Source of the DNA: an uncultured Opitutia bacterium
GTDB taxonomy: Bacteria; Verrucomicrobiota; Verrucomicrobiia; Opitutales; Opitutaceae
Length of the DNA: 64,000 nucleotides
Direction of reading: 5' to 3'
Assembly: GCA_903896015.1 (NCBI GenBank)
Contig: CAITWF010000048.1
Coordinates: 1-64,000 of the forward strand
A program made the position numbers and the translations under genes. Positions 1 through 64,000 of this stretch are shown here, one piece after another. A model generated the notes under the pieces. The model ran no database searches, was not told the origin of the DNA, and saw nothing but the letters and a program-made list of their open reading frames with translations. The stretch's first letter is position 1. Each line of letters opens with the position of its first letter.

Positions 1-2
1 CG

Positions 3-1163
3 ACCATGGCGATGGCGGGCTCGCGTTTTTTTGGTTTTGTGATCGGCGGATCGCTGCCGGTTACGCTCGGGGCGAACTGGCTCGCCGGTGCGTGGGATCA
101 AAATGCGGCAATCGCGCGGGCAACGCCGGGCGTGGCGATCGTCGAGCAGGTCGCGTTGCGCTGGCTGCTCGACGTGCTGCGGTTGCCGCCCGTGTGCGCG
201 GGCGCTTTTGTCACCGGCGCGACGGTGGCGAATCTCTGTGCGCTCGCGGCGGCGCGCCACGCGGTCCTCGAACGGGTGGGGTGGAGCGTGGAGGCCGATG
301 GACTTTTTGGTGCTCCGCCCGTCACGGTGATCGTCGGGGCGGAGGCGCATCCGTCGGTCACGAAATCGCTGGGCTTGCTCGGGCTCGGCCGCACGCGCGT
401 CGTGAAAATCCCCGTCGATGGCCAAGGGCGGATGATCGCGGGCCAGCTACCTGCGGTCTCCGGGCCGACGATTATTTGCCTGCAGGCGGGCAACGTGAAC
501 ACCGGCGCCCTCGATCCGGTGGGGGAGATTTGCGGTCGCGTGCGCGGGACCGGGGCGTGGGTACACGTGGATGGGGCGTTTGGACTTTGGGCGGCAGCAG
601 CGCCGTCGCGCGCGACCCTAGTCGCAGGCATGGACCTCGCGGACTCGTGGGCGACCGATGCCCACAAATGGTTGAACGTCCCGTATGATTGCGGGCTCGC
701 GTTCGTCCGCGATTCCCACGCGCTCCAAGCCGCGATGGCGATCACGGCGGAGTATTTGCCGACGCAGAGCGATGTGCGCAACCCGTGCGATTTCACGCCC
801 GAGCTTTCACGGCGGGCGCGCGGGGTGGAGGTGTGGGCGGCGTTGCGCACGCTCGGCCGGGCGGGGGTGGCGGAGTTGATCGAGCGGAATTGCGCGCAGG
901 CGCGGCGTTTCGCGGGAAAGTTGTCCGCAGCGGGTTTCGAAATTTTGAACGACGTTGTTCTCAATCAGGTGCTGGTGGCGTTTGGCGACGCGGAAAAAAC
1001 GAAACGCGTGATCCAGGCGCTGCAGGCCGAAGGCACGTGTTGGGCGGGCGTCACGGTTTGGCAGGGCCGCACGGCGATGCGGATCAGTGTGTCGTCCTGG
1101 GCGACGACCGAGGCCGATGTGGACCGCAGCGTCGAGGCGATCCGCCGGTGCGCTCAACGATGA
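3..1163 (+). CDS. PLP-dependent group II decarboxylase family protein (5' end outside window)
   Basis: The reading frame is open to the window edge, so the N-terminus is missing; the ATG at position 6 is probably an internal Met, since family members usually carry about 80 more residues before the GSRFFGFVIGG stretch. The fold-type I PLP signature is visible: HVDGAFG (the Asp that contacts the pyridine nitrogen) followed by DAHKWLN, where the Lys would form the Schiff base with PLP. This is the group II decarboxylase family (aromatic amino acid, glutamate and related decarboxylases; cytosolic). The substrate cannot be told from the sequence, and some relatives are not decarboxylases of standard amino acids. 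The next gene in the same direction starts about 150 bp downstream and is unrelated in function. Confidence 0.85.
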   Translation, partial: TMAMAGSRFFGFVIGGSLPVTLGANWLAGAWDQNAAIARATPGVAIVEQVALRWLLDVLRLPPVCAGAFVTGATVANLCALAAARHAVLERVGWSVEADGLFGAPPVTVIVGAEAHPSVTKSLGLLGLGRTRVVKIPVDGQGRMIAGQLPAVSGPTIICLQAGNVNTGALDPVGEICGRVRGTGAWVHVDGAFGLWAAAAPSRATLVAGMDLADSWATDAHKWLNVPYDCGLAFVRDSHALQAAMAITAEYLPTQSDVRNPCDFTPELSRRARGVEVWAALRTLGRAGVAELIERNCAQARRFAGKLSAAGFEILNDVVLNQVLVAFGDAEKTKRVIQALQAEGTCWAGVTVWQGRTAMRISVSSWATTEADVDRSVEAIRRCAQR

Positions 1164-1316
1164 GCGCAAATTGACTTACTGTCCGAAGGCATTGCGATTG
1201 GCAGCGCGGGCGAGTGTCCCTTCTCTGTGGCGGTCCATCCATGGACGCGTGCGTTCGTTCACCGAGAAACCCACGTGTTCGCCAACCCCGCTCGCTTCAC
1301 CTCGCACTACCTCACC

Positions 1317-4300
1317 ATGAATATGCCAACCCTGACTACCTCCGGGCCGGCGGGTCGCCGCCTCGCGATTGCACTGCTGGCCCTCTCCGCTCTCAGCCTC
1401 CGCGCTCAACAATCACCGGCCGCTCCTGCCGCCACGATGCCCGCTGATTCCACCGCCGCCGCCAAGCAAAAGGTCGACGTAGCGGCCGCCGTTGCGGCGG
1501 GCGACAAAGAAGTCGTGCAACTCACGCCCTTTGAAGTGAACGATGCGCAGGACAAGGGCTACCTCGCCACGTCCGCCATGTCTGGCACGCGGCTCAATTC
1601 AAAAATCGAGGACCTCGCCGCTTCGCTCTCGGTGGTCACGAAGCAGCAATTACAGGACACCGCTGCGGTCGATATCAACGACGTGTTTCTCTACGAGACG
1701 AACACCGAGGGCACGGCGCAATGGACCAGCTTCTCGATCGATCGCGGTACGGTCAGCGACGACATCCAAGCCAATCCCACCGGTGCCACCCGCATGCGTG
1801 GCATCACGGCCGCAAACACCGCTGTGGATGGATTCACGAGCTCGCTTCCATTTGACTCCTACAACATCGACTCGCTCGAAATTTCACGTGGACCCAACTC
1901 GACCGTCTTCGGCCTCGGCAACAGTGGCGGTGGCGTCAACGTTAACGTGGCCCGCGCCAATCTCAGCCGCAGCATCACCAGCTTCGGCACCCGCGGCGAC
2001 AGCTTCGGCGGCTACCGCGAAAACTTCGACATCAACCGCCCGATTTTCAGAAACAAGTTGGCGGTGCGCGTGCTGGGATTGTATGAGGCGAAGGGCTATG
2101 AGCAGAAGCCGTCCTACGACAAAACGCGCCGCATGGAGTTTGCCCTGACCGCGCGCCCTTTCAAGGGCACGACGATCCGCGCCAGCTTCGAGTCCTACCG
2201 CGAGGCCTACGATCGGCCTAACTCCACCACGCCGCGTGACGGTATCAGCGACTGGATTACCGACGGCAAACCCGTCTACAACCCCCTCACTCGTTCGGTG
2301 CGCTTCCTCGACGGCAAGACGGCCCCGATTAATAACATTGTTACGGTGGCCAACGAAACCGCCCTGCTACCTTACGCGATCGCGCCGACAAACACGGCCT
2401 TCACGCAATCGCCGAGCATGTATATCCAGAACGGCCAGATCGTGCTCAATGAAATCAACGCCATGCCGACTTCCACAGGCACGGGCCCGACCAGCGTTGA
2501 CGCCACGACGGCACTTCCCGGCCTGCACCTGCTCACCAGCAATACCTTTTATAACACGTACACCGCCAAATACCCGCTCTACGTGACCAGTGGCATCACG
2601 AACAAATCGATTTACGACTGGACCTCCGTGAATATCACCGCGCCGAACTACGGCGCGAGGAAAGGCGAGACCTCCAACGTCAGTCTCGAGCAGGTATTTC
2701 TCAACAGCCCGCGGCAAACGCTCGTGCTGCAAGCCGCGTGGCAGAAGGAGCGCATCTTCGATAACAACCGCTCATTCCTCGGTTCCTACGGCAACAACGG
2801 CGGCAAGCTCGAAGTCGACATCGACATCAACGAGTTCCTCCTCGATGGCACACCCAATCCCTACTATCTCCAGCCCTACCTCGGTTACCCGCGGCCGGGC
2901 TACAGCAAGAGCATGAGCGCAAGTGACAAGTACCGGGCTCAGCTCGCCTACCAACTTAACCTGACGCGTGAGAAGGGCTGGCTCAAATATCTCGGGCACC
3001 ACAGTTTCTCCGGTTACGCGGAGTATCAGTCGATCCACACGTTCAAGCCGGGATACACGGACACCTTGTCCTCAGATGAATCGTGGATTTCGACGAACGG
3101 CGTTTCCGCCAGCCGCAACGCCAATGGTTACCGTCCCTACGTCCATTATCTCGTCGGCGACAACCAGGGTTATAACGTCGACTACGGTCCGCAAGGCATC
3201 ACCGCGCCCCCCTACAGCACCACGCTCCGTTACTATAACGGCGTCACCAAGCAGTGGGTCAACGAGCCGGTCGACTACGCCGAATATTATTTCGCGAATC
3301 GCCCCAACCGTCGGCTGCTGAGCACCATTGGCGGCACGTGGCAGGGTTTTTTCCTCCAGGACCGCATCATCCCGACCTTCGGTCTGCGCAAGGACTACAA
3401 CCGCACGCGTGATGCCAATAGTGCCATCAATCCCACGACGGCGACCGACGGCTTCTACATCCCGCCCGACCCGAAGCTCTACGGCGCTTACGACTGGGTG
3501 CAAAATCGCGGCAAGACCACGTCGAAGGGCGTCGTCGTGAAGCCCCTGAGCTGGGTTCACCTACTCTACAACCAATCCAACAGTTTCAGCCCGGGTGCGC
3601 TAGCCTACGACATTTATGGCCAGCCGCTGAATGACCCGAAGGGCCAGACGAAGGACTACGGCTTCCAGTTTATTTTGTTGGGAGGCCGCCTCTCCATCCG
3701 CGCTCAGCAATACGAAACCGTGGACAGCGGCCGCGGCGACAGCACCGTCAACACCTACATCCAGCGTACCCTGCGCATGGACGGCGGCCCGAGCGCCCCG
3801 ACGCAGTATCCCCAGACTGTCAGTGACCCCAATCTCACTGCCTGGTATGGCAGCGAACTCGCACTGAAGAACCCGACGTGGACGGTTGATCAAGTGATCG
3901 CTCAAACGATCAAGGATACGGGCGCCGATCCCGTGTTCATTGCCGGTCACTACGGCAAGACCCACGGTGATCACAGCGATCAAGTCTCGCGCGGCAAGGA
4001 GATCGAAATTTCCTTCAACCCCACCAGCTACTGGACGGTGAAGACGACGGCCACTCAGACCCTCGCGTTTAACGGCAGGCTGGCGGCGGAGGTGCAGCAA
4101 TACATCGACTCGCGCATGCCGACCTGGACAACGATCAAAGGTCCTTTCTCGGGGACCCTCTGGTGGACCAACACCCAGAACTCCTCCACCAGTCCGCAGA
4201 CCTTCTACACCGCCAATGTTCTTGCGCCCTTGAGTTTGATTGTTGCCACGCAGGGCAAGCAGAAGACCCAGACCCGCGAGTATCGCTTCAACGTCCTCAG

Positions 4301-4670
4301 CAACGTCCGGCTCTCCGGCCTCACGGAAAATCGCTGGCTGAAAAACGTCAGTGTCGGTGGCGCTGTCCGCTGGGAGGGCAAAGCTTCCGTCGGCTATTTT
4401 GGCGGCGCTCCCGATCCGGACGGTATCGTGCGCACCTATGACGCGAACCGCCCGATCTGGGACAAAGCCCGCTACTACGTCGATCTCAACACCAGCTACA
4501 ATCTTCGGATGTTCAAAGACAAGATTCGCGCCCGCATTCAGCTCAACGTGCGAAACGTCTTCGAAAACGGACGCCTTCAGCCGGTCGCTTACAATCCGGA
4601 TGGCACCCCGTTTGCCTTCCGCATCATCGACCCGCGGCAGTTCATCCTCTCCGCGAATTTCGATCTCTGA
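1317..4670 (+). CDS. TonB-dependent outer-membrane receptor
   Basis: This is a 1117-residue protein. I place the start at 1317 because the next residues form a signal peptide (a basic GRR stretch, then LAIALLALSALSLRAQ); upstream in-frame codons do not look coding. After the signal comes a low-complexity Ala/Lys stretch, then VVQLTPFEVNDAQ, a TonB-box-like segment typical of Opitutaceae receptors, then a plug domain (roughly residues 75-240, with RGPNSTVFGLGNSGGGVN) and a long beta-barrel ending in SANFDL. Family knowledge: such receptors import large substrates across the outer membrane using TonB energy; in this group many serve glycan oligosaccharides, but the substrate here is unknown. 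A rho-independent terminator follows the stop codon. No STN or carboxypeptidase-like extension is present, unlike the second receptor in this window. Confidence 0.9.
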   Translation: MNMPTLTTSGPAGRRLAIALLALSALSLRAQQSPAAPAATMPADSTAAAKQKVDVAAAVAAGDKEVVQLTPFEVNDAQDKGYLATSAMSGTRLNSKIEDLAASLSVVTKQQLQDTAAVDINDVFLYETNTEGTAQWTSFSIDRGTVSDDIQANPTGATRMRGITAANTAVDGFTSSLPFDSYNIDSLEISRGPNSTVFGLGNSGGGVNVNVARANLSRSITSFGTRGDSFGGYRENFDINRPIFRNKLAVRVLGLYEAKGYEQKPSYDKTRRMEFALTARPFKGTTIRASFESYREAYDRPNSTTPRDGISDWITDGKPVYNPLTRSVRFLDGKTAPINNIVTVANETALLPYAIAPTNTAFTQSPSMYIQNGQIVLNEINAMPTSTGTGPTSVDATTALPGLHLLTSNTFYNTYTAKYPLYVTSGITNKSIYDWTSVNITAPNYGARKGETSNVSLEQVFLNSPRQTLVLQAAWQKERIFDNNRSFLGSYGNNGGKLEVDIDINEFLLDGTPNPYYLQPYLGYPRPGYSKSMSASDKYRAQLAYQLNLTREKGWLKYLGHHSFSGYAEYQSIHTFKPGYTDTLSSDESWISTNGVSASRNANGYRPYVHYLVGDNQGYNVDYGPQGITAPPYSTTLRYYNGVTKQWVNEPVDYAEYYFANRPNRRLLSTIGGTWQGFFLQDRIIPTFGLRKDYNRTRDANSAINPTTATDGFYIPPDPKLYGAYDWVQNRGKTTSKGVVVKPLSWVHLLYNQSNSFSPGALAYDIYGQPLNDPKGQTKDYGFQFILLGGRLSIRAQQYETVDSGRGDSTVNTYIQRTLRMDGGPSAPTQYPQTVSDPNLTAWYGSELALKNPTWTVDQVIAQTIKDTGADPVFIAGHYGKTHGDHSDQVSRGKEIEISFNPTSYWTVKTTATQTLAFNGRLAAEVQQYIDSRMPTWTTIKGPFSGTLWWTNTQNSSTSPQTFYTANVLAPLSLIVATQGKQKTQTREYRFNVLSNVRLSGLTENRWLKNVSVGGAVRWEGKASVGYFGGAPDPDGIVRTYDANRPIWDKARYYVDLNTSYNLRMFKDKIRARIQLNVRNVFENGRLQPVAYNPDGTPFAFRIIDPRQFILSANFDL

Positions 4671-4695
4671 TCGGTTTGCCGCGCGGCTCACTTCG

Positions 4696-4728
4696 ACTCC
4701 CCGACACTCCGGTGCCGGGGAGTTTTTT
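4696..4728 (+). terminator. Rho-independent terminator of the TonB receptor gene
   Basis: A perfect 8-bp stem, ACTCCCCG (4696-4703) pairing with CGGGGAGT (4716-4723), has a 12-nt loop and runs into six T residues at 4723-4728. It lies 26 bp after the receptor stop codon. The minus strand lacks a T-tract, so it should act on plus-strand transcripts only. Confidence 0.85.
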
Positions 4729-4760
4729 ATTTGCGATGGACCAGGCGGTCGCGCCGTTCG

Positions 4761-6758
4761 TCACCGCGATTCGTGCGAGGAAGGCGCAAGCGATTCGAGT
4801 GCGCGCCGCACGCGCCCGTTTCCCGGATCGAGCTGAAGCGCCCTTTGATAGTGCGCGATGGCATCTGCTTTCCGGCCCTGCGCGACCAAAGCACTGCCGA
4901 GGAACTCGTGGGCTTGCGACGAATCGGGTGCGAGTCGCACGGCGTCCGCCAAGTGGATCTCTGCTTCCGGCCACCGTTTAAGATACAGCAACGCAGTGCC
5001 GAGGTCCCGCTGCGCCTTGGCGGACGGATCCAACCGCAGGGCGACTTCATAGTGACTCAGGGCTTCGGCACTTTGGCCGGCAAGGAGCAGGGCGGAGCCC
5101 AAGCTCGTGTGCGCCGCGGCGTAGTGCGGATCGAGTTGGAGCACGCGGGTAAATTGCCCGATCGCTTCAGGCAGTCGATTGGTCTGCAGGTAGACGGCAC
5201 CCAAGTTGAAGCGGGCCGCGACCAGACCGGCATCGAGACGCAGTGCGTCCAGGTAGCGTTGCGCCGCCTCGTCATTCCGGCCGAGGGTGCGCAGGACGTT
5301 GCCGGAATTGACCAGAAGATCGGTGTGGATGCTGCGGTCACCTCGCGCGAGTGCCGGCCGATCCAGACGCATCGCCTCGTCGTAGCGTGCGAGTGCTTCA
5401 TCGAACCGGCCTTCGGCGGCCAGCGCATCGGCGAGATAGCACTGGGCGCGGGCGTTCGCCGGACGCTTCGCTACGGTGTCGGCCCAGAGCGAAGTGGCGC
5501 TGCGAAAGTCCTCGTTTCGCTTCACCGTGCCGGCCACGAGAGCCAGCACCGCCGTCGCGAAAACGAACCAGCAGCCACGCCGCCACGCGGAATAGACGCT
5601 GACAACAACGAGCGCGACGATCGCTGCGAGCGGAAGATACATCCGGTGTTCGGCCATCGGCTGCACCGGAATCGGCACGAAGCTCGAACTCGGCGCAAGG
5701 ATCGCGAAGAACCAAACGCCAAGAAACGCGACAACCGGCCGGCGCCGCCACGACATTACGACGCCTCCCAGCGCCGCCGTTATCAGCACGGCGAAAGGCA
5801 ACGCGTCTGCCAGATTCACGATCGCCTCCGTGCCATAATCGAAAACGAGCGGCTGCGGCCACCAAGCGAGCCGGAGATACAGTGTGATGGCCCGAGTCTG
5901 TGTGAGAGCGTAGGTCCAGATCGAATCGCCCAAGCCCAACCCCGCCGTGCCGCCGCGGTTCTCGGCTCCGAGCACGAGCCAGATTAGCAGAACCCACGTG
6001 AGGCCGAGGCCTGCGTAAAAATATTTCCGCTTTGACCACGCCGCCCGCCATGAACCGGCGACAAACGTGCGGTCGTAGAGCAACACGATAACGGGCGCCG
6101 AAACCATCACCTCCTTCGTCGCCATGCCGGCAAGGCAGGAGGTAATGGAAAGGCCGAGCCACGCTTGGCGCGCGAAACCCTTTTCCGCTGCGCCGCGAAT
6201 GAAACCATACAACGTCACCAGATAAAATAGCCCCATCAGGGACTCCGTGCGCTGGATCACGTAGGTGACCGATTCCGTCAGCAGCGGATGCACCGCCCAG
6301 AGCAGGGCCACTGCGAGGGCTAGCGGCGTAGCCGCCGAGCCGAACCGATCGCGCAGCGTTGGTTGCAACAGGGTCCGCCGCGCGATGCCGAAGAGTACCA
6401 GCGCACCAAGGATGTGGACCGTCAGATTGAAAACGTGGTAGCCGCGCACGGCGGTGCCGCCGATCGCGTAGTTGACCGCCAATGAGAGGTTCACCAGCGG
6501 GCGCCCGCCCACGGTCTGCCCGTTTTCCCGGGGCGGTGACAACACGTCGCCCAGATGCGAGAGCTGCCGGACGGTGGGATTACCGGGGATGGCCGGGCCG
6601 TCGTCGAACACAAACGGCCCGGAAAAACTATTGTGGTAGGCGATCAGAATTGCGCTCACGAGGCACAGGACCGCTAGGGCGATCGCTCCGCGCGAACGGA
6701 TAAAGTGAGGCCGATCTCCTGGGCGTGGAGCGTCCACCGCGTTGGATGAAATCGGCAT
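4761..6758 (-). CDS. Multi-pass membrane protein with C-terminal TPR repeats (TMTC/GT-C-like)
   Basis: This 665-residue protein has a hydrophobic N-terminal two-thirds (about 9-11 membrane segments starting at LAVLCLVSAILIAY) followed by about seven tetratricopeptide repeats from residue ~415 to the C-terminus. The first periplasmic loop holds FVFDD, an acidic pair where GT-C fold glycosyltransferases carry catalytic or metal-binding acids, and EHRMYLPLAA sits near the end of the membrane part. This architecture matches eukaryotic TMTC O-mannosyltransferases and many uncharacterised bacterial proteins; transferase activity is inference. It is a clear paralog of the protein at 55863-57752 (shared SGPFVFDD, ESVTYVIQR.ESLMGLFYL and ATKEVMVSAP/GTKEVMVSAP stretches) and more distantly of 53669-55831. 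It is convergent with the TonB receptor. Confidence 0.75.
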   Translation of the reverse strand: MPISSNAVDAPRPGDRPHFIRSRGAIALAVLCLVSAILIAYHNSFSGPFVFDDGPAIPGNPTVRQLSHLGDVLSPPRENGQTVGGRPLVNLSLAVNYAIGGTAVRGYHVFNLTVHILGALVLFGIARRTLLQPTLRDRFGSAATPLALAVALLWAVHPLLTESVTYVIQRTESLMGLFYLVTLYGFIRGAAEKGFARQAWLGLSITSCLAGMATKEVMVSAPVIVLLYDRTFVAGSWRAAWSKRKYFYAGLGLTWVLLIWLVLGAENRGGTAGLGLGDSIWTYALTQTRAITLYLRLAWWPQPLVFDYGTEAIVNLADALPFAVLITAALGGVVMSWRRRPVVAFLGVWFFAILAPSSSFVPIPVQPMAEHRMYLPLAAIVALVVVSVYSAWRRGCWFVFATAVLALVAGTVKRNEDFRSATSLWADTVAKRPANARAQCYLADALAAEGRFDEALARYDEAMRLDRPALARGDRSIHTDLLVNSGNVLRTLGRNDEAAQRYLDALRLDAGLVAARFNLGAVYLQTNRLPEAIGQFTRVLQLDPHYAAAHTSLGSALLLAGQSAEALSHYEVALRLDPSAKAQRDLGTALLYLKRWPEAEIHLADAVRLAPDSSQAHEFLGSALVAQGRKADAIAHYQRALQLDPGNGRVRRALESLAPSSHESR

Positions 6759-6952
6759 CGGCTCAATTTCCCAACGTCGCCCTCGGCTGCAAGAACTCTC
6801 TCGGTGGGAATCACGGTGCGGTTCACCATTGAGTGCGGCGCGAGTTGCTCTGACTGTCAGCTCAGACCGCGCCGCAACGTCGGAGCTACCCCCTCGTCAG
6901 TCTCCGCAGCCGGCGGGCCGCCGGCGTTTATCCTTCAACCCCGATTGCATTT

Positions 6953-9721
6953 ATGAAGCTCCCTATCGTTCGCTCATTGGTTACCGCCGGGCTGCTCCTC
7001 ATTGCGTCCGACGCCACCGCAGCCGAAGTGCCGGTGCGTTGGCTTGAGAGTGCGCCGGCTCTCGACACCGGCGTGAGTTTCGGTGTGCCTTGGTCACCGG
7101 GAGTGATGCCGAAGAGTCGGGCCGTCGTCCTGACGAGCGCCGACGGAAAATCGCTGCCCGCGCAGACGTGGCCTCTGGCCTACTGGCCGGATGGATCGGT
7201 GAAGTGGACGGGCGTGGCGACGGTCGTCTCGGGCGGGGCGGCGGGGCCGTTTCAACTTCTTCCGGGGGAAGCGCCGTCCTTCGACGGCCCGAAAGTGCGC
7301 GTGCGCAAGAGCGACACGACCGTCGAGGTCGACACGGGAAAATTAAAATGCCGCGTCGGCTTGTGGGGCGCCAACGTAATCGAATCGCTCATCGTGGACG
7401 GCCGCGAGGTCGCGCGACAGGGCCGGCTCGTGTGTCTCGACCAAAATGCGCTCGATGACGATTCGGCCGAAACGCCGCGCCGCGAAAAATTTTCCAGTAA
7501 AGTAACGAAAGTGACGGTCGAGCAGTCGGGGCCCGTGCGGGCCGTGCTGAAAATCGAAGGCGTGCACAAAGCGACCGTGGGTCCCCGCGAGTGGCTGCCG
7601 TTTACGGTGCGGCTTTATTTTTACGCGGGCCAGGAAAACGTGCGGATGGTGCACACTGTTGTCTTCGACGGCGACGAGCAGAAGGACTTTATTCGCGGAC
7701 TCGGGGTCGAATTTGCGGTGCCGTTGCGCGAGGAGATTCAAAACCGACATGTGCGTTTTTCCGGCGAAAACGCCGGTCTCTGGGCCGAGCCGATCCAGCC
7801 GATGGTCGGGCGCGGCGGACGCGGCGTGATGAATCCCGACGGCGGCGGTGACGTCTACCCCGATCAACTCGCGGGCAAGCGCGTGCCGAATCGCGCGAGC
7901 TATAATCCGCAGGGCCAGAGTCTCCTCGCGGATTGGGCGGTGTGGGATTCCTACAAGCTCGTTCAACCCAACGCCGACGGCTTTTCGATCGTGAAGCGCA
8001 CTAATCCCCAGAGCGCATGGATTGCGTGTGGGGCGGGGAAGCGCTCGTCGGGATTGGCATTTGTCGGCGACGTGAGCGGCGGACTCGGCGTGTCGCTGAA
8101 AAATTTCTGGCAGTCGCACCCGGCCTCGCTCGAGGTGTTGAACGCGAGCAGCAATGAGGCGACGTTGCGCGTATGGTTGTGGTCGCCCGACGCGGGGCCG
8201 ATGGACATGCGACACTACGACACGCGCGCGCATGGACTCGACGCGGTTTATGAGGACGTGCAGCCGGGCCTCAGCACGCCGCTGGGAGTCGCGCGCACGA
8301 GCGAACTCACCCTCATCCCGACGGCCGGCGTTCCATCGCGCACCGATACCGCGAAGCTTGCGCTACTCGGCGCGCAACCGCCCGTGCTCGTGAGCACGCC
8401 GGAGTATTTGCACAGCGTGCGCGCGCTCGGCATCTGGAGTCTCCCCGATCGCGGCACGCCCTTCAAACGCGCGGTCGAGGATGAGTTGGAGTCGACGCTC
8501 ACGTTTTACCTGAAGCAGCCGGAGGAGCAGCACTGGTATGGTTTTTGGGATTTTGGCGACGTGATGCACAGCTATGATGCCGACCGTCATGTATGGCGCT
8601 ACGACCTCGGCGGCATGGCATGGGACAACACCGAGCTCGGCACTGACATGTGGCTGTGGGAAAGTTTTCTGCGGACGGGGCGCGCGGACATTTTCCGCAT
8701 GGCGGAGGCGATGACGCGGCATACGAGCGAGGTCGACACCTATCATCTCGGCTTCCTCGCGGGACTGGGGTCGCGGCACAACGTCCGCCACTGGGGCTGC
8801 GGTGCGAAGGAAGCGCGTATCAGCCAAGCCGGCATGCGGCGCTATTTCTACTACCTCACGACGGATGAGCGTACCGGCGACATCATGCACGAGGTCGCCA
8901 ACGTCGACTACAAGGCGCTCGAGTTCGATTCGATGCGGCTCGCTCAGCCGATCACCGAGGCGGAAAAAAAATACCCGGCCCGCGTGCGCGCGGGCCCGGA
9001 CTGGCTGGCGTTTGTCGGCAACTGGATGACGGAGTGGGAGCGCACCGGCGACACGAGGTGGCGCGACAAGATTGTCGCCGGTGTAGAGTCTTTCAAAGCG
9101 ATGCCGTATTGGCTGCGCTCGGGAAAAAATCTTGTCTACGGCTACGATCCGAAGACGGGCAAACTCTATCAAGTTTCCGATCAACCGGGCGCCTACAATC
9201 TCGCCACGATTCAGGGCGGCGCGCAGGTCGTGTTTGAGCTGAACGAATTTTTCGATAACGCCGACTGGCAGAAAATGTGGCTGCAGTATTGTCGCCTCGG
9301 TGCCGCGCCCGCCGACGTGTTGAAAAAAGATCAAGGGACGGGGATTGAAGGGGCAGACGCGAGTTATGTCGGCGAACTCGGTGGCTTCGGGCAGGGGGCA
9401 CCGCGGCTGGCGGCCTATGCCTACTTCAAGACTAAGAATCCCGCTTACGCGAAGCGCGCCGTCGCCGCGATTGTTGGTCGCGGCGGGCCGGTGGTGCCTA
9501 CGCGCGTCGAGGGTCCGCTGGTGTTGAATCCGATCGACGAGGCTGCGCGCGTCGGCACGAACGGTGCGGCGCAGTCCGGCCTTACCGCGATAGAGGTGCT
9601 GGAGCTATGCGCCGATGCGCTGCCTAACGATGTGCCGCCGCGCGAGTCGAATTCTGGCCCGGGTGGGCGGGGCCGTGGCGGTCGCGGACAGCGCGGTCCG
9701 GACGCCAACACTAAGCAGTGA
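6953..9721 (+). CDS. PcRGLX/YetA-like exported protein, candidate exo-rhamnogalacturonan lyase
   Basis: This is a 922-residue exported protein; residues 1-24 (MKLPIVRSLVTAGLLLIASD.. TAA) form a signal peptide. The opening mature segment, with VSFGVPWSPGVMPK and LAYWPDGSVKWTG, and the long central part with YGFWDFGDVMHSY and W.CGAKEARISQAGMRRY resemble the three-domain PcRGLX/YetA family (polysaccharide lyase family 26-like): N-terminal beta domain, alpha/alpha-barrel and C-terminal beta domain. The characterised fungal member cleaves rhamnogalacturonan from an end, and the length fits (YetA is about 850 residues). The Gly/Arg-rich tail (about residues 898-922) is likely disordered. Substrate is inferred from the family only, and assignment rests on recalled motifs. 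Nothing adjacent belongs to a pectin pathway, so it may act alone or serve the nearby TonB receptor. Confidence 0.65.
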   Translation: MKLPIVRSLVTAGLLLIASDATAAEVPVRWLESAPALDTGVSFGVPWSPGVMPKSRAVVLTSADGKSLPAQTWPLAYWPDGSVKWTGVATVVSGGAAGPFQLLPGEAPSFDGPKVRVRKSDTTVEVDTGKLKCRVGLWGANVIESLIVDGREVARQGRLVCLDQNALDDDSAETPRREKFSSKVTKVTVEQSGPVRAVLKIEGVHKATVGPREWLPFTVRLYFYAGQENVRMVHTVVFDGDEQKDFIRGLGVEFAVPLREEIQNRHVRFSGENAGLWAEPIQPMVGRGGRGVMNPDGGGDVYPDQLAGKRVPNRASYNPQGQSLLADWAVWDSYKLVQPNADGFSIVKRTNPQSAWIACGAGKRSSGLAFVGDVSGGLGVSLKNFWQSHPASLEVLNASSNEATLRVWLWSPDAGPMDMRHYDTRAHGLDAVYEDVQPGLSTPLGVARTSELTLIPTAGVPSRTDTAKLALLGAQPPVLVSTPEYLHSVRALGIWSLPDRGTPFKRAVEDELESTLTFYLKQPEEQHWYGFWDFGDVMHSYDADRHVWRYDLGGMAWDNTELGTDMWLWESFLRTGRADIFRMAEAMTRHTSEVDTYHLGFLAGLGSRHNVRHWGCGAKEARISQAGMRRYFYYLTTDERTGDIMHEVANVDYKALEFDSMRLAQPITEAEKKYPARVRAGPDWLAFVGNWMTEWERTGDTRWRDKIVAGVESFKAMPYWLRSGKNLVYGYDPKTGKLYQVSDQPGAYNLATIQGGAQVVFELNEFFDNADWQKMWLQYCRLGAAPADVLKKDQGTGIEGADASYVGELGGFGQGAPRLAAYAYFKTKNPAYAKRAVAAIVGRGGPVVPTRVEGPLVLNPIDEAARVGTNGAAQSGLTAIEVLELCADALPNDVPPRESNSGPGGRGRGGRGQRGPDANTKQ

Positions 9722-9745
9722 CCGCCCGCCGCGAGAGGATGGCGG

Positions 9746-10462
9746 TTATTTATTCGGCGAGACGAGCTTCGGCGGCGGTGTGCTGGCGCCCGAAGCGCTG
9801 GCCGCCGGCGGCTTCGCAAACTGAATCTTGTCGACGATCTCGTTGAGGCGCGTACGCAGGAGGTCATCCTCCTCGGCGGTGGTCTTTTTGTAGGCCTTGC
9901 CCTCGATCGCGCGCTCGGCGAGTTCGGTGCTGACGACGAAAATGAAGCCATTCTTCACGAAGAGCAGATTCCCCCGTTTGGCGATGGCGACGCGCCCGTC
10001 GTCGTATTGCGGAACCTTGTCCTGGAACATCGATCCACCGGGCAGCAGCAGATAGGTGATGAGCGCACCATCGAGTTGTTGCGCACTGAACTTCGCGCTT
10101 TCGATCTGCGCGCCTTCGAAGGCCTGCTTGAAATCGGGCAGCACGAAATTGCTGAAGAAATAAATGAGGTATTCCTTGAGGCCTCGCGTGGAAAGCTCCC
10201 AGCGCTGCGTGGCATCCTGCGAGAACGCGGCAATGCTCACGTGCGTGTTGAACTCGTCCTGAAAGGTCACGACGTTCGGCGTGTCGGAGATGCTGCCGCC
10301 GAGTTCGGGGAGCACGGGGATGGTGACCTTAAACACGCCGGTCGGCGAAATGTAAGTGCGACCTTCGACGCGACCGACAAGCGCCTGGGCGGGGGCGGGG
10401 CCCTGCGCATGGGCGGCAAGGACGGTGAAGGCGAGGGCAAGGAAGAGCGTAACGCGCGACAT
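9746..10462 (-). CDS. Small exported protein of unknown function
   Basis: A 238-residue protein starting at the ATG at 10462, followed by a good signal peptide (MSRVTLFLALAFTVLAAHAQ). The frame stays open further upstream, but that part lies over the rsmA gene and reads as Arg-rich noncoding sequence. The mature part begins GRTYISPTGVFKVTIPVLPELGG and looks like a compact alpha/beta domain of the kind seen in lipoprotein-like stress or envelope proteins; the C-terminal ~25 residues are Ser/Ala/Pro-rich. I do not recognise a named family. It is the last gene of the minus-strand run trpC-DUF5069-rsmA, 34 bp after rsmA, so it is probably co-transcribed. Confidence 0.7.
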   Translation of the reverse strand: MSRVTLFLALAFTVLAAHAQGPAPAQALVGRVEGRTYISPTGVFKVTIPVLPELGGSISDTPNVVTFQDEFNTHVSIAAFSQDATQRWELSTRGLKEYLIYFFSNFVLPDFKQAFEGAQIESAKFSAQQLDGALITYLLLPGGSMFQDKVPQYDDGRVAIAKRGNLLFVKNGFIFVVSTELAERAIEGKAYKKTTAEEDDLLRTRLNEIVDKIQFAKPPAASASGASTPPPKLVSPNK

Positions 10463-10496
10463 GAAGGGGGCAGTTGAGGGAATTAAAGGGCGGCTT

Positions 10497-11342
10497 TCAA
10501 GCCAACGGTGGGAGCGCGGCAGCCAGTCGCTGCCAACTCGCCACCGGAATGGCCTCCGGCCGGGTCTGCTCTGAGAGGCCGTCGGCGCGGAGAAGTTCCC
10601 GCCAGACCGCGCCGTCGCCGGGCACGCGGGCGCGGAGCAGTGCGCCGATTTGTTTGCGGCGTTGCTGAAAGCACGCGCGCACGAGCGCCTTGAACGGTGG
10701 TGCAAATACGACCGGCTTTGGACGGCGCACCAGGTTGAGCAGATGCGACTCGACATCCGGACGCGGATGGAAACACGCCGCCGCCACTTTGTGCCCGGGC
10801 GCGATTTCGTAGGCGGACTGCAGGAAAACGGAGATCGCGCCGAATGATTTCGAGCCGGGCTGGGCCGCGTAGCGCTGCGAGGCCTCCTGCTGCAACATCA
10901 GCACCAGTCGCGCGGGCAGCGGGCCGCCGAGGACGGCGTCGAGCCACGGTGTCGCGATGGCGTAGGGGAGGTTGGCGACGATTTTGAAATTCTGTGGCGC
11001 GATTGCTGCGGGCAAATCGGCCAGTGGGCGCTCGACGGCATCGCCCTCGAGCAGGTGAAACGTGGCCGGAAATTTCTTGGCCAGCGAGTCTGCCAAGTGA
11101 GCATGCAGCACGCGATCTTTCTCGACGGCCCACACGCTTGCGCCGGCTTCGAGGAGCGCAGTGGTCAGCGTGCCGAGACCGGGGCCGACCTCGACCACGG
11201 TGTCGCCGGCCTGCACGCCGGCTAGTTCGAGCGATTTGCGGACGATGTTTCCGTCGACCAGAAAATTCTGCCCGAGAAACCTCTTCGGCTCGTGGCCGAG
11301 CGAGGCGAGTAATTCGCGCGTGGCGGTGGGCGACAGCGGCAT
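10497..11342 (-). CDS. rsmA: 16S rRNA (adenine(1518)-N6/adenine(1519)-N6)-dimethyltransferase
   Basis: RsmA (KsgA) dimethylates two adjacent adenines in the 3' terminal helix of 16S rRNA during 30S maturation, using S-adenosylmethionine in the cytoplasm. The 281-residue length is normal. Visible motifs: KRFLGQNFLVD (residues 20-30, the family N-terminal signature), VEVGPGLGTLT (50-60, the SAM-binding glycine loop) and NLPY (124-127, the catalytic motif IV of N6-adenine methyltransferases). The gene is preceded only 3 bp upstream by the DUF5069 gene and followed by an exported protein, so translation is probably coupled within this run. Confidence 0.95.
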   Translation of the reverse strand: MPLSPTATRELLASLGHEPKRFLGQNFLVDGNIVRKSLELAGVQAGDTVVEVGPGLGTLTTALLEAGASVWAVEKDRVLHAHLADSLAKKFPATFHLLEGDAVERPLADLPAAIAPQNFKIVANLPYAIATPWLDAVLGGPLPARLVLMLQQEASQRYAAQPGSKSFGAISVFLQSAYEIAPGHKVAAACFHPRPDVESHLLNLVRRPKPVVFAPPFKALVRACFQQRRKQIGALLRARVPGDGAVWRELLRADGLSEQTRPEAIPVASWQRLAAALPPLA

Positions 11343-11345
11343 CGG

Positions 11346-11765
11346 TCAGGGCGCGCGGCCCTCGTCGACTTCGTAATAATCGAAAAACGTCACGAGGTCC
11401 TTGCGGTGGGCGAGGCCGCTGGCGGCCTTGTGCTTTTCGAGCGTTTCTGTGCCGTCGTCGCGCCAGCCGCGCTTTTTGGCAAACGTGCTCCAGATCACAA
11501 TGTCCTCGTCGCTCAGGTCGCGCCCGTGCTGCCGGCACCAGGTAAAAATTTCCTCGTCGGTCCCGCCCTCAAGGGTGCGTTTTTTGATCGCCTCATAGTT
11601 GAGGCGGAAAAAGCGACAGCAGCGGCCGTCGAAACCCTTGCTGATGAATTCGAAATAGTCTTCACGCAGTTCGCCGCGCGCGAGTTTGCGGATTTTGTCG
11701 AGCATCCGCGGAAAATAAACCATCCCGCCCACGGTAACGAACGCGCTGATCGGTGTCTGTTCCAT
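11346..11765 (-). CDS. DUF5069 domain-containing protein
   Basis: A 139-residue cytosolic protein with no signal peptide. The segment GGMVYFPRMLDKIRKLARG and the Cys-containing centre (GFDGRCCRFFRLNY, then FTWCRQHG) match my memory of the DUF5069 family, which is small, of unknown function, and common in Verrucomicrobiota and relatives. It sits 4 bp after trpC and 3 bp before rsmA, so it is almost surely translated from the same mRNA. The proteins of this run share no obvious pathway, and no function can be assigned. Confidence 0.75.
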   Translation of the reverse strand: MEQTPISAFVTVGGMVYFPRMLDKIRKLARGELREDYFEFISKGFDGRCCRFFRLNYEAIKKRTLEGGTDEEIFTWCRQHGRDLSDEDIVIWSTFAKKRGWRDDGTETLEKHKAASGLAHRKDLVTFFDYYEVDEGRAP

Positions 11766-11769
11766 AGAT

Positions 11770-12570
11770 TTATTCCCGGCGAAACTCCGCCACGAGCGCC
11801 GCCGGATCGGCGGCCTTCATCAACGCCTCGCCGACGAGCAGCGCCTGTGCTCCGGCCGCCCGCACGCGCGCCGCGTCCGCGCCGGTGAGGATTCCGCTCT
11901 CGCTCACCGCGACGACGTCGCGCGGGAATTTCGGGATCAACCGCTCGCTCAATCCAAGATCGGTCTTGAAAATCGCGAGGTCGCGGTTGTTTACGCCAAT
12001 GATCTTCGCACCGTGGCGGACGGCGCGGTCGATCTCGGGCTCGGTGTGAATCTCAAACAGCGCGTCAAGCCCAGCGGCCGTCGCGGCCGCCGCGAGGGTC
12101 TTGATTTCTTCGTCCGTGAGCGCCCGCACAATGATCAGGATCGCGCTGGCACCAGCTTCGCGGGCTTGGAGCACTTGGATCGGATGAACAAAAAAATCTT
12201 TCCGGATGCACGGTCGCGCGGGGGGCGTCCCGGCGAAATACGCCGTCACTCCGCGCAAATCGTCGAGGGTGCCGCCGAAGAATTTTTCGTCGGTCAGCAC
12301 GGAGAGCGCGTCGGCGCCAGCCGCTTGATAACGCATCGCCTGATCGATCGAGGAGGCGGAGGCTTTGATGTCGCCCGCGGAAGGCGAGCGGCGTTTGATT
12401 TCGGAAATGACGGCGAGCTTGCGGTCGGGCCGGCGCAGCGCGGAAAGGAAGGACGGCGGGCGCGGCCAGCTCGCGTCGAGGTGGGCCAGTTCCGACTCGG
12501 GCACGGCGCGCACGAGCGGAGCGATTTCGCTCCGCTTCCAAGCCATGATCTCGGTGAGTTTGTCGGACAT
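11770..12570 (-). CDS. trpC: Indole-3-glycerol phosphate synthase
   Basis: TrpC converts 1-(2-carboxyphenylamino)-1-deoxyribulose 5-phosphate to indole-3-glycerol phosphate in tryptophan synthesis. The 266-residue TIM barrel has the expected pieces: EIKRRSPSAG (E57 and K59, catalytic), CIRKDFF, EIHTEPE, GVNNRDL and VSESGI near the C-terminal phosphate site. I place the start at 12570 (MSDKLTEIMAWKR); the frame is open for 45 more codons upstream, but that stretch reads through an intergenic repeat and is not conserved-looking. No other trp genes are nearby, so the pathway is dispersed here. It heads the run with DUF5069 and rsmA and is divergent from mazG. Confidence 0.95.
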   Translation of the reverse strand: MSDKLTEIMAWKRSEIAPLVRAVPESELAHLDASWPRPPSFLSALRRPDRKLAVISEIKRRSPSAGDIKASASSIDQAMRYQAAGADALSVLTDEKFFGGTLDDLRGVTAYFAGTPPARPCIRKDFFVHPIQVLQAREAGASAILIIVRALTDEEIKTLAAAATAAGLDALFEIHTEPEIDRAVRHGAKIIGVNNRDLAIFKTDLGLSERLIPKFPRDVVAVSESGILTGADAARVRAAGAQALLVGEALMKAADPAALVAEFRRE

Positions 12571-12630
12571 GTTTTGGAATAGCCGCAAAGAGGGGCGTCT
12601 GGCGCAAGAAACAATCCGAAACAGCGCAGA

Positions 12631-12668
12631 GTTTTCTTTTGCGCTTTTTGTGCCTTCTTGCGGCCATT
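12631..12668. repeat. Intergenic-type low-complexity repeat between trpC and mazG
   Basis: The stretch contains TTTGCGCTTTTTGTGCCTTC followed by TTGCGGCCA, a string with T-rich and GCG/GTG words in about 9-nt steps. I recognise this style of sequence from noncoding gaps of many bacterial genomes, where it recurs as a dispersed element; that is recollection, not a search result. It fills most of the 103-bp divergent gap, directly before the mazG start. Confidence 0.5.
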
Positions 12669-12673
12669 GCTGC

Positions 12674-13345
12674 ATGAGTGCGATTGAGGAGTTGAAGACG
12701 ACCATGGCGCGGCTGCGCGCGAAGGAGGGCGGCTGCCCGTGGGATCAGGAGCAAACCCATGCCTCGCTCGTGCGTTGCCTGATCGACGAGGTCAGCGAGT
12801 TGATCGACACGATCGATCGCAGCGACACTCCGCACATGCGCGAGGAACTGGGCGACGTGCTCATCCAAGTCGTGTTTCACGCGCGCATCGCCGAGGAGGA
12901 AGGCCAGTTCAACTTCGACGACGTCGCACGCGAGATTAACGAGAAACTGATCCGCCGACACCCGCATGTCTTCGGCACCGGCAAACTCAGCACTTCGGCG
13001 GAAGTCATCACCGAGTGGGAGAAAATCAAAGCGACCGAAAAGAAAAACGGCCCGGCCTCGACGGGAGTGTTCAAGGAACTGCCGCCGCGGTTGCCCGCGC
13101 TGATGTTCGCGGAGGCCGTATGGAAGCAGATCGAGAAGAAATCGCTGCCCGCCGAGGGCGTGGTGGACGCGGCGCAAGTCGCCGCGCTCGGCCGCCAGCT
13201 CGACGAAGCGAGTCTCGGCCGGATGCTTTTTGAACTCGCGGCCGCCGCGCGCGCGAAGGGCCTCGATCCCGAGGGTGCGTTGCGGTTGCACGCGACGAAA
13301 GTGATGCGCGATGTCGAGCCACGCGTTCAACCGACCGCCCACTGA
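12674..13345 (+). CDS. mazG: MazG family nucleoside triphosphate pyrophosphohydrolase
   Basis: MazG hydrolyses NTPs and dNTPs to the monophosphate and pyrophosphate, cleaning up damaged nucleotides. The 223-residue protein starts at 12674 (MSAIEELKTTMARLR). The hallmark order is visible: LRAKEGGCPWDQEQTHASL (residues 14-32), LIDEVSELIDTID (EExxE-type metal site), then REELGDVLIQVVFHARIAEE (the ExxD site). A second, weaker helical half follows, as in other two-domain MazG proteins (E. coli MazG is 263 residues). Frames further upstream are open but run through repeat sequence. The last 35 bp overlap the start of the Xer recombinase gene, suggesting translational coupling. Confidence 0.92.
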   Translation: MSAIEELKTTMARLRAKEGGCPWDQEQTHASLVRCLIDEVSELIDTIDRSDTPHMREELGDVLIQVVFHARIAEEEGQFNFDDVAREINEKLIRRHPHVFGTGKLSTSAEVITEWEKIKATEKKNGPASTGVFKELPPRLPALMFAEAVWKQIEKKSLPAEGVVDAAQVAALGRQLDEASLGRMLFELAAAARAKGLDPEGALRLHATKVMRDVEPRVQPTAH

Positions 13346-14252
13346 GATCGCCCCCGTGCTCGTGGCGGAATGGTGGACGCCGTTCGAGGATTTCCTCGCG
13401 AAGGAGCGGCGTTACTCGGCCTACACGGTGCGCAACTACCGGCAGGCGTTCGACGACTTTGCGCGCTGGCGCGGAGGCGCGCCCGATTTCGCCGCGCTGA
13501 CTGCGCGCGATATGCGCGACTTCGTGATTGAGGCGCAGCGCCGCTTCGATCGACGCACGCTGCACAACCACGCATCGGGGCTGCGGACGTTTTTCAAATT
13601 CTGGATGCGCCACGGGCGGTTGAAAAACAATCCCCTTGCGGGCGTGCCGCTGCCGAAGCTCGAGAAGCGACTGCCGAAATTCCTTTCAGAGGACCAGATG
13701 AAGCTCCTGCTCACTGGGCCGCAGCGCCTGCGTGAAAACGAAACCATCGACGCCGCGACCGCGTGGCGCGATCGGCTAGTAATGGAGTTGCTCTACGGCG
13801 GTGGTCTGCGCGTGAGCGAACTCGTCGCGCTCACCTATGGCGCGATCGACTTCGAGACCGGCGTAGCGCGCGTGTTGGGCAAGGGACGGAAGGAGCGGCT
13901 ATGTCCGCTCGGCGCCGTGGCGCTCGCGGTGACGAAGAAATTTCGAGATGAATTTGCGAAGCGCACCGCGCCGGCGAGCTATCTGCTGGTCAACGGTGAT
14001 GGTTCGCGCATGACGGTGCGCGCGGTGCAACTGATGTTGAAGCGCTACCTAGCGCTCGCCGGCCTGCCGCTCGACCTGACGCCGCACAAGCTGCGGCACA
14101 GCTACGCGACGCACCTGCTCAACGCCGGCGCCGATCTCCGGCTCGTGCAGGAATTGCTCGGCCACGCGCAACTCGCGACTACGCAAGTCTACACCCACGT
14201 GAGCGTGGCCCGGCTCAAGGAAATCTACGCGAAGGCGCACCCGCGCGCATGA
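13311..14252 (+). CDS. xerC: Tyrosine recombinase XerC/XerD
   Basis: Xer recombinases resolve chromosome dimers at the dif site near the terminus. The 313-residue protein has the N-terminal SAM-like DNA-binding domain (about residues 20-105) and the catalytic domain with the full active-site set: R167 (GGGLRVSEL), K191 (GKGRKER), H259 and R262 (HKLRHSYATHLL), H285 (LLGHAQL) and the nucleophile Y294 (TQVYTHV). It has Xer length and no integrase-type neighbours, so a housekeeping role is more likely than a mobile element. Whether it is XerC or XerD cannot be decided here, and the symbol is tentative. It overlaps mazG by 35 bp and meets the next minus-strand gene almost stop to stop. Confidence 0.88.
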   Translation: MSSHAFNRPPTEIAPVLVAEWWTPFEDFLAKERRYSAYTVRNYRQAFDDFARWRGGAPDFAALTARDMRDFVIEAQRRFDRRTLHNHASGLRTFFKFWMRHGRLKNNPLAGVPLPKLEKRLPKFLSEDQMKLLLTGPQRLRENETIDAATAWRDRLVMELLYGGGLRVSELVALTYGAIDFETGVARVLGKGRKERLCPLGAVALAVTKKFRDEFAKRTAPASYLLVNGDGSRMTVRAVQLMLKRYLALAGLPLDLTPHKLRHSYATHLLNAGADLRLVQELLGHAQLATTQVYTHVSVARLKEIYAKAHPRA

Positions 14253-14253
14253 C

Positions 14254-16530
14254 TCACCACGTCACGCGTTTAGCGCTGCTGTTGCCGGCGGCGTCGTAAA
14301 GGATGATCTCGGCGGACGTCGCGTTGGATATTTTGGCGAGCGGCACTTCGATCGTGAAGCGCTCGTCGCGACTGTCCCGAATGCCATCGTCGGGCTGTTC
14401 GGTTTCCTCGTGGAGGCCGTTGTTAAAATTTACGTCGATTCCCTGAAGCAGTGAGAGCGCGTCGCGACCGTGCACGGAGATTTTGATTCGACCCTCACTG
14501 CGCGTGGCGGTGGCCTCCAAAATGTCGGGCGGCGTGTGATCGACGACGAGATCGTCGGTCTCGAACGTCGCGCTTAGGCGCTCGGCGGGGAGGCGCGGTG
14601 CCGTTTCGGTGGCGACAATGCGCGTGAAGTATACGCCGTCCGCGAGGTGACCGATGTCGAACTGTGCGAAGCTGTCGCGCGTGTTGACCGCAAGGTCGGT
14701 CCAGGTGGTTTCGCCATCGCGCCGGATCGAGAAGGTGCTGACGACGTTGTCGCCATCGGGATCGGTGATGTTCCAGAAGACGACCTGGGTGCCGGGAGAC
14801 GGGACGATTTGGCTGCGAAGGAAGTTTTCTCGGCGCTTCGCCTCCTCGTCGCGCGCGCCTTGTGACATGAGCTGACTCAACGTGGCGGTGGGGGCGGGCG
14901 GCTGCTCAACCGCCGGGACGATGCCGTAGTTCGGCGCGACAAAGCGAAATTCCTGCAACACCGGCCGGCGGTTTTGCGGCAGCACATAGAGCGTGCCCTT
15001 GTCGATCTCCGTCTCGCCGTCGAGATTATCGAACCGCAGCCGCAGCTTCACGTAGCGACCGCGAAGATTGTCCGCGCTCCAGCCCGCGCCGCTCGCTACG
15101 GCACTGTCGGTGAGCGCGAGCGGTGTCCATGGCGTCCAGCCCTCGACCTCATCGGAGCCGTTGCTCACGCGGGCCGAGATCGAAAGTTCGTTGGCGGCGA
15201 AGTGGTGCAAACGGCCGAAACGAAGCGTGCCGAGCTGCGACATCGTGGCGAGATCGAGACGACGCGTCTCGGCCTCGCGCGGCGCGCGGGCGGTGAAATC
15301 GAGCAGCGCGAAACCGGGAGCGTTGTTACGCAGCAGAAGAAACTTCCCCGTGGTGCCCGCGATCGGGGCAAGGCCGTTCAACTGCGAGGAAATGCTGCCG
15401 GCAAACGTGAGGGCCAGCTTCGCCCGGAGATCGTAGCCGAAGAGGTCGCCCTGCTCGCCGCCGGCGAGAAGGAGCAGATCGCCGATGCGCGCGATGCGGT
15501 AGAACGCGCCGTTCGCGCGTGAGACGAGTGTTTCGGGAAATCCGTCAGCGGGAAACAGCACGACGGAACTGCGGCCGCCGAACTTCTCCGCCTGCGCCGC
15601 GGGCGGAAGATCGGAGGCGGGCGACTTCGCGTCGGCGGCAGCTTTAGCCGGCGTGATGCGCGACTCGCCGGTCGAACTGGAAAAGACAATCGTAGCGAAG
15701 AGGTCGCCGTTGGGTTGCGGTAGGAGGTCGGTGACTTCGGCGTCGCGGTTTTCCTGCAGGATGACCGGCGCGCCGCCATCCGCTGCGAACGTGTAGAGGT
15801 TACCCTTCGGCGCCGAGCCGGCGACAATCCGGCCGTTGGGCAGCGCGGCGATCCGGCGGACGTTGCGGTCGCGAATTTCGCCGAACACCGTGATGCCGCG
15901 ATCGGCGAGGAGTTTTTGGTCGGAGATTTTTTCGGCGGCGACGCCGGCGGCGGAAAACTTCGTGAGGTCGACGCAGTAGATCTTTCCCGGATTACCGGTG
16001 GCGACGAGCGCGGTGTGTGCGTCGATCAGCAGGAGATCAAAAATCGAAGCGACGGGCAGGGCGGTGCGGGCTGCGACCTTGCCGTCACGCACGAGGTAGA
16101 GCGCGCCCTTTGGCGAGGTGCCTGCGAGGATAGCCCCATCGGCGAGGCGTTTCACGGCGAAGACCTGCGGGTCGTCGAGCTTGACGACCTCGTGGGAGCC
16201 AAAGGTCGCGTTGGAGATTTGAAACGTTACCTCGAGGATTTTCCCATCGGGGCCGGTGCCGACCAGCCAGTGCGAGGCGTCGGCCCCAGGCTCAAGGCAC
16301 CAGAGCAGATCGGCCGGCGCGGGTGCGGCGATCTCGGCGAGCGTGGGGCCGGCGATGAGGCGGCCGTCGGAGCGCGTGGCGAGACCCTTGAGGTTGCGGC
16401 TCGGGACGTCGCGGAAGAAATCAACGTCGGTTTTCTTCGAGAGCGGATCGGCGGAGGAGTGCCCCGCGAATGACGCGAACAAGACGAATGAGAGCAGCGC
16501 GGCTGTGGGCCGAAGGAGAATTCGAGGCAT
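14254..16530 (-). CDS. Exported beta-propeller-like protein of unknown function
   Basis: This 758-residue protein has a signal peptide (LLRPTAALLSFVLFASFAGHSSA). Residues ~40-400 show repeated short blades of the form LPNGRIVAGSAPKGNLYTFAADG and LADGAILAGTSPKGALYLVRDG, typical of a WD40/quinoprotein-like beta-propeller. The C-terminal half (from about residue 430) looks like beta-sandwich modules; VVFWNITDPDGDNVVSTFSI and DHTPPDILEATATRSEG resemble Ig/FN3-type repeats. No catalytic motif is recognised, and a binding or scaffold role in the periplasm or at the surface is inference. It starts 46 bp after the S55 protein gene and is probably the last gene of the nadE-hemL-S55 operon; that pairing suggests a partner or substrate of the S55 protein. 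Confidence 0.7.
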   Translation of the reverse strand: MPRILLRPTAALLSFVLFASFAGHSSADPLSKKTDVDFFRDVPSRNLKGLATRSDGRLIAGPTLAEIAAPAPADLLWCLEPGADASHWLVGTGPDGKILEVTFQISNATFGSHEVVKLDDPQVFAVKRLADGAILAGTSPKGALYLVRDGKVAARTALPVASIFDLLLIDAHTALVATGNPGKIYCVDLTKFSAAGVAAEKISDQKLLADRGITVFGEIRDRNVRRIAALPNGRIVAGSAPKGNLYTFAADGGAPVILQENRDAEVTDLLPQPNGDLFATIVFSSSTGESRITPAKAAADAKSPASDLPPAAQAEKFGGRSSVVLFPADGFPETLVSRANGAFYRIARIGDLLLLAGGEQGDLFGYDLRAKLALTFAGSISSQLNGLAPIAGTTGKFLLLRNNAPGFALLDFTARAPREAETRRLDLATMSQLGTLRFGRLHHFAANELSISARVSNGSDEVEGWTPWTPLALTDSAVASGAGWSADNLRGRYVKLRLRFDNLDGETEIDKGTLYVLPQNRRPVLQEFRFVAPNYGIVPAVEQPPAPTATLSQLMSQGARDEEAKRRENFLRSQIVPSPGTQVVFWNITDPDGDNVVSTFSIRRDGETTWTDLAVNTRDSFAQFDIGHLADGVYFTRIVATETAPRLPAERLSATFETDDLVVDHTPPDILEATATRSEGRIKISVHGRDALSLLQGIDVNFNNGLHEETEQPDDGIRDSRDERFTIEVPLAKISNATSAEIILYDAAGNSSAKRVTW

Positions 16531-16538
16531 GAAGTTCT

Positions 16539-16571
16539 TAATTCGCGATGATTCGCGTGATTCGCGGGCGC
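16539..16571. repeat. Intergenic-type repeat ATTCGCG-family
   Basis: ATTCGCGATGATTCGCGTGA followed by TTCGCGGGCG repeats the core ATTCGCG three times in about 9-10 nt steps, filling the 46-bp gap between the S55 gene and the beta-propeller gene. Strings of this type recur in noncoding gaps of many genomes (recollection). It belongs to a different sequence class from the repeats at 12631 and 17710 but has the same general build. Confidence 0.5.
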
Positions 16572-16576
16572 TTCAG

Positions 16577-18343
16577 TTACTCGATGATCCGGAGCGGGCG
16601 GCGGACGACAGTGTTGGCGAGCTTCCCGTCGAGCAGGTGCTTTTCCCAGAGCGGGAGGACGCCCGCGCGAGTCTGAAAGCGCGCTTCATCGGCGGCGCGC
16701 GCGATGCGCGAGATTGAGGCGGGGGCATCGGGCGTGGCGACGGTTTGATCGCTGAACATTTCAGCGGACTCGACGATCGCGAGGCAGAGTCCGTCGTTGG
16801 GGCGATCGTCGCGGAGGGCGGTGAGATAGGCGTCGAAGCTGCGGAGTTCGGACGCGGCGATGACGCGCGGCCGGCCGGTGAGTTCGTCGAGCGCGCGGCC
16901 CGGCGCGAGGATCACTTCGAGTTTTTTGCCAGTCCAAGCGGGATCGATCGCGAGATCGATCGTGTCGCGATGGGCGTCGCCCTGAAAATCGCGCCATGCA
17001 AGGGAGGCTTGCACAGTGTCGCCGCCTCGGGCGGTGGAGCGGGAGAGCTGGAAAAGATCGATCGTGACGGAGGGGTTTTCCGGGAGCGGCTCGACGGTGA
17101 ACGAAACATGATCGGGAAACGTCTTCGCGTAGGGATTTTGTAGATTGGCGGCGAGGCTTTGGACGAAATCGCTTAGGCCTTGCTGGAAACCCTGTGGACC
17201 GGAGTAGAGCGACTTCGTCGCGAGTTTTTCGGTGCGGGGAAACTGAACGTCGCTGGTGAGGCGGAAGCCGTTCGCGAGGCCGGCGTCGTTGGCGCCGAGG
17301 ATGGCCTGGGAGACACCGGCGGCGACGAGCATCGGCGTGAGTTGTTGCTGGCGGGCGACGGCGAAGTGCAGCACGCGCGGGGCGCTGTGCGGGGCGTTGA
17401 CGGTGACTTCGACGTTGGTCATCGCCGGACCGGCGCCGAGGGTGCCCGAGACGGCGGAAAGGCGATCCTGCGAAATCGTGCCGATGACGGCGCCGGTGTT
17501 GGCGACCTTGATCGACTGCATCGACGACGGAAGGATCGTGACGATCTCGGCGGCGCACATCGGGAGATCAACGTCACCGAGGGAAAGCATCGGATGACCG
17601 AAGGCGGTCACGTGCTTCCCGTCGATGCTCGAGACCGTGCCGGTGCCGGCGAGCGTGATGTCCCCGGTCGCAAGTGCGACGGCGACGGCGGCACCGGGGC
17701 GGAGCGGGGAATTTTGGATTTTCGATTTTGGATTTTCGATTGCCGAACCACTATCACTGCCGCCGAGGGAAATGGCGCTGAGTCCGATCGCGGCGAAACG
17801 CGGCGCGAAGAGTTCGGCGACAGCAGGGCTGAGTCCGCTGAGCGTGAAGACGGGCGCGAGTTGTTGGTAGGGCGAAGCGGAGGCGTTGCTCGTGACTGGA
17901 ACGGCGTTGAGCGCAGTCGAGGCCTTCGACTGCACCTCGGCGAGATCGGCGGCGGGCGTGAAGCCGGCGTAGCGCACGGTCTCGAAACGCTGGATTTGGT
18001 AGCTGAGCGCGCCGGCGAGCTTGCCGTCGATGTAGAGAGGGCTGCCACTCATGCCGGCGACGGCGCCCATGTTTTGCACGCGCGGATCGGTGAGCTGGCA
18101 AAGAATGAGCGATTTGCCCGGGCCGAGGGCGTTGCGAACGATGCCCGTGACCTCGACGGCGAACGATTCGGGCTCAGTGCCGCGAAAAACCGTCCAGACT
18201 TCGCCGTGCTGGCCGGGCTTCAGGTCATCAAGCGCGAGCGTAGGCGCACCCGCAGGCGGCCCGGCGAGGAGCGGACGGGCGACCGCGAGGACGCAGAGAA
18301 TGGCGAGCGAACGAAGCATCAGACGAGATAACGGACGAAACAT
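16577..18343 (-). CDS. SpoIVB-type (S55 family) peptidase domain protein, exported
   Basis: This 588-residue protein has a signal peptide (LAILCVLAVARPLLAG). The N-terminal 130 mature residues match the S55/SpoIVB peptidase family: LKPGQHGEVWTVFRGTEPE, LGPGKSLILCQL and then GAVAGMSGSPLYIDGKLAGA, where the GMSGSP serine is the expected nucleophile. In spore formers SpoIVB is a signalling protease; this organism shows no sporulation genes here, so another envelope role is likely. The rest is long and unassigned. A short repeat is embedded in frame near residue 210. The start at 18343 is followed by a second Met at 18319 that could also begin the signal peptide. It lies 27 bp after hemL. Confidence 0.75.
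   Translation of the reverse strand: MFRPLSRLMLRSLAILCVLAVARPLLAGPPAGAPTLALDDLKPGQHGEVWTVFRGTEPESFAVEVTGIVRNALGPGKSLILCQLTDPRVQNMGAVAGMSGSPLYIDGKLAGALSYQIQRFETVRYAGFTPAADLAEVQSKASTALNAVPVTSNASASPYQQLAPVFTLSGLSPAVAELFAPRFAAIGLSAISLGGSDSGSAIENPKSKIQNSPLRPGAAVAVALATGDITLAGTGTVSSIDGKHVTAFGHPMLSLGDVDLPMCAAEIVTILPSSMQSIKVANTGAVIGTISQDRLSAVSGTLGAGPAMTNVEVTVNAPHSAPRVLHFAVARQQQLTPMLVAAGVSQAILGANDAGLANGFRLTSDVQFPRTEKLATKSLYSGPQGFQQGLSDFVQSLAANLQNPYAKTFPDHVSFTVEPLPENPSVTIDLFQLSRSTARGGDTVQASLAWRDFQGDAHRDTIDLAIDPAWTGKKLEVILAPGRALDELTGRPRVIAASELRSFDAYLTALRDDRPNDGLCLAIVESAEMFSDQTVATPDAPASISRIARAADEARFQTRAGVLPLWEKHLLDGKLANTVVRRPLRIIE
17710..17745. repeat. Short AT-rich repeat embedded inside the S55 gene
   Basis: TTTTGGATTTTCGATTTTGG followed by ATTTTCGATTG is a near-tandem GATTTTGGATTTTC-type string. 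It is strikingly AT-rich within a GC-rich gene and translates on the minus strand as AIENPKSKIQN. I recognise IENPKSKIQN-like peptides as hallmarks of a dispersed noncoding repeat (recollection). It keeps the reading frame of the S55 gene. Confidence 0.65.
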
Positions 18344-18370
18344 CGCAAACTTTGGGAGTATGGCGAGCGA

Positions 18371-19645
18371 TCAAAGTTCCTTGATCGCGGTGGCAAAGAT
18401 TTCGCAGGCGCGATCGATCGCGGCGCCTTCGTGCGCGGTGCTGATGAATCCCGCCTCGTAAGCGCTGGGCGCGAGGTAAACGCCTTTCGCGAGGCACGCG
18501 TGGAAGAAGCGGCCAAAGAGTTTGGCGTCGCCCGTGAGCGCGGTCGCGTAATCACGGACCGGGGTGGCGGTGAAGAAAATGCTGAACATCGAGCCACGTT
18601 GCGGGACTTGCACGGCGAGGCCTTTCGCGCGGCAGGCGGCGAGAACGGCGTCGCGGAGTTTTTGGCCGAGCGCGTCGAGGCGCGCGTAGGGGTTGAGTTC
18701 CTCAAGCAGGCGGAGGCCGGCGATGCCGGCGGCCATGGCGAGCGGGTTGCCGCTGAGCGTGCCGGCTTGGTAAACGGGACCAAGTGGCGCGAGGTGATCC
18801 ATGATGTCGGCGCGGCCGCCGAATGCGCCGACGGGCAGGCCGCCGCCGATTATTTTGCCGAGGCAGGTGAGATCGGGCGTGATTTTCTCCAGCTCCTGGA
18901 CACCGCCCTTCGCGAGACGGAAGCCGGTCATCACTTCGTCGAAAATGAGAAGTGCGCCATGCTTCGCGGTGATTTCGCGGAGGAACTGGAGATAGCCAGC
19001 GTCGGGCATGATGAAGCCGACGTTACCGCAATACGCCTCGATGATGACGCACGCGATCTGGCCGGGGTTGGCGGCGAAGCCGGCTTCCAGCGCGGCGCGA
19101 TCGTTGTAGGGAAGGACGACGGTGTCCTGCGCGACGGACGCAGGCACCCCAGCGCTATCGGGGTTGCCGTGCGTGAGCGCGCCGGAGCCGGCCTTGATAA
19201 GCAGCGAGTCAGAATGGCCGTGGTAGCAGCCGGCAAACTTGATAATCTTGTCGCGCTTCGTGAAACCACGCGCGAGCCGGATGGCCGACATCGTGGCCTC
19301 GGTGCCGCTGTTGCACATGCGGACCTTTCGGATCGACGGCACGAACTTCACGATCAGCTCCGCCATCTCGACCTCGTAGGGATTCGGCGTCCCGAACGAC
19401 GTGCCGCTCTCGAGTGCGGTGGCGATGGCGGCCTTGATTCGCGGGTGATTGTGCCCGTGGATCGCCGGGCCCCACGTGCAGACGAAGTCGATCAACTCGC
19501 GATCGTCGGCGGTGACGAGCGTCGCGCCGCGTGCAGCCTTGACGAAAAACGGCGCGCCACCGACGGAGCGGAAAGCGCGGACAGGGGAATTTACGCCGCC
19601 TGGGATGAGTTGGAGGGCGCGGGCAAACAGTTGATCAGAATTCAT
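18371..19645 (-). CDS. hemL: Glutamate-1-semialdehyde 2,1-aminomutase
   Basis: HemL converts glutamate-1-semialdehyde to 5-aminolevulinate, the C5-route entry to heme, using PLP in the cytoplasm. The 424-residue length is standard. Motifs: [10 protein letters not shown] near the N-terminus (residues 16-25), [18 protein letters not shown] (109-126), the PLP aspartate in [11 protein letters not shown] (233-243) and the Schiff-base lysine K264 in [17 protein letters not shown]. It lies 20 bp after nadE and 27 bp before the S55 protein gene, within a minus-strand operon. No other heme genes are in the window. Confidence 0.96.
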
Positions 19646-19665
19646 CTCGAAAAAGTTGGAGGGAC

Positions 19666-21354
19666 TCAGCTCACATATTTCTGCACGATCGGAATTCTGC
19701 GGCCGACGCCGAACGCCAGTGGCGTGATCTTCAAACCCGGCGCGGCTTGTTTCCGTTTATACTCGTTGAGATCGACTTTGCGGACGACGTCTTTCACGAC
19801 GGGTTCAGGAAAGCCGTTGGCTATAAGATCGCGGCTCGAGAGGCCTTCCTCGACGTAGCCGCGGAGGATCGCGTCGAGTTGATCGTAGGGTGGGAGGCTG
19901 TCTTGATCGGTTTGGTTGGGGCGGAGTTCGGCGCTCGGGGCCTTGTCGATCGTGTTGTGGGGGATGATTTCCTTCTCGCGGTTGATCCAGCGGGAGAGGG
20001 CGTAGACCTGAGTCTTGAAAACGTCGCTGATCACGGCGAGCCCGCCGCACATGTCGCCGTAGAGCGTGCAATAGCCGACGGCCATTTCGCTTTTGTTACC
20101 GGTGGTGAGGAGCAGGGAGCCGAACTTGTTTGAGAGCGCCATCATTAGGACGCCCCGCACACGGGCCTGGATGTTTTCCTCGGTGACGTCGCGCGCGGTC
20201 TGGCTGAAAAGATGCCAGAGGACTTTTTCTGCTTCGTTGACGACGTCAGCGATGCGGATGGTCTCGAAACGGATGCCGAGATTTTCGGCGAGGAAGCGGG
20301 CGTCGTCACGCGAGTGTTGCGAGGAAATCGCGGAGGGTAGGGAAACGCCGGTGACGTTTTCCTTGCCGAGCGCCTCGGCGGCGATGACGGCGACGAGCGC
20401 GGAGTCGATGCCGCCGGAGAGCGCGACGAGGGCGCGCTTGAAGCCGGTCTTGTGCGCATAGTCGCGGACGCCGAGGACGAGGGCGTGGTAAATGTCGGGC
20501 AATTCGTCCTGCGTGAAACTCGGCGCAATCGGCGCGGCGGTGGCGACGAACGGTGGCGTCGAAGCGGGAGCGTGCGGCACAACCGGCCCGACTTCTACGA
20601 CGCGCACTTCCTCGGCGAATGCCGCGAAGCCCGCGGTGAGCTGGCCTGACGCATCGACCACGTGACTGCGTCCGTCGAAGATAAGTTCGTCGTTGCCGCC
20701 GACGGCGTTGACGTAGGCGACGGGGCAGCCGAGCGAACGGGCGGCTTCGGCGACGACGAGGTTTTGGCGTAGATTTTCCTTCGAGCTATACCATGGGCTC
20801 GCGGAGAGGTTGACCATGAGCGCGCATTTTTGCTCGGCGAGTTGTTCGACGGGCACGCGACCGCTGTAGAGTCGGCGCGTGCTGATCATGGGATGCGTCC
20901 AAATGTCTTCGCAGATCGTGACGCCGATGCGAAGGCCGGCGTGATCGATGACGGCGGGCGAGTTGGCGGGCTCGAAGTAGCGATCCTCGTCGAACACGTC
21001 GTAGGTCGGCAGGAGGCATTTGCGCGCCATGGCGACGACCGCGCCGCGGTAACAGAAGGCCGCGCTGTTGAAGAACGGGCGGCCTTTTCCGGAGGTGTTG
21101 GCCTCGACGGTGCCGATGAGCGCGGGCACGGCGCCGACGGCGGCGGCGATTTGGGCGAGCGACTCGGCGACATCGGGCACGAAGCGGCGCTTGAAAAGCA
21201 AATCGCGCGGCGGGTAGCCGCAGACCGCGAGTTCGGGAAAGACGACCAACTCCGCGCCCTGCGCGACGAGCGCGGCGTAGGCGGCGAGGATTTTCTGGCG
21301 GTTGCCGGCAAGGTCACCGACGGTCGGGTTGAGCTGGGCGAGGCCGAGGCGCAT
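19666..21354 (-). CDS. nadE: Glutamine-dependent NAD+ synthetase
   Basis: This two-domain enzyme amidates nicotinic acid adenine dinucleotide to NAD+ with ammonia from glutamine. The N-terminal nitrilase-type amidase domain shows the catalytic triad E41 ([13 protein letters not shown]), K112 ([15 protein letters not shown]) and C148 (GVTICEDIW). The C-terminal ATP-pyrophosphatase domain has SGGIDS at 313-318 and [19 protein letters not shown] further on. I chose the ATG at 21354 ([14 protein letters not shown]), the usual family start; the frame is open for 14 codons more upstream. It heads the minus-strand run nadE-hemL-S55-propeller and is divergent from the TolC-like gene, about 100 bp apart. 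Confidence 0.95.
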
Positions 21355-21453
21355 GGGAAGAGGGCGGAACGTGGAGGCGTTTTTCGGCGCTGACAACTCG
21401 CAACGCGGGCTTGCGCCATGCGTCTAGCTCGCGATTTCATCCCGCTTCAAATC

Positions 21454-22770
21454 ATGATCCGACTCCGGCGCGTCCTTCTCGGTGGCCTCATAATTTTCGC
21501 GTTTGGCGCGCGCCTTGGCGCGGCCGAGCCGATCGCGCTTACACTGGAGCAGGCGCTGGCCTCCACCGAGGGAGTCAATCTCAGCGTCCTGCTCAGCCGC
21601 GAGACGGCGGCGCAGACGATCGAGTTCGCCAACCAGACGCGCGTGGGCATCCTGCCGAACGTCGCGCTCAGTGCCCAGCAGCGCCGCACCGACAGCGTGA
21701 CGATTACCGGCAGCGTGCCCCAGTCCGGTTTGGTCGGTAACCGTTTCGACGGCCTCGTGACCGGCAACTACAACCTGCTCAATGCGCAGCTCATCTCCGC
21801 GGTCCGCTCCGCGAAAGCAGGCGTAGCGATCGCGGACGCCGACTACCGTGCCACGCTCCAACTCGTGCTCGCGAGCGTCGCGCAAAGTTATTTCACGCAT
21901 CTCCGCAATTTGCGCCGACTCACCGTGCTAGATGCCAACATCGTCCGCGCCCGCACGCTCCTTGAGCTCGCGCAAAACCAGTTATCCGCCGGCGTGGTCA
22001 CGCGCATCGACGTCACGCGGGCCGAAGGCCAGCTCGAACTCGCCGTGCAGGCGCGCCTCCAGCAGGAGACCGTCGACTACCAGAGCGAGCTCGCGTTGAA
22101 GCGCCTCCTCGATCTCGATCCCGTGCGGCCGCTCCAGCTCGCCGATTTCGCGGTGCAGCGCACCGATCCCTCGAAGCTTGGAGTCGGCGCGGATCAAAGC
22201 GTGTTCGAGCAGCGTGCCGACTGGCTGCGCGCGCAGAAGGCTGTCGAGCAGGCGAAGATCGACGTGCGCACCGCGCAGTTCGAGCGTTTGCCCTCGCTCG
22301 CGCTCGCCGGCCAATACGGCGAGACGGCCGCGAAATTTGACGACTCCAACAAGAAGCAGGAATGGTTCTTCGGCGGCGCGATCAACTTTCCGATCTTTGA
22401 CGGCCTTCGTGCGGGCGCGGACAAGCGTGCCGCCCAGTCCCGCCAGCGCTCGCAGGAGCTGCGGCTGCACAACCTCGAGCTGCAAATTTCCTCCGAGCTG
22501 CTGCTCGCCCGGCAGGATGCCAGCTCGCGCAACCAGCAAATCGCCGTGGCTGACACCAATCTCAAGCTCGCCCGCGAACAGCTCACGCTCGCCCAGGAGC
22601 GCTACCGCCAGGGCGTGGCCGACAACCGCGAAGTCGTCGAGGCGCAGACCAGCCTCGCGGTGGCCGATGACAATTACGTCGAGGCGGTATTCTTCTACAA
22701 CCTGAGCCGCGTCGAACTCGCCCGCGCGAAGGGAGAGGTTCGCACCGTACTCGCCGAAAAGGCGCCGTGA
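21454..22770 (+). CDS. TolC family outer-membrane efflux protein
   Basis: This 438-residue protein has a signal peptide (MIRLRRVLLGGLIIFAFG..GAAEP) when started at the ATG at 21454; an ATG at 21418 in the same frame would add 12 residues and weaken the signal. Two outer-membrane efflux repeats are visible: ALTLEQALAS and NQTRVGILPNVALSAQQR in the first, and AQFERLPSLALAGQYGE and LAQERYRQGVADNREVVEAQ in the second. TolC-like trimers form the outer channel of tripartite exporters or type I secretion systems. No inner-membrane pump or membrane-fusion protein is nearby, so the partner must be elsewhere. Its stop overlaps the GTG start of maf. Confidence 0.9.
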   Translation: MIRLRRVLLGGLIIFAFGARLGAAEPIALTLEQALASTEGVNLSVLLSRETAAQTIEFANQTRVGILPNVALSAQQRRTDSVTITGSVPQSGLVGNRFDGLVTGNYNLLNAQLISAVRSAKAGVAIADADYRATLQLVLASVAQSYFTHLRNLRRLTVLDANIVRARTLLELAQNQLSAGVVTRIDVTRAEGQLELAVQARLQQETVDYQSELALKRLLDLDPVRPLQLADFAVQRTDPSKLGVGADQSVFEQRADWLRAQKAVEQAKIDVRTAQFERLPSLALAGQYGETAAKFDDSNKKQEWFFGGAINFPIFDGLRAGADKRAAQSRQRSQELRLHNLELQISSELLLARQDASSRNQQIAVADTNLKLAREQLTLAQERYRQGVADNREVVEAQTSLAVADDNYVEAVFFYNLSRVELARAKGEVRTVLAEKAP

Positions 22771-23354
22771 GCGGCGCCCCGCCACCGCGGCTGCTGCTGG
22801 CCTCCGCTTCACCGCGCCGCCGCGAACTGCTCGCCCAACTCGGCGTCGCCTTCTCGATTGTCACGGCGGAAGTGGAAGAGCACGAGGAGGCCGCCACTGA
22901 TCCGCGCGTCATGGTCGCGCACAACGCCGCTCTCAAGGCCGACTGGGCCGCCGCGCGCGAGCCGACCGCCTTCGTGCTCGGCGCCGACACCACGGTCTCG
23001 ATCGACGGCCTCGCGCTCAACAAGCCCTGCGATCTCGCGGAAGCGCGGGCCATGTTGCGCCGGCTCAGCGGGCGCACGCACCGCGTGTTCACCGGTGTCG
23101 CGTTGCGCCGCCATTGCGCCGGTCTCCGCGTGGACGAAACAGTGATGAGCGAAGTTACCTTCAAGCCGCTCGACGAAGCCATAATCACCGACTACCTTGC
23201 CCGCGTGAACACACTCGACAAAGCCGGCGGCTATGGGATTCAGGAGCACAGCGAACTCATCGTCGCCGGGCACGCGGGTTCGTTTAGCAACATAATCGGG
23301 CTCCCGCTCGAAACCACGAAACAAATTTTGACGCGCGCGGGTCTGCTCGCCTGA
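22767..23354 (+). CDS. maf: Maf family nucleotide pyrophosphatase
   Basis: Maf proteins hydrolyse non-canonical or regular nucleoside triphosphates (dTTP, UTP or m7GTP depending on subtype) to monophosphates. The 195-residue protein starts at a GTG that overlaps the TolC stop (GTGA). Motifs: LLLASASPRRRELL (residues 8-21), HNAALKA, FVLGADTTVSIDG and LSGRTHRVFTGVAL, then DKAGGYGIQE near the C-terminus. These are the conserved Maf blocks; the YhdE-type or YceF-type subclass cannot be set with confidence by eye. It is part of the plus-strand run from the TolC-like gene to aroF. Confidence 0.92.
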   Translation: MSGAPPPRLLLASASPRRRELLAQLGVAFSIVTAEVEEHEEAATDPRVMVAHNAALKADWAAAREPTAFVLGADTTVSIDGLALNKPCDLAEARAMLRRLSGRTHRVFTGVALRRHCAGLRVDETVMSEVTFKPLDEAIITDYLARVNTLDKAGGYGIQEHSELIVAGHAGSFSNIIGLPLETTKQILTRAGLLA

Positions 23355-23390
23355 CTTTTCCCGGACGCCCGCGTCTAATCCGTCGCCCGA

Positions 23391-24518
23391 ATGCCATCCA
23401 CGCTCGTTCAACCGCCCTCTGCGCCGCCCCCGGCGCCGCGCAGCTTTGTCGCGCGACTGTGGGACGATCAGGAGTCGCGCTCGACGAGCGTCGGCCTCGC
23501 CGGGGTAATTATTTTTTACCTCCTCTTATGGCTCATCGCGCCGCATTTGCTGAAATATGAGGCCGTCGGCTCCATCGTCCGCCCCCACGCTTCGGCACGG
23601 CAGTTCAACATCGAAATTGCGCCGGATGCGTTCATGAAACCGCCGCCAAAGCCGCAGCCGTTTAAGTTTGTCGAGACCAATCCCGACGCCCCGGAAAATA
23701 CACCCGATAAGACGCAGAATTTCTCCGACCGCAACCAGCAGGTTGCTCAGGAAAAACCCCAGGCCGATCAACACAACGATCGCCCGGCGATCGAAGGGCA
23801 GAAGGACATCCAGACCACCCAGATCGTCAGCGGCCAGCTCCAGCAGCCGATCGAGCACGTCGAAGCGGTCCCGCCGCCCGACAACGCCCGTGAGGCAGAA
23901 AAGACCGTCGCCACCCCGAAGCAGGAGCAGAATCCACTGGCCGGCGTCGACAAAAAGGAAGGCGACAACAAGGACGGCTTCGGCACCAACATCGCCAAGA
24001 TCGCGGACAACATGAAAGCGATCCCGCAAAAGATCGAGGGCGCCAAGCACGCGCCGCTGATTCAGGACGCCCCCGCCGTCGATCCTCCGCCGATCGATCC
24101 CACGCGCCCGCGTCCGCGGCCACAGGTCGTTAAGCAGCAGAAAACGCGGCCCGCGATCTTCACCGAGAACAAGTTTGGCACGTCTAACATCGGTCCCGTG
24201 GCGCTCGACGCGCGGTGGAGCAACTACGGCGCCTATCTCCAGCGGTTGATCGACACCGTGCAGGTGCAGTGGGAAAATATTTTGATCTCCGGCAAAATCT
24301 ACCCGCCGAGTGGCAGCACGGTGACAGTGACCTTTGTCATCGATTCCGAAGGAAAAATCGCGCGGATCGTGAACGTCGAAAACAAATCCAGCGAGCAGGC
24401 CTCCCACGCCTGCGTGAGCGCGATCACCGATCGTGCGCCCTACGGCCCGTGGACCGACGATATGATCGCGATGCTCGGCACACAGCAGGAGATGACGTTC
24501 ACGTTTTACTATCAGTGA
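23391..24518 (+). CDS. TonB-like energy transducer / envelope-spanning protein
   Basis: This 375-residue protein has a cytoplasmic N-terminus (~30 residues), one membrane segment (about residues 34-52, VGLAGVIIFYLLLWLIAPHLL), a long Pro/Gln/Lys-rich periplasmic stretch (55-260) and a compact C-terminal domain from ~residue 285. The C-terminal part, VQVQWENILISGKIYPPSG.. VTVTFVIDSEGKIARIVNVENKSS, is the TonB/TolA C-terminal fold. It would transmit proton-motive-force energy to outer-membrane receptors or anchor an envelope complex. ExbB/ExbD partners are not adjacent; the nearest are at 38.0-39.2 kb. It precedes the RluA gene, which starts at a GTG overlapping this gene's stop. Confidence 0.75.
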   Translation: MPSTLVQPPSAPPPAPRSFVARLWDDQESRSTSVGLAGVIIFYLLLWLIAPHLLKYEAVGSIVRPHASARQFNIEIAPDAFMKPPPKPQPFKFVETNPDAPENTPDKTQNFSDRNQQVAQEKPQADQHNDRPAIEGQKDIQTTQIVSGQLQQPIEHVEAVPPPDNAREAEKTVATPKQEQNPLAGVDKKEGDNKDGFGTNIAKIADNMKAIPQKIEGAKHAPLIQDAPAVDPPPIDPTRPRPRPQVVKQQKTRPAIFTENKFGTSNIGPVALDARWSNYGAYLQRLIDTVQVQWENILISGKIYPPSGSTVTVTFVIDSEGKIARIVNVENKSSEQASHACVSAITDRAPYGPWTDDMIAMLGTQQEMTFTFYYQ

Positions 24519-25276
24519 GTGCGGTGGCGGAGAGTTTTTGGACCACGCTTCCGCTTGGGCGAGATGTCACACTGCTCGCCCGGGATGGAAATGGGGTCAC
24601 CGCTTTCGACAAGCCCGCCGGCGTGCTCTCGCATCCGAACGAAGGCGGCGACGAACCGCGCTCCCTGCTGAACGCGCGTTACACGATCGACGGAGAATTT
24701 TTCTCGTGGACCGATGCGACCGGCCGCGAGCAAAAACTCTGGCTCCTCAACCGGCTCGATTCGGCGACGTCCGGCGTCATCCTCGCCGCGGCTGACGGCG
24801 AGCTGGCGAACGAGATTCGCGGGCAATTCAAGAAAAAGCGGGTGCGGAAAATCTATCACGCTCTGGTGTTTGGCGTGCCGCCGCGTCCGCTCGAATTATG
24901 GCGCGATCTGCTTGCCGTCGAGAGGCGCGGTGGAAAAATCCGGACCGTCACGAGCGCCGGGCACGTGCCGGCCGAGTGCCAGATGTCGGTCGTGCGCGCC
25001 GGACGAGGCCAAACGCGGCTCGCGCTCCTGAAACTTGAGCCGCGCACCGGCCGCAGCCACCAACTCCGCGTGCAATGTGCGAAGCGGCACTTCCCGATCG
25101 TCGGCGATCAGACTTACGGCGACTTTCCGCGCAACCGGGAGTTCGCGAAGCTCGCGGGCACGAAGCGGCTGTTCCTCCATTCGCTTGAGACGACGTTTGC
25201 CTACGACTGGAAGGGGAAATCGTTCTCCTTCACGGGGCGGGCACCGTTGCCGGACGAGTTCGAGAAGTTCCTTTGA
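24515..25276 (+). CDS. RluA family RNA pseudouridine synthase
   Basis: A 253-residue protein from the GTG at 24515, which overlaps the TonB-like stop as GTGA; a second GTG at 24524 is equally possible. The family signature is LNRLDSATSGVIL, with D82 the catalytic aspartate that attacks the uridine ring. It is followed by the usual RKIYHALVFG, LLKLEPRTGRSHQLRVQ and HFPIVGDQTYGDF blocks. No S4 domain precedes it, as in RluA/RluC-like short forms and TruC-type enzymes. The target (23S rRNA or tRNA position) cannot be told from sequence. Confidence 0.9.
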   Translation: MSAVAESFWTTLPLGRDVTLLARDGNGVTAFDKPAGVLSHPNEGGDEPRSLLNARYTIDGEFFSWTDATGREQKLWLLNRLDSATSGVILAAADGELANEIRGQFKKKRVRKIYHALVFGVPPRPLELWRDLLAVERRGGKIRTVTSAGHVPAECQMSVVRAGRGQTRLALLKLEPRTGRSHQLRVQCAKRHFPIVGDQTYGDFPRNREFAKLAGTKRLFLHSLETTFAYDWKGKSFSFTGRAPLPDEFEKFL

Positions 25277-25316
25277 CAGGTGGCGCGGAAAACGCGAAAT
25301 CCTCGCGTTTGCCGCC

Positions 25317-26348
25317 ATGATCCTTCCGAAGACCAACCGCCTCACGACCGAACAACTTGCCGAAGTCACCGCGATCGTGATGGAGTTTGGCTGCAAGATT
25401 CAGCCGATCGTCGGAGCGGTGCGCACGATCTACGCGATTGTGGGCGACGAGCGCGAGGAGCTGATGATCAACCGGCTCGAGGGCCTCGCCTACATCGATC
25501 GCATCGATCGGATCCAGTCGCCGTTCAAGTTGATGGACAAGCGCTCGGATCTCGCGACGCACCGGATCAAGCTCGGCGGCGTGACGCTCGGCGACGAACT
25601 GCTCGTGATCGCCGGCGCCTGCACGATCGATCCGAAGAACCCGAATTACTTCTACGAGACAGCGGCGGCGGTGAAAGAGGCGGGCGCGCAGGCGCTGCGC
25701 GGTGGCGTGTGGAAGCCGCGCACGAATCCCTATACGTTTCAGGGCGACACGAAGTCGCTCGACATCCTGATGGAAGCCTCGCGCCGCACTGGATTGCCGG
25801 TCGACACCGAGGTGATGGAGGAGGCGCACATCCCGCTCGCGCTCGATGCGGGCGTGCACACGTTGCAGGTCGGCGCGCGCAACGCCCTCAACTATTCGCT
25901 GCTCCGTGCCATCGGTCGCGCCATCGCGGAGCGGGATGCGTGCGTGCTCTTGAAGCGCAGCATTCACATGGGACCGATCAACGAGTTCATCTCGGCCGCC
26001 GAATACATCGCGGCCTTCGGCAACCCGAATATCATTCTCTGCCCGCGCGGCACCGCGCCGACGCTCGACGGCTACCGCAACCATCCCGACGAAAGTATCA
26101 CGCCACTGCTCAAGGAAAAGACCTGGGCGCCCGTCGTCGTCGATCCTTCGCACTCAGTGGGCAAGGCGAGCTACGTGCCCGCCGCCGCACTGGCGGCAGT
26201 CGCGTATGGCGCGGATGGCCTTTGCATCGAAGCGCACGTGAGCCCGAATCATGGCATCGGCGACGATCCGAAGCAGGCGCTGACGCCTGATGTGCTTGCT
26301 AAAACGATCAAGCAGGCGAAGCAGATCTGGGCGCTGCGCCGCGGCTGA
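25317..26348 (+). CDS. aroF: 3-deoxy-7-phosphoheptulonate (DAHP) synthase, type I-beta
   Basis: This enzyme condenses phosphoenolpyruvate and erythrose 4-phosphate, the first step of the shikimate pathway. The 343-residue protein starts at the ATG at 25317; upstream codons in the frame overlap the RluA gene. Residues ~1-75 form the ferredoxin-like regulatory domain of type I-beta enzymes (EFGCKIQPIVGAVRTIYAIVGDE); the catalytic barrel begins near ELLVIAGACTIDPKNPNYF, with GGVWKPRTNPYTFQG, VGARNALNYSLL, LLKRSIHMGPINEF, LCPRGT and VVDPSHSVGKASYVP. These carry the metal and phosphate sites. The N-terminal domain suggests feedback control by an aromatic product. It closes the plus-strand run begun by the TolC-like gene and is convergent with mutS. 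Confidence 0.93.
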   Translation: MILPKTNRLTTEQLAEVTAIVMEFGCKIQPIVGAVRTIYAIVGDEREELMINRLEGLAYIDRIDRIQSPFKLMDKRSDLATHRIKLGGVTLGDELLVIAGACTIDPKNPNYFYETAAAVKEAGAQALRGGVWKPRTNPYTFQGDTKSLDILMEASRRTGLPVDTEVMEEAHIPLALDAGVHTLQVGARNALNYSLLRAIGRAIAERDACVLLKRSIHMGPINEFISAAEYIAAFGNPNIILCPRGTAPTLDGYRNHPDESITPLLKEKTWAPVVVDPSHSVGKASYVPAAALAAVAYGADGLCIEAHVSPNHGIGDDPKQALTPDVLAKTIKQAKQIWALRRG

Positions 26349-26359
26349 GTTAGCGACCC

Positions 26360-28921
26360 TCAGAGCAGGTTGAGCTGTGACGTGTCGTCTGGCGCGACGG
26401 AGATTTTTTTCTTTGGCTTGGCGGCAGGCGCGGCGGGTAACGTGACGCTGGTGTCGTCGCTCTCGAGTTTGGCGAGAATCGCCTTCGCCCGATCGATGAC
26501 GGTGAGCGGGAGACCGGCGAGGCGGGCGACTTGGATGCCGTAGCTGCGATCCGCGGCGCCGGTGACGACGCGGCGCACGAACACGATTTCGTCGTTCCAC
26601 TCCTTCACGGCGACTGAGAAATTGCGCAGGCGCGGGAGGTGTTTGTCGAGTTGCGTCAGCTCCTGATAGTGCGTCGCGAAGAGCGTGCGGGGGCCGCGGG
26701 CGACGTCGCGGTGCAGGTGCTCGACGACCGCCCACGCGATCGAGAGGCCGTCGTAGGTCGAGGTGCCGCGGCCGATCTCGTCGAGGATGATGAGCGAGCG
26801 ATCGGTCGCGTTGTTGAGGATGTTGGCGGTCTCGTTCATTTCGACCATGAAGGTTGAGTTGCCGCGCGCGAGGTCGTCACTGGCGCCGACGCGCGAAAAA
26901 ATCCGATCGACAAGGCCGACGTGGCAGGACTTCGCCGGCACCCAGCAGCCGATCTGCGCGAGGAGCGTGATGAGCGCGACTTGGCGGATGTAGGTCGATT
27001 TGCCGGCCATGTTGGGGCCGGTGAGAAGCGCGATTTGCGCGTCGTCGCAGGCGATCAGCGTGTCGTTGGGAACGAAGGCCGCGCTGCTGCCGCGCGCGAT
27101 TGTGGCGTCGGGGATACGAAGCATTTGCTCCACGACCGGATGGCGGCCCTCGATGATTTCGAGCACGTCGCCCTCGTCGAGGGCGGGCTGCTTGTAATCC
27201 CACTCGCGGGCGAGCATGGCCCAGCCGGCGAGCACATCGAGTTCGGCGAGCGCATCCGCCGTCTGCGCGAGCGCAACCGATTCGTCGAGGATGGCGGCAA
27301 CGAGCGTGTTGAACAACTCGTGTTCGCGGGCAAGGGCGTTTTCCTCGGCGTGGAAAATTTCCTTTTCCTTCAGTTTGAGCGCCTCGGTTACGTAGCGCTC
27401 GCCGCCCACGGTCGTCTGCCGGCGGATGTAATCGGCGGGCACGAGGTGGAGGTTGGCCTTCGTGATCTCGATGTAGTAACCAAAATTATTCGTGAAGCGT
27501 ACCTTCAGGCTGCGAATGCCGGTGCGCTCCTGCTCGGCACGCTCAAGATCGGAGAGCCAGGTTTTGTTTCCGCTGGTGAGGGTGCGAAGTTCGTCGAGTC
27601 GTGGGTCGTGGCCGGCGCGGATGAAATTTCCCTCGGCCAGATCGTTGGGGAGATTGTCGGCGAGTGCGCGCGTCAGGAGATCGCGGAGCGCGGGCAATTC
27701 GGCGAGGCGGGAGGCGTAGTCGGCCGCAAGGGGACTGCCGAATCCGGCGAGTTCCGCGCGCAGCGTAGGCAACTGGGCGAGAGTGTCGCGCACGCCGCCG
27801 AGTTCACGCGGATTGCGGAGGCGGTTTTGCAGTCGGCCCAGGATGCGCGGAATATCGCGCACTTGGCCGAGTGATTCGCGCAGTGCGTTGAGGCGCGTCG
27901 ATTGCGCGAGCAATTCGCCGACAGTCGACTGTCGGCGCGTAAGCTCCGCGAGATCGAGCGGCGGAGCGGCGAGCCAGCGCTCGAGCAGCCGCGCGCCGGC
28001 GGCGGTCGTGGTGCGGTTGATCGCCCAGAGCAGCGTGCCGTCCCGCGCGCCGCGGGCGGAGGAAAAGATTTCGAGATTTCGCAGCGTCGCCGGATCGAGC
28101 AGGAGCGTGCGGGCGCTGCGGTATTCTTGCAGGCCGCGAAGATTTTCGGGTTTCGCGCAGAGATTCTCCGTGGCGTAGTAAACCAGCGCGCCCGCCGGAC
28201 CGAGGGCTGGGTGAGAGTGAGCGAGGCCGAAGCCTTGCAGGTTGAGCACGCCGAGCGTGTCCATGACGGTCTTCGCACCGGTGCCGGTCTCGAAGTTGTA
28301 GCCAGAAAGTTCGCTGACAAGGCGCGTGGTGGCGAACGCGTGGAGTGCGTGCACATCGGTCTGATCGTGCGGGGCGGCGGCCCATCGCTCGCGTTCGCCC
28401 TCGATGATCAACAGCTCGGCGGGATCGAGGGCGGTGAGGACGGGAAGGAGATTGGCGATGTGAGCGTCGGTCGCGACGCGGAACTCGCCCGTCGAAAGAT
28501 CGAGCCACGCGGCGTGGAGGCCGGCTTTGTCGAGCGCGACGGAACAGAGGTAGTGGTTGCGCGCTGCGTCGAGCTGATTGGCGGCGAGCATCGTGCCTGG
28601 GGAGAGAATCCGCGTGAGCTGGCGGCGGACGAGTTTGCCGGCCTTGGCGGGCTCGGCTTGATCGCAGATCGCGACTTTTTTTCCGGCGGCGAGGAGCTTG
28701 CTGACGTAGGTGTCTAGCGCTTGCGAGGGTATGCCGGCCATCGCGTGGTCGAGGCGCTTGGTCAGCGTAAGTCCGAGGAGCTTTGAGGCTATGACGGCGT
28801 CGTCGAAGAAGAACTCGAAGAAATCACCGAGTCGGAAGAGCAGCAACGTGTCGCGCGGCAGCCCGCGCTTCACCTCGTAATACTGTTGCATCATCGGGGT
28901 GGTTTTCGACTCGGTGCTCAT
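26360..28921 (-). CDS. mutS: DNA mismatch repair protein MutS
   Basis: MutS recognises mismatches and small loops in DNA and licenses repair through MutL. I place the start at 28921 (MSTESKTTPMMQQYYEVKRG), giving 853 residues, the same as E. coli MutS. The mismatch-reading motif is visible at GDFFEFF, with the Phe-x-Glu that stacks on the mispaired base. The connector, lever and clamp domains follow, then the ATPase with LLTGPNMAGKSTYIRQ (P-loop, about residue 610) and LIILDEIGRGTSTYDGLS (Walker B and signature). The upstream 52 codons in frame run through a repeat and read as HESHETHEN, a known sign of noncoding repeat sequence. It is divergent from the alpha/beta hydrolase and convergent with aroF. 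Confidence 0.97.
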   Translation of the reverse strand: MSTESKTTPMMQQYYEVKRGLPRDTLLLFRLGDFFEFFFDDAVIASKLLGLTLTKRLDHAMAGIPSQALDTYVSKLLAAGKKVAICDQAEPAKAGKLVRRQLTRILSPGTMLAANQLDAARNHYLCSVALDKAGLHAAWLDLSTGEFRVATDAHIANLLPVLTALDPAELLIIEGERERWAAAPHDQTDVHALHAFATTRLVSELSGYNFETGTGAKTVMDTLGVLNLQGFGLAHSHPALGPAGALVYYATENLCAKPENLRGLQEYRSARTLLLDPATLRNLEIFSSARGARDGTLLWAINRTTTAAGARLLERWLAAPPLDLAELTRRQSTVGELLAQSTRLNALRESLGQVRDIPRILGRLQNRLRNPRELGGVRDTLAQLPTLRAELAGFGSPLAADYASRLAELPALRDLLTRALADNLPNDLAEGNFIRAGHDPRLDELRTLTSGNKTWLSDLERAEQERTGIRSLKVRFTNNFGYYIEITKANLHLVPADYIRRQTTVGGERYVTEALKLKEKEIFHAEENALAREHELFNTLVAAILDESVALAQTADALAELDVLAGWAMLAREWDYKQPALDEGDVLEIIEGRHPVVEQMLRIPDATIARGSSAAFVPNDTLIACDDAQIALLTGPNMAGKSTYIRQVALITLLAQIGCWVPAKSCHVGLVDRIFSRVGASDDLARGNSTFMVEMNETANILNNATDRSLIILDEIGRGTSTYDGLSIAWAVVEHLHRDVARGPRTLFATHYQELTQLDKHLPRLRNFSVAVKEWNDEIVFVRRVVTGAADRSYGIQVARLAGLPLTVIDRAKAILAKLESDDTSVTLPAAPAAKPKKKISVAPDDTSQLNLL

Positions 28922-28929
28922 CAAGGAAC

Positions 28930-29016
28930 GCCGAGGAAAGCACGAAATGCCCGAAGCACACGAAAAAATTTCAGGCATTGGCTTCGACCGGTTTTCATGT
29001 GTTTCGTGTGATTCAT
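28930..29016. repeat. Intergenic-type CGTGTG/ATG-style repeat between mutS and the hydrolase
   Basis: The 93-bp gap holds two arms of similar words, CGAAGCACACGAAAAA-type on the left and GTTTTCATGTGTTTCGTGTG followed by ATTCATGG on the right, which partly mirror each other. In translation on the minus strand they give HESHETHEN, a peptide I recall as spurious translations of a widespread dispersed repeat. The hydrolase start codon lies at its right end. Confidence 0.55.
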
Positions 29017-29785
29017 GGTGCAACTTTTCCATCGCGATCTCGGGGGCGCCGGCCAGACGCCGCTCGTGCTCCTGCACGGGATGCTTGGCTCGTCGCGCAA
29101 CTGGCAGTCGGCTGGGTCAGATTTGGCGGGACGCTTTCACGTGCTCGCACCGGACGCGCGCAACCATGGACGGTCGCCGCACGCCGACGCGATGACTTAC
29201 GATGCGATGGTGGAAGATACCATCGCATGGCTCACACAGCAGGCGATTACGCGGGCGACGTTTGTCGGGCACAGCATGGGCGGAAAGACCGCGATGCTGC
29301 TCGCGTGCCGCCGGCCAGAACTAGTCGAGCGGCTCGTGGTGGTCGACATCGCGCCGAAGGATTATTTCTGGCCGGGGCACCGGCAAAGTTTTGCCGCGAT
29401 GAACGAACTTAATCTCGCCGAGCTCAATTCGCGAGCCGAAGCCGAGTTGCGGTTTGAGGCGCGGGTATCAAGTCTCGGTCAGCGAAAGTTTCTCGCGACA
29501 AACCTGGAACGTGCCGACGACGGCCGCTGGCGCTGGCTGATTAATCTGCCTGTGATGACGGCGGCGCTGCCTACGATGGAGAAAAATCCGCTCGCCGCGA
29601 CGGACGCGTTTTCCGGTCCGACGCATTTTCTGGCCGGCGAAAAATCGGATTACATCGAGCCGGACGATCAGCCTGCTATTCGCACGCACTTTCCAGCGGC
29701 GCGGATTTCCACGATCGCCGGGTCGGGTCATAACCCGCACATGGAGGCGCGGGCGGCGTTTGTGGCGGCGGTGCTCGCGGATTGA
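29015..29785 (+). CDS. Alpha/beta hydrolase, YbfF-like esterase
   Basis: A 256-residue cytosolic alpha/beta hydrolase. Visible: the oxyanion-hole motif VLLHGMLGSSRNW (residues 18-30), the DARNHGRSPHAD stretch typical of the YbfF group, the nucleophile elbow GHSMGG with S87, and GSGHNPHMEA with the catalytic histidine near the C-terminus. YbfF-type enzymes hydrolyse short acyl esters and acyl-CoA in vitro; the physiological substrate is unknown. The start codon lies at the very edge of a repeat element, so the promoter probably lies inside the repeat. The following GMC gene starts 62 bp downstream. Confidence 0.85.
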   Translation: MVQLFHRDLGGAGQTPLVLLHGMLGSSRNWQSAGSDLAGRFHVLAPDARNHGRSPHADAMTYDAMVEDTIAWLTQQAITRATFVGHSMGGKTAMLLACRRPELVERLVVVDIAPKDYFWPGHRQSFAAMNELNLAELNSRAEAELRFEARVSSLGQRKFLATNLERADDGRWRWLINLPVMTAALPTMEKNPLAATDAFSGPTHFLAGEKSDYIEPDDQPAIRTHFPAARISTIAGSGHNPHMEARAAFVAAVLAD

Positions 29786-29847
29786 GAAAACTCAGATTGC
29801 TTTTCGCGTAACGTGGCGAACAGAGTTTCGTCTTCCCCGTTTTCCCC

Positions 29848-31644
29848 ATGCCCCTGATCACCGCAAGCAAGACCCAGCCTGAGTATGATGTAATAGTTAT
29901 TGGATCCGGCGCGGCCGGCGGGCAGACCGCCTACACGCTGACCATGGGCGGCGCGAAGGTGCTCATGCTCGAGGCCGGCCGCAATTATGACCCGGTGAAG
30001 GAGACGCCGATGTTTCAAACCAATGCTGTGGCGCCGCTTCGCGGTCAGGGCACGCCGGAGAAGCCGTTCGGTTTTCACGACGCGACGATTGACGGCGGCT
30101 GGCAGGTGCCGGGTGAGCCCTACACCAACGCCTCCGACGATCCGGACCGGCAGTTTACGTGGTGGCGCGCGCGCATGCTTGGCGGACGAACGAATCACTG
30201 GGGGCGCATCTCGCTCCGGAACGGAGCCTACGACTTCAAGCCCTATTCACGCGACGGCCTAGGCTTCGACTGGCCGATCGGCTACGAGGATGTCGCGCCT
30301 TATTACGACAAAGTGGAGATGCTCGTGGGCGTTTACGGGGAAAACAACGGCCTCGAAAATACGCCGCACTCGCCGGAAGGCTGCCTGCTGCCGCCGCCCA
30401 AGGCGCGCGCGGGCGAGGTCTACGCGCAAAAGCAGGCGAAGAAGCTCGGCATCCCGGTCATCCCGATTCACCGCGCGGTGCTCAGCACCAGGCAGGACGC
30501 CGACAATCTCCCGCAAAGAATTCATCCCGGAAACCCAAAAGCGCAGCGCGTGCTCGCCCAAGCGATGCGTGAGCGCGCCGCGTGTTTTTGGGCGACGAGC
30601 TGTGGTCGCGGTTGCGCAATCAAAGCGAACTACCAGTCGACCACGGTTCATCTGCCGCCGGCGCTCGCGACCGGCAACCTCGACATCCTGCCCAACGCTA
30701 TGACGCGGGAGGTGACCGTCGACGACAATGGAAAGGCGACCGGCGTCATCTACATCGATAAGACGACCCGCGAAGAACACCGCGTCCGCGCGCGCGCCGT
30801 CGTCCTCGCGGCGAGTTCAGCGGAGTCCGTCCGCATCCTGCTCAATTCCAAGTCGCCGCGTTTTCCGAACGGCCTCGCGAATTCCAGCGGCCTTGTCGGC
30901 AAATACATCATGGACACCGTCGGTGCCGACTTCGGTGGCCAGGTGCCCGCGCTGGAGAATCTTCCGTTGCACAACGAGGACGGCGCGGGCGGTGGTCACG
31001 TTTATGTCCCGTGGTGGCTCTACAAAGATGCGGCCAACCTCGGCTTTGCGCGCGGCTATCACATCGAATTTGAGACCGGCCGCCATATGCCGGGGATGGG
31101 CTCGGCGCGAAACCTCGACTGGTTGACCGGAGGCAGTTACGGTCGGCAGTTCAAGGAGGACGCACGCCGCTACTACGGTTCGTTTGTCGGCTTCTCCGGC
31201 CGCGGCGAAATGATTCCGAATGAGGACTCGTTCTGCGAAATTGATCCCACAGTGAAGGACAAGTGGGGTATCCCGGTGCTGCGTTTCAATTGGAAGTGGT
31301 CGCAACACGAGGTCGGTCAGGCCGCGCACATGGTTAAGACCGCCGGTGAACTGATCGAAGCCATGGGTGGGCGCCTGCAGGTTAAGCCGCCGACCGACGG
31401 TGCGAAAGTCATCCATCAGGGCGGTAACATCATCCACGAAGTTGGCGGCACGATCATGGGCGCTGATCCGAAAAAATCGGTCACGAACCAATGGTGCCAG
31501 ACGTGGGACGTGAAAAACCTGTTCGTGAACGACGGCGGCCCGTTCTGCTCCAACGCTGACAAGAATCCCACGCTCACCATCATGGCGCTCGCGTGGCGCG
31601 CCAGCGATCATCTCCTCGACGAACTCAAGAAAGGAAATCTCTGA
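29848..31644 (+). CDS. GMC family oxidoreductase, copy 1
   Basis: A 598-residue FAD enzyme with no signal peptide. The FAD-binding Rossmann motif is VIGSGAAGGQTAYTL (G19-x-G21-x-x-G24). The C-terminal catalytic block HEVGGTIMGADPKKSV (H530) and ADKNPTLTIMALAW (N573) carry the His/Asn pair of the glucose-methanol-choline family. Bacterial relatives paired with gluconate 2-dehydrogenase subunit 3 proteins oxidise sugars, sugar acids or polyols at the periplasmic face. Export is inferred by piggyback on the Tat signal of the next gene product, which starts 1 bp downstream. A second copy of this gene, highly similar throughout, follows after that subunit. The real substrate is unknown. Confidence 0.9.
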   Translation: MPLITASKTQPEYDVIVIGSGAAGGQTAYTLTMGGAKVLMLEAGRNYDPVKETPMFQTNAVAPLRGQGTPEKPFGFHDATIDGGWQVPGEPYTNASDDPDRQFTWWRARMLGGRTNHWGRISLRNGAYDFKPYSRDGLGFDWPIGYEDVAPYYDKVEMLVGVYGENNGLENTPHSPEGCLLPPPKARAGEVYAQKQAKKLGIPVIPIHRAVLSTRQDADNLPQRIHPGNPKAQRVLAQAMRERAACFWATSCGRGCAIKANYQSTTVHLPPALATGNLDILPNAMTREVTVDDNGKATGVIYIDKTTREEHRVRARAVVLAASSAESVRILLNSKSPRFPNGLANSSGLVGKYIMDTVGADFGGQVPALENLPLHNEDGAGGGHVYVPWWLYKDAANLGFARGYHIEFETGRHMPGMGSARNLDWLTGGSYGRQFKEDARRYYGSFVGFSGRGEMIPNEDSFCEIDPTVKDKWGIPVLRFNWKWSQHEVGQAAHMVKTAGELIEAMGGRLQVKPPTDGAKVIHQGGNIIHEVGGTIMGADPKKSVTNQWCQTWDVKNLFVNDGGPFCSNADKNPTLTIMALAWRASDHLLDELKKGNL

Positions 31645-31645
31645 C

Positions 31646-32290
31646 ATGACCCCGACCCCTCTCTCCGCCATGGATCGGCGCACCGCGATTAAGTGGATGC
31701 TAACCGCCGCCGCGACCGTCTCTATCCTCGAACGCGAATCGTTCAGTGCCGAGACGCCCGCGCCCGTCGCGAAAGGCTACGGCACCGATCCCGATCTGCT
31801 GCGTGACTACAAGCCCGGCGACGTGTGGCCGTTGACCTTCACCGATGCCCAGCGCCGCGCCGCCGCCGCATTGTGCGATGTAATCATTCCCGAGGATTCG
31901 AAGTCGCCGAGTGCTTCCGCGCTGCACGTTCACGAATTCATCGACGAATGGATCAGCGCGCCATATCCCGATCAGCAGAAAGACCGTCCGATCGTGATCG
32001 AAGGCCTCGCGTGGCTCGATGCGGAGGCGCAGAAACGTTTTGGTGCAAACTTCAGTGATCTCGTGCGGCGGCAGCAGACGCAGATTTGCGACGATATTTG
32101 CCACGTGCCGAAGGCCAAGCCGGAATTTAAAACCGCCGCGCATTTTTTCAAAAAATTCCGCGATCTCACCGCTGGCGGATTCTACACGACGCCCGAGGGC
32201 ATGAAGGACATCGGCTACGTCGGCAACGTGCCGCTCGACAAATTTGAGGGACCGCCGCCCGAGGTGTTGAAGAAACTTGGTCTCGCCTGA
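31646..32290 (+). CDS. Gluconate 2-dehydrogenase subunit 3 family protein with Tat signal
   Basis: This 214-residue protein has a twin-arginine signal: MDRRTAIKWMLTAAATVS, with RRTAIK as the RRxxxK-type motif. The body, with FTDAQRRAAAALCDVIIPED, LHVHEFIDEWISAPY and GLAWLDAEAQKRF, matches the gluconate 2-dehydrogenase subunit 3 family (small gamma-type subunit). These proteins are exported folded with their GMC partner, which has no signal of its own. The gene sits between two GMC paralogs, 1 bp after the first and 12 bp before the second, so both may use it. No cytochrome c subunit, the third member of classical complexes, is found here. Confidence 0.88.
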   Translation: MTPTPLSAMDRRTAIKWMLTAAATVSILERESFSAETPAPVAKGYGTDPDLLRDYKPGDVWPLTFTDAQRRAAAALCDVIIPEDSKSPSASALHVHEFIDEWISAPYPDQQKDRPIVIEGLAWLDAEAQKRFGANFSDLVRRQQTQICDDICHVPKAKPEFKTAAHFFKKFRDLTAGGFYTTPEGMKDIGYVGNVPLDKFEGPPPEVLKKLGLA

Positions 32291-32302
32291 CGCGCGCCGT
32301 TC

Positions 32303-34105
32303 ATGCCGCTGATCACCTCGCGCAAGACGCAGCCCGAGTATGATGCGATCGTCGTCGGCTCGGGCGCCGGCGGTGGGCAGGCCGCCTACACGCTGACGAT
32401 GGCCGGCGCGAAAGTGCTGATGCTGGAAGCCGGCCGAAATTACGATCCGGTGCGCGAGACGCCGATGTTTCAGACCAACGGTCAAGCGCCGCTTCGCGCC
32501 GAGCGCACGCCGGAAAAGCCGTGGGGATTTTACGATGCGACGATCGATGGCGGTTGGGAAGTTCCGGGCGAGCCTTACACGCACGGCTCCACCGATCCGA
32601 ACCGGAAGTTTCACTGGTGGCGCGCACGTATGCTTGGTGGTCGCACGAACCACTGGGGCCGCATCGCTCTCCGCAACGGCCCCTATGATTTCAAGCCGCG
32701 TTCGCGCGACGGACTTGGGATTGACTGGCCGATCGGCTACGAGGATCTCGCGCCGTATTACGACAAGGCGGAGATGCTCGTCGGCATTTACGGCACGAAC
32801 GAAGGTCTTGAAAACACGCCGGACTCCTCGCCCGGTTGCCTGTTGCCGCCGCCGGTGGCTCGCGCGGGCGAGCAGCTCACGCGCAAGCGCGCGAAGTCCC
32901 TCGGCATTCCCGTCATCCCGATGCGCCGCGCCGTGCTCACCATGCGGCAGGACGCCGACAATCTGCCCGCGAAACTTCACCCAGGAAATCCGAAGGCTCA
33001 GCGCATTCTCGCGCAGGCGATGCGCGAGCGCGCCGCGTGTTTTTGGGCGACCGACTGCACGCGCGGCTGTTCGATCAAGGCCAACTACCAGTCGCCGACC
33101 GTGCACCTGCCTCCGGCGCTTGCCACTGGCAATCTCGACATTCTCACCGACGCGATGGTGCGCGAGGTGACGATCGACGATAATGGTACGGCCACCGGCA
33201 TAGCCTACATCGACAAGCAGACCGGCGCCGAGGGTCATGTGAAGGCGCGCATCGTGATGCTCGCGGCGAGTTCGGCGGAGTCTGTCCGCATCCTGCTCAA
33301 CTCGAAGTCGCCGCGATTCCCGAACGGTCTCGCGAACACCAGTGGTCTCGTCGGCAAATACATCATGGACACCGTGGGTGCTTCGTTCGGAGGCCAGGTG
33401 CCCGCGCTCGAAAATCTCCCGCTCCACAACGAGGACGGCGCAAGCACCGGCCACGTCTACGTGCCATGGTGGCTCTATGGCGAGCAGCACGCAGGCAAAC
33501 TCGATTTCCCGCGTGGCTATCACATCGAGTTTGGCAGCGGTCGGCACATGCCCGGCATGGGCACCGCCGCGGGACTCGATTGGCTGACCGGCGGCAGCTA
33601 CGGTCGCCAGTTTAAGGATGACGCGCGCCGCTATTACGGGTCGTTTTTGAGTTTCGGTGGTCGCGGCGAAATGATCCCGAACGACAATTCCTTCTGCGAA
33701 CTCGACCCGGCGGTGAAGGACAAGTGGGGCATCCCGGTGCTGCGTTTCCACTGGCAGTGGTCGGACCATGAACTGAAGCAGGTCGTCCACATGCATCGCA
33801 CCTTTGCCTCGATCATCGATGCGCTCGGCGGCCGTTATCAGAGCAAGCCGTTGACCGACGGCCTCAAGGGCATCCGGCCCGGCGGCGACGTGAAGCACGA
33901 GGTTGGCGGCGCGCTCATGGGCAACGACCCGAAGAAATCCGTCGTCAACCCGTGGTGCCAGACGTGGGACGTGAAAAACCTCTTCCTCGCCGACGCCGCT
34001 CCTTTCTGCTCCAATGCCGACAAAAATCCTACGCTGACAATCATGGCCCTTGCCTGGCGCACGGCCGATTACGCGCTGGAGGAAATGCGGAAGGGGAATG
34101 TCTAG
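32303..34105 (+). CDS. GMC family oxidoreductase, copy 2
   Basis: A 600-residue close paralog of the gene at 29848: both begin MPLIT.(S/A)..KTQPEYD.IV(I/V)GSGA, share GGWxVPGEPYT, ARMLGGRTNHWGRI and ALENLPLHNEDGA, and end with the same catalytic block (H532 in HEVGGALMGNDPKKSV and N575 in ADKNPT). Differences cluster at about residues 90-100 and 290-310 and around 480-500. The gene order GMC-subunit 3-GMC points to tandem duplication of the large subunit. The two copies may have different substrates while sharing the small subunit; that is inference. Confidence 0.9.
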   Translation: MPLITSRKTQPEYDAIVVGSGAGGGQAAYTLTMAGAKVLMLEAGRNYDPVRETPMFQTNGQAPLRAERTPEKPWGFYDATIDGGWEVPGEPYTHGSTDPNRKFHWWRARMLGGRTNHWGRIALRNGPYDFKPRSRDGLGIDWPIGYEDLAPYYDKAEMLVGIYGTNEGLENTPDSSPGCLLPPPVARAGEQLTRKRAKSLGIPVIPMRRAVLTMRQDADNLPAKLHPGNPKAQRILAQAMRERAACFWATDCTRGCSIKANYQSPTVHLPPALATGNLDILTDAMVREVTIDDNGTATGIAYIDKQTGAEGHVKARIVMLAASSAESVRILLNSKSPRFPNGLANTSGLVGKYIMDTVGASFGGQVPALENLPLHNEDGASTGHVYVPWWLYGEQHAGKLDFPRGYHIEFGSGRHMPGMGTAAGLDWLTGGSYGRQFKDDARRYYGSFLSFGGRGEMIPNDNSFCELDPAVKDKWGIPVLRFHWQWSDHELKQVVHMHRTFASIIDALGGRYQSKPLTDGLKGIRPGGDVKHEVGGALMGNDPKKSVVNPWCQTWDVKNLFLADAAPFCSNADKNPTLTIMALAWRTADYALEEMRKGNV

Positions 34106-34153
34106 ACTTTTGGGTGGCCGTCAGCAGCGGCGCTCGGCGGCCCCGGAGGAAGA

Positions 34154-34987
34154 TTAAATCGATTCAGCTGGCCCACCGAGGCTGGGAAAATATTTTCCCG
34201 CGCATTCGGGACAGTAGCCGTGGGTGAATTTTGCCTGCGAGTGGTCGGCCACGTAGTTTTCGACTTGGTGCCAGTAGTTCTTGTCGTCGCGAATTTTTTT
34301 GCATCCGCAGCAGATGGGCAGCATCCCGCTGAGCTTTTTGACCTCGGCCAGCGCCTCGCTCAATTCGGCCACTTTTTTTTGCAGCTCCGCCTCTGCTTGT
34401 TTCCGATCCGCGACTTCTCGCTCCGCGCGGCGGAGCGCGGTCTGGATGGAGTGGAGTGCGGCGAAGGTCCACGCCCCTACGCAGGCAAACAGCGCGGTCG
34501 ACGCGATCCATTGGGTGATGGTGACCGCATAGTCGGGCCGTGGGAGCACTCCGCTGTTTTCGGCAACGATAAGTCCGCCCACTGCGCCTGAACTCACCGC
34601 GATCATCGCGAACATACCCCGCCAGTCGGACAACAAGCCCGCCGCGATCACGAGGGCGACGTAGAACCCCGTGGCGGGAACGCGGATCGTGCCCATTCGC
34701 GCGATCGCCAGAGTCAGGGCGATAAAACTTACGCCTAGCAACAGACCACCGGCGATCGCCACCTGCCCGCGCCTAACCAAGTGGAGGAGCGCCAGCGAAC
34801 ATGCGGCCAGGCCGAGCTCAATCCCCACGACAAATCCGGGCAGTTGGCTGCCAATCATTCCTGCAAACGCGCAGAGCGCCATCAGCGCGATATTCGCCCA
34901 CAACGCCGAGTGAACCACTCTTGCCTGCAACGTCTTCGTCTCATCACCAGGAAATACCGGCGGCGTGAAACCAAGGAGGGGCGACAT
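34154..34987 (-). CDS. Membrane protein with coiled coil and C-terminal Cys-rich motif
   Basis: This 277-residue protein has about six membrane segments (residues ~28-185), then a coiled coil (ALRRAEREVADRKQAEAELQKKVAELSEALAEVKK, about 188-222) and a short C-terminal block with LPICCGCKKIRDDKNYW, VADHSQAKFTHGYCPEC. I recall this last block from the ends of many PAS- or receiver-domain signalling proteins, where it has no assigned function; the Cys/His spacing would suit a metal or redox site. The layout resembles a histidine kinase that lost its kinase domain. It is convergent with GMC copy 2. Nothing obvious regulates or partners it nearby. Confidence 0.7.
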   Translation of the reverse strand: MSPLLGFTPPVFPGDETKTLQARVVHSALWANIALMALCAFAGMIGSQLPGFVVGIELGLAACSLALLHLVRRGQVAIAGGLLLGVSFIALTLAIARMGTIRVPATGFYVALVIAAGLLSDWRGMFAMIAVSSGAVGGLIVAENSGVLPRPDYAVTITQWIASTALFACVGAWTFAALHSIQTALRRAEREVADRKQAEAELQKKVAELSEALAEVKKLSGMLPICCGCKKIRDDKNYWHQVENYVADHSQAKFTHGYCPECAGKYFPSLGGPAESI

Positions 34988-35154
34988 GAGTGAAGACGAA
35001 GTGAGGGCGCCAGAGGCGCGGACGAGGCTGCGTGGACTCCCTGAGTCTGGTGGAGCGACTTCCCAAATTGCACCTTAATTCCGTGCAAATTGATTTCGAC
35101 TGGCCGGCTTTTGGGGGAGGGACTTGGCGATGCCGGCCACTCGTCAACGCCCGC

Positions 35155-36144
35155 CTATCGCCGCGTCCAAATGCGCAGGGACGTGAGCAGGAAGTCTTCC
35201 AGCGCGGCGGACTCGTTGAGATTCAGCCGGAGGAGGCCGGTGTCGTGTTCGAGTCGGTCGATCGCTGCAGCAAGTGCGCGGCGCGTGGGCTCGTCGCCAG
35301 CGACGAGCTTCGGCAGTGCATAGGTGCGCGTCGCATGGGCGATCTCTGCAAAAAGGCGCAGCCGGATGCCGTTGGCGATGCCGGTCTGGATCGCTTCCTC
35401 CTCTGCGTCGTCGAGATCATCGGGGAGCTTTTCCTTTTGCTCCTTCCATTTCTCGTCGGTCGCAGAATCGAGCACCGTGGCGAAGCGCGCGACGAGTCCA
35501 TAAGCCGTGAAAATATGATCGGCAGCGGCGCGTTTGTCCGTCGCCCCTCCGTCGGAGAGCCGACCGAGCCACGCGCGGTAGTCGTCGAGCCAGGGCACCC
35601 AGCCATCGGCTGCCACTGTGGCGACTGTCGAGGGAAAGCGAAAATGCAGCACGCGGCTGAGGATCGTCGGGAGGAGCGAATAGGGGCGCGTCGTGAGGAG
35701 CAGCAGCGTGGTGTTGGCGGGCGGTTCTTCGAGCGTCTTGAGAAACGCGTTGGATGATTCCGTGTTCATCCGATCGGCTTCATAGAGAATCGCGACCTTG
35801 CGCGGCGCGAGGGAGGGCGTGACGTAGAGCCGCGGCAGAAAATCGCGCATCGTGCCCAGCTCAGGCGAGCCGGCCTTGCCGATCGGGATGATACGCGTCT
35901 TGCCCTTCGGCCGCAGCGCGAGGTAGTCGGGGTGATCCTTGACGGCGAAACGCGCGGTGGCGGTGGGCGGATTCAGTAATCGATCCGCAATCGCGTGAGC
36001 GACGCCGACGAGGGTGCCGAGATCATCTCCGTGCAACAGCAGGCTGTGCGAGAGGCGTGAGCGCTCGATCGCGCGTTCGATGACGGCGACGGCCGGCGTG
36101 CCTACGAGCGCGGGCGGCCAGGGGAGTTGCGCCGCGGCACTCAC
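35155..36144 (-). CDS. holB: DNA polymerase III delta-prime subunit (clamp-loader)
   Basis: A 329-residue clamp-loader subunit. It starts at a GTG that overlaps the tmk stop (36141-36144). Visible are HSLLLHGDDLGTLVGVAHAIADRLL, with a degenerate P-loop (GDDLGTL, lacking GxxGxGKT), and ILYEADRMNTESSNAFLKTLEEPPANTTLLLLTTRP, the sensor-1-type block shared by delta-prime and gamma/tau proteins. The degenerate ATP site fits delta-prime, which does not hydrolyse ATP. A zinc-module cysteine set is not seen. The partner tmk upstream is a classic arrangement for holB. Confidence 0.85.
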   Translation of the reverse strand: MSAAAQLPWPPALVGTPAVAVIERAIERSRLSHSLLLHGDDLGTLVGVAHAIADRLLNPPTATARFAVKDHPDYLALRPKGKTRIIPIGKAGSPELGTMRDFLPRLYVTPSLAPRKVAILYEADRMNTESSNAFLKTLEEPPANTTLLLLTTRPYSLLPTILSRVLHFRFPSTVATVAADGWVPWLDDYRAWLGRLSDGGATDKRAAADHIFTAYGLVARFATVLDSATDEKWKEQKEKLPDDLDDAEEEAIQTGIANGIRLRLFAEIAHATRTYALPKLVAGDEPTRRALAAAIDRLEHDTGLLRLNLNESAALEDFLLTSLRIWTRR

Positions 36145-36788
36145 TTCAACCGCGCCTGCACCTCGGCCCAGATCTTTTTTTCGATCGTGTCCTGCGTCTT
36201 GGTGCCATCGACGACAATGAACCGCTCCGGCATCCCTTGCGCGAGCACGAGGTAGCCCTCGCGGATCTTTTTGTAGAAATCGACGTTCTCACGCTCCATG
36301 CGATCAGGGAGATCGGAGGCGCGCTGCTTGAGCCGCGCGAGTGAAACCTCCGTCGGCACATCAATCACGACCGTGAGATCGGGCATGACGTTGCCGACGG
36401 CGAAGCGGTTGATCTGTGCGACGGGGTCGGCGGCGAGGTTGCGGCCGATGCCCTGATAAACCGTCGAAGAATCCAGGTAACGATCGCTCAAAACGATCGC
36501 GCCGCGCATGAGGGCGGGGGCAATGACCTCGCGGACGACTTGCGCGCGCGCAGCGGTGAAAAGGAGGAGTTCGGTCTCGGCACACATCTCGTCGCCCTTG
36601 GAATTATGGACGATGATGTTTCGGATCTGCTCGCCGATTTCGGTGCCGCCGGGTTCGCGCGTGGTGACGACCTCACGATGGATTTTCTGAAAATGCTCGG
36701 CGAGGCGCGCGATCTGGGTGGATTTGCCGGAGCCTTCGGAGCCCTCGAAGGAAATGAGCCGACCGGTAGTTGTCGTTTTCAGAGGCAT
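36141..36788 (-). CDS. tmk: Thymidylate kinase
   Basis: Tmk phosphorylates dTMP to dTDP with ATP, essential for DNA synthesis. The 215-residue protein has the P-loop SFEGSEGSGKSTQ (residues 13-25), TTREPGGTEIGEQIRNI (the substrate-site arginine block) and LSDRYLDSSTVYQGIGR (the DRx/S-T motif). Length is standard. Its stop codon overlaps the holB start by 4 bp, and it lies 18 bp after the PfkB-type kinase gene. Confidence 0.96.
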   Translation of the reverse strand: MPLKTTTTGRLISFEGSEGSGKSTQIARLAEHFQKIHREVVTTREPGGTEIGEQIRNIIVHNSKGDEMCAETELLLFTAARAQVVREVIAPALMRGAIVLSDRYLDSSTVYQGIGRNLAADPVAQINRFAVGNVMPDLTVVIDVPTEVSLARLKQRASDLPDRMERENVDFYKKIREGYLVLAQGMPERFIVVDGTKTQDTIEKKIWAEVQARLK

Positions 36789-36806
36789 GACGAAAGGGTG
36801 GGAGAA

Positions 36807-37916
36807 TCAGCGCCAGTTGGCGAGGAAGGTTTCGAGAGCAGCGAGGGTTGGGCTTTCGGCTGTGCGCACGTAATGGCCGCTCGTAGAAACGCCGAGTGCG
36901 AGGCAGGACTCGGGGGTGAGGCCGAGCAGCTGACCGGTCGCGAAGCCGGCGTTGAAATGATCCCCGGCACCCGTGGTGATTTTCGTCTGCGTCGTGTAAG
37001 GGCCAGGCACCCACCAGGTGCCTTCCGTGGTGGCGCATGCGGCGGACTCGCGCGGATGCACGACGACCGTCGAGACACCGAGCTTGGCGCGAATTGAGGT
37101 CGTCAGCGCGCATAGGCCGGCTTCGTTTTCCGGTGCGGTCGGAAGACCGAGCGCGGTAGCGACTTGCTGGGCTTCCTTCAAGTTGAGTCCGAGCGTGACG
37201 CGTCCGAATTTTTCAAAACGCGCGATCGCCGCGAGCGCGGCACGTAGATCGTCGGCAGAGCGCTTTTCGGGATCGGCGAGATCGAAAAATAATTTTCGCC
37301 CGGGCGAGGCAGGGAGATTCGGCAGCGCGTGGGTGAGCACGGCTTCGTAGATGGCGGTCATGTTCGGCACCATCGTCCAGTTGACGAGCGCGATCAGGTC
37401 GGCGGCGGCAAGTTCGGCGTGAAACGCGGCCTCGCCCATCGTCTCACAGATGCGTGCGTAAGTGACTTCGTCGAGGGAGCGCATCTGGCCGAGCATGAGC
37501 TTGCCGTCGTCGAATTCGACGGCGGTGGTCATCGCGGGCGCGCAGAGCGAAACGGTCTTGGCGCGAGCCGCGAGATCGGCGAACACACCGTGAATCTGCG
37601 GGCGGCCGAGCGCCGCGATAATCGTGATGCTAGTGCCGGCGGCGACGAGCGCGTGGCCCATGATGGGGGCGTTGCCGCCGAGCTTCTCGAAGCGCGGGTA
37701 GAATTCCAGGTTGGCGCTCTTGCCCGCGGCGCCGGTGATGCGTTGCGCGAAATCGGTGATCGTTGGAATAGGCGAGAAATTATCGCCCTGGCCGCGGCGC
37801 AGGCCGACGGGGCTCACGATGGTGTCGACGAAGCCGTCGAAGCCGATGACCGCGCGGCGGGCGGCGGGAAAGGCGAGAGCGGAGCGAAGTTCGGCGAGGG
37901 CGCGGGAGCGAAACAT
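36807..37916 (-). CDS. PfkB family carbohydrate/nucleoside kinase
   Basis: A 369-residue ribokinase-like protein starting at the ATG at 37916 (MFRSRALAELRSAL); the frame is open 42 codons further but that part is not protein-like. The N-terminal IGFDGFVDTIVSPV, GGNAPIMGHALVAAG (substrate-binding region) and the C-terminal TTGAGDHFNAGFATG (residues 314-328, with D319 as the catalytic base) define the family. Specific substrates (fructose, ribose, a nucleoside or a sugar phosphate) cannot be told. It lies upstream of tmk in the same direction and is divergent from tolQ across ~130 bp. Confidence 0.85.
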   Translation of the reverse strand: MFRSRALAELRSALAFPAARRAVIGFDGFVDTIVSPVGLRRGQGDNFSPIPTITDFAQRITGAAGKSANLEFYPRFEKLGGNAPIMGHALVAAGTSITIIAALGRPQIHGVFADLAARAKTVSLCAPAMTTAVEFDDGKLMLGQMRSLDEVTYARICETMGEAAFHAELAAADLIALVNWTMVPNMTAIYEAVLTHALPNLPASPGRKLFFDLADPEKRSADDLRAALAAIARFEKFGRVTLGLNLKEAQQVATALGLPTAPENEAGLCALTTSIRAKLGVSTVVVHPRESAACATTEGTWWVPGPYTTQTKITTGAGDHFNAGFATGQLLGLTPESCLALGVSTSGHYVRTAESPTLAALETFLANWR

Positions 37917-38044
37917 GGGCGGAAGCTGCGAAGGAAAAATCCCGCGCGACGCGCCGCAATCAGATTCGGCTCGCCGGTGAACAAGTCGCCGGGAATTTCC
38001 GTTGAACGCTGGCGTCAAACTCGCCAACTGTGTGCCACTCACTC

Positions 38045-38749
38045 ATGCCCGCGCTGACTTTTTTTTCGCCGGTCGTTGCGACGACCAACATCATCGAGGT
38101 CTTCGACCGCTGCGACACCATCGACAAGGTGATCGTGGCGGGGCTCGGGATCTTCAGCCTCGTCGCGTGGACGATCATGTTCGGCAAGAACTCCGAGCTG
38201 AAGCGGCTGCGTCACCTTAATTACACGTTTGAGGTTCACCTGCGCGACCAGCGCACGCTGCTCGATCTGCCGGAATCGTTTCGCGACCAACGCACGATCC
38301 CATTCGCGGATTTGTTCGCTGATGCGGTGGAGGCATATTGGCGTGCGGCGGCGATCGCGAAAGAGCAGGGCACCCAGAATTCCCGGGCGCCACTCGAGCA
38401 CGCCGAAAACGCCATCCAGCGCGCGATCGCCCGGCAGACCCTGCGCTACGAGGCCAGTATGATCTTTCTCGCCTCGATTGTGTCGGGAGCGCCGTTCATC
38501 GGGCTGCTCGGCACCGTGTGGGGCGTGATGGAGGCCTTCAGCTCGATCGCCGTGCAGCAGACGGCGGGCATCCAGCAACTTGCCCCCGGCGTCTCCGGCG
38601 CGATGCTCGCGACGATCGCCGGACTCATCGTCGCGATTCCGTCGGTCTTTGGCTACAACCTGCTGCTCAGCCAGACTCGTCGGATGGTGACTGAACTCGA
38701 AAATTTCGCGAGTTCGCTCGCTGATCGCATCGAGTTGGAAGTCAAGTAA
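38045..38749 (+). CDS. MotA/TolQ/ExbB family proton channel protein
   Basis: A 234-residue integral membrane protein with three membrane segments: about residues 27-45 (IVAGLGIFSLVAWTIMFG), then SMIFLASIVSGAPFIGLLGTVWGVMEAF and GAMLATIAGLIVAIPSVFGYNLL. This is the ExbB/TolQ topology. The start is set at the ATG at 38045; a GTG at 38030 is also in frame. Together with the next gene it forms the proton-driven motor that energises a TonB or TolA protein. It is more TolQ-like by the company of an ExbD/TolR gene and a TolA-like gene, but the window has no tolB or pal, so ExbB remains possible. Confidence 0.88.
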   Translation: MPALTFFSPVVATTNIIEVFDRCDTIDKVIVAGLGIFSLVAWTIMFGKNSELKRLRHLNYTFEVHLRDQRTLLDLPESFRDQRTIPFADLFADAVEAYWRAAAIAKEQGTQNSRAPLEHAENAIQRAIARQTLRYEASMIFLASIVSGAPFIGLLGTVWGVMEAFSSIAVQQTAGIQQLAPGVSGAMLATIAGLIVAIPSVFGYNLLLSQTRRMVTELENFASSLADRIELEVK

Positions 38750-38758
38750 CGCGTCGCC

Positions 38759-39193
38759 ATGGCCCGCAATTTTCGCCGCCCGCACTCCGTCCAGCCCATC
38801 GCGGACCTGAACGTCACGAACCTGATCGATCTCGGGTTCATGCTGCTGATTATTTTCATGGTCGCGACACCCCTGATCAACCAGCAGGAGCAAACGACGC
38901 GCGTGAACCTGCCCTCGATCGCTAAGGTGCCCGAACAGAAACCCGACAAGGATGATCGCTTTGTAGCGATCAGCGTGGATGCGAGCGGGCGATATTTTTT
39001 GGAAAACAGCGGCACGCCATCGACGCTCGCGGAATTGCGGACGCGGCTGCGGCGGTTTGCGGCCGAGCCGAAGCCGCCCGTCATCCGCATTCGGGGTGAC
39101 GGCAAGGTGTCCTACGAAAAGGTCGCGGAGGTGTTCGGCGAGGTGCAGAGCGCGGGACTCACGCGCTTCACGATCGATTCGCAGGGCAAATAA
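38759..39193 (+). CDS. ExbD/TolR family protein
   Basis: A 144-residue protein with a short cytoplasmic N-terminus, one membrane segment (LNVTNLIDLGFMLLIIFMVATPLI, about residues 17-40) carrying the conserved Asp in LIDLGFMLL, and a periplasmic domain. In the ExbD/TolR family this Asp is part of the proton path. The gene is 9 bp after the channel gene and 38 bp before the TolA-like gene, the usual order. Confidence 0.9.
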   Translation: MARNFRRPHSVQPIADLNVTNLIDLGFMLLIIFMVATPLINQQEQTTRVNLPSIAKVPEQKPDKDDRFVAISVDASGRYFLENSGTPSTLAELRTRLRRFAAEPKPPVIRIRGDGKVSYEKVAEVFGEVQSAGLTRFTIDSQGK

Positions 39194-39231
39194 AACATCC
39201 GTCCGCACGTCTCACTCACGAAGGCGATTCA

Positions 39232-40113
39232 ATGGGCCCGCAGGCACAGCAAAACGGAATTTTTCTCTCGGCCACGCTGCACGGCGCAATCGTGGCGCTG
39301 GCGTTGCTGTGGTCGTTCGCTGCGAGCATCAACACGAAGCCGCCGTCGCGCATCCTCGAGTTGGTGGCGGGCGAGGGAAACAATTACGGCGCAACGGTCG
39401 CGCCCGCGCTCGGCACGCCGGGCGGCGTGAAACTCACCGTGCCGGCGCAACCCGCGCCAAAACCCGAGACGGTGAAGCCCGAGCCCGCGCCGGTCACGCC
39501 GGCCGAGCCCCAACCGCCGCCGCAACCGAAAGCGCCGCCCATGACGAAGCAGCAACCTGCGCCGGCCACGCCCGCGCCGCCGACCAAGGCCGCCGATACG
39601 GCGCCGAATTTCGCGAAATCGATCCGCCGTAAACTAATTGCCGCCGACAGCCGAGCGAAGGCCGCCGTTGCCAAGGAGCGCGCGGCCGAAGCTAAGGCGG
39701 CGGCCGCCGCGGCGAAAGTGCAGCACATCGACGCGGAAGGCATCGCGAAGGGTGTTGTGGGTGGTTCTGCCGCCAACAAGGACGGCGGCGCGGGCGGTCG
39801 CGCGCTCGAGAGCACGGCGGGTTCGGCGATGGAGCGCTATGATGCGATGCTGATCGATCGGCTTCGTCGCGCGTTGGAGGCGGAGAAGCCGCCGGGTTTG
39901 AGTGATGCGCTCATTGCGACGGTGGTTTTCAATATCGGCGCGGATGGTTCGCTCACCAACATCCGCATCACGAAACGATCGGGCAGCGCGGAATTCGACG
40001 CGGCGGTGCGGGCGGCGTTCCGCCGGGTCGGCGCGGTCGGGCCGCGGCCCGATCATCGGAGCGAGACCGACGTGGAACTCGATTTCCGAGCGAAGGAGCA
40101 GGACGGCGGCTAA
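39232..40113 (+). CDS. TolA/TonB-like energy transducer
   Basis: A 293-residue protein with an N-terminal membrane segment (about residues 11-31, FLSATLHGAIVALALLWSFA), a Pro-rich and then Ala/Lys-rich stretch (about 65-165, with AKAAVAKERAAEAKAAAAAAKVQ as a likely helix), and a TonB/TolA C-terminal domain from ~residue 205 (IATVVFNIGADGSLTNIRITKRSG). The alanine-rich helix is characteristic of TolA, whereas the proline stretch recalls TonB. It is the third gene of the TolQ-TolR set, so its function is envelope integrity or receptor energising. A strong hairpin terminator follows. Confidence 0.82.
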   Translation: MGPQAQQNGIFLSATLHGAIVALALLWSFAASINTKPPSRILELVAGEGNNYGATVAPALGTPGGVKLTVPAQPAPKPETVKPEPAPVTPAEPQPPPQPKAPPMTKQQPAPATPAPPTKAADTAPNFAKSIRRKLIAADSRAKAAVAKERAAEAKAAAAAAKVQHIDAEGIAKGVVGGSAANKDGGAGGRALESTAGSAMERYDAMLIDRLRRALEAEKPPGLSDALIATVVFNIGADGSLTNIRITKRSGSAEFDAAVRAAFRRVGAVGPRPDHRSETDVELDFRAKEQDGG

Positions 40114-40114
40114 C

Positions 40115-40150
40115 AAAAACGCCACCGACGTGAGCCGGTGGCGTGGTTTT
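40115..40150. terminator. Bidirectional rho-independent terminator between the TolA-like gene and tRNA-Ala
   Basis: A perfect 9-bp stem, ACGCCACCG (40119-40127) pairing with CGGTGGCGT (40136-40144), with an 8-nt loop. On the plus strand it is followed by GGTTTT; on the minus strand by five T residues (complement of 40115-40119). It can end both the TolQRA-like transcript and the tRNA transcript. Confidence 0.85.
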
Positions 40151-40155
40151 GAAAT

Positions 40156-40231
40156 TGGTGGACCCTAGGAGGTTCGAACTCCTGACCTCCTCAATGCCAT
40201 TGAGGCGCTCTACCAACTGAGCTAAGAGCCC
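40156..40231 (-). tRNA. tRNA-Ala (anticodon GGC)
   Basis: A 76-nt cloverleaf including an encoded CCA end. The acceptor stem GGGCTCT pairs with AGGGTCC and contains the G3-U70 wobble pair, the identity element of alanine tRNA. The D-arm is GCTCAGTTGGTAGAGC. The anticodon arm CCTCA-ATGGCAT-TGAGG places GGC at 40198-40196 (minus strand). The T-arm is AGGAG-TTCGAAC-CTCCT. It reads GCC and GCU codons. Confidence 0.97.
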
Positions 40232-40302
40232 TTCGCACTTGCGAGGGGTGAGGAAAATCAAAGTTCCGCCGGCGAAAGCAAGGACTTTTTCTCGCGCCTC
40301 CT

Positions 40303-41082
40303 TCACCGCGAGAGCACGGGCGGCTCTTCGGCGGAAGGTGGCATCGACGCGGCATACGCGCGCGCGAGCACTGCGCGCCAGTGCGCATCCTCGAGTTCCC
40401 GGCGCTGCACGGAGCGGTATTCCATCTCTCCGGCGTAGAAGATAAAGGCGAAGAGCAGCACCAGCAGCCAGTTGCTCAGCATAAAGATCGCGAATAGCGC
40501 CCCGAGCACCGCGATCACTTTGCCGATCGTCGCGGCCCAGAACGTCGCGCGCAGGTAGCGCATCCGCGTCGCGAGCAGCGCGCGCAGGATGCGACCGCCG
40601 TCCATCGGAAAGGCGGGCAGCAGGTTGAAAATGCCCATGCGAATGTTCCAGATCACCAATTCGGTCGTGAAGGCCGGCCACGAGTAGTTCGAATCGGCGT
40701 CGTCGGGATAGCTCACGTAGCACAGCACAAGCCACAGCGTCGCCGCGATGACGAAGTTCACCGCCGGGCCGGCGAGCGTGATGAGCAACTCCCGCGACGG
40801 TTGACGCGGTATGTCGTCCATTTCCGCCATGCCGCCGATCGGCATGAGCAGGATGCGGCGCACGCCGATGCCAAAGCGCATCGCTGTGAACGAGTGCCCG
40901 AGTTCGTGCAGCACCACGCAGGTGAAAAACGCGATGAGCATTCCCGTTTCAAGAGCGAGTCCTGGCCAGCGGTCCTCCTGCCAGCCTTCCTGCGCGGCGA
41001 AGGCCAGCAGCAGGAAAAACGACGCATGGACTGCGAGTTGAATGCCGCGAATGCGGAAAAGGTTCATTGACCAACCAAGCAT
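40303..41082 (-). CDS. M50 family membrane zinc metalloprotease (site-2 protease)
   Basis: This 259-residue membrane protease shows the zinc motif HELGH (H59, E60, H63, in [18 protein letters not shown]) and the second-site aspartate D161 in [17 protein letters not shown], the M50B hallmarks. About six hydrophobic segments surround them. Site-2 proteases cut membrane-bound proteins such as anti-sigma factors. Start: the ATG at 41082 ([14 protein letters not shown]) or 41067; the frame remains open far upstream over the next gene, which is an antisense shadow. It has no PDZ or CBS domain. It lies 71 bp upstream of tRNA-Ala in the same direction and is divergent from the NtrC-type gene. Confidence 0.88.
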
Positions 41083-41157
41083 GGCCGGCAACAAAGGCGA
41101 ACCTGCGGAAATCGCGAGCGTCTTCGCACGCGACCGCCGCCAGGCCGTTTCACCTTC

Positions 41158-42624
41158 ATGTCCGACACCACCGCCAAGCCGCCCACCATTCTCGTGGTCG
41201 ATGACGACGCCGAGATTCGCTACTCGCTCGCGCGCGTGCTCTCCTCGCGCAAATACCACGTCATCGAGGCGCCGAGTGGCGAGCAGGGCGTGGCCTTGGT
41301 GAAAAAAGGTCCGCCGCCGGACCTCGTTTTTCTCGATGTGCGCATGGGTGCGATGGGCGGCATCGAGGCCCTCCAGCACATCCGCTCCGCCAATCCGAAG
41401 CAGCTTGTCATCCTAATGACGGCGTTCGGCACCGCGCAGACCGCGATCGAGGCGATGAAATACGGTGCCTTCGACTACGTCATGAAGCCCTTCGATCCGG
41501 CGAAGGTCCTCGCGCTTGCCGAAAACGCGCTCAAGGCCCACGCCGACATGCGCGCTGTCGGAGACTACAAGCCGACGATTAACGCTGAGGATTATCGCGA
41601 GGGCATCGTTGGCAGCTCGTCGGCGATGCAGGAAGTCTTCAAAACGATCGGCCAGGTCACCGCCAGCGACGTGACCGTTATGATCACGGGCGAAAGCGGC
41701 ACGGGCAAGGAACTCGTCGCGCGCTCGATCTGGAAACACAGCCATCGCGCCGCGAAGCCGTTCATCGCCGTCAACTGCGCCGCGATCCCTGACAACTTGA
41801 TCGAGAGCGAACTCTTCGGCCACGAAAAGGGCTCTTTTACGGGAGCGACTGGACAGCGCATCGGCAAGTTCGAGCTCTGCGACGCCGGCACGATTTTCCT
41901 CGATGAGATTGGCGACATGGCGCTCGCGACGCAGACGAAAATTCTCCGCGTGCTGCAGGCGGGTGAAATCCAGCGCGTCGGCGGCACCGAAACGATCAAG
42001 GTCGACGTCCGCATCCTCGCCGCGACGAACAAGGACCTCGAGGAAATGGTGAAGGCTAAAACCTTCCGCGAAGATCTTTATTATCGGCTAAACGTTGTCC
42101 GCATCCGCATGCCCCCGTTGCGCGAACGCGACGACGACATTCCTCAGATCGTTGATTTCTGCCTCCAAAATCTGGTGAAGCAGAAGAAGGCGCGCGTCAC
42201 CAAGGTGTCGCCCGAGGCGATGACTGTGCTGACACGGCACAACTGGCCGGGCAACGTGCGCGAACTCGAAAACGTCGTCTACCGCAGCGCCGTCATCGCG
42301 CAAGGCGACGCCATCCTCGTGAAGGATCTGCCGGTGGAGATCCGTGGCGCGACCGGCGCGGGCGAGGGCAGCGCGGCACCGTTTGCCGTCGAGATTGTGC
42401 CGCTGCCGGCGGCACCGGTGAGCGCGTCGCCGACCATGACGATCGAAGCGGCGCTCGATTTCGTATTTGAGAAACTGTCGGCCGGCGGCGATCCGCTGCT
42501 GCCGCAAATCGAGAAGGAGATGATCGCGCGCGCGCTGGCGGCGGAAAATGCCGACGAGGCGAAGGCGGCCAAGCTCCTCGGCCTGACGAAGGCGGCGATC
42601 GCGAAGCGACGCAAAGAGCTTTAG
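41158..42624 (+). CDS. Sigma-54-dependent NtrC-type response regulator
   Basis: A 488-residue regulator in the standard order: receiver domain (residues 10-128, acidic DDD15-17, phosphorylation site D60 in FLDVRM, K110), AAA+ sigma-54 interaction domain (about 150-390) with Walker A GESGTGKE (178-185), the sigma-54 contact loop in the form GSFTGA (225-230, Ser in place of the usual Ala), FLDEIGD and [13 protein letters not shown], and a Fis-type helix-turn-helix at the C-terminus ([19 protein letters not shown]). A linker near 400-440 is Ala/Pro-rich. No sensor kinase is adjacent, so it is an orphan regulator. It implies sigma-54 promoters in this organism. Confidence 0.93.
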
Positions 42625-42657
42625 TTTTCACGTCACTCCTCAGACACCCCTTACCCC

Positions 42658-43629
42658 ATGAAACTCCTCCTGCGCTTCCCCGTCGCCGCTGCTTGCGGGC
42701 TCTTCCTTGCCGCGAATTTGCTGCAGGCCGCTCCCGAAGCGGCGCTCGCGCCGAAAAAAGTATTGGTATTTACGAAGTCGTCGGGCTTCGAGCACGACGC
42801 GATCAAGAACGATGGTGGGAAAGGCCATGGCTACGCGTTTCGCGTGCTGACCGCGATTGGCGCGAAGGAGAACGTTGTGTTCACCTATTCGAAGGACGGC
42901 ACGCTGTTCTCGCCGTCGTATCTCGCGCAGTTCGATGCGTTCGTGTTCTACACCAGCGGAGATCTGACGATGGCGAAAAGCGATCCGCGCGGCGACGGGC
43001 TCGCACCGATGACGCCCGCGGGGAAGGCCGCGCTGCTCGCGGCGGTGGCGGGCGGCAAAGGTTTTGTCGGACTGCACAGTGCGTCGGACAGCTTTCATTC
43101 GTTCGGCCGCAACAACCATGTGCCCGAGCGGTTCGACGACGATGGCGACAAGGCTGACGACTACATCAAGTTGCTCGGAGGCGAATTTATCCGTCACGGC
43201 GCGCAGCAAAAATCCCGCCTCATCGTCGCCGATCCGAAATTCCCCGGGATGGCTGGCGGATTCGCTGCCGAACTCACCCTGCACGAGGAATGGTATTCGC
43301 TGAAAAATTTTGCGGCCAACGACCACGTCATTCTCGTGCAAGACACGGCGGGCATGACGGGCTCGGAATATGAGCGTCCGCCGTATCCCTCGACGTGGGC
43401 GCGGATGCAGGGAAAGGGCCGCGTGTTCTACACGAACCTCGGTCACCGCGAGGACATCTGGGATCACGCGGCGTTTCAGGCGCTGCTGACCGGTGCACTC
43501 AACTGGTCGCTAGGGCGTATCGACGCTGACGTCTCGCCAAATCTCAACTCCGCTGCTCCGCAAGCCAACCTGCTGCCGAAATACGAAGCCCCGCCCGCGC
43601 CCGCGCCGTCATCGAAAAAGAAATCCTGA
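42658..43629 (+). CDS. ThuA-like domain protein, exported
   Basis: A 323-residue protein with a signal peptide (MKLLLRFPVAAACGLFLAANLLQA). The body KVLVFTKSSGFEHDAIKN, FDAFVFYTSGDLT, GKGFVGLHSASDSFHS and VFYTNLGHREDIWDH match the ThuA family, a class I glutamine amidotransferase-like fold found in trehalose/sucrose utilisation loci and many PVC genomes. The chemical activity of ThuA proteins is not settled; in characterised cases they act on 3-keto sugars. The C-terminal Pro/Ala/Ser/Lys tail is likely disordered. It is 37 bp before the esterase/SMP-30 fusion gene in the same direction, suggesting joint carbohydrate catabolism. Confidence 0.85.
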   Translation: MKLLLRFPVAAACGLFLAANLLQAAPEAALAPKKVLVFTKSSGFEHDAIKNDGGKGHGYAFRVLTAIGAKENVVFTYSKDGTLFSPSYLAQFDAFVFYTSGDLTMAKSDPRGDGLAPMTPAGKAALLAAVAGGKGFVGLHSASDSFHSFGRNNHVPERFDDDGDKADDYIKLLGGEFIRHGAQQKSRLIVADPKFPGMAGGFAAELTLHEEWYSLKNFAANDHVILVQDTAGMTGSEYERPPYPSTWARMQGKGRVFYTNLGHREDIWDHAAFQALLTGALNWSLGRIDADVSPNLNSAAPQANLLPKYEAPPAPAPSSKKKS

Positions 43630-43666
43630 ACGGCGCAGTGCTTCGTCACCCCAACCCCCCACCGCG

Positions 43667-45424
43667 ATGAAAACACCCCGCCTGCTAGCGCTTTTCGCGC
43701 TCCTCGTGTCGCACATTTACGCCGCCGACGATTACGTGCCCGGTCCCGATTCGAAGCCGCAGCCCGGCGTGCCGAAGGGCGAGTTGATCAAATTTGAGTA
43801 TGCTGCCTCGAAAATTTTTCCGGGGACTACACGAGACGTGACCGTCTATGTGCCGAAGCAATATGACCCCGCGAAGCCCGCATGCGTCTACGTCAATCAG
43901 GACGGCGTGCAGTGGAGCGCGCCGACCGTGTTCGACAACCTCATCGCGCGCGGCGAGCTGCCGATCATCATCGGTGTGTTCGTCACGCCCGGTGTCGTGA
44001 AGGCGCGCGAGCCCGCGACGCAGCAGGATCGTTTTAACCGCAGTTTCGAATACGATGGGCTGGGTGACGCCTATGCGCGTTTCCTCCTCGATGAACTGCT
44101 CCTCGCGGTCGAAACGAAATCCACGGCCGACGGCCGAGCGATCCATCTCTCGCACTCCGGCAACGATCGCGCGATCGGTGGATCGAGCAGCGGAGCGATT
44201 TGTGCGTTTACGGCGGCGTGGGAGCGGCCAGACGCGTTTTCGCGCGTCTTCAGTTGCATCGGCACCTACGTCGGCCTGCGCGGCGGCAACAATTACTCGA
44301 CGCTCATCCGCAAGTATGAGCCGAAGCCGCTGCGCGTGTTTCTCCAGGACGGCGAAAGTGATTTAAACATTTATGGCGGAGACTGGTGGATGGCGAATCA
44401 GGCGATGGAGCGCTCGCTCACGTTTGCCGGCTACGAAGTGAAGCACGCGTGGGGCGATGGCGCGCACAGCGGCAAGCAGGGCACGATGCTTTTCCCTGAT
44501 GCGATGCGCTGGCTCTGGCACGACTGGCCCCAGACCGTGAAAGCGGTGGCGCCAACAAAAAACGCGTTGCTTGCCGAACTGCTCATCCCCGGTGAGGACT
44601 GGCAACTCGTTGGCGAAGGCTACAAGAGCACCGAAGGCCCCGCGGTGAACGCGAAGGGGGAGGTGTTTTTCAATGATGTGTCTGCGAGCAAAACCTACCG
44701 AATCGGACTCGACGGCCAGGTTGCACTGCTTAACGACGACGCAAAAAAATCCAACGGCGAAGCGTTCGACGCCGACGGTCGCCTCTACTCGGTCTCCATG
44801 CGTGATCCTCGCGTGCTGCGTTACGAGGCTGACGGTAAGGTCACCGTGCTTGCCGAGGACATCGCGGGCAACGACGTGGTGGTGGCGCACAGCGGCAATC
44901 TCTATTTCACCAATCCGCCACCTGACCCCAGCAACGATCCGAGCAAGCTCTGGCTCATCCGTTCCGACGGCTCCAAGCAGGTGGTCGACACGGGTGCGGT
45001 CAAGTACATGAACGGCGTCACGCTCTCGCCGGACCAGTCGCTGCTCTATGTGGCCGACTACCGCTCGCACTGGGTTTACAGCTACGTGATCCAGCCGGAT
45101 GGCACGCTGGTGGACAAGCAGCGCTACACCTGGCTCCACGTGCCCGACACCGACGATTGGAGCAACGCCGATGGAATCCGGTGTGATCGTAACGGCCTTC
45201 TCTATGTTGCCACCAAAATCGGCATCCAGGTCTGCGATCAGCCGGGTCGCGTGAACGCCATCATCCCGACGCCGAACCGGCGCGTCGCTAACCTCGTGTT
45301 CGGCGGGGCGAAGTTTGACACGCTCTTCGCCACGTGCGGCGACAAGGTTTTCAAACGAAAATTAAACACGGTCGGTGCCAACGGCTGGGACGCTCCGATC
45401 AAGCCGCCGAAACCGCACCTCTGA
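43667..45424 (+). CDS. Exported fusion of esterase-like and SMP-30/gluconolactonase-like domains
   Basis: A 585-residue protein with a signal peptide (LLALFALLVSHIYA). Residues ~40-290 resemble the enterochelin/IroE-type esterase family: RDVTVYVPKQYDP, then GGSSSGAICAFTAAWERP, a nucleophile elbow with Ser, and WGDGAHSG with a probable catalytic histidine. Residues ~305-585 form a six-bladed SMP-30/gluconolactonase-like propeller: YKSTEGPAVNAKGEVFFNDV, NGEAFDADGRLYSV, NGVTLSPDQSLLYVADY and NADGIRCDRNGLLYVA. Such propellers hydrolyse sugar lactones. A combined esterase and lactonase would suit de-esterification and lactone opening of the same sugar acid, but this is inference. ThuA sits directly upstream. 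Confidence 0.82.
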   Translation: MKTPRLLALFALLVSHIYAADDYVPGPDSKPQPGVPKGELIKFEYAASKIFPGTTRDVTVYVPKQYDPAKPACVYVNQDGVQWSAPTVFDNLIARGELPIIIGVFVTPGVVKAREPATQQDRFNRSFEYDGLGDAYARFLLDELLLAVETKSTADGRAIHLSHSGNDRAIGGSSSGAICAFTAAWERPDAFSRVFSCIGTYVGLRGGNNYSTLIRKYEPKPLRVFLQDGESDLNIYGGDWWMANQAMERSLTFAGYEVKHAWGDGAHSGKQGTMLFPDAMRWLWHDWPQTVKAVAPTKNALLAELLIPGEDWQLVGEGYKSTEGPAVNAKGEVFFNDVSASKTYRIGLDGQVALLNDDAKKSNGEAFDADGRLYSVSMRDPRVLRYEADGKVTVLAEDIAGNDVVVAHSGNLYFTNPPPDPSNDPSKLWLIRSDGSKQVVDTGAVKYMNGVTLSPDQSLLYVADYRSHWVYSYVIQPDGTLVDKQRYTWLHVPDTDDWSNADGIRCDRNGLLYVATKIGIQVCDQPGRVNAIIPTPNRRVANLVFGGAKFDTLFATCGDKVFKRKLNTVGANGWDAPIKPPKPHL

Positions 45425-45440
45425 GCGGAGGTTGGGGGCG

Positions 45441-46238
45441 CTATTTCAGCGCCGCTATGAAACGTTGGACGCGCTTCGCGTCGACCGCGCCGGACCAGTG
45501 GCCGCCCGTCTTGAATTCCGAGCCGACGATGAAACCATCGGCGCTTTCGAGAAAGCCGCCGACATTTGCCGCCGTCACGCCGGAGCCCAGATAGACGGGG
45601 AGTCGTGTCGTGCGCTTCACCTCGCGCACTTCGTCGGGTTTCGGCGCGTCGCCTGTCACCGCCCCGGTTACGATCACCGCGTCGCCGCGCATGAACTCCA
45701 CGGCATGCGCCGTTTCACCGATGCCGATGTCGACCGTGATCGCATGCGAGCTGTGCTTCTTCTTCACATCGGCCCAAATTTGCACGTGCCCGGCGCCGAT
45801 CGTGCGGCGATAGCGGAGAAGTTCGGCGGCCGACGACTGGATGATTCCCTCGTCTGCTACGTGTGCGAAGGCAAAACCTTCTGCCCGAATAAAATCGAGT
45901 CCCGCGGCGAGCGCGACAGCGAGTGCTTCCCGGTTCGCGGCCGCGAGCACCTGCACGCCGCACGGCAATTTCGCCTCATCCTTCACTGCGTGGGCGATTA
46001 CGCTCATCGCCGCGACGATCTCCGGGCCTACGCCGCCGCGGAGGTAGGGCGTGTCGTGCATGTTTTCGAGCATCAGCCCATCCACGCCGGCGTCGCGGTA
46101 GAGTTTTGCCTCCTTCACGGCTTGCGCCTCGATGGCGCGCAGCGGTTGCGCGTGCGCAGGCGTGCCCGGGAGGGCTCCGACGTGAATCATCGCGATCACG
46201 GGCTTGGTCGAACGAAAAAGTGTGGAGCGGAGAATCAT
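45441..46238 (-). CDS. BtpA/SgcQ family protein
   Basis: This 265-residue protein starts at the ATG at 46238 (MILRSTLFRSTKPVIAMIHVGALPGTP), with no signal peptide. The TIM-barrel-like body has KPVIAMIHVGALPGTP, YRDAGVDGLMLENMHDTPYL and FIRAEGFAFAHVADEG, then LPVYLGSGVTAANV near the C-terminus, which match BtpA (named for photosystem I accumulation in cyanobacteria) and SgcQ (a sugar-locus protein). In non-photosynthetic bacteria its role is unknown. It is convergent with the SMP-30 fusion and 19 bp after the STAS-like gene in the same direction. Confidence 0.78.
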   Translation of the reverse strand: MILRSTLFRSTKPVIAMIHVGALPGTPAHAQPLRAIEAQAVKEAKLYRDAGVDGLMLENMHDTPYLRGGVGPEIVAAMSVIAHAVKDEAKLPCGVQVLAAANREALAVALAAGLDFIRAEGFAFAHVADEGIIQSSAAELLRYRRTIGAGHVQIWADVKKKHSSHAITVDIGIGETAHAVEFMRGDAVIVTGAVTGDAPKPDEVREVKRTTRLPVYLGSGVTAANVGGFLESADGFIVGSEFKTGGHWSGAVDAKRVQRFIAALK

Positions 46239-46257
46239 GAAGTAGGGGGAATTATTT

Positions 46258-46641
46258 TTACGCGGGAGCCACAATCCGCTCGGCTTCGACCAGCGTCTCG
46301 CACGTGACGATGCGGACGCCGCGTCGATAGTGAATGATCGAAAGGATGTTGAAGCCGATGTCCTTGTCGCGATCGGGGATGACGCGGACGACCATACCGA
46401 TGCCGCTCGCCCGACTTAGGTCCATCATCCGCGTGATGTGCGGCACGCAGTCCAAATCCATCGAGTCGAGTCCGCTGAGATCGGTCAGCACCGTGAAGCC
46501 GGCGCAGGTCTGTGGCAGCAGGCGCTCCACCTCGTCACAGCAGGCCTTCGCTCCGGCGACCGTGACATGGCCCAGATAACGCAGCCGCACCAAATGGGGC
46601 AGCGCTTCCGTTTGAATTTCAAATTCGACTGAGGGCGGCAC
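46258..46641 (-). CDS. STAS-like domain protein
   Basis: A short protein of 127 residues from a GTG at 46641; an ATG at 46740 in the same frame would give 160 residues, but the extra part looks noncoding, so the start is uncertain. The body PHLVRLRYLGHVTVAGAKACCDEVERLL, VLTDLSGLDSMDLDCVPHITRMMDLSR and GMVVRVIPDRDKD shows the alternating strand-helix pattern of STAS/SpoIIAA-like domains, with a DLSG-type motif near the usual phosphoserine site. STAS domains take part in anti-anti-sigma and other signalling. No anti-sigma or kinase partner is adjacent. Confidence 0.6.
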   Translation of the reverse strand: MPPSVEFEIQTEALPHLVRLRYLGHVTVAGAKACCDEVERLLPQTCAGFTVLTDLSGLDSMDLDCVPHITRMMDLSRASGIGMVVRVIPDRDKDIGFNILSIIHYRRGVRIVTCETLVEAERIVAPA

Positions 46642-46779
46642 ACTCTGCTTGTGTCTGCGAACGCCGCGGAGTTCACGGAAATTGTTTTGCGATTCTTTTG
46701 GCCCGTGTCTGCGGCTGCAAAGTCCAACCCACGCGGGCACTCCGCTGCCCCGCCTTTACCTCCAATGTTACATCAAATC

Positions 46780-47220
46780 ATGAAATCCTCGCTCCTCCTT
46801 GCCTTGTTTGCCCTTGGACTCGTCACGCGCGCCACCGCCGTCGACGCGCCCCCCACCGAACCTGTGATCTTCGATCATGCGCAGATCGACGCCGGCTTCG
46901 CGAAGGGCCTGCCGTGGCTCATCAACACGAGCTACAAAATTCAGGCCGGCCGGCGAGTCGCTGGCGGCAAGGTGGAAATTCACGACCATGACACGGATAT
47001 CCTCTGGGTCACGGAAGGCTCCGCCACGCTCATCACCGGCGGCAAAGCGATCAATCCGACCGCCAAGAGCCCCGGCGAAACCGTCGCCGAAAAAATCGAG
47101 GGCGGATCCACGCGCAAAGTCGTGAAGGGTGATCTCATTGTCATTCCGCAGGGCGTGCCGCACTGGTTCAGCCAAGTGGATGGCAAGTTTCTTTACTTCG
47201 TCGTCAAAGTGACGAAGTGA
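46780..47220 (+). CDS. Exported cupin-domain protein
   Basis: A 146-residue protein starting at the ATG at 46780 (MKSSLLLALFALGLVTRATA, a signal peptide); an ATG at 46765 in frame is also possible. The cupin beta-barrel motifs are present: KVEIHDHDTDILWVTEGSA (metal-binding His pair and Glu-type region) and GDLIVIPQGVPHWFSQVDG (C-terminal cupin motif with His). Metal-dependent small cupins have very varied activities, so function is unknown. Convergent with the sulfatase gene, 43 bp apart. Confidence 0.8.
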   Translation: MKSSLLLALFALGLVTRATAVDAPPTEPVIFDHAQIDAGFAKGLPWLINTSYKIQAGRRVAGGKVEIHDHDTDILWVTEGSATLITGGKAINPTAKSPGETVAEKIEGGSTRKVVKGDLIVIPQGVPHWFSQVDGKFLYFVVKVTK

Positions 47221-47262
47221 TCCGCCGGTGCGCAAAAGTCGCGCCATACTCGCTTCGGCAAG

Positions 47263-48795
47263 CTAAGGCCGGAAATCTTTCATCCACTCTAGTTCCGCCC
47301 AGGTCGCAATCGGCGGCTGGGCCGCTCCCGGGGTGGAGCGGCCCGTTTCGATATAATGCCGCATCAGGCCGCCCAGCCGCTGCACGATGTCGGGGTGATC
47401 GGCGGCAACGTTTTGCTGCTCCGCCGGGTCGCGCGTGAGGTCATAGAGTTGATATTTGGGCAGCGTGCTCAAGTCAGTCGCGGGGACTTTCAGCCATTCG
47501 CTCGGGTTGGGCGTCGGCGAACTCCAGCCGCCCGAGCCGGGCCAGAGCAAGAGCTTCCAAGTGCCTTGACGAATGGTGAATCGACCTTCGCCCGAGTGAT
47601 GAACGAGCGCCTCGCGAAGCGGTTTCGCGGGCCGTTCGCCGCGCAGCAGCGGCGCGAAACTCACACTGTCCTCGGCGGCCGCAGCCGGCACCTCCGCGCC
47701 CAGCAAATCGGCGCACGTTGCGAAAAAGTCCAGCTGCCCAATCAACTCGCCTGACTGGGTGCCGCGTGGCACGTGTCCCGGCCAGCGCACGAGGAACGGG
47801 ATGCGGTGGCCGCCCTCGAACAAGTCGGACTTGTAGCCGCGGTAGCCGTCGCTCGGGTCGTGATTAATCGCTTTGAGCTCCGCGAGGCCGGCGGCGGGCG
47901 CGAAGCCATTGTCGGATGTGGCGACGACGATCGTATTGGCGGCGAGTCCGCTTTTTTCGAGCGCGGCGAGGATGCGACCGATGTCAGCGTCGACTTGCGA
48001 AACAAAATCGCCGTAGACCGTGGTGTGAGTCGAGCCCGCGAATTCGCGCGTTGGCAGCAACGGTGTATGTGGGGCCGCGAGCGCAAGGTAGAGAAAGAAA
48101 GGCTGGTCTGGGTGAGTCGCACGCTCGGAGAGATAATCGATCGTTTTTTCAACCAATCGCGGTTCGACTTGCTCCATCTGAAAATCCGGACTGATCACGC
48201 CCGCGCGCCAGAGTCTGGGCGGCGGGCTGTTGCCGATTTTGCCGGTGGGCAGGCTGGCCGCGCGATCGTTGGCGAGCCACACATAGGGGGGCATGTCGAG
48301 CGAGGCGGTGATTCCGGAAAATCGGTCGAAGCCGCGCGCGGTCGGGCCGCCGCCGAACGGTTTTGAAAAATCAACGTCGTCGGGATTCGGCCCGCTTTTC
48401 GCCCAGTCGACGCCAAGGTGCCACTTGCCGAACATCGCGGTGGCATAGCCATTCGCGCGCAGAAAAGCCGGCAGCGTGACGCGTCCCGGTTCGATCAAGC
48501 TGCGCTCGTAGCCATTGACGACGCCGCGCTTCAACGTGCCTCGCCACGCGTAGCGCCCGGTGAGAAGGGCATAGCGACTCGGCGTGCAGAGCGAGGACGC
48601 AGCGTGGGCGTCGGTGAAGCGCAGTCCCTCCGTCGCGAGCCGATCGAGGTGGGGGGTGCGCCAGGCGCTTTGCGGATTGTAGCACGACACGTCGCCCATC
48701 CCGAGGTCGTCGGCGAGAATGAAGACGATGTTGGGCGGTGCGGCGCGGAGCGCGCCGGTGAAAGCGAGTAGCAGAAAAATCCAGCGGCGTGTCAT
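47263..48795 (-). CDS. Exported sulfatase (S1 family, formylglycine type)
   Basis: A 510-residue sulfatase with a signal peptide (WIFLLLAFTGALRA). Catalytic signature C70-T-P-S-R74, in SSLCTPSRYALLTGRY, where the Cys is oxidised to formylglycine by a maturation enzyme that is not in this window. D29 and D30 (ILADDLGMGD) bind Ca2+. Other blocks: GKWHLG, VATSDNGFAPAAG. S1 sulfatases remove sulfate from glycans, often exo-acting. It is 15 bp after the toroid-like gene, the last gene of the operon that includes 53323-48811, and so probably acts on the same substrate. The exact substrate cannot be told. Confidence 0.92.
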   Translation of the reverse strand: MTRRWIFLLLAFTGALRAAPPNIVFILADDLGMGDVSCYNPQSAWRTPHLDRLATEGLRFTDAHAASSLCTPSRYALLTGRYAWRGTLKRGVVNGYERSLIEPGRVTLPAFLRANGYATAMFGKWHLGVDWAKSGPNPDDVDFSKPFGGGPTARGFDRFSGITASLDMPPYVWLANDRAASLPTGKIGNSPPPRLWRAGVISPDFQMEQVEPRLVEKTIDYLSERATHPDQPFFLYLALAAPHTPLLPTREFAGSTHTTVYGDFVSQVDADIGRILAALEKSGLAANTIVVATSDNGFAPAAGLAELKAINHDPSDGYRGYKSDLFEGGHRIPFLVRWPGHVPRGTQSGELIGQLDFFATCADLLGAEVPAAAAEDSVSFAPLLRGERPAKPLREALVHHSGEGRFTIRQGTWKLLLWPGSGGWSSPTPNPSEWLKVPATDLSTLPKYQLYDLTRDPAEQQNVAADHPDIVQRLGGLMRHYIETGRSTPGAAQPPIATWAELEWMKDFRP

Positions 48796-48810
48796 CGGAG
48801 AAAGTTTGCC

Positions 48811-49707
48811 TCAACGTTTTTTCGCCTTGGCTCCCGACTGCATGAACGCGAACACGCGGTCCGCCGCTTCGAGCGCCGCTTGGTCGCCGTGAATCAGGCC
48901 GTAGAGTGTGAACGCTTGCACGACCTCGCCATAGTTCACGGATTTCGCTTCGCCGGTGAAGGGCGAGGCTTCCTTGCCGACGCCGGTGCGGGTGTTGCCG
49001 GTGACGTCGATTTCGCCGGTTGGTTTGACGCGCGAGAGTTGCCATTTCATCGCGGCGGGAAGCACCGCCTCGAATTCCGGGATAGACACGTGGAGCCCGA
49101 GCACGGAGCCGAAGAGGATCGAAACGACATTGTAGCTCGAGTCGCGCCCGCCGTTTTCGATGAAGACGCCTTCTGGATCGCGCAGGGTTATCGCGTGGGC
49201 GATCAATTTCTTGGAGGTGGCGATCAACTGCTCGTCGTGGAGCACGACGCCGCAGGTGCCGAACGCCTTGGCGGCGATCACGATGCGGTTCACGGCGTGG
49301 CTGCTATCTTCGATGATGTGATCGTAGCCGGCCAGAATGAAGGCGCACGCGCGGCGCATCTTCGGTTCGAGCGCCACGATGCGATCATGGAAATGCGCCT
49401 CATGCGGCGACTCGCGAATGATGAGAACCATACGACCGCATTCCTGAAGAAAGAAAAACGCGGTCTCTACGGCCGCGCCGATCGGCTTGGCGCTTTTGCC
49501 ATTCGGGCGGTCGTTGGCTTCGAAACCGCCGTCGGTGCGCTGATGGGCGAAGGTCGCTTCGACGCCACGCCACGCCTGGTCGGCGCGCGCAAGATCGTCG
49601 ACGACGACGCCGGCGAAAACCCCGCGGCAACTGCCGCGCTGTGTTCCCGCTTCAATCCACGCGTTCATGATGTGGTTGCTGCCGGTGAAGCCGTGTTCGT
49701 CGGGCAT
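48811..49707 (-). CDS. Toroid-like protein of unknown function, probably 5'-damaged
   Basis: The ATG at 49707 (MPDEHGFTGSNHIM) is the first canonical start in this frame, giving 298 residues. However, the frame stays open upstream to about 49941 with no ATG, GTG or TTG, and its segment from 49800 down reads as protein-like (ALSAAETARTKLTEYELLRQ), overlapping the next gene's Arg-rich tail in another frame. The body consists of helical segments such as VVVDDLARADQAWRGVEATF and IEDSSHAVNRIVIAAKAFGT, resembling an alpha/alpha-toroid of lyase type. I do not recognise a family. The upstream part seems lost or its start was moved by a mutation near 49.80-49.83 kb. The sulfatase gene follows 15 bp downstream. 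Confidence 0.6.
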   Translation of the reverse strand: MPDEHGFTGSNHIMNAWIEAGTQRGSCRGVFAGVVVDDLARADQAWRGVEATFAHQRTDGGFEANDRPNGKSAKPIGAAVETAFFFLQECGRMVLIIRESPHEAHFHDRIVALEPKMRRACAFILAGYDHIIEDSSHAVNRIVIAAKAFGTCGVVLHDEQLIATSKKLIAHAITLRDPEGVFIENGGRDSSYNVVSILFGSVLGLHVSIPEFEAVLPAAMKWQLSRVKPTGEIDVTGNTRTGVGKEASPFTGEAKSVNYGEVVQAFTLYGLIHGDQAALEAADRVFAFMQSGAKAKKR

Positions 49708-51367
49708 GTCGCCGTAGAGCGCGAGCAGCCGCTCGCGCGGGATTTGGCGGAGAAGTTCGTATTCGGTCAGTTTCGTGCGGGCTGTTTCGGCGGCAGATAG
49801 CGCGCCGCAGACGATTGAGGCCAGCCACCGGCTCGACGCCGTCGAGTTTTCCGCCGTGACGAAATGCGAGTTCGAGCGCCACCGGCACGTCGTCGGTACC
49901 AGTGATCGAAATCGCGAGAGTGAATCTGCCGCTCGTCTCCGTCACTTCGACGGTCGCCTCGTAATGCTGAACGTTGCTTTGTACTCGAGCGGCGCGGCTA
50001 TCCGTGGCCAGCGTGCCGTTTGGCGCCATCCGGACGTGCTCGCCGTTGGCGATCTGCTCGGCGCTGAACGGCTGGAAATACGGGCCATCGAGTTTTTGCC
50101 GCAGCACATAGCGCCCGCCGCGCACGACGAGATCGTCGCTCGCGAACTGGCCCTTGCCGAAGAACGCGCCCGCAAGGCGGACGGCTTCGAGCGCAGCGGC
50201 GCCTTTGCGAAATGAAAACAGCGTGGTGTTGGCCGCGAGCACGGTGCCGCTGACGGTGCCACGGCGGATGCGGGCGAGGTTTGAGTAGGAAAACGTTTTC
50301 GCGTAGTCGGTCGGAAGCGCTGCGTCGGTCGGCAGCGCGCTTTTCAGTTCGGGCTCGGTGAGAAAGGCGGCGAGTTCGCCGGTGAGTTGCGGGCGTGCGT
50401 TGCGCTCGATCTCTCGTGCCATGGCCGCGAATCGGCCGTTACCGTCGCGCAGGGCGAGAAATCGGTAAGAATAGTAGTAGCGCGCCATGCTACCGCGTTG
50501 ATAGCGATCCTGGCGGCGCGAGGCTTCGGTGACGACTTCGCCGTCGGGATGCACGTAGTAGAGGGTCATCTCCAGATTGCGTCGCACCGGCTCTAGCAAC
50601 GCCGGCCGATCGAGGAGGCGTGAAACGTTAAGCAGCGCGCGGTCGACGACCGGTGAGTAGACCGAGGTGCTCTTTTCGGTGAACTGACCGTCGGGATCGA
50701 GATCGATGCCTTCAGCGAGCCACTGATCGATGCGCGCCAAAAGTTTCGGGTGGGGAAACAGCGAATGGATCGAGGCGAGTCCGCCGCAGACCACCCAGCG
50801 ATGATTCGGCGTGTGCACGCCGCCCGTGGCGAGGGCGTCGCCGGCCTTGACGATGAACTTGGCAAGTTCGTCGGCGACGGACGTGAATTCCGGCGCGCGG
50901 CTGGCGCGGAGCAGGCGATAGGCGGGGCAGAGCGCCTCGAGGCAAAACGCCGTGTCGGGTGGCGAATGAAAATTAGTCTCGGGCAAATCGGTGGTGCCGT
51001 CGTCATGCTGTGCGACGAGCAGGTAGCCCGCGGCGAGGCGCAGCGGTTCGGCGATCTCGGCGGAGCGAAAATACTTGGAGTCGCGCGCGCTGATCGCACT
51101 GGCGACCGCGGCAACGAAACCTGAAGTGGCGCGCGCGAGGTGGATGCCGAATTCGTTGGGTATGCCCCCAAGCCAGCGATGACCGGCGCGCCTTTCCTGA
51201 GCGGCGAGTTGCGCGGGAATCGACGCGTCATTGGCGCGGATGAGTTCGCGTAAGAGTGAATCGGTCTCGGTCGGAGCGGGACGAGCGTCAGCGCCAAATG
51301 CCTTGAATCCGATCGCGCCGAGACCGGCGGCGGTCACGGAGACCTTGAGAAAATTTCTGCGATGCAT
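49652..51367 (-). CDS. Tat-exported toroid/beta-sandwich protein, C-terminus probably disrupted
   Basis: This 571-residue protein starts at the ATG at 51367 with a twin-arginine signal (MHRRNFLKVSVTAAGLGAIG). The helical N-terminal part (residues ~45-340) includes YLLVAQHDDGTTDLP, GGVHTPNHRWVVCGGLAS and TEKSTSVYSPVVDRALL, with His, Asn and Tyr positions like those used in heparinase/alginate-lyase alpha/alpha toroids; a beta-rich half follows, with YVLRQKLDGPYFQPF and VALELAFRHGGKLDGVEP. After about residue 515 the sequence turns into a 45-residue Arg-rich tail that overlaps the next gene out of frame, so the real C-terminus seems lost. Family unknown. It lies 37 bp after the gene at 51404-53323, likely in one operon. 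Confidence 0.6.
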   Translation of the reverse strand: MHRRNFLKVSVTAAGLGAIGFKAFGADARPAPTETDSLLRELIRANDASIPAQLAAQERRAGHRWLGGIPNEFGIHLARATSGFVAAVASAISARDSKYFRSAEIAEPLRLAAGYLLVAQHDDGTTDLPETNFHSPPDTAFCLEALCPAYRLLRASRAPEFTSVADELAKFIVKAGDALATGGVHTPNHRWVVCGGLASIHSLFPHPKLLARIDQWLAEGIDLDPDGQFTEKSTSVYSPVVDRALLNVSRLLDRPALLEPVRRNLEMTLYYVHPDGEVVTEASRRQDRYQRGSMARYYYSYRFLALRDGNGRFAAMAREIERNARPQLTGELAAFLTEPELKSALPTDAALPTDYAKTFSYSNLARIRRGTVSGTVLAANTTLFSFRKGAAALEAVRLAGAFFGKGQFASDDLVVRGGRYVLRQKLDGPYFQPFSAEQIANGEHVRMAPNGTLATDSRAARVQSNVQHYEATVEVTETSGRFTLAISITGTDDVPVALELAFRHGGKLDGVEPVAGLNRLRRAICRRNSPHETDRIRTSPPNPARAAARALRRHARRTRLHRQQPHHERVD

Positions 51368-51403
51368 GAGCAGGGAGACGGGTGGGGTGCGGGGCGGATG
51401 CAA

Positions 51404-53323
51404 CTATTCTTCGCGGCGAATGCCTTTTTCAAAATTCAGCAGCAGCCGTCTGCCGCCAAATTCGATCGTTATGCTCTGTGGTTGGCGAACCGTCCGGGCG
51501 TAGGGCGAATCGTGGCGGGAAAAATCGGAATTCTGGAGGACGCCATTGACGCGAAAATCTTTTTGATAAGCCAGCTTCAGCTGGCGCGACCCGGTGCCGT
51601 AGGTGAGGACGCTTTCGCGGTAAGTGAACACGTTGCGGTCAACGCGGCGGACAAAGGCATCGAAATCGCCGTCGCGACCGGCCGATCCGAGCTCACAAGC
51701 CCACGCGGTGTCGCGCCCTACCTGTATAAGATCGTCGGTGGAGTTGGCGCGATAGGTGAGCGGGCTGGCGCCGATCAGCGCGACATAAACGTCGCCGTGT
51801 TTTCCATAGGCGCGCGAGCCTCGCAGCTCGATTCGATCGAAGCGGGCCTGCGGAAAATAGGCGTGAGTGAAAAGATTTGGGCCGTTTTCGCCGAGTGACG
51901 TGCGCGTGGGCACGCGGTAGATTTGCAGGCAGACGTTTTCGTGCTGCGCAGCGTCCGGCAGGCGGCCCGGACCCATCCAGTAACTGGGATCAGTGTCGGG
52001 TGACTTGCCTTTGCGGGGCACCGGCGGATGCGCGGTGAAGACGCTCAGCCGATTCGACAAGGTCGCGCTCCAAACGTGGTGTTGGTCGTTGAGCGTGCCC
52101 GGATGATAGCGCTGGACGCTGGCCAACAGAAAGTCGGGCGTGCGGTAGGTGTAGGTGTTGGCGCGCTGGAGCACGGTCGCATTGGACCAGGGATCGAGCA
52201 CGCGGGTGATCGTGGGCAGCAGGCCGGTGCGGCGCAGAAGGAAAAAATCCACTGAGCGAAGGTCGTGCAGGAACGAGTTGGAGAATAGATGTTTTTTTTC
52301 GACGTAGCGCATCGTCTCGTCGATCACCTCCGGATTGGTAAATGCCTCCATGCCCCATTGGAGCATGATGCGTGAGTCCTCGGTGCCGGCGAGTTGCTCG
52401 GCAGGGAGTTCGGCTAGATCGAGGCCTTGGGAGGCTTTGATGATGGTTGGCGAGACATCGCGCCCGATCGCTTCGATTACGGAGGGAACTTGGTAGCGTT
52501 CGCGAAAGAGAAAGATGCCATCCATCCGCCGGCCATCGGGGATCGGAAGATCGAAGCCCCAAATATTTTGGATGATGCCTCGCATCGAGTTGCCCTCTTC
52601 GCCGCTTCTACGATTCCGGTCGTAGGCCCGGCCCATTGTGGAGACGAAGGTTCCGCGATGGGATTGCGTCGCGACGTCGAACAGCAGCAGGTCGAGGATG
52701 ATTTTGCTCTTCGTGACGATCTCCGCGTCGTTGCTGAAATCGATCAGATTGCAGAGCGGGGCGACGTCCTCGACATAGTAAACGTTGGAATACCACTCGG
52801 AGAACCCATAGCGCCAGCGCTGCTCAAGCCAGGTGAGGACGCGCCGGCGTGCATCGGTCATGTGCGCACGGCCGGTGCGGCCATCGCGCGTGAAGACCTG
52901 CTCCGGGAATTTCTGACCGACGAGATATTCGGCGGAGGCGTAGAGGATTTGATGGTTTTCGCTCCAATAGCAGTGCCCGTCCTCCCCGGGCTGATCCATC
53001 CAATAGCGGAGGTTGAAAATCGCAGCGTGGATTTTTGCGAGGTTCACCGCGTCGATCGCTTGGCTGTGGCGATAGACGATGCGAATGAGCGGGGCCATGC
53101 GGAAGTCTTCGAGTTGCTCGAGCGTGCCCTCAAGGTTGGCCCAATCGACCGGTCGGCCCTGCTGCGCGTCGACCAAGTCGTCGTGAACGTTGATTTTCCG
53201 TCCCTTCGTTGTGTCCGGCAGAATCGGAATTCGGCGGTGCCTCGCGACATCACGCACCACTGATGCGACCAACAGCAGCGCCACGAGCGCAAACAAGGCG
53301 AGAACGCGCCGCCGGGTGATCAT
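51404..53323 (-). CDS. Membrane-anchored uncharacterised protein, heparinase-like toroid candidate
   Basis: A 639-residue protein starting at the ATG at 53323, followed by RRRVLALFALVALLLVASVV, an uncleaved anchor or signal. The helical part contains HCYWSENHQILYASAEYLVG and EWYSNVYYVEDVAPL, Trp/Tyr/His/Asn-rich stretches of the kind that line active-site clefts of alpha/alpha-toroid lyases; the C-terminal ~200 residues are beta-rich (DVYVALIGASPLTYRAN, SITIEFGGRRLLLNFEKG). I recall similar WSENHQ proteins as hypothetical; none named. The gene heads the minus-strand operon with two further toroid-like genes and the sulfatase, and a LacI-type operator lies 219 bp upstream, so regulation by the LacI-type protein is inferred. 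Confidence 0.65.
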   Translation of the reverse strand: MITRRRVLALFALVALLLVASVVRDVARHRRIPILPDTTKGRKINVHDDLVDAQQGRPVDWANLEGTLEQLEDFRMAPLIRIVYRHSQAIDAVNLAKIHAAIFNLRYWMDQPGEDGHCYWSENHQILYASAEYLVGQKFPEQVFTRDGRTGRAHMTDARRRVLTWLEQRWRYGFSEWYSNVYYVEDVAPLCNLIDFSNDAEIVTKSKIILDLLLFDVATQSHRGTFVSTMGRAYDRNRRSGEEGNSMRGIIQNIWGFDLPIPDGRRMDGIFLFRERYQVPSVIEAIGRDVSPTIIKASQGLDLAELPAEQLAGTEDSRIMLQWGMEAFTNPEVIDETMRYVEKKHLFSNSFLHDLRSVDFFLLRRTGLLPTITRVLDPWSNATVLQRANTYTYRTPDFLLASVQRYHPGTLNDQHHVWSATLSNRLSVFTAHPPVPRKGKSPDTDPSYWMGPGRLPDAAQHENVCLQIYRVPTRTSLGENGPNLFTHAYFPQARFDRIELRGSRAYGKHGDVYVALIGASPLTYRANSTDDLIQVGRDTAWACELGSAGRDGDFDAFVRRVDRNVFTYRESVLTYGTGSRQLKLAYQKDFRVNGVLQNSDFSRHDSPYARTVRQPQSITIEFGGRRLLLNFEKGIRREE

Positions 53324-53424
53324 GATGGGGAGCGCGCAATCCGCTGATAGGTGGATTGCGTCCGATTCAGCCGGCTTGATTCGAAATGAGTCACGAAGGG
53401 TGGAGGCAGGATGAGAGTAAATTG

Positions 53425-53447
53425 GCCCGTCAATTTTTCTGACGGGC
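53425..53447. promoter_or_regulatory. Perfect inverted repeat (leader hairpin candidate)
   Basis: GCCCGTCA (53425-53432) pairs with TGACGGGC (53440-53447) across a 7-nt loop (ATTTTTC on the plus strand). It lies about 100 bp upstream of the ATG at 53323, downstream of the operator, so it would sit in the 5' untranslated leader of the toroid operon. No T-tract follows on either strand, so it is not a standard terminator; an RNA stabiliser or binding site is possible. Confidence 0.45.
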
Positions 53448-53541
53448 ACTGAGGGGATTTGATTGGGAGGTGGCCCAGCTAACCGGTCGGGCGTTCAGCC
53501 CCATGTTCTTTCGGGTTTGGGCAACATCAAGTTCCACCACG

Positions 53542-53556
53542 GTGCAAGCGTTGCAC
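53542..53556. promoter_or_regulatory. LacI-family operator candidate (copy 1)
   Basis: GTGCAAGCGTTGCAC is an inverted repeat with 6-bp arms around a central GCG. Its 13-bp core TGCAAGCGTTGCA is identical to the two copies at 61275 and 61379 beside the LacI-type gene. The position is 219 bp upstream of the toroid operon start (minus) and 113 bp upstream of the TPR gene start (plus). The form fits LacI-family half-sites such as TGNAANCG. Confidence 0.65.
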
Positions 53557-53668
53557 TGGGCCTGCGTTGGGGGCGCGCGCAGATGAAATTTGTTCGACCT
53601 GCGCAATTTTGAACTGACATCAGACTGCACGGGGATGTGATCGCAGGCATTGCTCCACCTCCGCGCTG

Positions 53669-55831
53669 ATGATCCGCCGATTTTTTTCTCAGCTCTTTGA
53701 TTCGGATCAGAAACCGGACGAGGTCGGGACTACACCAACGTATGTGGTTTTGGCTGGCCTGGCCTTCGGCATCGCGTGGCTGACGTATTGGCCCGCGCTG
53801 TCAGGCGGCTTGCTCTGGGACGACGCCGCCCATGTGACCGCGCCCGCGCTGCGGTCGCTGCGGGGCCTTGTTCGCATTTGGGCTGAACTCGGAGCGACGC
53901 AGCAATATTATCCGACACTGCATACCGCGTTTTGGATTGAGCACCGGCTCTGGGGCGATGCCGTGATCGGCTACCATGCGATAAACTTGATGCTTCACAC
54001 GGCGGCGGCGGGACTTTTTTGGGCAGTTTTGCGTGAACTGCGGATAAGGGGGGCGGGACTCGCCGCGCTGCTGTTTCTGTTTCATCCTGTCTGCGTCGAG
54101 TCGGTCGCCTGGATCTCGGAACAGAAGAATACGCTTTCGCTCGTGTTCTATCTGGGGTCCGCGTTGACCTACCTGAAGTTTGATCGGGAGCGTCGCGCCT
54201 GGCTCTATGCGTTCGGGCTGATCCTCTTTCTGCTGGCGCTTTCAACCAAGAGCGTCACGGCGACGCTGCCTGCTGCGCTGCTGGTAGTGATGTGGTGGAA
54301 GCACGGTGTTCTCACCTGGAAACGCGACGGACGACCGCTGCTGCCATGGCTGATCGTGGGGGCGGGAGCCGGGCTGTTCACGGCGTGGGTTGAGCGCACG
54401 GTGATCGGCGCAAACGGCGCGGACTTTGATCTGACGGTTGGCATGCGCATGGTTTTGGCCGGTCGCGCGCTGGCGTTCTACCTCGGCAAACTCTTCTGGC
54501 CGGTGAACCTCTCCTTCGTCTATCCCCGCTGGACGATCGATCCGGCTATTGGTTGGCAGTTGCTTTTTCCGATCGTTTGTGGGGCGGCGCTCGTGATCCT
54601 CCTCGCGCGGTTGCCGCGGCAGCGAGGGCTGGTTGCGGCGGCGCTGGTTTTTTCGGGCACACTTTTTCCGGCCCTCGGCTTCTTCAATTTGTATCCCTTC
54701 AGGTATTCCTACGTGGCGGATCATTTCCAGTATCACGCCAGCCTTGCGATTTTCGCGGCGGCGGGCGCTGGCTGGGCCGAGGGGAGTGAGGGCGTGGGGC
54801 TGCAGGCGGTTCGTTGGCGTCGCCTGATTCCAGCGGTCGCGGCATGTGGGATTTTAGCCGTTTTGGCGTTTCAGTCCCACCGCCAAAGCCCCAACTATTC
54901 CGATGTCGAGACGCTCTATTTGGCCACACTCGAGCACAACCCCGGCTGTGTCCTCGCGCATAACAACCTCGGAATGATCCTGGCGCGGCGCGGCGACTCA
55001 GCTGCGGCTATCGAGCACTTTCGCCGGGCTATCGAGGCCAACCCGAACTACGCTGAGGCGGAAGACAATCTCGGCGGCGAGTTGGCCAAGCTCCCCGGCC
55101 GCGAACGTGAGGCGGCAGCGCACTTCGAGGCAGCCCTACGGATTCATCCGGATTTTCCCATGGCCCAGATCAACCTCGCCAACGAACTCGCGTTGATCCC
55201 GGGCCGGTGGCCGGAAGCCGAGCGGCACTTTCAGCGGGCGCTGGAATTGAAGCCGAACTATGCGAAAGCACATAACGATCTCGCGATTGGGCTGGCGCGA
55301 ATTCCCGGGCGTCGCGCGGAGGCGCTCGATCATTACGCCGCCGCGCTGCGAATCGATCCCGGTTACGCGGCTGCACGGGCCAATTTTGCCTTTGAACTTT
55401 CCCGCGATCCTGGGCGGATACGGGAAGCTCTCGATCAGTATGCGGTGGCGCTCGCGGCGGATCCCGCGCAGGCCGAGGCTCATAATAATTTCGCGAACCT
55501 GCTGGCGGGGATTCCCGGGCGACAGGCTGAGGCGATGAGCCACTACGAGGCGGCATTGCAAGTGAGAGCCGACTTCGCAGAAGCCCACAACAATCTCGCG
55601 AACGAGTTAATCAAGGACCCCGGCCGCGTTGCCCAAGCGCTGTCGCATTACGAGGCAGCCGTGCGGATAAAACCTGACTATGCAGAGGCGCACAACAATC
55701 TCGCCATCGCCTATGCGAATGAAGGCCGGATCGAAGAAGCGGCGCGGCATTTTCAGCTGGCGATCAAAATCCGGCCAGACTTTCAGGCGGCGCGCGACAA
55801 TCTGAGCCGACTGTTGGCCCCGCACCTGTGA
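53669..55831 (+). CDS. Multi-pass membrane protein with long TPR array (TMTC/GT-C-like)
   Basis: A 720-residue protein with ~10 membrane segments in residues 25-410 (opening with VVLAGLAFGIAWLTYWPALSG), then ~8 TPR units to the C-terminus. LLWDDAAHV in the first loop has the acidic pair expected of GT-C transferases; CVESVAWISEQKNTLSLVFY and RYSYVADHFQYHASL are TMTC-family blocks. Most TPR units have a period of 35 residues with a PGR insertion (NLANELALIPGRWPEAERHF); the last has 34. Sugar-transferase function is inference. It is more distant from the paralogs at 4761 and 55863 than these are from each other. The next gene starts 31 bp downstream. Confidence 0.75.
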   Translation: MIRRFFSQLFDSDQKPDEVGTTPTYVVLAGLAFGIAWLTYWPALSGGLLWDDAAHVTAPALRSLRGLVRIWAELGATQQYYPTLHTAFWIEHRLWGDAVIGYHAINLMLHTAAAGLFWAVLRELRIRGAGLAALLFLFHPVCVESVAWISEQKNTLSLVFYLGSALTYLKFDRERRAWLYAFGLILFLLALSTKSVTATLPAALLVVMWWKHGVLTWKRDGRPLLPWLIVGAGAGLFTAWVERTVIGANGADFDLTVGMRMVLAGRALAFYLGKLFWPVNLSFVYPRWTIDPAIGWQLLFPIVCGAALVILLARLPRQRGLVAAALVFSGTLFPALGFFNLYPFRYSYVADHFQYHASLAIFAAAGAGWAEGSEGVGLQAVRWRRLIPAVAACGILAVLAFQSHRQSPNYSDVETLYLATLEHNPGCVLAHNNLGMILARRGDSAAAIEHFRRAIEANPNYAEAEDNLGGELAKLPGREREAAAHFEAALRIHPDFPMAQINLANELALIPGRWPEAERHFQRALELKPNYAKAHNDLAIGLARIPGRRAEALDHYAAALRIDPGYAAARANFAFELSRDPGRIREALDQYAVALAADPAQAEAHNNFANLLAGIPGRQAEAMSHYEAALQVRADFAEAHNNLANELIKDPGRVAQALSHYEAAVRIKPDYAEAHNNLAIAYANEGRIEEAARHFQLAIKIRPDFQAARDNLSRLLAPHL

Positions 55832-55862
55832 GCATCCTTCGAATCCCACGGACGGCAGAAGC

Positions 55863-57752
55863 ATGATTCCTCCTCGCGCGCGCATGCGCTCCACGCATCC
55901 CAAGGCTTCCGTGGCGACGCCCACAACGCCGGCCGATAAAAACTTGCCGGGCCGGTTGTTCGCGGCGGCGATTATCACCATCGCCACGGCGGCAGTCTAC
56001 GCGAACAGCTGGTCGGGCCCGTTTGTTTTCGATGATCAGGCGTCGATTTTGCACAACGATTCGATCCGTCATCTTTCGGACTTGGGCGCGATATTCTCCC
56101 CGCCGGGGGAAGGTTTCACGGTGGATGGCCGGCCGATCCTGAATCTTTCGCTCGCGATTAATTATGCGATCAGTGGCACCCAAGGGTGGAGTTACCACGC
56201 GCTCAACGTGGTCATCCACATTCTGGCGGCACTCACACTTTTTGGCATCGTGCGTCGGACACTGGGGCGGACAATCGGAGTGCGCGGCGTTGGCAACGAG
56301 ACGGGGACGGTGGGAGTCAGCGACGCAAGCGTGCTCGGGATGGCGGTGTCGCTGCTTTGGGCGCTGCATCCGCTCCAGACGGAATCGGTGACTTACGTCA
56401 TTCAGCGTGCGGAGTCCTTGATGGGACTGTTTTATCTGCTGACGACTTACTGTTTCATTCGGGCCGCGGAGGCTTCGCCCGGCCCGACGGCATTGCGATG
56501 GTCTGCACTTTCATGGTTGGCCTGTTTTGTCGGCATGGGGACCAAGGAGGTCATGGTGTCCGCGCCGCTCATGGTTTTTCTGTATGATGGAATTTTTGTT
56601 TCAGCAGGGTGGCGCGCGGCGCTCCTGCGGCGGTGGAAGTATTACGCCCTCCTTGCGCTGACCACCGGCGTGTTGCTGGCGCTCGCCCTTCGAACGGGTT
56701 CGCGGGGAGGAACCTCGGGCTTCGGGATCGACGTCACGCCGTGGATGTATTGGCAGACGCAATTTCAAGCGGTCGCGCACTACCTGTGGCTCTCGTTCTG
56801 GCCGGGCACGCTGATCTTCGACTACGGTGTCCGTTGGACGAGCGGTCTCGCCGATGTGCTGCCATATGCGGTCATCGTGGGCCTGTTGGTCGTGGCAACG
56901 GGAGTGGCGCTGTGGCGGCGCCACGCTACGGGATTCTTAGGTGCGTTCTTTTTCGCGATCCTTGCCCCGACCTCGATCGTCCCGGGCAATCGCCAAACGC
57001 TCGCGGAGCACCGGATGTATTTGCCGTTGGCGGCGGTGATCGTGCTGGTCGTGGTCGGGGCCAACCGCCTGATCGCTGACGCACACCGCAGGAAATTTTT
57101 GGCGACGGCGTGGCTGCCACTGGCACTGATCGCATTGCCCCTCGCGGCGGTGACTGTCCACCGCAATGAAATTTATCGGAGCGAACTGACGCTCTACCGC
57201 GACACGGTCGCCGGGCGACCCGGAAACGCTTCGGCCCACACGAATCTGGGTAATGCGTTGCGCAACGCCCGACGTTATGAGGAGGCGATCGTCGAATATG
57301 AAGAGGCGCTCAGGCTCCGGACCGATTCTCCGCAAGTGCACTACGATTTGGCCGGCGCGTTTTCCGCTTCCGGCCAATTGCTGCAGGCAATCGTTCATTA
57401 CGAAGAAGCTCTGCGCCTGAAACCCGAATATGCCGAGGCGCACAATAATCTGGGCATTGCCCTCGCGCGCTCCGGGCGGGACGGGGAAGCGATTGGACAC
57501 TTGTCCGAAGCGGTGCGGCTCAACCCTGCCAGTCCGGAGGCGCATTTGAACTTTGGTCTCGTCCTCATTCGGACCGGTCGCCTTTCGGAGGCGATCGAAG
57601 AATACCGACAGACCTTGCGGCTTGATCCGGGATTCTATCGCGCCCGCGAAGCGATGGGCAACGCGCTGCGGCTCGCGGGTCGCGAGCGCGAGGCTGCGGA
57701 GGAATTGGAGACGGCCGCCCGACTTCAGGCGGCGCGGCTTTCGCCGCGGTAG
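55863..57752 (+). CDS. Multi-pass membrane protein with TPR repeats (TMTC/GT-C-like)
   Basis: A 629-residue paralog of 4761-6758 (both contain SGPFVFDD, SLAxNYAI, ESVTYVIQRxESLMGLFYL and EHRMYLPLAA). Membrane segments run from about residue 33 to 430, followed by five TPR units (PEYAEAHNNLGIALARSGRDGEAIG is typical). FVFDD in the first periplasmic loop is the likely catalytic acidic site if it is a GT-C transferase using a polyprenyl-phosphate sugar. It is probably co-transcribed with the TPR gene 31 bp upstream and convergent with the TonB receptor gene. Confidence 0.75.
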   Translation: MIPPRARMRSTHPKASVATPTTPADKNLPGRLFAAAIITIATAAVYANSWSGPFVFDDQASILHNDSIRHLSDLGAIFSPPGEGFTVDGRPILNLSLAINYAISGTQGWSYHALNVVIHILAALTLFGIVRRTLGRTIGVRGVGNETGTVGVSDASVLGMAVSLLWALHPLQTESVTYVIQRAESLMGLFYLLTTYCFIRAAEASPGPTALRWSALSWLACFVGMGTKEVMVSAPLMVFLYDGIFVSAGWRAALLRRWKYYALLALTTGVLLALALRTGSRGGTSGFGIDVTPWMYWQTQFQAVAHYLWLSFWPGTLIFDYGVRWTSGLADVLPYAVIVGLLVVATGVALWRRHATGFLGAFFFAILAPTSIVPGNRQTLAEHRMYLPLAAVIVLVVVGANRLIADAHRRKFLATAWLPLALIALPLAAVTVHRNEIYRSELTLYRDTVAGRPGNASAHTNLGNALRNARRYEEAIVEYEEALRLRTDSPQVHYDLAGAFSASGQLLQAIVHYEEALRLKPEYAEAHNNLGIALARSGRDGEAIGHLSEAVRLNPASPEAHLNFGLVLIRTGRLSEAIEEYRQTLRLDPGFYRAREAMGNALRLAGREREAAEELETAARLQAARLSPR

Positions 57753-57810
57753 GAGAATGATTCGCAGATCCCGCATCCTCCGGCGTGCCGATCTGAGATG
57801 AGAGAAAGCG

Positions 57811-57843
57811 AAAAGGCGGCAGCCGACCAGCGGCAGCCGCCTT
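57811..57843 (-). terminator. Terminator hairpin of the second TonB receptor gene
   Basis: AAGGCGGC pairs with GCCGCCTT (57813-57820 with 57836-57843), extended by an A-A mismatch and a further 4-bp GCCG/CGGC stem with a 5-nt loop. On the minus strand it is followed by TTTTCGCTTTCTC. It is 34 bp past the receptor stop codon and between convergent genes. Confidence 0.75.
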
Positions 57844-57876
57844 CACATCAAATCAATCCTGTTTCGGATTATCGGC

Positions 57877-60800
57877 TTAGAAGTTCGCTTTCAGGCCGGC
57901 GGTCCACACGGGCTGATAGATGGCGCGATGGTAGTTCTTCGCGATGGCCGGAGTGTTCGGACTGTAGCGCAGTTCGGTCGGCTCGTAACCCGAGATGTCG
58001 CGTCCGTTGATAAAGAGGGACAGGTTCTTTGTTGCACGGAAGCTGACGTCCAAATCGACGCGGATGGCTCCGCGGCGATACATGAACTCGTTGGGTTCGT
58101 AGGTGGGCGTGGAACTGGTCGTGAAGTCCAAATATTGCAGGCGCGTCTTCGAAGTGGCCTTGGAGTTGACCGAGACGGAGAACCGGCTGCGCGTTAGGCT
58201 CACGCCGAGGCCCGCAGTATACGGGACGATGTAGAGATTTTGCGCCGCAAACTGCACGGCCATCACGCCGCCACCGGTCTGAGTTGACCTGGTGCCGCTA
58301 GCGACGACACGGAGGCCGCGTGCCCAATCAGGGAGAAGTTTGTCGAGCAAGTAACTGCCGCTGAGTTCCAAACCTGATGTGACGATGCGACCGGTCATAT
58401 TGATGGGCGTGCGCAGCACCGAGCCGGGGAATTCGGCCGAATTGATTCCATAGGTAGTCAAGTAGTCCGCCGTCTGAGCCACGGTGAGGGTATTCGTTCC
58501 GAACGCGTTGTCGACGAACCGGCGGTAGCCGCGCACGGTGAAATTCGAACGCCCATCCGGAGCGTAATATTCCAACGACGCGCCAAAATTATTGGAGGTC
58601 CACGGCTTCAGCGCCGGATTGTTGGCGTTGATGATCGTTGTGGCCGTCGGATCGAGCGTCGTTGGGTCGGGTAGGTTGAGACTCGGATAGATGTTATTAA
58701 AATCGGGACGACCGATAGTGTGGCCGCCGGACACGCGCGCGACGAGGTTGGGGTTCAGATCGTAGCTCACCGCCAGGCTCGGAAAGTAGTTGTTGTAGCG
58801 GGCGCTCGATTGACTCCCGTTCATGATGTAGTTGGCGTGGGCTTGAGCGAGCGAGTTTACAGGGTAGAGCAGCTGGATGGTCTGCCCTTTGCCGGCCTGA
58901 TAGACGCCCCCCTGCGTGTTGAGGATCTGGCCTTGAGCATTCTTCGCGTAATTGCCGCCGGGATTGAAATACGGGCCCGTGCCGAAGTCGCGGGTCTGCT
59001 CGAAGCGAACGCCGTAGGCGAATTTTAGCCGTCCGTGGAGCATACTGCTGTCGGCGCGGATATAAGCGGCCGGAACATCCTCCCGGACAGAAAAGCTCGA
59101 GGTGACTGCAGAGCTGTAATCATTCCACGGGCGAGACTCTACAAAGAGACTCAGATTGGCTGCTTGATAGGCAGCGATGGCTGCGGGGTCGAGGAACTGC
59201 GCGACACCATAGTTGCCGATCATCGGAGTGTTGTAGCCCTTAAGAATAAAATCGGTTCCCGGACGGGTGCCAAGATAGATATAGCCCTGACCATTCCCAC
59301 CCAGAACCGGATCCGTATTTGCGCGTTTGCTTTGATGCGAATAGTTGAATCCCACTTTAAGCGTGGTGGGAAAATCGGGGATGGCAAAATCGCGACTGGC
59401 CGAACCCTTGCCCTCGAAGCGGTGATCCGAGGACCAGAGCGGCTTATAGCGGATGGCTGGCAGGTTGCTGGGAACGTTGGTCAGCGCTCCGGTGATCGGG
59501 TCGTAATACTGTCCCGCAAAATTGCCGGCCGCCACGAAGCTTGCCAGACTGGACGGATCGAGCACCGTGCCGTTCGGGGCGATGGCCGAGATACTTTGTG
59601 GACCCCATTCTCCGATGTTGTTAAAGTGGAGCTGCTGCAGCGGCCGAATGTTGTAGAGGATCGAGAAGACGGTGCCGACATCGCGGTCGCGGTTCTGCTT
59701 GCGGGAATTTCCGTAGCTTTCACCGAGATCGACCTTCCATGCGCCGATGCGGCCTTCGTAGGAGAGAGTCTCTTGTCGGTTCGCTTCATTTACAACCCAA
59801 GTCGTGGACTGGTTCAGCACTCGGGGCTGAAGTGACGTCTGATTGATTTCCACCTGATTGGTGAGCGTGGAGCGAGTGAGATCAACCCACCCAGTATTGC
59901 CCCAGGCGAGGTTGCGGGCGCCATATTCCAGCGTGTTGTAAGCTTGGGTAAAGCTCGCGTGCAGCGTGCCGTTCTCTGCGACTTTGTAGTCGCCCGTAAG
60001 ATTAAAGCTCGTGCGCTGGTAGGTCGAAAGAACGCTGTTAAGATTCTGGCCGTCTGAAGTGTAGTGGGACGGAATCAGCGGAGTGTCCTTGTAACTGCCG
60101 GCGCCGGTGGTCTGGTTGTAGAGATAATTGGCATTCCACGACTCCGTTTGATCGACATAGGCTTTCGGAACGGTGTTGGTGCTGAAGGTCGCCGAGAAAC
60201 CAAAGCGCTTGTTTACCGGAATAATCGCCGAGAGGACCATGCCGGGGAACGTCGTTTTGATCTTGGAGGAGAGCGGTCCGTCCATGCGGCTCTGCCCGAT
60301 CTTGTTCTGATCCGCAGCGCCGAATGCGGTGAGCGTGTAGCTAGGCTTGTCGTGCTCGAATGCTGACTTGGGCACGAAGTTGATCGAACCGGCTAGCGCG
60401 CTACCCGGATCGTCCGGCAGCGTGGTGTGGTTGACCTCGATGCGGGAAATGTTGTTGAGCGACATTTGCATCAACTGCGTGGAGCGCTGCGGGATGCTCT
60501 GCAGGCCGACCGGGCTGATACCCTGACCGGGGACCTCGGCCGAGGTCGTCATCTGAAAGCCGCCGAAGCCGATCGGGACATTCGCGCTGGGGGCGCCTGA
60601 CAGGGTCACCGAATTGCCGTAGCCGTAACCGTCTTGTTCAAGATCGACGCCAGGTAGAAACTTTAGGGCGTTGGCAATGCTGCCGTCGCCGATGAAACCG
60701 AGATCGTCAACGGCGACGACGCTCTTGAGATTCGACGCATACCGCTGGGTATTGATGGCCAGTTCCGTAGCGCCCATCGCCTTTTCCACGTCCACGCGAA

Positions 60801-61164
60801 AAGCGTCCATTTGCACGACTTCGCTGCGAGAACGGAGGCCCACGTCGGTGACCGCGGAGCCGCCGGCCTGCACCACCACCGGCACGTCCTGCGAGAGCAG
60901 ACCCGTGTAGAGGACATGAAGGGTTACCGAGCCGGCCGGGATGCCATCCAATCGGTAGGAGCCCGATTGGTCGGTTGACGTGGTCGCACCGGCAATCGGT
61001 GTGGACCCCGCGACCACTTGGATCTGTGCACCGTAAAGGTAACTGCCAGTTTCAGAATTCTGGACGCGACCGACAATCGAGCCGGTGGGGGCGGCGAAGA
61101 GGCCAAGACTGAGCAAGGGGAGGATCGCAAACGCGATCCGTGCAAACGAGCGGGTAGGATACAT
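57877..61164 (-). CDS. TonB-dependent outer-membrane receptor with N-terminal carboxypeptidase-like domain
   Basis: A 1095-residue receptor from the ATG at 61164, with signal peptide (FARIAFAILPLLSLGLFAAP); a TTG four codons upstream is unlikely. Residues ~28-110 form a carboxypeptidase-regulatory-like beta-domain (GSIVGRVQNSETGSYLYGA, TDQSGSYRLDGIPAGSVTLHV), followed by a TonB-box-like VVQMDAFRVDVEKA, a plug (VDDLGFIGDGSIANALKFLPG, with TLPDDPGSALAGSINFVPK) and a beta-barrel ending in GLKANF. This build is typical of SusC-like and related glycan receptors in Verrucomicrobiota. Palindromic operators lie about 110 and 215 bp upstream, next to the divergent LacI-type gene, so its regulation by that protein is inferred. 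A terminator hairpin follows. Confidence 0.9.
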   Translation of the reverse strand: MYPTRSFARIAFAILPLLSLGLFAAPTGSIVGRVQNSETGSYLYGAQIQVVAGSTPIAGATTSTDQSGSYRLDGIPAGSVTLHVLYTGLLSQDVPVVVQAGGSAVTDVGLRSRSEVVQMDAFRVDVEKAMGATELAINTQRYASNLKSVVAVDDLGFIGDGSIANALKFLPGVDLEQDGYGYGNSVTLSGAPSANVPIGFGGFQMTTSAEVPGQGISPVGLQSIPQRSTQLMQMSLNNISRIEVNHTTLPDDPGSALAGSINFVPKSAFEHDKPSYTLTAFGAADQNKIGQSRMDGPLSSKIKTTFPGMVLSAIIPVNKRFGFSATFSTNTVPKAYVDQTESWNANYLYNQTTGAGSYKDTPLIPSHYTSDGQNLNSVLSTYQRTSFNLTGDYKVAENGTLHASFTQAYNTLEYGARNLAWGNTGWVDLTRSTLTNQVEINQTSLQPRVLNQSTTWVVNEANRQETLSYEGRIGAWKVDLGESYGNSRKQNRDRDVGTVFSILYNIRPLQQLHFNNIGEWGPQSISAIAPNGTVLDPSSLASFVAAGNFAGQYYDPITGALTNVPSNLPAIRYKPLWSSDHRFEGKGSASRDFAIPDFPTTLKVGFNYSHQSKRANTDPVLGGNGQGYIYLGTRPGTDFILKGYNTPMIGNYGVAQFLDPAAIAAYQAANLSLFVESRPWNDYSSAVTSSFSVREDVPAAYIRADSSMLHGRLKFAYGVRFEQTRDFGTGPYFNPGGNYAKNAQGQILNTQGGVYQAGKGQTIQLLYPVNSLAQAHANYIMNGSQSSARYNNYFPSLAVSYDLNPNLVARVSGGHTIGRPDFNNIYPSLNLPDPTTLDPTATTIINANNPALKPWTSNNFGASLEYYAPDGRSNFTVRGYRRFVDNAFGTNTLTVAQTADYLTTYGINSAEFPGSVLRTPINMTGRIVTSGLELSGSYLLDKLLPDWARGLRVVASGTRSTQTGGGVMAVQFAAQNLYIVPYTAGLGVSLTRSRFSVSVNSKATSKTRLQYLDFTTSSTPTYEPNEFMYRRGAIRVDLDVSFRATKNLSLFINGRDISGYEPTELRYSPNTPAIAKNYHRAIYQPVWTAGLKANF

Positions 61165-61274
61165 GGTTGGGTTCAAGGGCGTTTTCTTCAGGGGTGGTGT
61201 TAGCTCATGGGTGTGAGCTGGGGTAGCCGGTCGCTATAATGCTAAGTTCCTGGCCTTAGTCTTGCGAAATGTGA

Positions 61275-61287
61275 TGCAAGCGTTGCA
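61275..61287. promoter_or_regulatory. LacI-family operator candidate (copy 2)
   Basis: TGCAAGCGTTGCA, a perfect palindrome with the central base as axis, in the divergent gap between the TonB receptor (start 61164) and the LacI-type gene (start 61398). It is 110 bp upstream of the receptor start, and 104 bp (almost ten helical turns) from copy 3. A plus-strand TATAAT occurs at 61235-61240 but has no good -35 element. Confidence 0.7.
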
Positions 61288-61378
61288 AAAGTTTTGACGG
61301 AAGTCCCGGACGAGCGTCGAGGTGGTTGCTGCCGATCGCTCATTGGACGGCAAAAGTGTTGAGTCGCACCGCTGGTGA

Positions 61379-61391
61379 TGCAAGCGTTGCA
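61379..61391. promoter_or_regulatory. LacI-family operator candidate (copy 3), overlapping the ribosome-binding region of the LacI-type gene
   Basis: TGCAAGCGTTGCA again, with flanks giving TGATGCAAGCGTTGCAATCA. Its right end lies 6 bp before the ATG at 61398, so binding here would block transcription elongation or translation start of the regulator gene, as in autorepression. Confidence 0.7.
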
Positions 61392-61397
61392 ATCACA

Positions 61398-62435
61398 ATG
61401 TCCACCCTGTCTCTCGGTTCAATTGCCGCGACGTGCGGCGTTTCGGCGTCCACGGTTTCGCGCGCCCTCTCGGGCCATACCGCGGTGCGTGAAGCGACCC
61501 GGCGGCGCATCGTCGCTGCGGCGCGAAAACTCGGCTACCGCCGAAACGATCTGGTGGGGAAACTCATGGCGCATGTGCGCACCGGTCGGACGCAGCGGTT
61601 CCTGGGAAACCTTGCGGCCATCCACGTGCCGTCAAAATCGCAGCCGCGCATGCTGCCAACGCACCGAAAAATCATTGCGGGTGCCATTGCGCGGGCGCGC
61701 GAACTCGGGTTTCAGCTCTACGAATTCAGTGTCGGGCAGGATGGGCTGGGGCCTGGCGGCTATGCGCGCGTGCTTCGTGCCCGGGGCGTGCACGGCGCAA
61801 TCTTTCTATACACCGAGCCGACCTCGATTATGGCGGATTTCCCGTGGGATGAATTTGCGACCATCGAGATCGACTACGGGCAACGCGAGCCGCTGCTCCA
61901 CACGGTTTGTCTCGATCATTACACGACATTGCTCGGCGCGTTGGAGCGACTCCAGTCGCTCGGCTACCGGCGGATTGGATTTTTTGTAACTGAGTTCAAG
62001 GACCACCGCATCGCGCACAAGTGGTCGGCGACGTTTGCGTCGTTTCAGCGCCACTGGCTGGATGCAGGCAACATTCCCATGCTGATATCGGACGACATCG
62101 AAGAGGCTTCGTTTTCGAAGTGGTATCGGCGTTATAAGCCGGACGTGGTGATCGGGCATGTGGACGAGGCGGTCACCTGGTTGCAGCGTGCCGGCGTGCG
62201 CGTGCCGGCGGACACGGGATTTTTCAATCTCAACTGGACTGAACGTAAACGCCCGTGCGCCGGCCTTGATCTGCGCATGGAACTCCAAGGCAGTGTCGCC
62301 GCCGAGGCTCTCATCGCACAGATTCAGCGCAGTGAACGCGGCCTCCCGGCCGACCCTCGCACGATCATGATTTCAGGCCGGTGGGTGGATGGACCGACGC
62401 TTCGGCGCGTAAGCGCAGCTTCGGCGTCGAGCTGA
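61398..62435 (+). CDS. LacI-family transcriptional regulator
   Basis: A 345-residue regulator. I chose the ATG at 61398 (MSTLSLGSIAATCGVSASTV), where the helix-turn-helix starts immediately, as in the family; an earlier in-frame Met would put the operator inside the coding region. The DNA-binding domain (residues 1-55) shows SLGSIAATCGVSASTVSRALSGHTAVREATRRRIVAAARKLGY, with the hinge helix after it. The effector-binding part (60-345) is less conserved in appearance and has a long inserted GPGGYARVLRARGVHGAIFLY-type segment. It is divergent from the TonB receptor. Its effector is presumably a sugar derived from the glycan imported by that receptor. Three operator-like palindromes in the window match its class. 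Confidence 0.9.
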   Translation: MSTLSLGSIAATCGVSASTVSRALSGHTAVREATRRRIVAAARKLGYRRNDLVGKLMAHVRTGRTQRFLGNLAAIHVPSKSQPRMLPTHRKIIAGAIARARELGFQLYEFSVGQDGLGPGGYARVLRARGVHGAIFLYTEPTSIMADFPWDEFATIEIDYGQREPLLHTVCLDHYTTLLGALERLQSLGYRRIGFFVTEFKDHRIAHKWSATFASFQRHWLDAGNIPMLISDDIEEASFSKWYRRYKPDVVIGHVDEAVTWLQRAGVRVPADTGFFNLNWTERKRPCAGLDLRMELQGSVAAEALIAQIQRSERGLPADPRTIMISGRWVDGPTLRRVSAASASS

Positions 62436-62458
62436 TCGACCGCGGGTGTCGGCGGCGA

Positions 62459-64000
62459 TCAGTCGATCTGTAGTTCGGTGACCGACCAGTTTCCGGCTCC
62501 GCCGCCGCGCTTGGCCGTCGATTTGACAATGACGTAGCGACCGCGAATTCCGGCCGGAAGATCGATCACGGTCCGATCGCGTCGGCCAGAGGCGGTGGCG
62601 CGCGCGGCTCCAGGATTTGAGAGATCGTCGGTGACAAAGACTTCGACCGTCCCCGGGTAATCGCCGACACGACCGGTCTGATCGAGCGTGATGCGGTGGA
62701 TGGGCCGCGCCTGCTTGCAGTCGACTTGAATCCATTGGCCGGCAGTGGCCGGCACGGACCACGCGGTCTTCGCGTTGCCGTCAACCATTCGGCTAGCTTG
62801 ATCTGCGCTGGCGGAGGCGGTGATGATGGGCGGCCATACCCGGTTTACTCGAATAGACAGCGCGGCGTCGCGTGCTTCCGCCGCTAGGGCCGGATCGGAC
62901 TGGAGTTTTTCGGCGAGCGTGAGAGCAGTGTCGCTCGTGCCCCGGCCGAGCAGAATAAGTAGCGACTTCCGTGTCTCAAGATCCTTTGCGATGGTCAGCA
63001 GACGCGCGACGTCGTCCGGTGATTCCTTGGCGGGCGTCTCGCGCTTGCGCTCGATAAAGCCGATGGCGCCTTTGATTGCGGCTGCACGCGCTTCGTCGAG
63101 CGTTGCTTTCTCCGCCGTCGTGATCAGGACGGGCAGCGCGTTGCGCTCAGGCCAGCGCGAGAGTGTGTCAGTCGCGGCCAAAGCAACTTTTGCGTCCGAC
63201 AGGCAAGCGAGCCGGCCGGCGCATTCGGCGGCCGCGGCGCTGCTGAGCCGAGTGAGCACAGGCAGGAGGCGGAGCTGAACCTCGGCCGTGCCGTGATCGA
63301 CCGCGTCGACCACGAGCCGGTCGCGGGCGGCTTCGTCATGGTTGCGGAGTGAGATGCTGGCGAGGGCGCGCTGGGCGCGCGCAATTTCTTGGTTGTCGGT
63401 CGCCGAAATCATCCAGGCGAGAACGGCGGCTTGATCGGTCGCGGGCGCGAGTTCGCCCAGCGAACGGAGAGCGGCGGCGCGCACGGTGGCATCCGGGTCG
63501 GCGCGGATTTTCCAAAGCAGGGGAAACGCCTCGGTCAGATTGCGCGTGGCGACGGCTTCGAGCATAACGACACGCAGCTTCGCGTCGCCCGCGGCGGCGG
63601 TGGCGAGGATAGCGTCGTTGACGCCGGGTCCGTTTAGCCGCGCGAAACTTTGCCGTGCGAGCTTGGCTTCGTCGCCGGTGGCGGTGACGAGAAATTGGGC
63701 AAGCTCGAGTGCGCCCTCGCGGGTGCCGGGCAGTTTGCCGATCGCCGCGAGAGCGGCGGCGCGCACGGCGGGATCGGAATCGGCGATCGCCTTCGAGACC
63801 GCGGGCACGGCGGCCGCATCGCCGAACGCCGCCAGTGCCCCAATCGCGGCGGCCTGCGTGGGCGCGTCGAACGTCGACAGCTTTGCAGCGAGTGGCGCGA
63901 CGATCGCGTTGGCCGGCAGCGCGCTAATCGCCTCGAGGGCGACGCGCTTGGCGGCGAGATCGTCGCCTGCCAGCGTGGTGAGAATGGTCGCGGGCGCGGA
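62459..64000 (-). CDS. HEAT-repeat protein with C-terminal discoidin-like domain (5' end outside window)
   Basis: The frame is open to the window edge, so the N-terminus is missing; the last 513 codons are seen. The N-terminal part shown consists of ~10 HEAT-type repeats (for example ADPDATVRAAALRSLGELAP, SDPAVRAAALAAIGKLPG), about 30-37 residues each. The C-terminal ~140 residues (ASADQASRMVDGNAKTAWSV onward, with GQWIQVDCKQARPIHRITLD and GRYVIVKSTAKRGGGAGNWSVTELQID) form an F5/8 type C (discoidin) carbohydrate-binding-like domain. In this phylum such proteins are often long, multidomain and linked to ThuA or glycan genes; the role is unknown. It is convergent with the LacI-type gene. Confidence 0.8.
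   Translation of the reverse strand, partial: SAPATILTTLAGDDLAAKRVALEAISALPANAIVAPLAAKLSTFDAPTQAAAIGALAAFGDAAAVPAVSKAIADSDPAVRAAALAAIGKLPGTREGALELAQFLVTATGDEAKLARQSFARLNGPGVNDAILATAAAGDAKLRVVMLEAVATRNLTEAFPLLWKIRADPDATVRAAALRSLGELAPATDQAAVLAWMISATDNQEIARAQRALASISLRNHDEAARDRLVVDAVDHGTAEVQLRLLPVLTRLSSAAAAECAGRLACLSDAKVALAATDTLSRWPERNALPVLITTAEKATLDEARAAAIKGAIGFIERKRETPAKESPDDVARLLTIAKDLETRKSLLILLGRGTSDTALTLAEKLQSDPALAAEARDAALSIRVNRVWPPIITASASADQASRMVDGNAKTAWSVPATAGQWIQVDCKQARPIHRITLDQTGRVGDYPGTVEVFVTDDLSNPGAARATASGRRDRTVIDLPAGIRGRYVIVKSTAKRGGGAGNWSVTELQID

Follow-up and report, generated by a model that had tools for sequence, protein, structure and literature searches.

LacI-family proteins usually repress catabolic genes, and a position upstream of the -35 hexamer is an unusual place for the operator of a simple repressor. 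In the main text of Ravcheev et al. 2014 (PMC4052901), 1251 of 1303 LacI-family operators are even palindromes and about 4% are odd, more than three-fourths of the local regulators of the family are autoregulated, and the word Verrucomicrobi is absent. The LacI operator O1 of Escherichia coli is odd and asymmetric, with an extra base between its half-sites (PMC2978694, sections on O1). For the global regulator CcpA of Bacillus subtilis, which belongs to the LacI/GalR family and works with HPr-Ser-P, activation is seen from cre boxes that lie upstream of -35 and repression from those that overlap the promoter, the lev operon being an exception that is repressed from an upstream box (PMC3463425, sections on cre position). 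In the open-access literature, which mostly leaves out subscription papers, we recognised no described LacI regulon in Opitutaceae or Verrucomicrobia.

The present study concerns a window of 64,000 nucleotides, by which we mean the whole stretch of DNA analysed, from an uncultured Opitutia bacterium. It carries three copies of the 13-mer TGCAAGCGTTGCA (Table 1), most likely binding sites of a sugar-sensing LacI-family autoregulator encoded beside the third copy. An operator-like site at the regulator gene together with sites at neighbouring utilisation genes, as found here in the sequence, is the mark of an autoregulated local sugar regulon. The locus resembles the local LacI regulons of PMC4052901, as far as that text describes them, in its LacI-family regulator, inverted-repeat operator, apparent autoregulation and neighbouring sugar-utilisation genes, but its operator is of the rarer odd kind, has a fixed orientation and stands at a fixed 11 bp from a -35-like hexamer. 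With E. coli LacI on O1, as treated in PMC2978694, it shares an odd, asymmetric operator, whereas the half-site here is TGCAA, the genes are others and the relatives checked have no second operator near lacI. With CcpA it shares the protein family and sites both over and upstream of (here putative) promoters, and it differs in being local (compared with the sections of PMC3463425 cited above). The kind of switch is familiar, and the host bacterial family is one where such switches are little described; the finding gives a testable operator and regulon for a family in which the open-access literature yielded no recognised LacI regulon.

Table 1. Coordinates of the genes and putative regulatory features in the window
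Feature	Position	Strand	Remarks
Sulfatase	47263..48795	-	PF00884 5e-56
P0008, unknown family	48811..49707	-	conserved together with P0006
P0006, lyase-fold protein (predicted)	49652..51403	-	N-terminal signal-like stretch; C-terminus unlike relatives (alignment); no Pfam/NCBIfam family
P0005, unknown family	51404..53449	-	no Pfam/NCBIfam family; 73% identical orthologue in L106
Putative operator core, site 1	53543..53555	+	exact copy; upstream of P0005 lyase/sulfatase operon (- strand)
TonB-dependent receptor, carboxypeptidase-regulatory-like domain	57877..61176	-	PF00593 2.1e-21, PF07715, PF13620; ATG 61164, TTG 61176
-10-like hexamer CATTAT, putative receptor promoter	61236..61241	-	conserved columns 47, 51 after operator start
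-35-like hexamer AAGACT, putative receptor promoter	61258..61263	-	fixed spacing to operator
Composite element GTC-N13-operator, site 2	61259..61287	+	pattern match
Putative operator core, site 2	61275..61287	+	exact copy; upstream of TonB receptor (- strand)
Composite element GTC-N13-operator, site 3	61363..61391	+	pattern match
Putative operator core, site 3	61379..61391	+	exact copy; 6 bp before lacI start codon; place conserved in related lacI loci
LacI-family regulator	61398..62435	+	PF00356 1.8e-12, PF13377 3.9e-8, both above cut-off

A first-pass annotation of the window had described the 13-mer as a palindrome present in three identical copies, unlikely by chance, which would define a LacI regulon. 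All three copies proved to be exact and lie on the plus strand. The 5-bp arms TGCAA and TTGCA are indeed inverted repeats, but the GCG between them is asymmetric, which makes the palindrome incomplete. This spacer is of odd length both in the window and at the sites of relatives, unlike in the canonical even-length LacI palindrome with its CG centre; a flanking T is present in 26 and a flanking A in 30 of 44 elements of relatives. When the whole genome (4,961,130 bases) was scanned for exact copies at unrelated loci, none was found beyond these three; with both orientations summed and the window composition, independent bases would give 0.12 expected copies and a dinucleotide model 0.28. The reversed control of the 13-mer had no exact copy. 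The probability of three random points falling within such a span is about 7.5e-6. Copies with one mismatch numbered four in the rest of the genome, the reversed control having six. Each of the four overlaps an open reading frame (ORF) from the mechanical list, and the one at L005 falls right where its ORF begins; they look like background, and further regulon members among them were judged unlikely because of this overlap and the six control copies.

The gene behind site 3 encodes an N-terminal LacI helix-turn-helix (PF00356, 47.3 bits, cut-off 27) and a C-terminal periplasmic-binding-protein-like sensor domain (Peripla_BP_3, PF13377, 34 bits, cut-off 26.5). Upstream regions of orthologous genes were compared, as the first-pass annotation had proposed. 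A search of 200 family genomes gave 30 matches taken as loci, 29 of them with upstream DNA (L017, which has none, was left out; L022 and L023 are near-identical). The 13-mer, with 0-2 mismatches, stands just before the start codon in 27 of these 29 loci and in one orientation throughout, so that the inverted repeat in front of lacI is conserved at the level of sequence comparison; of the two exceptions, L035 has no such site and L021 has, in the corresponding position, a similar repeat that differs at three bases. In the 27 loci the distance from the 13-mer to the recognition-helix codons ranges from 58 to 69 bases and the reading phase varies, for which reason we rejected conservation of the 13-mer as coding sequence. 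Comparison of recognition-helix residues with operator variants by eye gave no clean rule. The 6 bp between site 3 and the lacI ATG at 61398 were confirmed, and since the operator lies against the start codon, a bound dimer would block initiation and the gene would be autorepressed. This gap (61392-61397) is similar in relatives and leaves little room for a Shine-Dalgarno sequence; being so short, it suggests that lacI may be transcribed with a very short leader that lacks one.

Across the family the bare 13-mer is not specific, with 44 matches in 36 of 200 genomes versus 16 reversed-control matches in 14 genomes. Aligned contexts revealed a second block at a fixed distance, giving a composite element GTC-N13-TGSAWGCGTTGCA, which reads in operon orientation as TGCAACGCTTGCA, 11 bp and a CTGACA-like hexamer. 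Among 252 family genomes, 38 carry the composite element, with 50 matches in total, and its reversed control has no match. As the pattern presupposes both GTC and core, the unselected figure is the one to consider: of 60 core contexts taken without such selection, 41 have GAC at the fixed place, and it occurs at most four times at any of 16 neighbouring offsets (within 8 bp). Outside the family, 212 genomes of a class-wide sample (236 in all) yielded one composite match versus three control matches.

Among 49 distinct elements, 34 point to a TonB receptor, seven to a Gfo/Idh-like gene and one to P0005; lacI, searched for with a loose expression, is on the other side in 31 of these 42. Eleven of the 49 stand before a TonB receptor or P0005 with no lacI found alongside. 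The seven with neither neighbour, one of which comes from the class-wide scan, look like chance. At the genome level, the element occurs in 25 of the 26 genomes whose best lacI relative reaches 51% identity or more, and in six of the remaining 174 (200 genomes in all), in a count that treats related and hence not independent genomes, that places G156 (element present, 70% identical lacI fragment) among those without a relative, and in which the matching element of G159 is not at lacI. Together with the elements away from lacI and the conservation at lacI itself, this co-occurrence supports the regulon of regulator, TonB receptor and degradative operon that had been proposed from the window.

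Two readings that deny the regulator its part can be weighed at this point. If the copies were chance or coding repeats without function, one would expect results such as the two-mismatch count in the window, which is not significant by itself (4 found versus 2.23 expected; 18 of 100 shuffles reach 4), and the seven composite matches without a matching neighbour. Uniqueness in the genome, conservation across genera with shifting phase and the empty reversed control for the composite element in 252 genomes speak against this reading; we regard it as refuted by the last of these and by the conservation at the lacI loci, and give it hardly any credence. It is also improbable, though less extremely so, that another regulator, either a LacI paralogue or an unrelated factor, binds the 13-mer and merely has its sites near this lacI as a common location. 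Further LacI-like proteins exist in the genome (10 scored matches in G000) and the more distant relatives L036 and L037 keep a similar site, but the site precedes 27 of 29 lacI relatives and the composite element tracks them from genome to genome. We keep to the adjacent LacI-family protein as the probable binder. That its own gene, the receptor and the lyase/sulfatase operon form a local LacI-family regulon is a conclusion that we draw with high confidence from these sequence comparisons.

Site 2 is 98 bp from the start of the receptor ORF, and clear ATG starts in relatives lie at 89-110 bp. Toward the receptor operon the order is operator, 11 bp, CTGACA-like hexamer, 16 bp and a weak -10-like block. 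The block was seen in a column test on 44 elements with pairwise identities below 60%, in which columns 47 and 51 reached 0.58 and 0.67 bits against a 99% shuffle limit of 0.34, giving [CT][AT]NNNT at 16 bp beyond the hexamer; columns 37 and 39 were likewise above the limit and may belong to the lacI promoter. Hexamer and block would have the geometry of a -35/-10 pair, which we infer only from these columns because generic sigma-70 promoter scans of the window's two intergenic regions gave nothing. On this putative promoter the operator centre would be near -52. Terminator scans of the same two regions gave nothing either, and no Rfam family was found within 46000-64000.

The sites follow one orientation rule, being reversed relative to the operon and forward relative to lacI, and the rule fits all three sites of the window, pairing site 1 with the P0005 operon, site 2 with the receptor and site 3 with lacI. 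A scan for the P0006 family gave at least 80 loci. Verrucomicrobia and their neighbours account for 43 of the matches listed (L106-L147, L158), and 10 of these have the core motif TG[CG]A[AT]GCGTTGCA; it is absent from the remaining 37, mostly from Bacteroidota. In seven of those 10 a copy is found 3.4-3.8 kb ahead of P0006, immediately upstream of a TonB receptor. Of the operon sites that seemed at first to be away from lacI, 10 of 10 kept both the 11-bp spacing and the orientation, with a mean spacer identity of 0.40; this figure uses 10 of 14 sites, and L116, at a contig end, may adjoin a lost lacI. GAC is present in 13 of the 14 sites, the exception being site 1 of the window. At the loci of relatives, simple gene calling left some wrong-frame ORFs (e.g. 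in L076 and L079).

The preservation of the 11-bp spacing despite such dissimilar spacers suggests that a protein bound at this fixed distance and orientation could touch RNA polymerase. We consider it somewhat more likely that the operon is repressed by default and would be released when an oligosaccharide derived from the polymer binds the sensor domain. The fuller statement, with the 13-mer as LacI operator core of a local polysaccharide-utilisation regulon and default repression at the operon, has in our judgement slightly better than even chances on the sequence evidence. The main rival is activation, which the fixed operator-to-hexamer spacing would allow: the LacI-type protein would repress lacI and activate the receptor/lyase operon, with a ligand that promotes binding. 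The constancy of spacing and orientation over differing spacers fits this, as does the precedent of CcpA, which acts in both ways according to box position, although the same protein represses lev from upstream (PMC3463425, as above). Several points weigh on the other side. Most local regulators of the LacI family repress, and it would be odd for a catabolic locus to be turned on by unliganded LacI, so that a co-activating ligand is required; the promoter elements are themselves putative, and the fixed spacing could also reflect repression by contact or shared ancestry. We thus see a dual mode of action as possible but the less probable course. Its most specific form, in which one asymmetric, oriented operator has opposite outputs, turning lacI off and the divergent polysaccharide locus on from 11 bp upstream of the -35-like hexamer, is put forward a shade more tentatively; if true, it would mean a LacI-type local activator spread through an Opitutaceae-like family. 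The fixed geometry makes the choice between repressor and activator directly testable.

DNA looping between sites 2 and 3 had also been suggested from their centre spacing. The spacing of 104 bp is correct, but such a pair was seen in this genome only: of the lacI loci whose upstream DNA is available, the remaining 28 show no second separate copy of the 13-mer within 800 bp, and at L024 the one further match, with two mismatches, overlaps the first. On this ground we rejected looping as a conserved feature.

The degradative operon runs downward on the minus strand from 53449 and comprises P0005, P0006, P0008 and the sulfatase; the P0005 start is likely the ATG at 53323. Under the preferred reading, site 1 would bring this operon under the same regulator. 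In a relative of the same genus (G025; L077/L106) the P0005 operon has the same upstream site and shares its contig with lacI. Site 1 has ATC where the composite element has GTC; GAC is absent there, and it may be the weaker site. It could instead serve the TPR membrane genes at 53669, 113 bp further on, which is less likely since the orientation rule and the G025 relative favour the P0005 operon. These two adjacent membrane/TPR-repeat genes (53669-57752, plus strand) separate the lyase operon from the TonB receptor. Among the relatives' loci searched, genes like them were seen next to a different LacI paralogue of the genome (L091) and not in the lyase clusters.

The predicted structure of the P0006 orthologue in L106 (pLDDT 87.6) has a toroid plus beta-sandwich fold as in PL8/PL12/PL17-like lyases. 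Its closest fold is heparinase III (4fnv; Z 17.5, rmsd 5.2, 434 aligned), Z values of 15-17 were obtained against glycosaminoglycan (GAG), hyaluronate and alginate lyases, and the fold is shared with HepC (4mmh), GAGases, PL33 and PL17, although identity to these lyases is only 9-14%. Invariant residues are present among P0006 relatives. A PDB sequence search gave no match for P0006 and one at E 0.46 for P0005, and a P0006 profile gave three weak hyaluronate-lyase matches (E 0.078-0.13). In the model, the P0006 orthologue folds like a polysaccharide lyase of the heparinase, hyaluronate or alginate type. Combined with the sulfatase, the lyase fold of the orthologue suggests that the controlled genes form a polysaccharide-utilisation locus for a sulfated, perhaps uronate-containing polymer. 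The structure model of P0005, built with two sequences, was poor (pLDDT 34.2) and was set aside.

A regulator tied to an uncharacterised lyase-fold/sulfatase cluster, whose P0006 proteins were found in Bacteroidota and Planctomycetota too, offers a handle on its substrate. The named relatives of the P0006 locus are, among the matches listed, mainly Opitutaceae/Opitutae metagenome-assembled genomes, which suggests a place for the window within or close to Opitutaceae. The P0005 family is rare: among 103 genomes, strong matches were limited to the genus relative (73%) and G289 (42%), with weak partial matches in nine more. P0006 of the window is without about the last 60 residues of its relatives, and P0008 starts later than in the G025 relative (49600-49760, minus strand). 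As the frames of both genes also run into each other, this points to either a deletion or an error in assembly.

In a more distant lacI group, TGCAATCGTTGCA or TGCAACCGTTGCA sites are found near lacI in L094 (5468, 6575, 11995) and L096 (6409, 9057), and in L094 also near a TonB receptor; judged by these sites, the group may represent a sister regulon whose specificity has changed. In G121, ORFs at L076 15946-18740, a few kb away from the lacI relative, resemble CRISPR-associated cas genes.
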